36,439 nt of DNA, taken from positions 1 to 36,439 of the IMG/VR virus record IMGVR_UViG_3300025057_000024. One strand, given 5' to 3'. The stretch comes from a virus. The notes below the pieces were generated by a model, which worked only from the letters and a program-made list of their open reading frames with translations, made no database searches and had not been told where the DNA came from. This document shows positions 1 through 36,439 of this stretch, piece after piece. The position numbers were made by a program, and so were the translations under genes. Numbering within the stretch: the stretch's first letter is position 1; the number at the start of each line of letters is the position of its first letter.

Positions 1-19
1 AAACGAAGGAGAGAGAAAA

Positions 20-268
20 ATGAATGATATACAAAAGCAATATGCATCAGCAAACAGTCTGATTATCGATTTGAAAGAAGTGGCATCCATGCAATGGATT
101 GTCATACCTGACGAGTTGGACGAGAACCGAGTCATCAGCGTACGGTTTTACCTACGTGGACACGGTCAATACTTCAACCGACGGGTGTCACGTAAGAACT
201 TGAAAGAGTTGATACGTCGATACAAAGATGTCAACACCGATGTACTGTGCATGGGTGAGGATGAATGA
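20..268 (+). CDS. Hypothetical 82-aa protein
   Basis: I do not recognise this protein. It is 82 residues, soluble in composition, with a basic stretch around residues 45-68 (several Arg/Lys, including RRVSRKN) and an acidic C-terminus. No membrane segment or cysteine cluster is visible. The start is supported by a purine-rich Shine-Dalgarno sequence (GGAGAGAG at about 8-15). Its TGA overlaps the ATG of the HNH endonuclease gene (ATGA junction), so the two are probably translated together. It could be a small nucleic-acid-binding accessory of the replication block, but that is inferred only from position and charge. Confidence 0.7.
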   Translation: MNDIQKQYASANSLIIDLKEVASMQWIVIPDELDENRVISVRFYLRGHGQYFNRRVSRKNLKELIRRYKDVNTDVLCMGEDE

Positions 269-1131
269 AGAAGAACTGCGTGAATTGTAATACGGAGTTT
301 GAACCCTCTCGTAAAGATAAGGTGTATTGCACAGAAAGATGTGCAATAGTATTCAGAAGCAAAAGAAGGTACAATAGAGAGCGAGCCAAACTCCCACCAA
401 AGAAATGTTTATTCTGTAATAAAGATGTAAATAGAGGAAGAAAATACAAGTATTGTAGTGATAAATGTCATAAGGCTATGAACTGTAAGAAAGTCTGTGA
501 TAGAGCAAGGAAAAAGGTAAGGGAGAACCATGCTAAGAAACCCCCAAAGTATTGTAAGACCTGTAATTCTCAATTGATAACTACTGTTAGAAATTACCAT
601 CAATTAGAGTTCTGCCCTCCTTGTAGGAAACAAAACGATAGAGAAAAGCGACTTAAGCGTAACGAAGAAAACAAGGAGCACTTGACTAAATACTTCAAGC
701 GAAGATATGCGCTCAAAAGAAATGATGCGGAGTGGGTAAATGAGCAAAACCGAAAGGTAAGAGAACGTCGAAAAGACCCCAATTCTCAATACAACAGCAT
801 TATGAATAAATTAACTCACAGAATCAGAAGGAATTTGGGAATGTCGTTAAAGTATCAAGGAATAGCCAAAGTAAATCAAACATTTAAGATTCTTGGATTT
901 GACAAACATACCTTGAGAGAACACCTTGAATCACAATTCACAGATGGTATGTCATGGGATAACATGGGCGAGTGGCACATAGACCACATACGCCCTGTGT
1001 CGTCATTCGACTACGATTCGACTGACCACCCTGACTTCAAGAAGTGTTGGGCATTAAACAACCTACAACCACTATGGGCGGAAGATAACTTGAGCAAAGG
1101 CGACAAGTGGGATGGAGTAGTGAACGCATGA
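265..1131 (+). CDS. HNH endonuclease with repeated Cys zinc motifs
   Basis: 288 residues. The C-terminal third is an HNH nuclease domain: W237-H-I-D240-H241, then N265-N-L-Q-P-L-W, then N275-L-S-K278, the layout of phage-type HNH enzymes that cut DNA with one metal ion. The N-terminal half has zinc-knuckle-like pairs (C5/C8-C22/C26, C48/C51-C64/C68, C97/C100-C117/C120) followed by a very basic linker (about 125-195), which should bind DNA. The gene is joined by ATGA overlaps to the genes on both sides. Base use is odd: the first ~690 bases are A-rich and favour AGA/AGG for Arg, while the last ~170 bases match the GC-richer neighbours. It may be a free-standing homing-type endonuclease beside PolB or a viral DNA-processing enzyme; the sequence does not decide. 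Confidence 0.88.
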   Translation: MKKNCVNCNTEFEPSRKDKVYCTERCAIVFRSKRRYNRERAKLPPKKCLFCNKDVNRGRKYKYCSDKCHKAMNCKKVCDRARKKVRENHAKKPPKYCKTCNSQLITTVRNYHQLEFCPPCRKQNDREKRLKRNEENKEHLTKYFKRRYALKRNDAEWVNEQNRKVRERRKDPNSQYNSIMNKLTHRIRRNLGMSLKYQGIAKVNQTFKILGFDKHTLREHLESQFTDGMSWDNMGEWHIDHIRPVSSFDYDSTDHPDFKKCWALNNLQPLWAEDNLSKGDKWDGVVNA

Positions 1132-3518
1132 TTATCGAACAATACTATCCTGACCCTGAGGGCATGGCTGCGCTGTACAAGCGATGGCGCTCACCCGAAG
1201 GCGAACTGATTGAAGAGACGGTGACGGATTTTGAACCCTACACATGGGTAAGAGCCGACACCCCTCCCCGCCTTTTGACTCGGCTGAGTGAACGGTACTA
1301 TGGGCTGACCATCGACCGTTCGTGTAAAGCGACTGGGCTTTACGGTGAGGACTTGATTCGTGTCAACGTGATGCGACCCAACGACTTGCACGGCGTGCGT
1401 CGTGAGATTGAGACATGGGAGGCCGACCTACGGTTGCCCGATAGATACCTCATTGACGAAGTCAGCGAGATGCCTGATTGGACACCACGTGTATGGCACC
1501 TCGACCTTGAGTGGGACCCTGTCAAGGGATTTACTACGGTCATTGCTTTCACAGACAGCCACACCAATGAGAGCGTAGCCTACTGTTGGTCGGAACGCTC
1601 AGCAAGAGAGTTGGGCGACGATGAGTGCATCGACGAGGTGCGCCATGTAAAGCACGAGTATGAGGATGGCACTACCGCCGAGTTTTCATACAGACGAGTG
1701 ATTTGCAACTCCGAGCGTGCAATCTATACCCGCTTCCTCGACCATCTTGAGGAGGCCAACCCTGACGTCTTCGTTGCTCACGCACTGATGTGGGCTGACC
1801 TGCCACACATGGTGGGTCGATTGACTCAGAAGAAGTTGCTTGGCAGGGACGCCTATCGACGACTTAGTCCACTGGGTCGGGTGTTGCGTCCACGCAAAGA
1901 CAAGCGTGGTGGCTATGACTACACAGACCAACCCGTAGCAGGGCGTCTGTGCTTCGACACTGCTGCTCCTCTCAAGAGTGGCACAGGTTTTGAGCGTGTA
2001 TGGAAAGACAGTGGTCGACCACAATTATCGAACCTCAAGTTGGCAACCATCGCTGAGGAGTTAGGCTATGCCAACAAGTTCGACATGGACGTATTCACAG
2101 GATGGTACGAACGATTCGACGAATACGTTGACTACTGTATGCAAGACGTTCTCTTGCTCAAGCGTATCGACGAGGACAATCATATTCTCAACTTTTACTT
2201 AGCACTACAGCGTTTCTGTGGTGTCATGTTTGAATCGTGTCACAACGTCACACGGTTCGCACGTGGCCTGCTTAGTCGTCGCACTGACAAAAAAGCCCCC
2301 ACATCGTCGGGTGCTGAGAAGGTGGACTACGAAGGGGCGTTCATCCCTCCACCCAAACCGGGTCGATATGAGGGAGTTGCCTGTGTTGACTACAAGGGGC
2401 TGTACCCCTCGATTATCCTGAGTGATAACCTGTCGTGGGAGACGCAAGTCGACAACGCACGACGTGGCGAGGAGAACATCAAGGAACTCAAGGACGGCAC
2501 GTGCTGGGACCAGTCAAAGCGTGGACTGCTGCCCACAATCGTCGAGGAGTTGTTTGAGGTACGTGATGCCTACAAGAAGAACATGCGTGCCGCCGAGACG
2601 AAATCAGAACGCTCAGGATGGAACACCATGCAACTCGCAGTAAAGCGCGTCATGGCGTCACTATACGGCATGTGCGCCAGTACCCACTGGGGGTGGGCAG
2701 CACCTGCCATCGCAAGCGCTATCACATCAAGAGGTCGAGAGTCTATTCGGTTCTTGATGGAGGAGTCCGAGGCTCAAGGCTATTCAGCCTTGTATGGTCA
2801 CACCGACTCCGCATTTGTTCAGATTCCATTTGACGAGGCTGAGGCTCTCGCCAAACACTTGACCGATGAGGTTCAACGGCAACTCGATGCCAGTCATCTG
2901 TTCGTTGAATTTGAGGCATACATGCCATACTGGATTGTAGCAGGTAAGAATCTGTACTACGGTATATGCTCTTGGCCTCCTGAGGACGAAGGTAAATCCA
3001 AGTCAGCACGGTTCGGCAAAATATCAACGCTCGCCCCAGTTTCAAGAACATTGGAGCGAGATTTACTTACCATTGTCTGTAATGGTGGGACTGAGAATGA
3101 TGCAACTTCATTAGTTCGACCACTGGCAAAGCGCATTCAAAACGGTGAGATACCACTCAAAGATTTATGCGGTGTCACCCGTATTCAAAAGCCCTTAAAC
3201 AACTATGCTCCGAGTGTTGGAGTACCGGGTGTAAAAGGTGCAAGATATTACAACGCTCACTTGGCCGAGCGATACAATGGGTCAAGATTTGACGAAGGCG
3301 ACAGTGCCAAGTGGGTATATGTAAAAGACGTACCTGACGGCCTGCCTAAAACAGACATCGTATCATTCCACGAGGAGAGTGAACTCGATGAATTTATACT
3401 CGACTACGATACTATGGTATTGAAACTAATAACCAAAAAGATTGAGCCTATATACAAGGCACTGGAGTGGAATATAGATTACGCTTCGGGTAAAGCAAAG
3501 CCCAAGTCTTATTGGTGA
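1128..3518 (+). CDS. polB: Family-B DNA polymerase
   Basis: 796 residues from the ATG at 1128, which overlaps the upstream TGA (ATGA); a GTG at 1107 would add 7 residues but has no better ribosome site. The 3'-5' exonuclease domain shows Exo I D126-L-E128, Exo II ending A223-D224-L-P, and Exo III Y336-C-M-Q-D340. The polymerase domain shows motif A D421-Y-K-G-L-Y-P-S-I-I, motif B K506-x6-Y513-G, and motif C Y556-G-H-T-D560-S. All expected catalytic carboxylates are present. Two family positions are changed: the Asn of Exo II is Ala (H218-A-L-M-W-A-D), and the first Asp of motif C (YGDTDS) is His. No intein or insertion is seen. It would be the replicative polymerase of the virus, acting with the primase and helicase downstream. 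Confidence 0.96.
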   Translation: MIIEQYYPDPEGMAALYKRWRSPEGELIEETVTDFEPYTWVRADTPPRLLTRLSERYYGLTIDRSCKATGLYGEDLIRVNVMRPNDLHGVRREIETWEADLRLPDRYLIDEVSEMPDWTPRVWHLDLEWDPVKGFTTVIAFTDSHTNESVAYCWSERSARELGDDECIDEVRHVKHEYEDGTTAEFSYRRVICNSERAIYTRFLDHLEEANPDVFVAHALMWADLPHMVGRLTQKKLLGRDAYRRLSPLGRVLRPRKDKRGGYDYTDQPVAGRLCFDTAAPLKSGTGFERVWKDSGRPQLSNLKLATIAEELGYANKFDMDVFTGWYERFDEYVDYCMQDVLLLKRIDEDNHILNFYLALQRFCGVMFESCHNVTRFARGLLSRRTDKKAPTSSGAEKVDYEGAFIPPPKPGRYEGVACVDYKGLYPSIILSDNLSWETQVDNARRGEENIKELKDGTCWDQSKRGLLPTIVEELFEVRDAYKKNMRAAETKSERSGWNTMQLAVKRVMASLYGMCASTHWGWAAPAIASAITSRGRESIRFLMEESEAQGYSALYGHTDSAFVQIPFDEAEALAKHLTDEVQRQLDASHLFVEFEAYMPYWIVAGKNLYYGICSWPPEDEGKSKSARFGKISTLAPVSRTLERDLLTIVCNGGTENDATSLVRPLAKRIQNGEIPLKDLCGVTRIQKPLNNYAPSVGVPGVKGARYYNAHLAERYNGSRFDEGDSAKWVYVKDVPDGLPKTDIVSFHEESELDEFILDYDTMVLKLITKKIEPIYKALEWNIDYASGKAKPKSYW

Positions 3519-3522
3519 TTCA

Positions 3523-3533
3523 TTTAATATAAT
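3523..3533 (+). promoter_or_regulatory. Candidate archaeal TATA box
   Basis: The sequence TTTAATATAAT lies in the 46-base gap between PolB and the winged-helix gene, the only clear gap in the rightward block. Archaeal TATA boxes sit about 25 bases before the transcription start, which would place the start near 3550-3555, just ahead of the Shine-Dalgarno sequence. This is a single match judged by eye. Confidence 0.45.
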
Positions 3534-3564
3534 AGGATGTAGTCCCAAAGAAAAGGTGAGAACA

Positions 3565-4095
3565 ATGAGAAGCCGAAAAACAAGCAAAAAGGAAGCACGA
3601 AAGAATGTAATAGCGAACCAGTTCGGAGCAGACACGATATTTACTCGTGAGGCTCTTTACAATATAGTGAAGAACAATTCGCTGTTCAAGGGAACAAAGG
3701 ACAACAAGCAGTTGGTAACAAACGCACTGATTGCATTGGTTGGTGACGGTGTATTGGAACGAACCGGTAGCAAGAAAAACAGCACGTACAGGTTGACCGA
3801 TTTGGAACGAAGTGTCGTCAAGGCTAAACAGACGAAGATGTCTATGAAGAAGATACCTTCAGAACGAGCCAAGAACAAATACGAAGAGTACAAGCCTCCG
3901 CAAAAGGCAGCCAAGCCTGTCGTGGAGAAGGGATTGCTCACGGGACTTACAGGTCAGGCTGTGCGTATGATTATGTTACAGAAAGAAATCGAAGACAAGG
4001 TTCTTTCACACTTGGGGTTCAACGAATCAAAGGAAGCAGCCGAACTTATCAGTGAATACGTTCTTGTCGCAGCACAGATGATGCAACCGCAGTGA
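3565..4095 (+). CDS. Winged-helix-like DNA-binding protein
   Basis: 176 residues. The start is set at the ATG at 3565 because AAAGGTGAG (3552-3560) lies at good spacing before it; an in-frame GTG at 3556 falls inside that ribosome site. Residues about 20-78 look like a winged helix: a short helix (REALYNIVK), a putative recognition helix (KQLVTNALIALV) and a wing (GVLERTGSKKNSTYRL). A basic, proline-containing linker (about 85-118) follows, then a helical C-terminal segment from about residue 130 that could serve for dimerisation. It has its own candidate promoter, so it may regulate or accompany the replication genes. The target is unknown. Confidence 0.72.
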   Translation: MRSRKTSKKEARKNVIANQFGADTIFTREALYNIVKNNSLFKGTKDNKQLVTNALIALVGDGVLERTGSKKNSTYRLTDLERSVVKAKQTKMSMKKIPSERAKNKYEEYKPPQKAAKPVVEKGLLTGLTGQAVRMIMLQKEIEDKVLSHLGFNESKEAAELISEYVLVAAQMMQPQ

Positions 4096-4099
4096 TTCG

Positions 4100-5053
4100 A
4101 TGTCTGAGCGCAATTGGGAAGCGTACGGTAAGTCCACCTATCAGTGGCACGTAGGGCACGATAAATATCTTCGTGTCACCAAGTCGAGTCTTACGTCTGA
4201 CTTCACATTCTGTCAGAAGCAGTATGAGTACAAGCGCATCGAAGGTCGCAAGAGTCCACAGACGGACGACATGACTCGTGGTACAAACGTTCACGATGCT
4301 ATCGAAGAGTTCTATGTACTGGCTCGACCAGTGTATCGTAAAGCATACGAGGCACTCAAGAAGGGTCACAGGGAGGAGGCACTACAAATGCTCCTCGACT
4401 GTGTCCCTCAGCCGGACGAGCCGTACGAGTTGGGTGAAGAACCCATCATTCGACAACGCATCGAATGGGACTTGATTCGACTTGAACAAGACCCTGACAG
4501 GTTTTTGCCTGTCATCAATGAGTTGGAGGTTCATGCCTTTGAGGAGATTGACTTTGAGTTTGACGGCGAAACGGTGACTGTACCGATTCACTTTGCAGGC
4601 AGTATCGACCGAGGCTACGAAAACGAGGATGGAACGTACACACTCATGGAATTAAAGACCGGTAAGTGGGTCGGGACAGACTACAAGGTTCGCTCGATGC
4701 GGACTGAGATGGCGTTTTACACGGACCTGCTTCACAAGGCTGACCATCCTTTGAAGGATGTGTCGCACTGGGGATGGTTCTATCCTTTCGGTCGACGTGA
4801 AGAAGCACCAAGAAGCGAGAACCACGTGGCCTATGAGAAAATCAACAAGCGATACATCAACGATACGCTCAAGCGACATCTTCGCAATCTTGTTGAGGCA
4901 TATCTAACGAGCAACTTCGTGCCGCAGCCAAGTGAAGGCAAGTGTGCATGGTGCGAGTTCGTGACCGAATGCCCAGCATGGCAAGAGGGTGGAGACATTT
5001 ATTGGAAAAAACCTAAGCCACGCATTCGGAGGCAAGAGAATGCAGGCGGCTGA
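4100..5053 (+). CDS. Cas4/RecB-like PD-(D/E)XK nuclease
   Basis: 317 residues. The nuclease core is H65 (GTNVHDAIEE), D170 (AGSIDRG) and E184-L-K186 (TLMELKTGKW), the pattern of RecB/Cas4-family nucleases that use metal ions to cut DNA. The usual QxxxY helix is EMAFY (E203-Y207), so Gln is replaced by Glu. Four cysteines, C38 at the N-terminus and C272, C275 and C281 near the C-terminus, are placed like the iron-sulfur ligands of Cas4 and AddB-type nucleases. There is no nearby CRISPR array or cas1/cas2, so a role in viral end resection, recombination or host-DNA attack is more likely than spacer capture. It starts four bases after the winged-helix gene's stop. Confidence 0.87.
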   Translation: MSERNWEAYGKSTYQWHVGHDKYLRVTKSSLTSDFTFCQKQYEYKRIEGRKSPQTDDMTRGTNVHDAIEEFYVLARPVYRKAYEALKKGHREEALQMLLDCVPQPDEPYELGEEPIIRQRIEWDLIRLEQDPDRFLPVINELEVHAFEEIDFEFDGETVTVPIHFAGSIDRGYENEDGTYTLMELKTGKWVGTDYKVRSMRTEMAFYTDLLHKADHPLKDVSHWGWFYPFGRREEAPRSENHVAYEKINKRYINDTLKRHLRNLVEAYLTSNFVPQPSEGKCAWCEFVTECPAWQEGGDIYWKKPKPRIRRQENAGG

Positions 5054-5312
5054 ATCAGTCAAACGATGTGTTGAGTATTGGGTGTCCGCTGTATTTGGTG
5101 TAGAGTGCTCAGTCGCATTTGCGATGCAAGAGAAGCCTGTGACCATCATGGCTCAAAATGAGATAGTCATCGGCGGCGAGCGCTTTCCAGCGATGGCGTT
5201 GATTAGCCTCAACAACCGAGTATTGGTTGACCCTGCGGACATGCACGATGCGATGAGGGACATTTACATGTACATGAAGAAGAGAGGAGAGGAGTATGAA
5301 AATTCATTTTGA
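5040..5312 (+). CDS. Hypothetical 90-aa protein
   Basis: 90 residues from the ATG at 5040, chosen because a strong GGAGG (5028-5032) sits about 7 bases upstream; a longer in-frame reading from 4989 overlaps the nuclease gene far more and lacks such a site. The protein has two Cys (10 and 20), a short hydrophobic stretch (VSAVFGVECSVAFAM) that is too polar at its ends to call a membrane helix, and a C-terminal helix rich in Met, Lys and Glu. No family is recognised. It overlaps both neighbours (14 bases upstream, 17 downstream), which points to tight coupling with the primase. Confidence 0.68.
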   Translation: MQAAESVKRCVEYWVSAVFGVECSVAFAMQEKPVTIMAQNEIVIGGERFPAMALISLNNRVLVDPADMHDAMRDIYMYMKKRGEEYENSF

Positions 5313-6405
5313 TTTTCCAAGAGAAGTGCTTGAACTGAGCACCGAACAAGGACGAGGTTATCGAAAGTTGGTTGACAGTAAGAGTTCGTTTGAGCGATAC
5401 TGGCGTGGTAAGAACGGCGTTTCCAACGCTTATATGACTGTCTATGGCTATCGGGGCACACAAGCCCCGCACCATCGGCGTGTCGACCTACAGACGCCAA
5501 TCGTACGGCACTTCGTTCTCGACTTCGACCCGAAGAACTTCAAGGACAAGGGGGCTGAGGTTCAGCCTCACATACCACTTGAGCAAACACTGCGACTGCA
5601 TCGTCATCTGATTGAGGAAAACGTATCACATGCCGTATGGTTTAGTGGTGGTGGTTACCACATTTGGATTGACTTAGCCGAACGCCACATGCCAAGCACT
5701 GGTGGGCAACTGTCCGCTTTACGTGAGTCGGGGATGCAGTTGGTCAACGACTGGGTAAAGCGATTTGACCTGTATTGCTGTGACCCTGCTGTACCATTTG
5801 ACACAAGTGGCTTAATTAGAATACCGAACTCATACAACGCTAAACGTGGTTACTGGAGCATACCATTGACCACCGAAGATTTAGAAGAAGGCTATCATCA
5901 CATCTTGCAGAAGGCTATGGAGCCGTCTCGTGGCACTATCTCCTATGGAGAGAATGGCGTGGAGTTGAAAGTCAGAAAGGTGACTGAATCACTCCAAGTA
6001 TTTGACCCGAATGCCAAGCCATTGGATGTAGCGACTGTTCGTATGAACGATGTCATCATCCTACCCTGTCTAAATCAAGCAGCCTGTCAAGTCGGAGGAA
6101 ACCCAAGTCACGACGCCCGTGTTCAACTGGTAAAGTACTTGGCTGCACGAAAGAGAAACTTCTTCCCAGTGCATCGTTTTTCACCCGACCAACTCCAAGA
6201 GCACGCCGAAGAAATTGTCGAGTTCTTAATGAGTCTGAAATGGGCTGACCAAGACTTGGGTGTCACACGATACCAAGTCAGTACTATTGTCGGCAAGGAC
6301 TATCCACAGACGTGTAAATCCTTATGGCAGAAAGGGTTGTGTATCGGAAAGTGCCGGTACTGGGATAAGACTGGTGCCATTGAGGAGGCGACGACGGATG
6401 CGTAA
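5296..6405 (+). CDS. Archaeo-eukaryotic primase, PriS-PriL-type fusion
   Basis: 369 residues. The N-terminal part carries AEP primase motifs: motif I L75-D76-F-D78, motif II S117-G-G-G-Y-H122, and a later segment S171-GLIRIPNSYNAKRG. D163 or D169 could supply the third metal-binding acid. The C-terminal part resembles the iron-sulfur domain of the large primase subunit: C258 (LPCLNQA), C340 (YPQTCKSL), C349 and C353 (GLCIGKCRYW), with a helical HDARVQLVKYLA segment between. So one short chain appears to join catalytic and iron-sulfur functions that cellular archaea split between PriS and PriL. The GGAGAGGAG just before the ATG fixes the start. It would make primers for the viral PolB. Confidence 0.9.
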   Translation: MKIHFDFPREVLELSTEQGRGYRKLVDSKSSFERYWRGKNGVSNAYMTVYGYRGTQAPHHRRVDLQTPIVRHFVLDFDPKNFKDKGAEVQPHIPLEQTLRLHRHLIEENVSHAVWFSGGGYHIWIDLAERHMPSTGGQLSALRESGMQLVNDWVKRFDLYCCDPAVPFDTSGLIRIPNSYNAKRGYWSIPLTTEDLEEGYHHILQKAMEPSRGTISYGENGVELKVRKVTESLQVFDPNAKPLDVATVRMNDVIILPCLNQAACQVGGNPSHDARVQLVKYLAARKRNFFPVHRFSPDQLQEHAEEIVEFLMSLKWADQDLGVTRYQVSTIVGKDYPQTCKSLWQKGLCIGKCRYWDKTGAIEEATTDA

Positions 6406-6661
6406 AGGTGGACAAAAAAACAAGGCGGACATTGTTATGAAAATCATTACAGAACAGAACCGGCCTATCAGCGCCAACGAGATTGTTGCATTGGCTCCAA
6501 GACAATCAGGCTTGACTTCCGCATCGGTAAGTCAGATTATAATAAGGCGGCTGAAAAGCACCGTAGAAGTCTGTGGAATGGTTGGCTCAGGAGGGCACAA
6601 CAACAAAGTCAACTTATACAAAATGAGGGATGAGGATGAGCGTACCACCACTGATAGTTGA
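6398..6661 (+). CDS. Small winged-helix-like protein, 87 aa
   Basis: 87 residues from the ATG at 6398, preceded by GAGGAGG (6382-6388); the longer reading from 6260 lies within the primase gene and has no support. The protein begins very basic (RKGGQKNK), followed by a helix (ADIVMKIITEQN), an ISANEIVALAP turn, a likely recognition helix (TSASVSQIIIRRL) and a strand-turn-strand ending NNKVNLYKM, all consistent with a winged helix. It overlaps the primase by 8 bases and the ERCC4 nuclease by 26. It may be a small DNA-binding partner of the replication proteins or a local regulator. Confidence 0.72.
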   Translation: MRKGGQKNKADIVMKIITEQNRPISANEIVALAPRQSGLTSASVSQIIIRRLKSTVEVCGMVGSGGHNNKVNLYKMRDEDERTTTDS

Positions 6662-7367
6662 TAGCAACGAACGAGGCTCGCTGTGCGAAGCCGTACATCG
6701 TATGGCAAGCAAGGAAGGCGTTCTCGTCAAGTCTCAATTCCTCAACGGTATGGGAGATTACAAAGTAGGCGCAGGTCACGTAGAGTGCAAGAGCCTCAGT
6801 GACTTCTTCCAATCGAGTCACAGTGGTCATCTATGGCGACAACTCGACAACCTCGACGCAAACTGCGACCGAGTGTTTTTGGTTGTCCATGGTGACATAG
6901 CCAAGTACGTCAAAATGGCTCAGAATCGAGGAGCGAAAGCCAACTATTCACGAGTCACGAACGAACTGATGGGTACGTTTGCTCGCATCATGGCTGACTT
7001 TGACTGCCATATTTACAAGGCCAAAGACCATGTCGAAGCGGCGATGTTCATCGTCAAACTACACAAGAAAGCACACAAGCCTGCCTCACGGCACGGCGCA
7101 CGTGCTGTTACGAGAGTGAGCACCAACGATGTTCGTGCTGACATGCTCAATGCGATTCCGGGTTTCGGGCCTGATTTGGTCGTGAAACTGTTAGAAAAAT
7201 GTGGGAGCATCGAAGAGATGCTTTTCCAAGAATCACTGAAAACAGTGAAGGGTATGGGACCTACCCTGCGGAAGCGTTTAATAGACGTTCTAACGAGCGA
7301 GGAACCCGTCCGTGTCGAACGGACAACAAAGAAGAGGGAACACAATGATAGAGCACCGAGCAGATAA
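6636..7367 (+). CDS. ERCC4/XPF-type nuclease with C-terminal HhH
   Basis: 243 residues from the ATG at 6636; an ATG at 6630 is also possible, but GAGG at 6625-6628 is better spaced for 6636. The nuclease core is V8-D9-S-N-E12-R13, D41 (GDYKVG) and E50-C51-K52, which corresponds to the GDx(n)ERK signature with Arg changed to Cys. The C-terminal region has tandem helix-hairpin-helix motifs (IPGFGPDLVVKLL at about 174-186 and VKGMGPTLRKRL at about 204-215). XPF/Mus81/Hef-family enzymes cut branched or flapped DNA, and the HhH pair binds duplex DNA. Unlike Hef, there is no helicase domain. In a virus it probably processes replication or recombination forks. It overlaps both neighbours by a few codons. 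Confidence 0.92.
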   Translation: MSVPPLIVDSNERGSLCEAVHRMASKEGVLVKSQFLNGMGDYKVGAGHVECKSLSDFFQSSHSGHLWRQLDNLDANCDRVFLVVHGDIAKYVKMAQNRGAKANYSRVTNELMGTFARIMADFDCHIYKAKDHVEAAMFIVKLHKKAHKPASRHGARAVTRVSTNDVRADMLNAIPGFGPDLVVKLLEKCGSIEEMLFQESLKTVKGMGPTLRKRLIDVLTSEEPVRVERTTKKREHNDRAPSR

Positions 7368-8763
7368 ATACGAGGCGGTTTCACGCTACCCCATACTCAA
7401 GGGGTATCTGAGCCACTTCAAAGAAGTAAGTAAGAACAACGAAATCCCCGGACTACTGTCGTTCTTTTTCATATTGGGACAAGCGTCGTTACCTTACGTT
7501 CGCATCCCAGTAGGAGGGAGCAACCTATGTCCGAGAGTGAGTGTGTTTTGGATTCAAGACACACGTACTGGTAAATCTGTAGCCTTTGAGGTTATTCAGA
7601 AAGTCATGGGCGACTCCGGCTTGGAGGTCGTTGACTACTCGACGGGTACAGATGCAGCACTTGTGGGGTCATTCGTTCAAGAAGAACAAGGCGAGCCACC
7701 TGTCCAACGACCGGGTGTACTTGCAGGGCGAAAGGGTATGAACTTCGACGAAGGTTCAATCCTTCTCAAGCCCAATCAGCATTCGGAGGGAACAGTTCTG
7801 TTCCTTCAATCAGCACTCAACTCCGCAGGTACAGGTCGAAACATACTGACCAAGCACTTGCGTGACGGAACAATCACAATCAAGTCAGAAGTCAGTCTAT
7901 GGATTACGACATTCCCGCCGAAGGGTATCAAAGAGCACGTTCTCGACAAGGGTATCTTTCAGCGTGTTTTGCTGTATTGGCGTGAGTGGACACTGGACAT
8001 GAAGCGCAATGTAGCCCACGAACTTGCAGCGAGCGTGCACAACAGGACAAAGCACGACATCAAGTATAGAGATATTGTCGACTACTTCACTGAACTACAA
8101 CTGTCACTCAAGCGAAGAGTATGTGAATTGATTGGCATTCAGCCTATGCAATGGGATGAAGCCGACGATGACACACAGGAAGGGTGGGCGATGGAGGTCA
8201 TGGACGAACTGTTTACAATCGATGACGGCTACGTACCTGCGCTGATTGGGGCTATCGACGAATACTACTATCTCGTTGAAAACATGGACCCACACAAGCA
8301 ATCTGTCTGTGCATCGTTCATCATGGGACTACAGAATTATACGAATATCTTAGCACACCACATGGCGATGCTTGAAGGAACATGGGTCGTTCGTGGCGAC
8401 CACATTGATATGGCGAAAGAAATTCTGTACGACCTGTACAGCAATCTGATTCAGTGGCTTGAATCTGAGGTCAAGGTAGGCATGGCTCATAAAGACCGTA
8501 AGAACGTTGAGCAAGCATGGAAGATGGCCTACAAGCGTTCGGAGCGATTCGACTTTGATGACAACCGTGGTGAGGGATGGGTCAAGAAACGTGACTTGTT
8601 CAACATGTTCGGTCAAGACATGAACCTCAGCAGCGACAACTCAATCAACACCAAGTACAATCAATTCGGTGCGAAACTGTTTGAAGAGACAAGCGAGAGT
8701 CGACGCAAGTATGTCCGACTACGCAAGGAGCACCTTAAGTTCAAGGAGGGAGACGATGCGTGA
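7345..8763 (+). CDS. Helicase-like P-loop ATPase
   Basis: 472 residues from the ATG at 7345, which has AGAGGG (7333-7338) upstream; the GTG at 7312 lies deep inside the nuclease gene. A Walker A-like loop is Q71-D-T-R-T-G76-K77-S78, missing the usual leading Gly. A Walker B-like FDE is at 134-136, a sensor-like strand SLWITTFPP at about 164-172, and G183-I-F-Q-R187 may hold an arginine finger. The N-terminal segment (FFFILGQASLPYV..., then a strand into the P-loop) resembles DUF3987-type and MCM-like replicative helicases of mobile elements. The C-terminal part is helical, with a possible winged helix near the end. Given PolB and primase nearby, it is the best candidate for the replicative helicase. 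Confidence 0.78.
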   Translation: MIEHRADKYEAVSRYPILKGYLSHFKEVSKNNEIPGLLSFFFILGQASLPYVRIPVGGSNLCPRVSVFWIQDTRTGKSVAFEVIQKVMGDSGLEVVDYSTGTDAALVGSFVQEEQGEPPVQRPGVLAGRKGMNFDEGSILLKPNQHSEGTVLFLQSALNSAGTGRNILTKHLRDGTITIKSEVSLWITTFPPKGIKEHVLDKGIFQRVLLYWREWTLDMKRNVAHELAASVHNRTKHDIKYRDIVDYFTELQLSLKRRVCELIGIQPMQWDEADDDTQEGWAMEVMDELFTIDDGYVPALIGAIDEYYYLVENMDPHKQSVCASFIMGLQNYTNILAHHMAMLEGTWVVRGDHIDMAKEILYDLYSNLIQWLESEVKVGMAHKDRKNVEQAWKMAYKRSERFDFDDNRGEGWVKKRDLFNMFGQDMNLSSDNSINTKYNQFGAKLFEETSESRRKYVRLRKEHLKFKEGDDA

Positions 8764-8911
8764 GTGTTTCGTGTGTCATGACCCTGACGAGTCAGCACTT
8801 CTGTTGCTCGGCTACCGAAGGAACAAAGAAGTCTGTGTCTGTGAGCCATGTAGAGGCGTCTTGCAAGAGACCATCCAACAGATAATCGAGATAAAGGAAC
8901 TGATAGCATGA
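8756..8911 (+). CDS. Tiny Cys-rich zinc-binding protein, 51 aa
   Basis: 51 residues from the ATG at 8756, chosen because AAGGAGGG (8743-8750) sits just upstream and the gene overlaps the helicase stop by 8 bases. C4-x2-C7 and C29-x2-C32 (with C27 also near) would bind one zinc ion; a hydrophobic LLLLG lies between them, and an amphipathic helix (about 35-51) follows. Its TGA overlaps the next ATG (ATGA). It is too small to assign a function; a nucleic-acid or protein-binding adaptor is plausible. Confidence 0.7.
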   Translation: MRECFVCHDPDESALLLLGYRRNKEVCVCEPCRGVLQETIQQIIEIKELIA

Positions 8912-9519
8912 GCGACGTAATGGCACTCGACATCGAGACTGAGAACTATTCTCATGAGATTGGCGGGTGGAACAACACGCACATGTTTGAGCCGACCGTC
9001 GTAGCGACGTGGAACGGTTCTGAGGGCGTCGTGTACTGCAACAAGTCCGAGGCAAAGAAGTTCTTACCCGATGGCGTGGTGCTGAAAGAACTGCACCCTG
9101 AGATACTGGGTAAGGACTTATCCGACCACATCGCAAAGGGAGGCCGTGTCGTCGGTCACAATCTGATGAACTTCGACCTTCCTGTTCTACGAGATAGTCT
9201 CGATTGTTGGGCAGCAGGCGATGTTCTTTCCAAATCAAAGGAACACATTATCGACACGTCTGTTTTGTTGCGTAGCGCATCAAAGCACCGTATACCGCTA
9301 TCGGATGCATGTCGTCACACCTTAGGGAGTGACAAACTCATGCGAAGCGAAGATGCGCCACTTGAATGGCGTAAGGGCAACTACGGCAAAGTAGCCGAGT
9401 ATTGCTTGAAGGACGCACAACTGTCCTATGAGTTGTGGAATCACGGTCACCAAGAAGGCTTCGTCAAGGCAAGATGCCGAGAGTCAGGAGTCGTCACTGA
9501 ATATGAGGTGACATGGTAA
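8908..9519 (+). CDS. DEDDy 3'-5' exonuclease (DnaQ/PolB-exo fold)
   Basis: 203 residues. It carries the three exonuclease motifs of the DEDD superfamily: Exo I D8-I-E10, Exo II G83-H-N85-L-M-N-F-D90-L-P, and Exo III Y165-C-L-K-D169, the Tyr placing it in the DEDDy subgroup that includes DNA polymerase proofreading domains. There is no polymerase domain. Exo II here is canonical, whereas the PolB in this window lacks the Asn at the same point. It could assist proofreading in trans or degrade nucleic acid, perhaps host DNA or RNA. It is coupled to the upstream zinc protein by ATGA and overlaps the chaperonin start by 7 bases. Confidence 0.88.
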   Translation: MSDVMALDIETENYSHEIGGWNNTHMFEPTVVATWNGSEGVVYCNKSEAKKFLPDGVVLKELHPEILGKDLSDHIAKGGRVVGHNLMNFDLPVLRDSLDCWAAGDVLSKSKEHIIDTSVLLRSASKHRIPLSDACRHTLGSDKLMRSEDAPLEWRKGNYGKVAEYCLKDAQLSYELWNHGHQEGFVKARCRESGVVTEYEVTW

Positions 9520-11024
9520 GAGGGACAAACATGACTGGAGAAAAGAAACAAACAGCACAAAGCAACAACATCCGAGCAGCCAAACTAATCGCCGACACCG
9601 TTCGGTCGACGTTGGGTCCAGCGGGTATGGACAAAATGATGGTTGACGGAGGTGGAAACGTCATCGTGACGAACGATGGTGCGACTATCCTACAGCAACT
9701 GGACATCGGACATCCCGGTGCGAAGATGATTGTTGAAGCAGCAAACACGCAAGAAAGCATGTGCTATGACGGCACAACGACAACAACCGTATTGGCGGGT
9801 TCTTTGCTCGGCAACAGTGAGCCACTGTTTGAGAAAGGACTGCACTCAAACATCATCTGTAAAGGGTATCGTCAGGCGGCAAAGTGGGCAGTTGACCATA
9901 TCGAAAGCACTGCGGTTGACGCAAAGGAATATCTCACCCACGTAGCAAAGACAGCCATCACTGGCAAGTCACTTGAGACGAGCATGGAGCATGTATCAGC
10001 ACTATGTGTTGAGGCAGCGGAACAAGCGAAGGGTGACATCAAGCGTATTCGTGTCATCGGGCAACCGGGTGGTTCGCTTGATGATTCGCACTGCTTCGGG
10101 GGTGTCATGCTCAATCAGACATTCTTGACGCCGAACATGCCAACAGAACCTGAGGGGCGTGTGCTTCTCATCAACACTGGCTTATCGGTCAAGAAAGAAG
10201 AGGGCGTACAGGTCAACCTGCAAAGCGTCAGTGACATCAAGTCCTACAAGCAGTATGCTGACAAGGACGTTTGGCAGGGTAAGGTCGATGCTATCGTCGA
10301 ACAATTACCAAAGGGCGGCGTCGTGTTCTGTCGTGACAGTGTCAACGAACTTGTAGCAGCGCTGCTCGCTAAGAACAACATCAGCGTAGCCCATCGTGTT
10401 CCGCCAAGTGACCTCGATGCTTTGGCTACACTACTGGGCACGACAGTCAGCCATTCGGTTGAAGGTGTTCTGACAGCCTCAGATGCCTCAGTCGTACAAT
10501 CGACTGTTGGTGACATGGACTATATCATTGTCAAGGGCGATGGCAACGTGACCACGCTCGTATTACGTGGTGCTACGCGTCAAACACTCGATGAGACCGA
10601 ACGTGGATTCGATGATGCTCTCGGCGTGGTATGTCTTGCTTACAACAGTGGCAGGGTCGTCACTGGTGGTGGCTCATCCTACGTCGGTGCAGCGCTCAAC
10701 CTTCGCAGCCGTGCTGCTGAGATTGGTGGTCGAGCACAGATGGCTATCGAAGCGTTTGCTGACGCCTTAGAGACCATCCCTGCTACCATCGCTGAGAACG
10801 CAGGGTTCGTGCCTTTGGACACCATCCTTGCGCTACGCAACGAGCATCAACAAGGTAATCAAGATGCAGGTCCTGACATCGAGAACGGTGGCACTTGCTC
10901 TATGATTGAGGCAAACGTATGGGAGCCAGTTGGCTTGGTAAGGCAGGCAATCCTGTCAGCAAGCGAAGTCAGCATCAGCATTCTTCGTATCGATGACATC
11001 ATCGGCAAGAAGTCGGATGACTAA
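9513..11024 (+). CDS. Group II chaperonin subunit (thermosome)
   Basis: 503 residues from the ATG at 9513, which has GAGGTGA (9504-9510) before it; an ATG at 9531 with its own AGAGGG is an alternative. Equatorial-domain motifs are clear: R31-STLGPAGMDKM, T53-N-D55-G-A-T-I-L, and D86-G-T-T-T-T; the Gly that normally precedes this Asp is Tyr. In the second equatorial part, D367/D368-A-L and GRVVTGGG (380-387) match the catalytic Asp and nucleotide-binding loop. The apical domain is complete (VDAIVEQLPKGGVVF... and IPVAxR-like SVAHRVPPSDLDAL). It is slightly shorter than cellular subunits (~540). A complete ring chaperonin in a virus would fold viral proteins, possibly the very large tail proteins on the opposite strand. 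It ends the rightward block. Confidence 0.96.
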   Translation: MVRGTNMTGEKKQTAQSNNIRAAKLIADTVRSTLGPAGMDKMMVDGGGNVIVTNDGATILQQLDIGHPGAKMIVEAANTQESMCYDGTTTTTVLAGSLLGNSEPLFEKGLHSNIICKGYRQAAKWAVDHIESTAVDAKEYLTHVAKTAITGKSLETSMEHVSALCVEAAEQAKGDIKRIRVIGQPGGSLDDSHCFGGVMLNQTFLTPNMPTEPEGRVLLINTGLSVKKEEGVQVNLQSVSDIKSYKQYADKDVWQGKVDAIVEQLPKGGVVFCRDSVNELVAALLAKNNISVAHRVPPSDLDALATLLGTTVSHSVEGVLTASDASVVQSTVGDMDYIIVKGDGNVTTLVLRGATRQTLDETERGFDDALGVVCLAYNSGRVVTGGGSSYVGAALNLRSRAAEIGGRAQMAIEAFADALETIPATIAENAGFVPLDTILALRNEHQQGNQDAGPDIENGGTCSMIEANVWEPVGLVRQAILSASEVSISILRIDDIIGKKSDD

Positions 11025-11302
11025 TGCGTCCGTTGATTGATGATAGTGTCCTGTGCATGGCGCAGTAGCAGCAATGACATTTGCCCATGCCCTGACTTTT
11101 TCAGCCGTTTGCGTATGTTGGAAAGAGACGCTCGCTCGGCTATCGGCCCCAAGCCACCGTGCTTGCGAATGTAGCCACAGTTCGGACACTCGTGGAGCAC
11201 TACTGCTGGACCTGTGGTGTATTTGCCTGATATAGACAGCGGTAACGCCGTCGTCTTACAGACTTCACACGTCTGCATCAGTTGGTCAATCAGTTCGCCC
11301 AT
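11021..11302 (-). CDS. Zinc-ribbon-like small protein, 93 aa
   Basis: 93 residues. C12-x2-C15 and C39-x2-C42 form a zinc-ribbon pattern with a beta-like middle (LPLSISGKYTTGPAVVLHEC), and the C-terminal half is basic and helical (NIRKRLKKSGHG). It is the last gene of the leftward block, starting 23 bases after the 55-aa gene, and its end overlaps the chaperonin end by 4 bases. The ribosome site is weak (AGGT about 9 bases upstream). It may be a transcription-related or structural zinc protein; no family is recognised. Confidence 0.65.
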   Translation of the reverse strand: MGELIDQLMQTCEVCKTTALPLSISGKYTTGPAVVLHECPNCGYIRKHGGLGPIAERASLSNIRKRLKKSGHGQMSLLLLRHAQDTIINQRTH

Positions 11303-11325
11303 GTGAATCTAACCTACAATCAGCG

Positions 11326-11493
11326 TCATAGCCAACTCAGTACTGTTTGTATCGTAGGACATGCGCCCCAACCTGACGGCCACTCGTCACTTAGGATAAC
11401 GAGTCCATCTCCGTCATCACGGATTAAGTGCAAATGTTCATCATAAACATAGAGAGGGTATCTTGCTTCCATTGCTTCCTTTACTGACGGCAT
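11326..11493 (-). CDS. Small 55-aa protein coupled to tail fibre gene
   Basis: This short gene follows the tail fibre: its ATG (11493-11491) overlaps the fibre's TGA as TGATG, and GGAGTTGAT, close to the ideal ribosome site, lies just upstream in the fibre's last codons. The predicted protein starts MPSVKEAMEARYPLYVYDEH and ends PTIQTVLSWL; it is acidic in the middle (RDDGDG) and has three Trp. Its position straight after a fibre gene is where fibre-assembly chaperones often lie, but the family is not recognised and that role is inference from position. Confidence 0.62.
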   Translation of the reverse strand: MPSVKEAMEARYPLYVYDEHLHLIRDDGDGLVILSDEWPSGWGACPTIQTVLSWL

Positions 11494-13214
11494 CAAATCA
11501 ACTCCGAGACTCTAAAATATGTAAGTGCAGTGTTAGCACTTTGTACTTGGTACGTGCCTGATGAAAAACTGGCATTAGCGTAGTGGCGTAATCTGTCATT
11601 TGCATCTAATTTGACTACGGTTGTTAATTGATTTTTTTGTCCCGAACCCGATACTTCTCGTACAACAATATCAGGGTAGGTTGAGCCGCCATCTGTCGAT
11701 TTATAGACCATTGAGAATGACCAAGTGGGGGTAAGATTCAGATAAAATCCTACACTGACAAGATAGTAGCCATCTCTTGGTGCGACAAAGGCATAGTCGC
11801 TGGCGTCAAAGTCGCTATTTTCATCGTATTCTGTCGTACTGTGTTGTATGACAGCCGGGACAGTACTTGTTAGTGCCGAACCCGGTGTTGTTATTTTTGC
11901 AAACATGTGTGCTCTCGTAGTAGGTATCGCATCCAACTTCGTCTTATCAGCGGCTGACATCGAACCTGCCGCACTGGTTGTAGCCGCACTGATACCGATT
12001 GTACCTGTCGTTGTGATTGTACCACCAGTGATTGGTGCAGTAGTTGCAATAGAAGTTACCGTACCAACACCCGCACCCGAAAGTCCAATCACACTCCACG
12101 CACTGCCATCGTAGCCGAATGTGACTGACTTCCCCACTGCTACATCGTAGTTGAGGCCGGATGGGTCAAAGTGCAACGTATGGCTACCCGATGGATGGTA
12201 CACACGGATTGTATGACTGTGTGGGAACGTATTGGTGGGTGTCAATGTAATGTTTCCAGTTGTCGTAATGACCCATATGTTCGGACCATCAAATGTCGCA
12301 GTTTGGTTGGAACCAGTTGTGATGGTCTTGACCTCGTTGGGAGCGAGTCTCCAAGTGTTGCGAGTAGGCGAACCACCTTGGTCACGTCGAGCGCTGTAGT
12401 ACAGTACTGCGTGCCCGTCAGGGCTGTGACTTTGCCATATTGCTCCGAGTGGTGAAGCGTTGAACGCACCTGATTCAGCACCACCAATGCGTGAGTTCAT
12501 AGTATCAAGTGAACGATTGGCGTGGTCGATTGATTCTCCACTGGCGTAGCCACCTGTGGCACCCGACGTCAGTGGTGTCAAGTACATCGGGCTGTTGCTA
12601 AGCAAACATCGCTTGTCGCTAACCGTAGGTGTGTTGAGCGAAGCAGTGACGTCTGCTGCTCCACCTGTCATCGTATATCGCAAGACAGCAAGCACTGTGA
12701 CCTCTTGGTTGTTCGTAGGTCCCGGTGCTGACAAGAAAGTATCAGATGTGAGAGGCGTACCTGTTGATGTTACGACAGGTGTACCGAAGTGATGCTTAAC
12801 GTTTGCAACACCAGTGTTGTTGTCAGCAACAACGTACACAGTCACAATCACGTCTGAGTTCGATGCAGGTACAGCCGGTAGTGAGCCAAGATGCCAAGTC
12901 GTGTCGCCTGCTGTATAGGTCTTCGATGAGTTTGGACCGTTAGCGAACGAATACAATACGCCACCAAGCGAGGCATAGCCACCATACACAGTAACCGAAC
13001 CGCTACCGGACACGGTAACGTGACCCGCAGTGTTCGTACCTGTGTTCTGACGATTGCTGTCGTTGTAGGCACGGTCGTCAAGTCGAATGATACCGTTGCC
13101 GTGCAACCCTTCGTACAGATTTGTGAGTGATGTGCTCGTTAGCCCTGCACCGTCTTTCAACGATTCAGATGATGCGGTTTGTCCAGTTGTATGACCTGAT
13201 AGTGGGTTGACCAT
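11493..13214 (-). CDS. Tail fibre with C1q-like C-terminal domain
   Basis: 573 residues, Thr/Ser/Gly-rich, no signal peptide. The N-terminal part (about 1-230) is beta-rich and may join the tail; a beta domain around 285-390 (ANEVKTITTG... to GSAWSVIGLSG) resembles phage receptor-binding stalks. At about 392-441 lies GTVTSIATTAPITGGTITTTG... SAADKTKLD, a segment common in tail fibres of marine phages. The last ~130 residues (from about AHMFAKITTPG to the end, with GYYLVSVGFYLNL and a final YFRV) match the jelly-roll pattern of C1q/TNF-like trimer heads, which often bind receptors. GAGGTGA before the ATG fixes the start. It most likely recognises the host surface. Confidence 0.85.
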   Translation of the reverse strand: MVNPLSGHTTGQTASSESLKDGAGLTSTSLTNLYEGLHGNGIIRLDDRAYNDSNRQNTGTNTAGHVTVSGSGSVTVYGGYASLGGVLYSFANGPNSSKTYTAGDTTWHLGSLPAVPASNSDVIVTVYVVADNNTGVANVKHHFGTPVVTSTGTPLTSDTFLSAPGPTNNQEVTVLAVLRYTMTGGAADVTASLNTPTVSDKRCLLSNSPMYLTPLTSGATGGYASGESIDHANRSLDTMNSRIGGAESGAFNASPLGAIWQSHSPDGHAVLYYSARRDQGGSPTRNTWRLAPNEVKTITTGSNQTATFDGPNIWVITTTGNITLTPTNTFPHSHTIRVYHPSGSHTLHFDPSGLNYDVAVGKSVTFGYDGSAWSVIGLSGAGVGTVTSIATTAPITGGTITTTGTIGISAATTSAAGSMSAADKTKLDAIPTTRAHMFAKITTPGSALTSTVPAVIQHSTTEYDENSDFDASDYAFVAPRDGYYLVSVGFYLNLTPTWSFSMVYKSTDGGSTYPDIVVREVSGSGQKNQLTTVVKLDANDRLRHYANASFSSGTYQVQSANTALTYFRVSELI

Positions 13215-13215
13215 G

Positions 13216-13548
13216 TTAGTTCACCTCGATGATTGTTGAGAATATCAGTTCCGTATCAGACGACTTCGTGATTGCGTCGTACGTGTATCGGAATAGTGCT
13301 CGGTCAGCCGAGCGAATGCATACCTCTCGGAGAGGTAAGGTAAATGAATCAGTCGTCGTCAGTTTGGCCTCGACTGAAATGGTGTTGTCGTCGACAATAC
13401 GGACAACAGGCGTGACTGTGACAGCAGGGCGACCTGCTCCGCCGTCTTCACTGGTGGCAATACCTCCGTCAAAGCCAAAGACCACTTGCGTAATCTCCTC
13501 AGCCAACTTATCCACTACAAATCGGTGCCCTGATGTCAGTAACGGCAT
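13216..13548 (-). CDS. Small tail/baseplate protein, 110 aa
   Basis: 110 residues. It sits between the hub-like protein and the tail fibre, beginning one base pattern after the hub stop (TGAATG), with AAGGGGA as the ribosome site. The pattern of a short helical start (RFVVDKLAEEITQVVFGFDGG), then beta strands with a conserved-looking LPLREVCIRSADRALFRYTYDAITK and a final strand (ELIFSTIIEVN), resembles N-terminal adaptor domains of tail-collar fibre proteins. It is probably a connector between baseplate and fibre. That assignment rests on position and strand pattern only. Confidence 0.7.
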   Translation of the reverse strand: MPLLTSGHRFVVDKLAEEITQVVFGFDGGIATSEDGGAGRPAVTVTPVVRIVDDNTISVEAKLTTTDSFTLPLREVCIRSADRALFRYTYDAITKSSDTELIFSTIIEVN

Positions 13549-14949
13549 TCAACCATTCCCCTTTACTATCCATTTCGACTGAGATGTCCCCAACGTCAAC
13601 AATGCGTTGTCTGCTTCGGCTACTGAGCCATCTCCTTTAATCAATCCCCTTGTAGGGTGCCCAATTATCATTCCTTCGGGTCGAATTTGCCTTGCAGCGA
13701 TAACCCAAGTGGTTTTGACGGTCATCGTAGCGCTGACAGCGTAGTTTTTCTCCTTGACCTGCTGTTTTTCCTCTTGTCCGTCGTCAAACATCGAAGAAAT
13801 GTCGCCTTCTTGCGCTCGTTGTATCAAATCTTCCAAACTACCCTCTATTGACGACACTTTGATGTCAGAACGGCGCTCAGTAAGGTTGTGGCGCACTCGT
13901 AAGACAATATCTTGAGTCTTTTCGTTAATATCTTGGAATGAAACGATGTCACCGGCTCGTACAGCCATCGAATTGATGGTTCCGGTCAACATTTTAGCAC
14001 CTTTTGCACGTTTTGCGGTAGCCAAGAACTTACGACCGATGTTTTTCGTCGCATTGCGGTTGTTTGCGGTCGGTGCGAAGATACCGCCCTGCACTTCACG
14101 CACTCCATCCTTCTGAGACTCAATATCGTCGACTTGAATGATGTTATCATCGTTGTTTGCACGTCGTTTTCCTCGTACAGTGACTCTATTCGGCGCTGCA
14201 TCCATGTTTTCTTCGGTAATACCGTCAGAAACCATATCTTGATGGATGTAAACCGACCGATTGCCACGTAGTTGGTGCACATAACTGACCATTCCGTGTG
14301 AATCAGCCTTTGTCATGAAGCCATCGTGCCTTGCTAAGTACCTCAAAGCGGTCAAAGCATCCACATTGTTGATATTCTTTGCCACAAACACGTTACTTGG
14401 CGCCGAAATACGGAAGCCTGAGAGGGTTTTCCTACCTTCGGTGACGATTCGTTCAGCCAAATCACTCGTCCGAAGCCCGACGGCTACTGGTTGTGCAATT
14501 TGCAAGCGCTTACCATCGAATCCCATGTCAATTAGACTGCGACCCTTGAGATTATTCAAGCGAATGCGTGTGCCTTTCGTGGCGGCTTCTATAGAATGTG
14601 GTGCGAGGCGCTGTTTGCTGTCATCGGCATTGATGAACAGTGAAGGAACAGTCGACGAAGCGTCGAACTGGTCGTCTCCATGAAAGACACCGCCCCTGAA
14701 TCTGTTCCCACCCGATGAGGTGTGCTCGATTCGGATGGTGTCGTCCTCTTCTGATAGTGTGTAAGTCTTGTCGGTCGACGACTCAAAGTCTGTACGCACA
14801 GGCGAGCCTGCTACACGCTTGGTAGCCGACGACACGTACGTAGCGTGACGCACAGCGTTGTCAACAAACGACGGCTTGCGAACTCGCTTCATGACAGTTG
14901 ACTGGGCTTCGCTGAATCGCCCTGTCGTTCTGTTGTATGCGTCAGCCAT
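13549..14949 (-). CDS. Baseplate hub-like tail protein
   Basis: 466 residues from the ATG at 14949, preceded by GGAGAGTGAT; a GTG at 14964 is in frame but lies before that site. Features resembling gpD/gp27-like hub proteins are a beta-rich first third, a helical segment around 200-220 (NVDALTALRYLARHDGF), then a V-x-V-R-G strand (NRVTVRGKRR at about 257-266) and a late beta-barrel phrase (GTINSMAVRAGDIVSFQD). A Glu/Gln/Lys-rich linker near residue 400 separates a short C-terminal domain. Hub proteins form the ring under the tail tube that carries the central spike. The neighbours (tail proteins on both sides) agree. The assignment is by pattern, not by alignment. Confidence 0.68.
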   Translation of the reverse strand: MADAYNRTTGRFSEAQSTVMKRVRKPSFVDNAVRHATYVSSATKRVAGSPVRTDFESSTDKTYTLSEEDDTIRIEHTSSGGNRFRGGVFHGDDQFDASSTVPSLFINADDSKQRLAPHSIEAATKGTRIRLNNLKGRSLIDMGFDGKRLQIAQPVAVGLRTSDLAERIVTEGRKTLSGFRISAPSNVFVAKNINNVDALTALRYLARHDGFMTKADSHGMVSYVHQLRGNRSVYIHQDMVSDGITEENMDAAPNRVTVRGKRRANNDDNIIQVDDIESQKDGVREVQGGIFAPTANNRNATKNIGRKFLATAKRAKGAKMLTGTINSMAVRAGDIVSFQDINEKTQDIVLRVRHNLTERRSDIKVSSIEGSLEDLIQRAQEGDISSMFDDGQEEKQQVKEKNYAVSATMTVKTTWVIAARQIRPEGMIIGHPTRGLIKGDGSVAEADNALLTLGTSQSKWIVKGNG

Positions 14950-14964
14950 GCTATCACTCTCCAC
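14947..14964 (-). repeat. 18-base SD-stop-start junction, copy 2
   Basis: GTGGAGAGTGATAGCATG on the minus strand, identical to the copy at 15509-15526. It holds a ribosome site (GGAG and GTGAT around an extra A), the TGA of the upstream 185-aa gene, and the ATG of the hub gene. Confidence 0.85.
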
Positions 14965-15511
14965 CTATGTGCTCAGTGCCTCTTTCATCGATGGTTCTGC
15001 CCATATCTTGTATTCGTTGAAGTTCGTATTCACTGTAGCCTAAATCCCTATCCATGTAGTTCCTCAACCTGACATCCTCGGCAGGTAATTGGAACTGTTC
15101 CTGTCCCAACGCATCGGCTCTATACATAGTATGGGTATGCGGTGATTTGGGCATGACTGTCAAAAATTGAGGCGGTATGCCCTTAGGAAAAGCATGCGTA
15201 GAATGTCCCTCCGCTTCTCTTAGTTCAGGCTCTCCTACCCCTTCCCTTACACCGATGTAAGAGGGTGGACCTTGTTTCATTCGACGTCCATATCTCTCAG
15301 CGGCTGCTGGAATTTGGGTTACAAATGCACCATGCCCCCAGTCCGAACCATCATTTGGTAATACGCCCAACCTTCTTATTGAATCAACGTTGACTTCGGG
15401 AGTGCCGTGTAACCACTTGACAGGACCATAGGGGCTTGGTAAATCGGGGTGAAACTCACCAAGCGTCGTCTGACGCTTTAGTAATGTCCAAGCCTCATCC
15501 ATCGGCATCAT
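14954..15511 (-). CDS. Putative ADP-ribosyltransferase-fold protein, 185 aa
   Basis: 185 residues from the ATG at 15511, directly after the GGAGAGTGAT site; a longer reading from 15664 lies in the giant gene. Residues about 33-45 read VKWLHGTPEVNVD, then SIRRLGVLP, then GHGAFVTQIPAAAERYG. This order (L-H-G-T, helix with I-x-x-x-G, then G-x-F-x-T with A-x-x-Y) resembles the NAD-binding core of PARP-like/Tpt1-like ADP-ribosyltransferases. A later EQFQLPAED could provide the acidic third-strand residue. Tailed phages are known to carry ADP-ribosyltransferases in virions (T4 Alt), which gives a possible role on host entry. It could instead be an inactive structural domain with a similar pattern. 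Confidence 0.62.
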   Translation of the reverse strand: MMPMDEAWTLLKRQTTLGEFHPDLPSPYGPVKWLHGTPEVNVDSIRRLGVLPNDGSDWGHGAFVTQIPAAAERYGRRMKQGPPSYIGVREGVGEPELREAEGHSTHAFPKGIPPQFLTVMPKSPHTHTMYRADALGQEQFQLPAEDVRLRNYMDRDLGYSEYELQRIQDMGRTIDERGTEHIGGE

Positions 15512-15526
15512 GCTATCACTCTCCAC
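15509..15526 (-). repeat. 18-base SD-stop-start junction, copy 1
   Basis: GTGGAGAGTGATAGCATG on the minus strand, the same 18 bases as at 14947-14964. Here the TGA inside it ends the 5,251-residue gene and the ATG starts the ADP-ribosyltransferase-like gene. Confidence 0.85.
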
Positions 15527-18500
15527 TGTGGTCGCCTGTGTTAAAAGACGTATCGCCCGAACTACCCTTCGGATGCAGGGTTTGACTGTGACGTGGTTGG
15601 ACTGAGAAGTCAGACTCACCGTCCTCGGCCAACCGACGAGGCGCATCACTACGGAAGTGCTCAAGTGTGTTCTCGCTCATGACGATACGGGCGACTGGTT
15701 GTGTTACATCCGTCTTGGTATATCCTGTTACGTCGACGCCGAGAATCTTTGGACCGTCGCTTGTTGATGTGGTCACACTGCTTGCAGGCTTAATCGCATA
15801 CACTGGCTTGTACGGAGGCGACGATGGTGTGCCTGTACGGGCTGACGGTGCATCGCTGACATAGAAACCATACTTGCAACCACCTGTGGCTGCATAGAAG
15901 TTCGGGCTGGCCTGCGGTGTACTACCTGTCACAACAGGATTATGTCGGAACATTTGGATGTGTGACTTGTCAAGTGTCATGACTGGACGCAGTAAGAACT
16001 CGATTGTGCTGTCCGTGTTGTTCGTACGGTCAACTTTCGGCGAATGGTTCGCATCCTGATACGGGTTCGTCGAATCAGCCGCAGCAGTTGCGCCCCAGCC
16101 GAAGTCGGACAACACGCCTTCTCGCACCGACCAATCCATCACGTATGTACCGCCAAGCGCCCAAAATGCGTGAGCGTTCGATACACGCAGCACACCCTTG
16201 ACAGGTTGTCCACTCCAAGAGAGTGATGTCATGTCGAGATGTCCAAGCGTTTGGCTACCAATGTCGAGTGCCCCACGTAGCGTTGTACGTTGCCCAACCT
16301 CACGGTCAGTGTGCAGGCTGTGCGCTTCTGTGCTCATGATAACATACTCACGACTGATGCCGTCATTGAGTTCGCCAAGAGTATCGACGTCAAGCCCTGC
16401 ACGCACACCGTCACCGCCAACAGGCTCGGCCAACAGCGAGTTAGCAGTTACTGACTCAACTCCTTCGCTGACCATAGCGGTCGGCTTGAGCAATCCATCT
16501 TCATCAGCAAGGCCAAGTCGATTGCTGATACCACGTTCAACTTCGTCTGTTTGCAGCACGTCGTTTCGTGGACGAATCAATCCTTTTCCTACAGTTGGCT
16601 CAGCAGTGGGTTGTGAAACAACCAATCCTGTTGGCTCGACTGTTTCAGATACGTCGGCCAGTAGACTCTCGTTGAAGTGTGTAGGCCAACGAACACCACG
16701 TCCGTCACCACGGTCACCGACTCGCATAGCACTTGCAGGGTTAAACCAGTCCGCAGTGCCCATGTTTGAAGATGCGTTGTTGTCGTTGTTGGCGTTACCG
16801 CTATAGCGGTCAGTGCCATCGCCACCGAACAGGCTGTTCGCAGCAGGTCGGTGTGTGACGTTGGTGTCAGCGTAAGCATCCTCAGGGTCCCATGCAGGTC
16901 GAATACCAAACCCACGTACTGGGAATCGACGCACGTCTTCACCACGCGTGTTGCCCCACCAGTCAATCAAGTAGAAGCGATGAGCCTGAGCAAGTTCAGC
17001 AATGCCCAAGCCTGCGTGGTCGTTCGGGTACATGCGTCGAACAGATGAACTGTTGCGTACTGTACGTACAGGACAACCAAACGGCTGTGTCATCCGACGA
17101 CCGTCGCTGTATCGTACCTGTCGACCGATTTGGTCTTGATTGAGCATAGCACTGATTTGCGTCAGTCGCTCCAGTATACCAGTGTAAGTGGCAGGGAAGT
17201 CCGCATCGGATTGGTTGGTGTCAGCACCGACGTAATCCCATCCACTTGTTTTGTTGTCTTGTTGGACAAACGGTCCGTGGTAGTAGCCGAGCAACGCATT
17301 CGTTGTAGCCGTGCCTTCAATCCAACCTCGCACGTACGGAGACCACCGTGGTCGATTGTACGGCTGTCTTACCGAGAAGCGGTAACCGAAGCATGTATTA
17401 CGTGCATAATCTGAATCTGATGTCATTTCTGCATAGGTGCGTTCTTCGATGCCAGTATTGTCACGGAATCCAACGCAATCAATACCAAACAACTTACCGC
17501 CCCATCCGATGACAGTCTCAAGGAACCCATCGAGACGGCTTGAGCCTGCACCTCCACGAGAGCCACTCGGCCAATAGCCTGCAAAGTTGTATTTGTCTGA
17601 GCCGTCTGTACCGCCCTGATGGTCAAGTGTACCTGTTCCGTCGACCAATGCATCCATTTGTGCAGCGGTATATACCGTTCCGTCGTGGAAGTCAGCCGTA
17701 GCCCCATCGTTATCAGCATCGTGCGGAGGAGCGACCCACTTCATGCCAAGAGCAAACGGACCCTTTGACGCTGCATAGAAGAAGTCGTGGTAGTGAATTG
17801 TCTCAAAATGCTCAGGAATGTTGTTGAGCGATGCCTTGTTGACAGGTGAGTCGGCTGCACCCGTAGCGCTATAGAATGAGCGACTGCTATCATCTGAGTA
17901 GTATGTGTACGGGCGCCCAAGATTTGGATGCCACATACACAGGAATGCATCAGGTGTATGCAACGAGTTGGTATCTCGTGTACCTGCAAACGTCTGAGCA
18001 AGTGTACGTGTGGCAATACTCGATTCTGAGTTCTTGAAAACCTCACCTGCTTTTCTGTTGTCGTATGGTCCACTGAGTCGTAGGATTGTACCTGCGGTCA
18101 GGTTGGTAAAGAACAAATTGGCTGTCGATACTCCTTCAAACGTCGTAGCCGCAGCCAGTGTAGCGTGCGCCAACGTACCCGTGCGGTTCGTGTAGGTAGC
18201 CGTACGACGCTCGCCGTCAGCATCGATGTACTCCAGCACTTCGCCGTAGTACGGCTCCACTGGGAACAACTCATTGCTGTCGACTGTGACTGTCTGTGCA
18301 CTTGCATCAAACGAAATGACGACGCAACTTGGGTTAAGACTACGTGCTCGATAGTGCTCTCCGTAGATGTCAGGGTAGATAGTCGAGAAACCTGCAAGCG
18401 TAATCTGTGCACCAACCGCACCAAAGGCAGGTCGATTGAGTTGATAGTAGTGGTCAGGCGTGTGCCACTCAAGGAACTTGAACTCGTCAGCCGAACTGTT

Positions 18501-21500
18501 GCGTGCACCATCTTTGTGCAACTGCGCCCACCATGGCACAGTTGTTGTCATACCCGGCGTTGTTTGGATAAACATGTTCGGTCGGTATGGTAGGCTGCGA
18601 CGTGTGAACGCAGGTGATGCAGTTTCGTCAACACCAAGCGGGTTGTACAATCCCAGCGTAGGGATGTTGGTGAACTGGCTTCCCGCATCAGGTTCCAAAT
18701 CAAGAATAACTTCGTTGATGATAATCTCACAGCCCCGCACGTCAGCCATGGTTGCTTCGGCAAGGACGAGTGTCATACCACCAAGGCTTGACGTATCGTG
18801 TTCTATAGCGATAACTGTGTTGACTTGTTGCCCTGTCAGTTCTGTAACTTTGTCTCCTGATTCGGATGGGGCTTTGGTTGCATCACTGTGATTGAGATGG
18901 TAACCAGTAATCTGTTGTGAGAACACGTTTGGCTGAATGATAATTTGATACGCTCCGACTTCCATTGGGTCAGGGAAGTGGTTGTCAAGCGTGTACGTTC
19001 CCGCTGCTTCCAATACGACTGAATGTCCGCCTTGTGAGTTCGTCGTACCTGCTATTCCATTTGACGCAGCAATACCATAACCATCATACTTGACCTTCGT
19101 TTCGGTCATGAGCGTAAACGCACCACCATGAATATCAGATGGTGCAAATGCTGCCGTTGGTCCGCTGAACCATACAAGCGGGTCACGCCCCGGTGCGTTG
19201 TCGACTACTTCGCCATCGCCCAAGTAAGCATCTTCAAACGGCTTGTTTGATGCGCTTCGACAAGCAAGGTGTAAATCGTACATTCGCTGATAAGCAGGGT
19301 GAGCGTAATGACCGGGCAGTAGCGCCATTGTCGGTGTGACATAATGGTGACCCATACGAGGGATTGGCATAGGTGTCATCTTTGGACTGCTTAAGTGAAG
19401 ATACGGATTAGCGATGTCAGAAGTCATTGCTACCCAGTCGATGTTCGGCATGTCAGGGCTTGAGCCACTGTATTCGCTGTGGTCACGCAATCGGCGTGAT
19501 GCAAAGAAACGTGTGCTACCAGCAGGCATGTAGTACGAAGGCACGACTTTGAGTCCAGTCTTGCCTGTAACAAACGATACAAAATCAGGAGATACGACAA
19601 CGCCAGTGAATTTGTTTGTTGCTGTGTTTGTGTACGAAGCGATAACACCTTTGTTCGTTGTTGGGTCATACACTCGCAAGAACCAACGACCACCGCTTTG
19701 TTCACTGGTGACTTTCCACACAGCCGCCTCAGGTGTTGAACCTACGTCGGGGTCAGCAAAGGTAGCGACGTTGATTTCGTCACCTGACAGCGAAGTGAAA
19801 GACAACTCGTCGACATCGTCACGGTGCGTCATTGTCACACCCATTCGTGTAACGTGGAACTGTAGTGAACGGTCATGTGGCTCGTATGCTGTCTCAAGCG
19901 GATTGTTGTTTGTGTGGTCAGACCAACCCTCGGCAGAAGAGTCAGGCGAACCAAGCCGTGTTGCAGATACATCTGTACCGTCTTGACTTAGGTGTTCCCA
20001 TCCGTTGTTCTCCCACGTAGGCCAAGCACGTGGTCCGGGCTTTGCATTACTAAACATGTCTGTAATCGCCTGTTGAGGTTGTGATGGATGTTGCATACCT
20101 CCGCTACCCATCGTTTCGTTCTGATAGCCTTGTATGCGGTCAAAACTTGGCCGAACAATGATGTTGCCCGGAATGTCGTCAGGGTCGGGTAGTCGGATTT
20201 TCAAATTAGGCGAGATACCTGAGCCTGCAAGAGCAGGTGACAGTCCTTCGATTTGCCTGTCGCTCAGATGCCTGAAATCAAGAATGACTGTTCCAAGCGG
20301 ACTGCCGCCTGCGATTCTGTGCTCTTGTCCAGTGTCATCGACAACTTGTAGGCTTTGGAACTGAATCTCTTCGTTTGGTATGAGGAGTGCATCTTCAATT
20401 TTTGTGGCAAATTGATTTTGCTCAGCCAGTTGCGGGTGTGACAACTCCTGTGCCTGAATGATTGGGAACATTGCACCGTTCGTCGTTTCAAATGAAAATC
20501 GATTGTTTCCAAGTATCTTCTCGCCGACCTTCTTGTAGGCTCCGCCATCCTTTCTATAGACCCACGGTACCATACCAAGACCACGTGCGTTGACAGAAGG
20601 CATAGTGAGATTGCCTCCGTCCATGCGCTTCCATACAACGTGTTCTTCGTTGAAGTTGCGAGCAGGGTGTCGGTCGTCGTAGAACTTGTAAATACCAGTA
20701 GCAGTTGCACTGTACTCAGTCAGTGTCGAAACACCCTTGCAGGTAACTCCGTATGTGGCAGTGTTTTCGTGGAACTGGCTTGCAGTGACCTTTGATTCAT
20801 CCCAAAACAAATCGCCCGTAGGACTTTGGCAAGGGTCAGCACGTTCAATGGCACTGGTGCCAAGAGCGCTGTGCCAGTAGGTTTCTGTGCCGACAGAAGG
20901 GTATGAGGCTGTTTGTGGGTAAGAACTTACATCAGTCATCATCATCGCTTCGACATGAGGACCTGCGGTAGCAGGACCAACGTATCGGTCACGGTTGTGT
21001 ACCTTTGCAGTGTCCCACTGGGTTGTACCTGCGTTGGCAAGAGTACCGCTTCCTTTAAGGTCAAGCCAGTCACCTGCACACAAAATACCGTCACGGTCAG
21101 CCTTTGCAATCAAAGGCATCTCGCTTTCGTGCGTGATAGCAATCAAATGGCGCGAGGCTAAACCAATCTCACATGACTGCTCATATACGCTTGCAGGCAT
21201 CGAGTCAGCACCAACAGGCGAACTGCCCGACAAACAAGATTCGGCTGCTCCGTATGGATTGAATCCGAGGAAGGGGTGCCAAGCACCCTTACCAGCAGGG
21301 AACTTGGTACTGCCAATTTGAGTACCGTTGTATGAGTTAAGATACGAATATGCTTCACCCGACCAACCCACTGCTCCGATTGGTTTGGTTCGGTCAACGG
21401 CATCGACATAACCGCTGTAGTGAACCTGTGTCATGTGGTCACGGGCTTCGGAGGTGTTATTGTAACGGTGCGTACCTGATTTAGTCCACACGTAAATTTT

Positions 21501-24500
21501 GACCGAGCCGGGTGGCGATACGTTAAGGGGAATGGCGGGAATTGCAGCCTTTGTTGTTGGGTCAACAATGTTTGTTGTTCCCGAAAGATTACTGCCCAGC
21601 GTAAATACTGCACCTGCGTATGATGTATAAGAAGCAAATCCATTGATGGCAGCACCATCAGTAACACGTAGCCAGCCATACTGTGGTAGTGTCGTTGGTA
21701 TGGCAGCCGTAGCCTGTAACGTAGCGGCTGCACCACTCTCTTCTGTATATCCATTAGCGTCAAACGTTAATTCAACCCAACCGTATCGGTCTTGCTTTGA
21801 TGCAGTTTGGAATGAAGGAAGGAATGTTCCTCCAATGGCTTTTAGTGGGTCTGTTCCGGGGAATGTGTTGACGCCTGCTGCAACAATCGCTGCAAGTTCT
21901 TCTGCATTTTGTGCACGAGTAGCATCAATGACCACATAATCTGAATTGCTTGTCATGTCTGTTTCGCTTCCAAACGTACCTAAGTAAGCAGTTCCTAACA
22001 AAGACGACACACGGAATACTGTAGGGTTTTGTTGAGCATTTGAGCCATTTCCTGCTCGGTTGCCTGAAATGGGGTGCATTGGATTTCGCTCAATATGGTT
22101 GTCAAGGAAATGGCCGCCGGGGTGATAACCTCCATCCATGTGCCAAACACACGAGCGTGCTAATGTTGTAGCGAGACCTGACGCTCCCATATTTGTACCT
22201 GCATAGTTTGCAAACACGTACGACATTGGGTGAGCGTGAGCAGGTGGGTTTGTTGCAGTCATTTGCGTATCATAAAACAAACCTTGCCCTGCTGTCTGAG
22301 CAAACAATGTGCTGTTTGGTTGACCTTTCGATGGTTCCCAATTCATAACGTAGTTGTACCCTTGTACATTGCCTTTTTGATATTCAGCCGTAGGTGGTAA
22401 ATGAGCACTGAATCCGTTACGACTACTTCCGCCGTGTGCAATTTCGTTAGGTAAATTCTTGCCAGTCGGCACACCGCTGTAGCCGTTACCACCAGTAACT
22501 ATACTGGACAATTGCGGTTCGTGTGCCGCAAAATTATGAGGTACGCTTTGGCCGGGTCCAAAAACCATGTACGTTGTATGGTCGGTAGAATCACCTGTCG
22601 CACTGTATCGTGCATGCGGGTGTGAAAACCGAAGCACGATTGGGCTTGGTCGTTGACAGCGAACAGTGGTTGAACTGTCTGTATATGTCACACCAGTAGC
22701 AGTTTTGAATTTACCAGTGCCTGCATCCAAATCAAACGACAGCATGGCATCTTGGTTGAAGAATGGCATACTGTTTCGACCTTCGTGCTGGTCGAGATAC
22801 GGAGTTCCGGGGAACATTGCGAGCATTGCGTTTGCATCAAGTAAGGCGTATGAGCCTGCTATCTCACCGACGTTCTGTAATCCAGCCGAACCTGTCGGTC
22901 CGCCTGAGTATGGGTGCTCATAGAACTCACTGTAATCGTTTTGCGTCCCATCGTTGACGTCAAGTGTAACACCTGAGAATCCACCGCCAAAGTACAGTGG
23001 TACCCAGTGGTCAGGACTATCGTGTGCGCCTCGGAAGTACAGAAACGGTTCACCATGATGACTACCTGCTCGACGGACGCCTTCCGTTTCAGATGCATAT
23101 TTTATAGAGCCTTGTCTGACGAGGATGTCATTGTTGGAAATAGAAGAATCGAATTTTATTGTATCTTGTGTAAATTCAATTGTGGTTGTCGAATCTTCGC
23201 CACCGGATGCGCCTGCACGACTACTCACAACGCCTGACTCTTCGCTTCCAAGCCACACTGTGAATTTCTCACCCCACGAATTTTCAGTGCCACCTTGGTT
23301 GCTACAAGGCGTTGTGATGAGATAGATGTATTCTCCAGTAGGTACGTGAATGTGGCTGTGACTGATATAAGAACCGACGTTAATCATAGGGCTGTTGACG
23401 CACGGTATAACACGGTCGCCTTCTGTTCTATAGAATGTGTTGCCTCGTAGGTTTTGTTTCCAATCGATTGTATCAACGACATTGTTCGCACTATCGACAA
23501 GAACAGGCGTTGCCGTGTTTGCGTTTGTGCCCCGATACTTTGTAGTAATGTGAAGCACAGTTTTCGGAATATACCCAACATCGAGTCGTGTTCCATCGCC
23601 AAATTCATCAGATGCAAGACCACCCAAATGGTCGGTACCAGTTGCTTGAACAGATGCCCCTGCTTGGAATCCCCAATCTTTCTCACGGCTGACTTCAAAC
23701 AACTTACGCAGCGGAATAATTCGCTTGGATGCTGAATGTGATTTGACACGAATGGCTGTAGGAGATACACCCCATTCGCCAAGCGTACGACCGTCAGGTG
23801 CAAGCATGTGCGTGCAGTCGAACGTGGTTTTGCTGACATCCTCACTGTTCGGGTCATCCATGGTCATTGCAAACTCAACGGCAGCAGCCATAACCTCGTC
23901 TGTCAATACAGACGTAAACGACATACGTGGACAGATAATTCGTGTGACGCCTGAACCGTATGCTGATGTGTTGCCTTCGACATTGTACAGGTAGTGAACA
24001 CCCGATGCGCCTGCTTTGTCGTAGTGGGAGCGACTTTGGTAATACAGCGGTTCACCATTGTTGTTCCCTGTTTGTGCCGCTAAATCTGTAATGTCATTAA
24101 GTTGAATCATACCCTTTTCAGGGAATCCAAGATAACCCAAAATATCGGGATGATTTAACGTGCTACCTGTATCGTACGGGTCAACAAGTGTAATTTTAAG
24201 AGCATCAGCCCCGCTTACTGTAACGACTTGAACGGTTGCTGCTATACCAGTCGCAGGCGATGGGTAATTGTTCCATAGATTTCCTTTGAACTTCTTTTTC
24301 GTTCCGCCAGTGAACTCTCCACACACGTCACCTTCACCGAACATGTGCTTACCAATCGTGAATCCACCTTGCCCGACATCACGGTCATCGAAGTGAATGA
24401 CTACTTCGTCATCAAGCGTCGACGGTAACACAGTCAAATCGTTTGCAAACGACTGACCGTGTTGTCGATATACCATACGAATAGTGTGGTTCTTACCACG

Positions 24501-27500
24501 GTGGTCAACAAAACGAATGCCATACAATTGTCCATTGCCTATGTTGTCCGTACGAATCTCTTCATCCGGTATGTAACCGCCAGTTGATGTAGCATCGACT
24601 GTTCCGTGCTGAGCAAATGCAGCGACGTTGTTGCCATAGATGTGCTCAAATCGATTATCTTGCTGGTCACGACCAAAGCCCCAGTTACCTGCGTCGGGTG
24701 CCCAACCGGGTATGCCTGCCTGTGTCAAGCCGCCAAAGTTGATGCGAGCACGTGCAGGTGTACCTATACGCAGTCCATCGATGAGTTGAGAGGCAGGGCT
24801 TTTTGCCTCAAACGATTCGTCAATGATTGTGTTGGAGTTGCGACCTGATGCGATTTCGCTGGTGGATGAGGCCATGTTGCTGGATGTACCCGTGGTTTCA
24901 GGTCCGAACTCAAGGTTGTTTCTAAATGGCTCATCTACCTCATCGGGTGGAAGATACTCTTTGAGCGTCGTAATTGGCGCAAACGGACGCCCAAAGCGGT
25001 TGATTGGCATTGGTGCAGGGTGCATGTTTTCACCCGTCATCTCGTCAGGTTGACACCAATAGTTACGGAACCGACCACCATGACCAATCAAGAACTGCGG
25101 TCGATACGACAACTGACCACGTGCATTATCGAGCCATACACAGAAGTTACGACCTGACGCACCGGGTACTGTGCTGTGAATTACAATACTGAATCCGGGC
25201 TTGCCACCCGAATCAGCAACAACACGACCAAGGTGAGCACGAACATACCCCATGTGCGTACCACGGTCATGCGAAGCAAACGCTCGCTCCTTGTCCCAAA
25301 ACGGCGAAGGGTCGTGCGTGCTTCCCGTAGCAGCAAAGCCTGCGTTGAGATGAGCAGCAGTAGGGTCAGTGATGCCATTTGTCACGTCGGCCTGATTTGC
25401 TACGCGTGACAGACCGAATCGCTCACTCTCGCCAAAGTATTGGTCGGCTGGCTTTCGTGCATGAGTCCGCCCGTTTGGTGCGCCTGCTTGATTTATCAGA
25501 CGAACAATCTCACGAGCAGCGGCCTCGATGTTGCGAATGCCGTCTTTCATACCAATCTCGCCAAAATCAATCGTGAGGCGACGAACAAAGTCCATGTCAG
25601 ACCAGTGAGGCAAATGCTGCAAACGAGATTCTTCGTGCGTTGACAAATCGAGCGACGTCGTACGAATACCCTTGAGTGCTAAGAATACAGGAATACACCG
25701 TGTCCCATCAGGCGTGTCAAAGAATGTTGCAGTCTCGGTTGTAGTCGTGTTGATTTGCTTGTGCTCAAGGTTAGCGGCTTCATCCTTCGTTGACATCACT
25801 GCGGGATTTGTGCGTACTTGTATACCTGATAGGTCAGGGTCACTCGGTGTATGTCCATGATAACCAGTAGCATGTGTGCTCAAATCAACGTTTAGATTCC
25901 ATGTCGACTTGTGCGCCATGGCTGCTTCCATAAATTCAGACTGGGTAGTTGACGCAAGTGACTTGTTTTGCGAAGGGAACCCATTAGCAACGTCGAGTCC
26001 TGTACCCGCCCCAGTCGTTTGGTTGTTAATTGTGCCTGAGGACACTGGTTCGTTACCGATTGTTGCAGCCTGCGGACTTGACTGTACTTGCATCCACAGG
26101 TCTTGGAATGCGATGAACTCACGGTCGTGTGCCACGTCGTACAACAATACACGTGCATGCTCCTCAGTTGATTGGTAGGGGTCAATGTATGCAACGGTCG
26201 GAGCGTCCGCTGCACTCAATCCCAACGCCTCGTAATTCAATTCAACCGTTTTATTGACGTGCTGAACAAAGTTACGTGCAGTCTCTATGCACGAATTACC
26301 AATCAAGAAGTTCTCCATCGCTATGCTTTCACGTGGCGTCGTAGCAAAGTCACCTTCACCTTCCAAGAATCCACTCCATACCTCAGCCTCGTTGAGCGTT
26401 CCTCGACTCTTGCAGAACAGCCCTTCGATTGCGTGAGGGTTTGTGTAGTGCATGTTCATCCAAATCGTATCGCCTGCTCGCAGTCCACCGTTGCAGTACG
26501 GGTTCGCCCAAGCCGTGTTCAAGAATGCATTTTCCTTGACCTCAGGGTAAACGCCCGAAGGTGCATGCATATCCCACAGAATAATCTCGTCACCAACCTG
26601 AGGGTTGAACCCTGAATCAATGTTGTTGAGTGCAATTGCACCAGTTGATGTCGTGATGGTATCGTAGTGAGCAAATTTGTAGACTGTTCCATTCCACCAA
26701 GCAATTCTGTATTTGTAATTTGACGCATGTGCATTGCTTGTTGGAAAGTCACTAAAGTCTCTTAACGTCAACGTACTTGATAAATATGAATTGACTGTTG
26801 AACGAGCACGTTTGTTCTTGATGCGTTTAAGATGTGGATTTGCACGTGGACCTGCACGGAACTCAACAGCACTGACGTATTGCTTCATACCGTAATCTAC
26901 GTTTCCTCCCTGTGTCATGACATTCGCACGGTCGTAGTAATAAGGTCGGCGAGCCTCAAACCCTGCGCTATCCACTAACGGGTTGTCAGCAATTGACGGA
27001 TAATTCATGTCTTGGAAACCCGAACCCGGCATGATTGATACACCGACTGAGAGTTGTTGCAAGAAGTTCTTGCTGAACGCCCAGTTATCATCGGATGATG
27101 CGTTACCTGCAACTTCAAGATAGCCGCTTGTGTTGCGAGTGTCATATAACACCCACTCGCCTGACGGCAAGAATGCACGACGATAGCGCAGTGCACCGTC
27201 AATCGAGGCGACGGTGACAGGTGCAGCCGTAGCGATGGGGAAGACTTTGTAGTCTTGAACATAAATGCGTCGGTTGGTCGAGTCGTATGGTTGACTTACC
27301 ACAGTACCTCGGCGGTGTTCGTTCGTCTTGATTGATGTTGAAAACGCACTGTTGACTGTCGGGTCTTCGGGTGCAACTGACGGTGCTCGTCGTCCGACAG
27401 GATTAGGCGCCCATGTTGGCGCAGCATAGGTTGCATCGAGGTGCAACTTCATGCTGTTATCAGGTCCGGGGAAGATGCCTTCGTCTTCATTTTCAAAGAA

Positions 27501-30500
27501 GAAGTCGTCGAAGAGAGGTATCTCGACCATTGCACGCGTACTTGCGTATTGCGTGCCGAGTTGGTAATCGTGTTGTACTGTATCGAGTGTTTGGAACAGT
27601 CTGTCGTTGATGGTCGTCCCATCGTTACACATCGACCCTTCATTGAATTGGTCGTCGACTTCGACAACCGAGCCTGCTTTTATTCCGGTTGCTGTCACCC
27701 AAGCGCTGAAAGAATCGCTTTCAGACCCATCAGTAAGTACAAACTTACCACTACCAGTATGACCCGTTCCCGAAGAGAACGTGAACTTCGTTCCGTCCTT
27801 ACTTGTGTATTCGGCTGAGGCATACTTTTTCGCACTATCACCTGACTCTATAGACACTCCAAAGTATATTCGACCAACCTTCGGGAAGCAATACGTTCCC
27901 CAAGATGCAAGGGCTGACGATTTGTTGTTTAGGGGCACGACCGTAACTTGTGTGCTGGACGTTGCCGACACTCGGACTGAGCAGTCTCGGCGTGTCGACC
28001 AGCCAAGCCGAGCCGTCGGTGACGGGTTGTAGGTCGGCTTTGTGTTGATAGCACCTTGCCCTGCGCCTCCGAGCGTTACTGTAACGACTGGTGAACCGGG
28101 CATGGTTTCTTTGACGACGAACGAGTCAGGTGCTCCGTCACCCTTGACACTGACGGAATTGGCAGCCAAGTCAGCCCCAAGCCCATGTGCTCGGAGGACT
28201 GAGGTGCCTGCGTCACCATCAGACATTGTGAGCGCACGACCACGTCCCATGAGATAATGAATTTCAAACTGGTTGGCTCGCACATTGGTTCCTTGTTCGT
28301 TTGTGAACAACTTTGACAGTTGTGTGAATCGATTACGGTCAGAAGGCTGTACAACAAATTCGGTGTATATACCGTCGGTTGTGTGCGAAACGATGTCAAA
28401 TACTTCGTGCACTGCGCTGCTTTGAGCAGTTGTCCCGACGGCTCGACCCATTGGTTGGTAAAACAATTCCTCGTTGTCAACGACCGCTTGTGTGCTACCT
28501 GACGCCAATGTGATTGAGGTACTGGTCGAACTGTCCACAGTGCCAAGTTGAACACCATTAAGACTGAATAAACGTGTCCCTGCGCCGAAGAAATTAGTAG
28601 CATTGGCACCATCGACAGTAATCGTGGTCGTCCCTGCTGCGTGACCGCCGTTGTTATTGACGAAAACACCTGTGCTTTTTCGTGTAGCACCTTGCTTACC
28701 TTGTACAAGATAACCATCCGAGTCCACATCGAACTTGTCGTTGCCATTACTTGACGGTATGATGACGATTCGATTGAATACTGAATCACGGGCGCTGTTG
28801 CTTGCACGAGGAGAAAGTATGCGACGTGGATTCAGTTGCGGTGAATCAGAACTGTGAACTGGAAGATAGTTGTCGGGACACATTGTAAAGTCAAGGGCAC
28901 GCTCAGTCTGATGTCCTTCTTCATCATCGCCGTTCAGTTCTCCTTCTTTGTAAAGCATCTGACTCGTAGTAACACAGCGAAGCACACCACCTGCTGCATG
29001 CACAACCGCTTCGCCTGCTTCGACATCCGTGTGAATCAAATCAATGATGCGTGTCCCCGAAGTAACTTCCTCCCCAACATCAGGGTAAGTACTCTCCACG
29101 AGAAGTGCTCCGTGACTAAGATAGGAATTGACGACTGCGTTTGTTACAGCGGCGTCACGGAATGCTGTAGTAGTCGCTGATGAGAATGTGAGTGTGTTTG
29201 CTGAGTGACTGATTGTCGCAGTGACTGAACTTGTGCCTGCGACTACACCCCCTATGCTGATGAGGTCAGCAGTAATAGTATCAGTATCAGCACCAAACTG
29301 TTTGACAGAAGCAAACGTCAAAACAGTGTCACCACCACTGATGCCTGTGGTCAGTCGTGCAGTAGCAGCGTGCTTAATGCCACGCCCAGTGATGTCAACG
29401 GCGTTGTATTTGACTTGAACAAGCGCTGGGCGGCCATACTGCAACAACGAAGGTATTTCCAATACAGCAGTTCGGCTTTCAGAAGATGGTGTCATGTGAC
29501 GAATGTGTTCGTCGCTGTCTGTAGTGAGAGAGGTAAGAGAAGTCGATGTGGCTGAACGAAGTAAGAAGTTCCTTACATCTTCGACACCCAGCGCCAAAAG
29601 GTCACGGCTACTGTCTGTGATACCTGCCATACCGTTTTCGATGACTTGCTTGACTTCTGTTGTGAATGACGTAGATGCGACTGTAAACGGTCCTGTGACA
29701 TCGTAGAACGAGACGACTGAGTTGGCAGGTGCAGCATCACGCACGTTTGCATACTGTGGAGCAAAGGTGGCAGTCATAACCGATGCTGAGCCGTCGATGT
29801 TTTGCTCGACTTCTGATTCGATTGGGCGTGGTAGCATACCGATGTACGGATGGCTCTTGACATGATTGAGTATGTGTCGACCCGTGTGACCTGCTGTGAA
29901 TGCAGTGCCCATGTTTGTGGTCGCTGAGTATTTCATGTATGGGTCATCAGCAATAGCCATTCGTGTTGAAAACACAATGCCGTGATTTTCAAAGTCGCTT
30001 TCGTCAACAACAACTTGCCCTTGCCTGTTTGAAAACTGCGTACCTGTACCTACACCTTGGTTTGCAGTACCGCTGTCGACAAGGCAATCGCCTATGACAA
30101 TCACTGCATCGCTTGCACTGTGTGCCATCAACAAACCACGGCGCCCAGTAGAAGCGTTTGAATCAAAGTCAAGGTGTATGCTTTCGACTGTGATAGTACC
30201 TGCACTCGCATCTACGTTGGTCAAGCGTACACGCTCAGGCGCCTCACGATTAGGTACACCAGTCGCACGGTTGTAGCCGATAGGGTTGATGAGTAGGTTG
30301 AAAGATACTTGTGGAATGGTAATCGTGCTTTCTGAGTTGGCTGCATTCTTTGTCACAGTGTAATTACCTGCCGAATACGCAGCGGAAGTCAAGTCAAGCG
30401 AAGTAATTCCACTCTTACCTGTCAGTGTGTCGATGAGCGACTGGGCTTCTGTTGTTCCGATTGTAATCGTCGAGTTCGCCGATGTCGATGCTGAGAGTGA

Positions 30501-31271
30501 TGGTAGTGTTAGAATGGTTGATATTGGCTCAATCGGTTCCTCAAATCGCCAAAGGCCAAGAGTTGAGTCAGTCGATACTGGAGCATAAGGGTCGACGCTG
30601 CTGTCATGAGCACCACGTGCCCAGTGTATGGCTTCAATCGTCCCACGAAACTCACCACCCTGTCCACCGACAAACACTTGTGTTGGATAAATCACGAGTT
30701 CATGGTCAGATGTCAGTATTTTCGTAGCAACAACGTCACCGTTGATTCGCAAAGATAGGTGACGTTTGTTGAACATAACCGACACTTGCAGCAACTCTCG
30801 ATGTCCATCATGCACAGCAGCGTTGTGAGGCTTAAGTCCGTCGAGTGCGTCGTAAGCATCGTGTGCTACCAAAGCAGTTCGTGGGTAGGTGACACCATCG
30901 TAGTGTGACACCGTTCCGTCAGGCTTGGTTACGGCGGTTGCGCTGCTGAGTGTGAACGTGTTTTCGTTCCCTGTGTCTTTGCTTCGTAACTTTACTTGGA
31001 AACTTGCAGGTGCACTGCTTGACGGAGCGCCGACAACAAGTCGCATGACGTGTTCGTATTCCCATACAATACCTCCCGAATCAGGAATAACCCAAGACTC
31101 AAACGTAAATGAGTCAAGAACGTTCGGCATCGCCATATCGTTGACGGGTGTGCCTGATTGGAAGTTACCTGACGCCTGTGCAAATTTTTGCATTGGAATG
31201 ATGACAGCATCTGAAATACCGTTGAATCGCATGGCATATGTGGAGTCCGCTGATACAACCAAATCAAACAC
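15516..31271 (-). CDS. Giant LamG-headed tail protein, 5251 aa
   Basis: One uninterrupted frame of 5,251 residues (roughly 560 kDa by length). Residues about 1-245 look like a LamG/concanavalin-type jelly roll (DSFTFESWVIPDSGGIVWEY..., LQVSVMFNKRHLSLRINGDV, ending STLGLWRFEE). The rest is Gly/Thr/Ser/Asn-rich and mostly beta-like, with helical islands such as NIEAAAREIVRLINQ and NAEELAAIVAAGVN that resemble recurring pieces of phage baseplate proteins. I see no signal peptide, membrane helix, long coiled coil or known enzyme motif. The start is GTG 31271 or TTG 31262; AGGTG at good spacing favours the TTG. It lies between baseplate-like proteins and the hub, so a giant tail-tip or adhesin protein is more likely than a tape measure, but its role is unknown. 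Confidence 0.85.
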   Translation of the reverse strand: MFDLVVSADSTYAMRFNGISDAVIIPMQKFAQASGNFQSGTPVNDMAMPNVLDSFTFESWVIPDSGGIVWEYEHVMRLVVGAPSSSAPASFQVKLRSKDTGNENTFTLSSATAVTKPDGTVSHYDGVTYPRTALVAHDAYDALDGLKPHNAAVHDGHRELLQVSVMFNKRHLSLRINGDVVATKILTSDHELVIYPTQVFVGGQGGEFRGTIEAIHWARGAHDSSVDPYAPVSTDSTLGLWRFEEPIEPISTILTLPSLSASTSANSTITIGTTEAQSLIDTLTGKSGITSLDLTSAAYSAGNYTVTKNAANSESTITIPQVSFNLLINPIGYNRATGVPNREAPERVRLTNVDASAGTITVESIHLDFDSNASTGRRGLLMAHSASDAVIVIGDCLVDSGTANQGVGTGTQFSNRQGQVVVDESDFENHGIVFSTRMAIADDPYMKYSATTNMGTAFTAGHTGRHILNHVKSHPYIGMLPRPIESEVEQNIDGSASVMTATFAPQYANVRDAAPANSVVSFYDVTGPFTVASTSFTTEVKQVIENGMAGITDSSRDLLALGVEDVRNFLLRSATSTSLTSLTTDSDEHIRHMTPSSESRTAVLEIPSLLQYGRPALVQVKYNAVDITGRGIKHAATARLTTGISGGDTVLTFASVKQFGADTDTITADLISIGGVVAGTSSVTATISHSANTLTFSSATTTAFRDAAVTNAVVNSYLSHGALLVESTYPDVGEEVTSGTRIIDLIHTDVEAGEAVVHAAGGVLRCVTTSQMLYKEGELNGDDEEGHQTERALDFTMCPDNYLPVHSSDSPQLNPRRILSPRASNSARDSVFNRIVIIPSSNGNDKFDVDSDGYLVQGKQGATRKSTGVFVNNNGGHAAGTTTITVDGANATNFFGAGTRLFSLNGVQLGTVDSSTSTSITLASGSTQAVVDNEELFYQPMGRAVGTTAQSSAVHEVFDIVSHTTDGIYTEFVVQPSDRNRFTQLSKLFTNEQGTNVRANQFEIHYLMGRGRALTMSDGDAGTSVLRAHGLGADLAANSVSVKGDGAPDSFVVKETMPGSPVVTVTLGGAGQGAINTKPTYNPSPTARLGWSTRRDCSVRVSATSSTQVTVVPLNNKSSALASWGTYCFPKVGRIYFGVSIESGDSAKKYASAEYTSKDGTKFTFSSGTGHTGSGKFVLTDGSESDSFSAWVTATGIKAGSVVEVDDQFNEGSMCNDGTTINDRLFQTLDTVQHDYQLGTQYASTRAMVEIPLFDDFFFENEDEGIFPGPDNSMKLHLDATYAAPTWAPNPVGRRAPSVAPEDPTVNSAFSTSIKTNEHRRGTVVSQPYDSTNRRIYVQDYKVFPIATAAPVTVASIDGALRYRRAFLPSGEWVLYDTRNTSGYLEVAGNASSDDNWAFSKNFLQQLSVGVSIMPGSGFQDMNYPSIADNPLVDSAGFEARRPYYYDRANVMTQGGNVDYGMKQYVSAVEFRAGPRANPHLKRIKNKRARSTVNSYLSSTLTLRDFSDFPTSNAHASNYKYRIAWWNGTVYKFAHYDTITTSTGAIALNNIDSGFNPQVGDEIILWDMHAPSGVYPEVKENAFLNTAWANPYCNGGLRAGDTIWMNMHYTNPHAIEGLFCKSRGTLNEAEVWSGFLEGEGDFATTPRESIAMENFLIGNSCIETARNFVQHVNKTVELNYEALGLSAADAPTVAYIDPYQSTEEHARVLLYDVAHDREFIAFQDLWMQVQSSPQAATIGNEPVSSGTINNQTTGAGTGLDVANGFPSQNKSLASTTQSEFMEAAMAHKSTWNLNVDLSTHATGYHGHTPSDPDLSGIQVRTNPAVMSTKDEAANLEHKQINTTTTETATFFDTPDGTRCIPVFLALKGIRTTSLDLSTHEESRLQHLPHWSDMDFVRRLTIDFGEIGMKDGIRNIEAAAREIVRLINQAGAPNGRTHARKPADQYFGESERFGLSRVANQADVTNGITDPTAAHLNAGFAATGSTHDPSPFWDKERAFASHDRGTHMGYVRAHLGRVVADSGGKPGFSIVIHSTVPGASGRNFCVWLDNARGQLSYRPQFLIGHGGRFRNYWCQPDEMTGENMHPAPMPINRFGRPFAPITTLKEYLPPDEVDEPFRNNLEFGPETTGTSSNMASSTSEIASGRNSNTIIDESFEAKSPASQLIDGLRIGTPARARINFGGLTQAGIPGWAPDAGNWGFGRDQQDNRFEHIYGNNVAAFAQHGTVDATSTGGYIPDEEIRTDNIGNGQLYGIRFVDHRGKNHTIRMVYRQHGQSFANDLTVLPSTLDDEVVIHFDDRDVGQGGFTIGKHMFGEGDVCGEFTGGTKKKFKGNLWNNYPSPATGIAATVQVVTVSGADALKITLVDPYDTGSTLNHPDILGYLGFPEKGMIQLNDITDLAAQTGNNNGEPLYYQSRSHYDKAGASGVHYLYNVEGNTSAYGSGVTRIICPRMSFTSVLTDEVMAAAVEFAMTMDDPNSEDVSKTTFDCTHMLAPDGRTLGEWGVSPTAIRVKSHSASKRIIPLRKLFEVSREKDWGFQAGASVQATGTDHLGGLASDEFGDGTRLDVGYIPKTVLHITTKYRGTNANTATPVLVDSANNVVDTIDWKQNLRGNTFYRTEGDRVIPCVNSPMINVGSYISHSHIHVPTGEYIYLITTPCSNQGGTENSWGEKFTVWLGSEESGVVSSRAGASGGEDSTTTIEFTQDTIKFDSSISNNDILVRQGSIKYASETEGVRRAGSHHGEPFLYFRGAHDSPDHWVPLYFGGGFSGVTLDVNDGTQNDYSEFYEHPYSGGPTGSAGLQNVGEIAGSYALLDANAMLAMFPGTPYLDQHEGRNSMPFFNQDAMLSFDLDAGTGKFKTATGVTYTDSSTTVRCQRPSPIVLRFSHPHARYSATGDSTDHTTYMVFGPGQSVPHNFAAHEPQLSSIVTGGNGYSGVPTGKNLPNEIAHGGSSRNGFSAHLPPTAEYQKGNVQGYNYVMNWEPSKGQPNSTLFAQTAGQGLFYDTQMTATNPPAHAHPMSYVFANYAGTNMGASGLATTLARSCVWHMDGGYHPGGHFLDNHIERNPMHPISGNRAGNGSNAQQNPTVFRVSSLLGTAYLGTFGSETDMTSNSDYVVIDATRAQNAEELAAIVAAGVNTFPGTDPLKAIGGTFLPSFQTASKQDRYGWVELTFDANGYTEESGAAATLQATAAIPTTLPQYGWLRVTDGAAINGFASYTSYAGAVFTLGSNLSGTTNIVDPTTKAAIPAIPLNVSPPGSVKIYVWTKSGTHRYNNTSEARDHMTQVHYSGYVDAVDRTKPIGAVGWSGEAYSYLNSYNGTQIGSTKFPAGKGAWHPFLGFNPYGAAESCLSGSSPVGADSMPASVYEQSCEIGLASRHLIAITHESEMPLIAKADRDGILCAGDWLDLKGSGTLANAGTTQWDTAKVHNRDRYVGPATAGPHVEAMMMTDVSSYPQTASYPSVGTETYWHSALGTSAIERADPCQSPTGDLFWDESKVTASQFHENTATYGVTCKGVSTLTEYSATATGIYKFYDDRHPARNFNEEHVVWKRMDGGNLTMPSVNARGLGMVPWVYRKDGGAYKKVGEKILGNNRFSFETTNGAMFPIIQAQELSHPQLAEQNQFATKIEDALLIPNEEIQFQSLQVVDDTGQEHRIAGGSPLGTVILDFRHLSDRQIEGLSPALAGSGISPNLKIRLPDPDDIPGNIIVRPSFDRIQGYQNETMGSGGMQHPSQPQQAITDMFSNAKPGPRAWPTWENNGWEHLSQDGTDVSATRLGSPDSSAEGWSDHTNNNPLETAYEPHDRSLQFHVTRMGVTMTHRDDVDELSFTSLSGDEINVATFADPDVGSTPEAAVWKVTSEQSGGRWFLRVYDPTTNKGVIASYTNTATNKFTGVVVSPDFVSFVTGKTGLKVVPSYYMPAGSTRFFASRRLRDHSEYSGSSPDMPNIDWVAMTSDIANPYLHLSSPKMTPMPIPRMGHHYVTPTMALLPGHYAHPAYQRMYDLHLACRSASNKPFEDAYLGDGEVVDNAPGRDPLVWFSGPTAAFAPSDIHGGAFTLMTETKVKYDGYGIAASNGIAGTTNSQGGHSVVLEAAGTYTLDNHFPDPMEVGAYQIIIQPNVFSQQITGYHLNHSDATKAPSESGDKVTELTGQQVNTVIAIEHDTSSLGGMTLVLAEATMADVRGCEIIINEVILDLEPDAGSQFTNIPTLGLYNPLGVDETASPAFTRRSLPYRPNMFIQTTPGMTTTVPWWAQLHKDGARNSSADEFKFLEWHTPDHYYQLNRPAFGAVGAQITLAGFSTIYPDIYGEHYRARSLNPSCVVISFDASAQTVTVDSNELFPVEPYYGEVLEYIDADGERRTATYTNRTGTLAHATLAAATTFEGVSTANLFFTNLTAGTILRLSGPYDNRKAGEVFKNSESSIATRTLAQTFAGTRDTNSLHTPDAFLCMWHPNLGRPYTYYSDDSSRSFYSATGAADSPVNKASLNNIPEHFETIHYHDFFYAASKGPFALGMKWVAPPHDADNDGATADFHDGTVYTAAQMDALVDGTGTLDHQGGTDGSDKYNFAGYWPSGSRGGAGSSRLDGFLETVIGWGGKLFGIDCVGFRDNTGIEERTYAEMTSDSDYARNTCFGYRFSVRQPYNRPRWSPYVRGWIEGTATTNALLGYYHGPFVQQDNKTSGWDYVGADTNQSDADFPATYTGILERLTQISAMLNQDQIGRQVRYSDGRRMTQPFGCPVRTVRNSSSVRRMYPNDHAGLGIAELAQAHRFYLIDWWGNTRGEDVRRFPVRGFGIRPAWDPEDAYADTNVTHRPAANSLFGGDGTDRYSGNANNDNNASSNMGTADWFNPASAMRVGDRGDGRGVRWPTHFNESLLADVSETVEPTGLVVSQPTAEPTVGKGLIRPRNDVLQTDEVERGISNRLGLADEDGLLKPTAMVSEGVESVTANSLLAEPVGGDGVRAGLDVDTLGELNDGISREYVIMSTEAHSLHTDREVGQRTTLRGALDIGSQTLGHLDMTSLSWSGQPVKGVLRVSNAHAFWALGGTYVMDWSVREGVLSDFGWGATAAADSTNPYQDANHSPKVDRTNNTDSTIEFLLRPVMTLDKSHIQMFRHNPVVTGSTPQASPNFYAATGGCKYGFYVSDAPSARTGTPSSPPYKPVYAIKPASSVTTSTSDGPKILGVDVTGYTKTDVTQPVARIVMSENTLEHFRSDAPRRLAEDGESDFSVQPRHSQTLHPKGSSGDTSFNTGDHSGE

Positions 31272-32694
31272 CTGCCACTTTGTGCACCATAATCAAATCA
31301 AGGTCAGCCACGTAGTAATTCTTTGCAGCCTCCTTCCGTAAATGAAACTTTTCAGGTAAAACGTAAATGCCGTTGGCCTTTGATTGTGATGATACCTCTC
31401 CTCTCAATGCATCGCCAATGCCCGTAGCAATGTCTTTGAATCCGTCATACAGTGAACCTAAGTTCAAGATGTCGTCAAATGCAAAGTCCAATATCGCATC
31501 ACCTGCGCCAATCAGCGTCTCTTCAAAATTGAATCCGTTCGATTCTGATGCTTCATCCAACACACTCCGTCCATCCTTAGAAGAGACAGAAGGAGAGAGC
31601 ATTGGCTTCGATGCGGGTGAGGTGTTTGCCTCAGATGACTTGCGTGATGGGGATGTGTTTCGACCATACGTGGTGAAAAAGTTACGAACTTCGGGCGTAA
31701 CTGCATCTGACTGAATCAACGAATCGTAAGGGATTTGAATACCTCTCAGCAAATCTTGTGAGTTTTTGGCGTTGGCAAGCAACCCCATCAGTGTTTGTGC
31801 CTTATCACCTGCACTCATCGTTCTACCTGAAACGCCTAAAGATGGTAGGTTGGGCTGCAAAGTGACAGTGTTAGTAACAAGCGCTCCTCCAAGCGTGACT
31901 TGTGGAAACGTTACAGTCCCCTGACCCGGACCAAGGCTTGCTGTTATCTCTTTTATTTTGTCGGGGGCTTTGTCAACGGTATAGGAGAACTCTCGTGTTG
32001 GGTCGACATATTTTTGTTCTACCAAGAGTACTGCTGAATTTTGTCCTGATATGGTAACAGTGAACGCATCAGTAACACGCTTGCCTCCTACATTGTCAAC
32101 ACCAGTACTCAAGTTCGTGATTTGAGTCGTCAGTTCCAAGGCTGCCTTTACAGCAAGAGCAATAGTAGCAGCCGAATCTCCGTTATCAGGTGTTGAGTCG
32201 ATGCCACCTACAGGTACGTCGATGATGACTTGGCCGTTCTCAAGAAGTGTATGTCCGCTACGTACACTGGGTGTACCTGAGCCACCTGCAAGATTCGATG
32301 TCGTTGTGCCATCCATAACGAGTTTAATTTGAGATTGAGTGTAGTCAGCAGTCGTTCCGTAAACCGTATTTGTGCCAAAGATTGCTACTGGTATGAACAG
32401 CAACTTGTTTGCAAACGAAAGTGAATTGACACCTGTTTTGTATTTCGCGAAATTTAATACATTGACGAGAGGCTGTCCTTCATCGTTTGGCAACACTCCC
32501 GTGTCGTCTTGAAGAATTAGTGACAAGTTCATTTGCATGGAAGCCATGTTTGTATCGATACCGATTCGTTGTGAGCCGTCAAAGGGTATCGGGAAAGCGT
32601 GCAACTTACGATGCACTGCCATCGTAATTTCCTCAGCCTGAACGGGTATGGTAAATCGATTGTCGCCAAACATCAAACGAACCGGTAACGACAT
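31264..32694 (-). CDS. Baseplate-like protein B, paralogue of upstream gene
   Basis: 476 residues with GAGGTGA before the ATG. The N-terminal segment (VHRKLHAFPIPFDGSQRIGI, then D-x-N-x-A-S) and the C-terminal segment (GIQIPYDSLIQSD... RNFFTTYG) match those of the gene just upstream, so the two arose by tandem duplication. A serine-rich, low-complexity stretch (about 350-390: SPSRKSSEANTSPASK...) and an acidic helix follow, then a final basic-hydrophobic strand segment ending VHKVAGV. It overlaps the giant gene by 8 bases. Position and the beta-rich middle suggest a structural tail or baseplate role; no named family is recognised. Confidence 0.75.
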   Translation of the reverse strand: MSLPVRLMFGDNRFTIPVQAEEITMAVHRKLHAFPIPFDGSQRIGIDTNMASMQMNLSLILQDDTGVLPNDEGQPLVNVLNFAKYKTGVNSLSFANKLLFIPVAIFGTNTVYGTTADYTQSQIKLVMDGTTTSNLAGGSGTPSVRSGHTLLENGQVIIDVPVGGIDSTPDNGDSAATIALAVKAALELTTQITNLSTGVDNVGGKRVTDAFTVTISGQNSAVLLVEQKYVDPTREFSYTVDKAPDKIKEITASLGPGQGTVTFPQVTLGGALVTNTVTLQPNLPSLGVSGRTMSAGDKAQTLMGLLANAKNSQDLLRGIQIPYDSLIQSDAVTPEVRNFFTTYGRNTSPSRKSSEANTSPASKPMLSPSVSSKDGRSVLDEASESNGFNFEETLIGAGDAILDFAFDDILNLGSLYDGFKDIATGIGDALRGEVSSQSKANGIYVLPEKFHLRKEAAKNYYVADLDLIMVHKVAGV

Positions 32695-32703
32695 CTTTTC
32701 ACC

Positions 32704-34443
32704 TCATAGTAGCGAGTCAACTGCAATCAGTTTCATCGTAAAGTTGTACAAGCGCTCTTGTGCGTCGTGCATTGTAACAAAGTCTGTGACAACCGCCTTG
32801 ATGCCGTTTGTGCGATGCTTGCGTGCACTTGGATTGAAATCAACCGATGCGTGTATGTTGTTGGCGACAGCCGTCTTCTCGTTGCTTTTGGCATCACCAA
32901 ACGTTGTGAAAAAATTGCGTTGGGCAAGACTGTTGTCCAGTGCGTGCAAACCCAATGTAACCTTGCTATCGTAAGGTATCTGAATCCCAATGATGTAGTC
33001 TCCTGTACCAGTCACTTCGGTAGGCCGTTGTTCCATCCACTCAACGAAACCATTGACATGGTCGAGTGCTTCACCAATAATTGTTCCATTGTTGTTTTGG
33101 ATGTAGTTTTGACTGTTGGCAACGATACCAAGAATATCCTGTACTTTGTCCCCTGCGGACTTGACCTTGTTCCCTGTCTTGCCGCCTGTGAAGGGGTTGA
33201 TGACAGGCTGAATGTTTGCAGGTATGCGTGCGTATATCTCACCCCTGTTCTCCATGTCAAAGGCAAACTTCTGTGTAATCTTGACAGTGGTATCGAATCC
33301 ACTACCTGCCGTTACGAGTTCGGTGGTGAACGCATCTGATAACTGACCGCTTCCCGCAACTAAGTCAAAGTCTGAAATGACCCCAACAGTTGCAGCGGTG
33401 GTGCTTGAAATTGCCTGTGATACGATGTATGCTAACACTTCGGCAGGCACCGATGCAGTTCCAACAGAACGAACCGAACCATCGGCAAAGTTCGGAGGGT
33501 TTTCATCGAACATGTGCTTAACGGGTATGACGACGACAGGCGGGTCTTTTGTCCGGTCATACGGGAACAAAAGAATGCCACGTGGTTTGATTTCGACAGT
33601 ACCCGATGGTGTTTGACCTGCTGTTATTCCGCTGGCAGGGAAGAAGTCAATTGTTGAAGCGGTGACTGCTTTCACAGTACCAAAAGTCGTCGAGCCTGCT
33701 ACCATGATAAATCCGTTTGTCGAGATGTCGTCAGGTGTTTCAAACCACGTGCGTGGGTCACCTGACGAGACAGTTGCTCTCAGCGTACCATCCGAATTGG
33801 ACGACAGTGCTGTAGTAGCGAGTGTAAGGTCTGTCGTGCGTTGCATGTTCGGATAAGCAAACGGCTCTTTGACGGAACCACTGCGCTTCGTATCAAAGAC
33901 AAAGCGGACGTAATTACCGTTGGGAGGTGTAGAAAACGTGCCCTCGGACAATCGATAAGCAAGAGGCAAATCAAAAAAAGCGTTGTGAAGCCGTGCCAAG
34001 TAATTTGTTTGTCCCTCATCTTCGGTTGTAGGCGGACTTGTTGGAATGACTGGTCGCTGCCCAAAGGGATTGAACGCCGAGCCACCGATGCGAAAACCAC
34101 TCGATGAGCCGTTTGATAGCGGTGGAAAAGTCTCAGGGGCACCTCCTTGACCACTGCCCGAATCGGGAGGCGAGAACGGCGGCGTATCGCCCCCAAACTC
34201 AATTGTAGCCGACGCCTTTGCGCTCTCAGCCTGACCGGGTTCGTCAACGAACACACCTTGCAACTCAATCTCAACACTGGCTTGGTTGACGTCTACACCT
34301 GCGTTGAAGCCGCCCGTAAAGGGTATAGGAAACGCTGAGAAGACACGATGTACAACCATGTCCATTGTGTGCACATCAAGGTCGATACGGTTCCCATTCT
34401 CCTGTACAAGACGAATAGGAACACGCTGAGTCAAATCAGACAC
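32704..34443 (-). CDS. Baseplate-like protein A, 579 aa
   Basis: 579 residues. The N-terminal part (VHRVFSAFPIPFTGGFNAGV, then D-x-N-x-A-S) and C-terminal part (GDKVQDILGIVANSQ, GIQIPYDSKVTLG, RNFFTTFG) are shared with the following gene. A Gly/Ser/Pro-rich linker (about 75-130) separates the first beta domain from the middle. The start is GTG 34443 or TTG 34434: GAGGTG lies six bases before the TTG, but that same site contains the GTG, so TTG may be the real start. It follows the tape-measure-like gene and overlaps it by 8 bases. A tail or baseplate structural role is inferred from neighbours. Confidence 0.75.
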   Translation of the reverse strand: MSDLTQRVPIRLVQENGNRIDLDVHTMDMVVHRVFSAFPIPFTGGFNAGVDVNQASVEIELQGVFVDEPGQAESAKASATIEFGGDTPPFSPPDSGSGQGGAPETFPPLSNGSSSGFRIGGSAFNPFGQRPVIPTSPPTTEDEGQTNYLARLHNAFFDLPLAYRLSEGTFSTPPNGNYVRFVFDTKRSGSVKEPFAYPNMQRTTDLTLATTALSSNSDGTLRATVSSGDPRTWFETPDDISTNGFIMVAGSTTFGTVKAVTASTIDFFPASGITAGQTPSGTVEIKPRGILLFPYDRTKDPPVVVIPVKHMFDENPPNFADGSVRSVGTASVPAEVLAYIVSQAISSTTAATVGVISDFDLVAGSGQLSDAFTTELVTAGSGFDTTVKITQKFAFDMENRGEIYARIPANIQPVINPFTGGKTGNKVKSAGDKVQDILGIVANSQNYIQNNNGTIIGEALDHVNGFVEWMEQRPTEVTGTGDYIIGIQIPYDSKVTLGLHALDNSLAQRNFFTTFGDAKSNEKTAVANNIHASVDFNPSARKHRTNGIKAVVTDFVTMHDAQERLYNFTMKLIAVDSLL

Positions 34444-34906
34444 CTCGGTTCAATCCTGACGTGGACAGAGGACCGCCCATCTTTGCCCGCAGTTCTTTTG
34501 TAACCATCTCGCTGATTTCACGTGCCAATGCTCGCTTATCGCTTCGGTCGGTTACTCCGCTAACGTCGATGCGAAGCGTATTGATGGTAACATTCTGACT
34601 CATTCCAACAGACTCGGCTGGCTGAGATTGTGCGGGGGTAGGGGAACTCGCAACTCGTGCATTCGTCGTAGCCGTCGTTCGTTCTGCCTCAAGCGCTTCT
34701 GTGATTGGCTGTGCAGGTTGCACGTTGCTCATCTGTCGCAGGGACTCACGGAGGCTGTCCGTCGTCGAGTGAGCAGCGTTCATGACCTTGTTGAACTCTT
34801 GAATCTCTTCACGTAGCGAGCGCATGTTGTTGCGTGACTTCTCACTAAACTCGGAGAATCGTTTCATCGATTCCATCGTACCTGTATCAATCTTTTCGTC
34901 AACCAT
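34436..34906 (-). CDS. Short tape-measure-like coiled-coil protein
   Basis: 156 residues from the ATG at 34906, with GGAGTGAG about 5 bases upstream; a GTG at 34915 is also in frame. Residues about 1-70 form an uninterrupted polar helix likely to coil (MESMKRFSEFSEKSRNNMRS..., SLREEIQEFNKV). A Pro/Ala/Thr/Ser-rich linker (about 68-105) follows, then NVTINTLRIDVSGVTDRSDK and REISEMVTKELR, which resembles the C-terminal end of many phage tape-measure proteins. It lies directly after the chaperone pair, where the tape measure is expected. At 156 residues it would be very short for that role, unless it is a remnant, an end-cap protein, or a measure for a very short tube. Confidence 0.72.
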   Translation of the reverse strand: MVDEKIDTGTMESMKRFSEFSEKSRNNMRSLREEIQEFNKVMNAAHSTTDSLRESLRQMSNVQPAQPITEALEAERTTATTNARVASSPTPAQSQPAESVGMSQNVTINTLRIDVSGVTDRSDKRALAREISEMVTKELRAKMGGPLSTSGLNRGV

Positions 34907-34911
34907 TGTTC

Positions 34912-35178
34912 TCACTCCAAAGGCGGGATGATGTCATATCCCAAGTAAATGCTGTCACGCTGCTCAGGGTTGTCATGCTGTTGCATGACGGTAGCCCATG
35001 TGAGGAGTTGGATTGCGTCTTGCGGGTCAAGTTGTCTCACCTTATTCAGTGTCATGGAGTAGTGGGTCATCAATAGATATTCTGCTGCTTGTTGTTGTAT
35101 GCGAGGCCAGTCATCGGGTTTACGTCCATTGACGTAGTCCCTTATTCGTCCGACCTCGCTCGTTGAAAATTTAGCCAA
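34912..35178 (-). CDS. Tail-assembly chaperone second frame (GT-like)
   Basis: The open frame encodes 88 residues if translation begins at TTG 35178, which has GAGGTG five bases upstream. It is also in the -1 frame relative to the preceding gene, overlapping it by 37 bases across a canonical AAATTTT heptamer, so it may be made as a fusion of 81 residues of the first protein plus 84 from here. The protein is helical (QQQAAEYLLMTHYSMTLNKV; QDAIQLLTWATVMQQH), ending in IPPLE. The position between tail tube and tape-measure-like gene is that of the frameshifted G/GT chaperones of long-tailed phages. Which route is used cannot be told from sequence alone. Confidence 0.75.
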   Translation of the reverse strand: MAKFSTSEVGRIRDYVNGRKPDDWPRIQQQAAEYLLMTHYSMTLNKVRQLDPQDAIQLLTWATVMQQHDNPEQRDSIYLGYDIIPPLE

Positions 35179-35408
35179 CTCACCACCTCGGATGGACTTG
35201 GTAGCATCTTCGCTATCTCAGCGCCATCCTCGGCTGACAGTTGGTTGAAATCTATAGAAGGTGTTGCTGTGACCCATCGACGGAATGCTTCTTGCCAGTA
35301 ATCCTCAAGTTGCGGGTCACTACTCAGGAAAATAGGTGACAACGATTGCACGTCAAAAAACGTGGGTTTGGCTACCTCTATTGTCACTTCGCATCCGTCA
35401 ATTTCCAT
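35142..35408 (-). CDS. Tail-assembly chaperone first frame (G-like)
   Basis: 88 residues from the ATG at 35408, chosen because GAGAGTGAT lies 2 bases upstream; an earlier in-frame start would overlap the acidic protein more. It begins with a short beta hairpin (MEIDGCEVTIEVAKPTFFDV), then a mostly helical body (LEDYWQEAFRRWV; AEDGAEIAKML). The slippery AAATTTT is read in frame as A-AAT-TTT at codons 80-81, eight codons before the stop. Small helical proteins here, followed by a -1 frame, match tail-assembly chaperones that load the tape measure. It overlaps the acidic gene by 11 bases. Confidence 0.75.
   Translation of the reverse strand: MEIDGCEVTIEVAKPTFFDVQSLSPIFLSSDPQLEDYWQEAFRRWVTATPSIDFNQLSAEDGAEIAKMLPSPSEVVSWLNFQRARSDE
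35166..35172 (-). other. Candidate -1 ribosomal frameshift heptamer AAATTTT
   Basis: Read on the minus strand in the frame of the upstream chaperone, this is A AAT TTT, which fits the X-XXY-YYZ rule: after slipping back one base the two tRNAs meet AAA and TTT. The -1 frame then stays open to 34912. I did not evaluate a downstream RNA structure. Confidence 0.65.
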
Positions 35409-35640
35409 TATCACTCTCTTCGGTGTTGTCATCCAACTCACTCACTGTTTCAGTTGAAGCAGCCTCTTCTGAGGGGGCTTCTTGCTCAGCCTCATGTGGC
35501 TCGCTGGGAGCGACATGTTCGCCGAACGGGGCGTCTGAGACTTTACCAGCCTCAGGATTGAATACTTCTTCTTCTTCCTCTTCGACAACGACAGCAATCT
35601 CGTTGCGAGGATGAAGCGCTATAGCATGTTTCATTGGCAT
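35398..35640 (-). CDS. Acidic low-complexity small protein, 80 aa
   Basis: 80 residues from the ATG at 35640, with GAGTGAT upstream; the same TGA ends the tail-tube gene. After a short N-terminal strand (HAIALHPRNEIAVVV) comes six Glu in a row and then a long stretch rich in Glu, Ser, Ala and Pro with almost no Lys or Arg, ending in EESDNGN. This strongly acidic, probably disordered tail could bind a basic partner such as a tail or capsid surface, or DNA-binding proteins. No family is recognised. It lies between the tail tube and the chaperone genes. Confidence 0.7.
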   Translation of the reverse strand: MPMKHAIALHPRNEIAVVVEEEEEEVFNPEAGKVSDAPFGEHVAPSEPHEAEQEAPSEEAASTETVSELDDNTEESDNGN

Positions 35641-35649
35641 GGCTATCAC

Positions 35650-36439
35650 TCAGCAGTGGAAAAGGGTGTCGGTGCTAATCACCTTGATGTTCTTGGGATG
35701 AATCATAATCGAGTGCAGTAGCCCTTTGTCGTCAGGTACTGGGATTGGAGCGTCTGTAATTACGTAGTCGTCACAGATGATACGCATCTGTTGTTGGCTG
35801 CCTGTCGAGCCAGTGGATGGCTTTGTAAACACCATTTCAATGATGTTGTCTGTTGAGCCAGCCGTACCTGATACCTCACGGTGCGTGCGAAGTTCGTGGA
35901 AAAGAAGCGAATCGCGAATGATGACATCCATCTCCAGTTCAAACTCTTCTCGACCTTCACGGATAATCGATGCGTTGCGTGTGCCACCATAGGGGACTTG
36001 TTTGAGCGAACGATTCGTGCCATCGGTGGTAACTGATTCGGCTACAGGTGTTCCGCCCATGGTGTGGAATATCTCGACCCCTGTCTTGCCACGCAACTCA
36101 AACGTTGAGATAAAGCCGATGTCCTGACCGAAGGCTGTGATTGTGCCGTTGTAAAACATGAATGGCTTCTCGGAACCTGACGCTATGCCTGCTTCCTTTC
36201 GACCCGCTGCATCAGTCGCTGTGTTTTGGAACAAGCGGTGAGCACGGTATCTGTCACCTGCATTAGATGACTCAAGACGACCAGTGTCCGTATAACATGA
36301 AAGCGCATCGAAGATACATCTGTACTTGACCTCAGCATCAACAGTTGCATTCAGTTCCCACTCAACAACTTTGCATCCACGGAATATACGCGTGAGTTGC
36401 TTGCTGTCTGTACTTGAACCGGGTGCGTTGCTGTTCTCG
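35650..36439 (-). CDS. Tail-tube-like protein, cut by window edge
   Basis: The reading frame runs without a stop from 35650 to the right edge (about 262 codons seen), so the 5' end lies outside; an apparent TTG start at 36234 is internal. The visible protein has repeated beta strands (RIFRGCKVVEWELNATVDAE..., PFMFYNGTITAFGQDIGFIS, EEFELEMDVIIRDSLLFHEL, RIICDDYVITDAPIPV) and a strand near the end (MIHPKNIKVISTDT), consistent with a tail-tube fold. Being first before the acidic protein and chaperones supports this. The length is larger than simple tubes (about 150-200), so it may carry an extra domain. The call is by pattern and order only. Confidence 0.72.
   Translation of the reverse strand, partial: ENSNAPGSSTDSKQLTRIFRGCKVVEWELNATVDAEVKYRCIFDALSCYTDTGRLESSNAGDRYRAHRLFQNTATDAAGRKEAGIASGSEKPFMFYNGTITAFGQDIGFISTFELRGKTGVEIFHTMGGTPVAESVTTDGTNRSLKQVPYGGTRNASIIREGREEFELEMDVIIRDSLLFHELRTHREVSGTAGSTDNIIEMVFTKPSTGSTGSQQQMRIICDDYVITDAPIPVPDDKGLLHSIMIHPKNIKVISTDTLFHC

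Follow-up and report, generated by a model that had tools for sequence, protein, structure and literature searches.

The stretch of DNA analysed here (the window, 36,439 bases) is an entire IMG/VR record; since the record is classed as linear, the window is probably a fragment. It belongs to a tailed virus, probably one of ocean archaea (a magrovirus), and holds a run of tail genes on the minus strand (Table 1). Most of this run is a single giant open reading frame, whose GTG start shares 8 nt with the stop of the upstream gene. In relatives the genes follow one another as presumed major tail protein (~680 aa), small genes in the position of assembly chaperones, tape measure, Dit-like protein or proteins, giant, hub-like protein, a 110-aa protein and a fibre-like protein. 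The giant thus has Dit-like genes on one side and a hub-like gene on the other, in agreement with its earlier placement in the tail module.

Table 1. Features of the tail region in the window (residue numbers refer to the giant protein)
Feature	Position	Strand	Details
Giant tail-region protein	15516-31271	-	One ORF of 5,251 codons without internal stop; 5,251 aa, ~0.56 MDa
N-terminal LamG / concanavalin-A-like domain	30537-31271	-	Residues ~1-245; match of orthologue L131
Module M1	28458-28673	-	Residues 867-938, small; recurs elsewhere in the giant and in L117's homologue of the major tail protein
Internal duplicate, copy A	26559-27092	-	Residues ~1394-1571; hhalign against copy B
Insertion hot spot 1	26532-26702	-	Residues 1524-1580; relatives carry M6 and other inserts
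Insertion hot spot 2	21579-21611	-	Residues 3221-3231; M2 and M3 in relatives
Internal duplicate, copy B	18057-18635	-	Residues ~4213-4405; beta-rich domain
Insertion hot spot 3	17595-17723	-	Residues 4517-4559; relatives carry propeller-like M5, M1 or M2
Insertion hot spot 4	16074-16091	-	Residues 5061-5066; LamG-like M4 in six relatives, M6 in one
Best-modelled C-terminal beta domain	15675-16307	-	Residues ~4989-5199; AF2, region of lowest dN/dS
Fibre-like protein, 573 aa	11493-13214	-	PHROG tail fibre protein, E=3.5e-6
Hub-like tail protein, 471 aa	13549-14964	-	Position and weak PHROG matches of family members
Dit-like / connector-like protein, 476 aa	31264-32694	-	Role by position only
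Dit-like / connector-like protein, 579 aa	32704-34443	-	Role by position only, after the tape measure
Short tape-measure protein, 159 aa	34436-34915	-	Helical N-terminus and conserved C-terminal motif GVTDRSDKRALAREI
C-terminal part of major-tail-protein homologue, 83-aa acidic gene, gene in tail-assembly-chaperone position	35142-36438	-	Synteny with complete relatives

We gathered relatives of the giant with its two halves and a profile of a conserved segment as queries, obtaining up to 350 related stretches from the viral collection. Among 60 distinct IMG/VR ORFs covered at both ends, 58 run uninterrupted over 5,100-5,885 aa, and the aligned orthologues show 43-93% identity to the window protein and are collinear with it. 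The frame is disrupted in L053 (12598-12621) and L047 (2250-6431), through sequencing error or real breakage. Comparison with three sisters gave dN/dS values of 0.065-0.069 for the gene and 0.01-0.12 for each 500-aa bin, lowest at the C-terminus. A fourth sister, more distant than these, gave 0.063; here the value of one bin could not be computed. Across 30 diverse sequences (<85% pairwise identity), 783 positions are invariant. They occur along nearly the entire protein, and W, G, P, R and H are over-represented among them, a bias that a folded scaffold would be expected to show. Together, the intact frame in separate contigs, the collinear orthologues and the low dN/dS show that the gene is real, single and strongly constrained; the first-pass annotation had described one stop-free frame of 5,251 residues. 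We found no DNA-level tandem repeats in the gene, no relatives among annotated phages by tblastn with both halves and the most conserved 651 aa, and none in cellular genomes by profile pattern.

The same annotation had noted that the gene fills 43% of the window. This is literally true, though of a fragment: in a 103-kb relative (L022), probably complete because its ends overlap (645 bases at 96%), the giant measures 5,307 aa and takes up ~15% of the genome. In the complete relative, the portal, prohead protease (Peptidase_S78) and major head protein lie upstream of the tail genes in the same direction. The gene content described for Magrovirales (PMC10768690, PMC12999244, PMC5332604) was recovered, with a family B polymerase, a chaperonin and a primase, and with replication and virion genes oppositely oriented; the replication proteins were named by reading their sequences rather than by profile search. 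The earlier assignment to the magroviruses therefore agrees with gene content. Furthermore, selection by PolB alone gave 12 contigs (≥75 kb), and each of them also carries the giant.

The neighbours of the giant can be assigned with differing support. The two Dit-like proteins align as adjacent paralogues, and a profile search with the longer one gave no match; in distant relatives such as L131 the Dit-like gene appears to be single-copy. Members of the hub-like family weakly match PHROG virion structural and baseplate wedge families. The major-tail-protein homologue (~677 aa in L083) owes its role to position and had no family match; for neither this protein nor the hub-like protein did we find relatives in phages. 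Identity to middle-distance relatives is 57-63% for the giant, 41-44% for the hub-like, 31-48% for the Dit-like and 43-57% for the fibre protein, with the chaperonin at 60-75%. Comparison of two giant segments with the Dit-like and hub-like proteins gave no match and hence no sign that the giant arose as a duplicate of either; this included a profile comparison of its C-terminal segment with the hub-like protein of the same virus. Between the giant and the hub lies a small gene (14954-15511) that by eye resembles ADP-ribosyltransferase/KptA-type proteins (LHGTPEVNVDSIRRLGVLP...). Its listed ORF begins upstream at 15664, but translation more likely starts at an ATG near 15511. It has matches in close sisters, a weak one in L065, none in most relatives and none in Pfam.

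The tape measure is a separate, short protein. Orthologues were present in 15 of 15 large genomes tested, and members of the family match PHROG tape-measure families down to 2e-23. Longer orthologues with long hydrophobic segments occur in L131 (567 aa), L121 (566 aa) and L134 (517 aa), and those of L131 and L121 carry a C-terminal motif of the AEGGIVTSPTLALVGE.GPEAV type; the tape measure of the window clade consists of the short helical part and the last conserved motif only. Its length is 136-163 aa in 35 relatives of the window clade and 517-567 aa in distant magrovirus-like genomes. In the available part of the HFTV1 description, a tape measure of 341 aa spans 11 tube rings in a tail of 560 Å (PMC12494034). 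By simple ratio to HFTV1, the 159-aa protein would perhaps specify about five rings, or a tail of 26 nm. Shrunken and classic tape measures thus predict strongly different tail lengths within one group. We also looked for an alternative, long helical tape measure in a complete relative, where the only other very long ORF (1,803 aa) belongs to the head module. This ORF (L314:6389-11800), between portal and protease, has a DNA-ligase-like domain (Pfam 2.5e-4, under the cut-off), an odd location for a ligase.

The LamG-like start of the giant, first proposed from the window sequence, is borne out by an orthologue: the L131 protein matches Laminin_G_3 at E=5.3e-10 and 40.1 bits, against a Pfam curated cut-off of 27.6, and its domain aligns to the window N-terminus without large gaps. 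The window's own copy scores under the Pfam reporting limit. Beyond this domain, which is only moderately variable among relatives, the giant had no match in Pfam, PHROGs or PDB sequences, and profiles from PDB sequences gave no credible match for the four segments searched. The protein is acidic and no TM-like segment was found in it. The Pfam and PHROG searches are consistent with the earlier statement that it holds no recognised enzyme, signal or coiled coil. A beta-rich domain occurs twice within the chain (hhalign probability 80%, E=1.4e-5); self-comparison covered 520 of 780 pairs, so that further internal repeats may be missed.

We modelled two segments with AF2. Residues 1230-2340 reached a pLDDT of 62.6 and residues 4130-5251 one of 50.2, and the confident parts are mostly beta, including a predicted barrel at residues 1489-1574 (pLDDT ~90). 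This agrees with the description of the giant as beta-rich and is the opposite of a helical tape measure throughout. For both segments the best-ranked PDB entry in Foldseek was a siphophage (Chi) tail-tip chain, 8vjh_D, at E 0.03-0.06; as this falls short of significance, we take it as a hint. No PDB match reached E<=0.001 for either segment, and the remaining ones were generic beta barrels, such as that of F1-ATPase. In BFVD the middle segment matched A0A1B1IU10, an unnamed viral protein represented in pieces, at 38% identity over ~1,090 columns, and weak matches to tail-fibre proteins were also obtained. The A0A1B1IU10 match indicates that a relative of the same giant is already in UniProt; we found no description of its family.

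Variation among relatives has a distinct pattern. In the alignment of 30 sequences most of it comes from insertions, which fall at a restricted number of discrete positions; the main ones follow residues 922, 1169, 1491-1580, 1689, 3222-3231, 4021, 4517-4559, 5066 and 5163. The inserts include a second LamG-like domain (M4; Pfam E=0.003, under the cut-off), a propeller-like module (M5) assigned by eye and with no Pfam match, and four small modules that resemble beta domains by composition. A given module can occupy different sites of the giant, and these modules also occur outside it: in orthologues of the Dit-like proteins, in L117's presumed major tail protein and in downstream proteins; the LamG-like module, for instance, is present in the Dit-like orthologues of L098, L125 and L136. 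Separate 306-aa proteins (L018:21740-22660 and L006:19742-20662) carry M5, which elsewhere is inserted at residue 4517 of the giant. Gain or loss of modules appears to be recent, as sister L022 (91% identical) has an additional copy of M1 at 5163 that is absent from the window protein. The inserted modules are probably glycan-binding.

Several known systems resemble this arrangement in part. In the 'evolved Dit' of Gram-positive siphophages, carbohydrate-binding modules sit in peripheral loops, and similar modules decorate the major tail protein (PMC7291167). Like these, the giant is a conserved protein with inserted modules shared with other tail proteins. Unlike them, it has no detectable homology to the Dit belt or galectin domains in PDB, Pfam or PHROG searches; evolved Dits carry one or two modules, whereas the giant has 5,251 aa, many insertion sites and an archaeal virus lineage. 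It would work like an evolved Dit, without belonging to that family by any of our homology tests. HFTV1 has a siphovirus-type tail on an archaeal virus, and the available part of its description (PMC12494034) gives tape measure, connector and hub as separate proteins, the hub having a C-terminal domain predicted to bind carbohydrate. The window tail module likewise has separate tape-measure, connector-like and hub-like genes; it differs in its shorter tape measure and in the giant, a scaffold of this kind being absent from that part of the HFTV1 description. The giant had no sequence match to solved chains.

Further comparisons concern tail-tip proteins and the LamG domain. Judging from their size, we tentatively take the Chi and JBD30 chains (PDB 8vjh, 8rk3; 271-272 aa) to be upper baseplate or gpL-like proteins. 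Compared with hubs (gp27 / gpJ / Tal), giant segments gave no PDB profile match and weak Foldseek matches to tail-tip chains; the long alignments with the beta domains of these two phages (PMC11445458) have large rmsd. Laminin_G_3 of magroviruses has been reported as an auxiliary metabolic gene (PMC10160649). The N-terminal domain of the giant is of the same family and lies within a conserved structural protein, which speaks against a metabolic role here.

We propose, with a probability of roughly 0.6, that the giant is a virion protein that serves as scaffold for the tip (baseplate) of a short, non-contractile tail. It would be a constant frame presenting exchangeable, probably glycan-binding attachment modules at the tail tip; its location in the virion, its copy number and its glycan binding are putative. 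The proposal draws on the constant frame, the exchangeable modules of binding type and the place among tail-tip genes, and is supported by the conserved intact length, invariant residues, purifying selection, higher identity than the neighbouring tail genes, separate tape measure, gene order, shared modules, LamG domain, internal duplication and presence in all the PolB-selected contigs, with the non-significant top rank of 8vjh_D as a further hint. Against it, our searches related its sequence to no hub, Dit or PDB protein, and AF2 confidence was low. The first-pass annotation had suggested a tail-tip adhesin or long fibre, which fits poorly in that form. The variation lies in plug-in modules, and the scaffold, its C-terminus above all, shows higher conservation than the flanking hub-like and fibre genes, whereas a receptor-binding fibre would evolve fast; a better fit is therefore a conserved scaffold of the tip on which adhesin modules are mounted.

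The main rival is nonetheless that the giant is a tail fibre, side or central, of great length: beta domains strung one after another, with receptor binding along it or at its end. The beta-rich, multi-domain chain with LamG at one end, its position near the baseplate, the lectin-like modules and the weak BFVD matches to tail fibres would all suit such a fibre. We consider it unlikely. A fibre tends to be conserved at its anchor and variable at its tip, whereas in the giant the C-terminus ranks among the regions under strongest constraint and the N-terminal LamG varies only moderately, so that the expected variable tip is not seen; the average conservation of the giant also exceeds that of the hub-like protein, DNA-level tandem repeats are absent and a separate fibre-like gene exists. 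More improbable is a polyprotein cleaved into several tail proteins. Invariant residues run along almost the entire giant and split forms occur only as frame breaks in 2 of 60 relatives, against a case made by its length, its several apparently separate domains and the Peptidase_S78 serine protease of the complete relative, which is of head-maturation type and lies in the head module.

We attach still less weight to an unrecognised surface-degrading enzyme (a glycan or S-layer depolymerase) that would help the virus reach the membrane. Invariant His, Trp, Asp and Arg residues occur in clusters, for example at residues 2003-2042 and 2064-2103, and might be read in this way, but Pfam, PHROG and PDB searches gave no enzyme match, and most of the invariant residues are G, P, W or R, as is typical of a structural role. 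The tape measure is often the largest tail gene, as the giant is here; nevertheless, a role as tape measure or ejected internal protein is contradicted by the tape-measure orthologue nearby and by a chain that is beta-rich where modelled and has no TM-like segments, and is highly improbable, so that the earlier rejection of this role stands. An assembly join or missed frameshift, conceivable for a single metagenome contig, had been named among the findings that would refute the first-pass reading; the same intact frame in dozens of separate contigs, with low dN/dS throughout, refutes it for practical purposes.

The tip scaffold would be an addition to the usual tip, since a separate hub-like gene exists. 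More tentatively, and short of an even chance, it may represent an undescribed tail architecture, in which the giant is a near-complete tip organiser with many 'sockets' for lectin-like modules and the tip rivals the short tube in mass. The published magrovirus descriptions that we compared give tail genes and Laminin_G_3 and mention no giant tail protein; the founding paper and the 2025 Poseidoniales virus paper lay outside this comparison, and priority in describing the protein is uncertain.

Magroviruses are reported to be among the most abundant marine viruses. To our knowledge none has been cultured, and we know of no account of host recognition by them. A giant scaffold of this kind, conserved and fitted with plug-in binding modules, would provide a concrete, testable host-recognition device for these viruses. 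The giant would also serve as a marker gene for the group and would give archaeal viruses a counterpart of the decorated siphophage tail tips. Furthermore, our data suggest that at least part of the magrovirus LamG genes that have been described as auxiliary metabolic genes are virion components.
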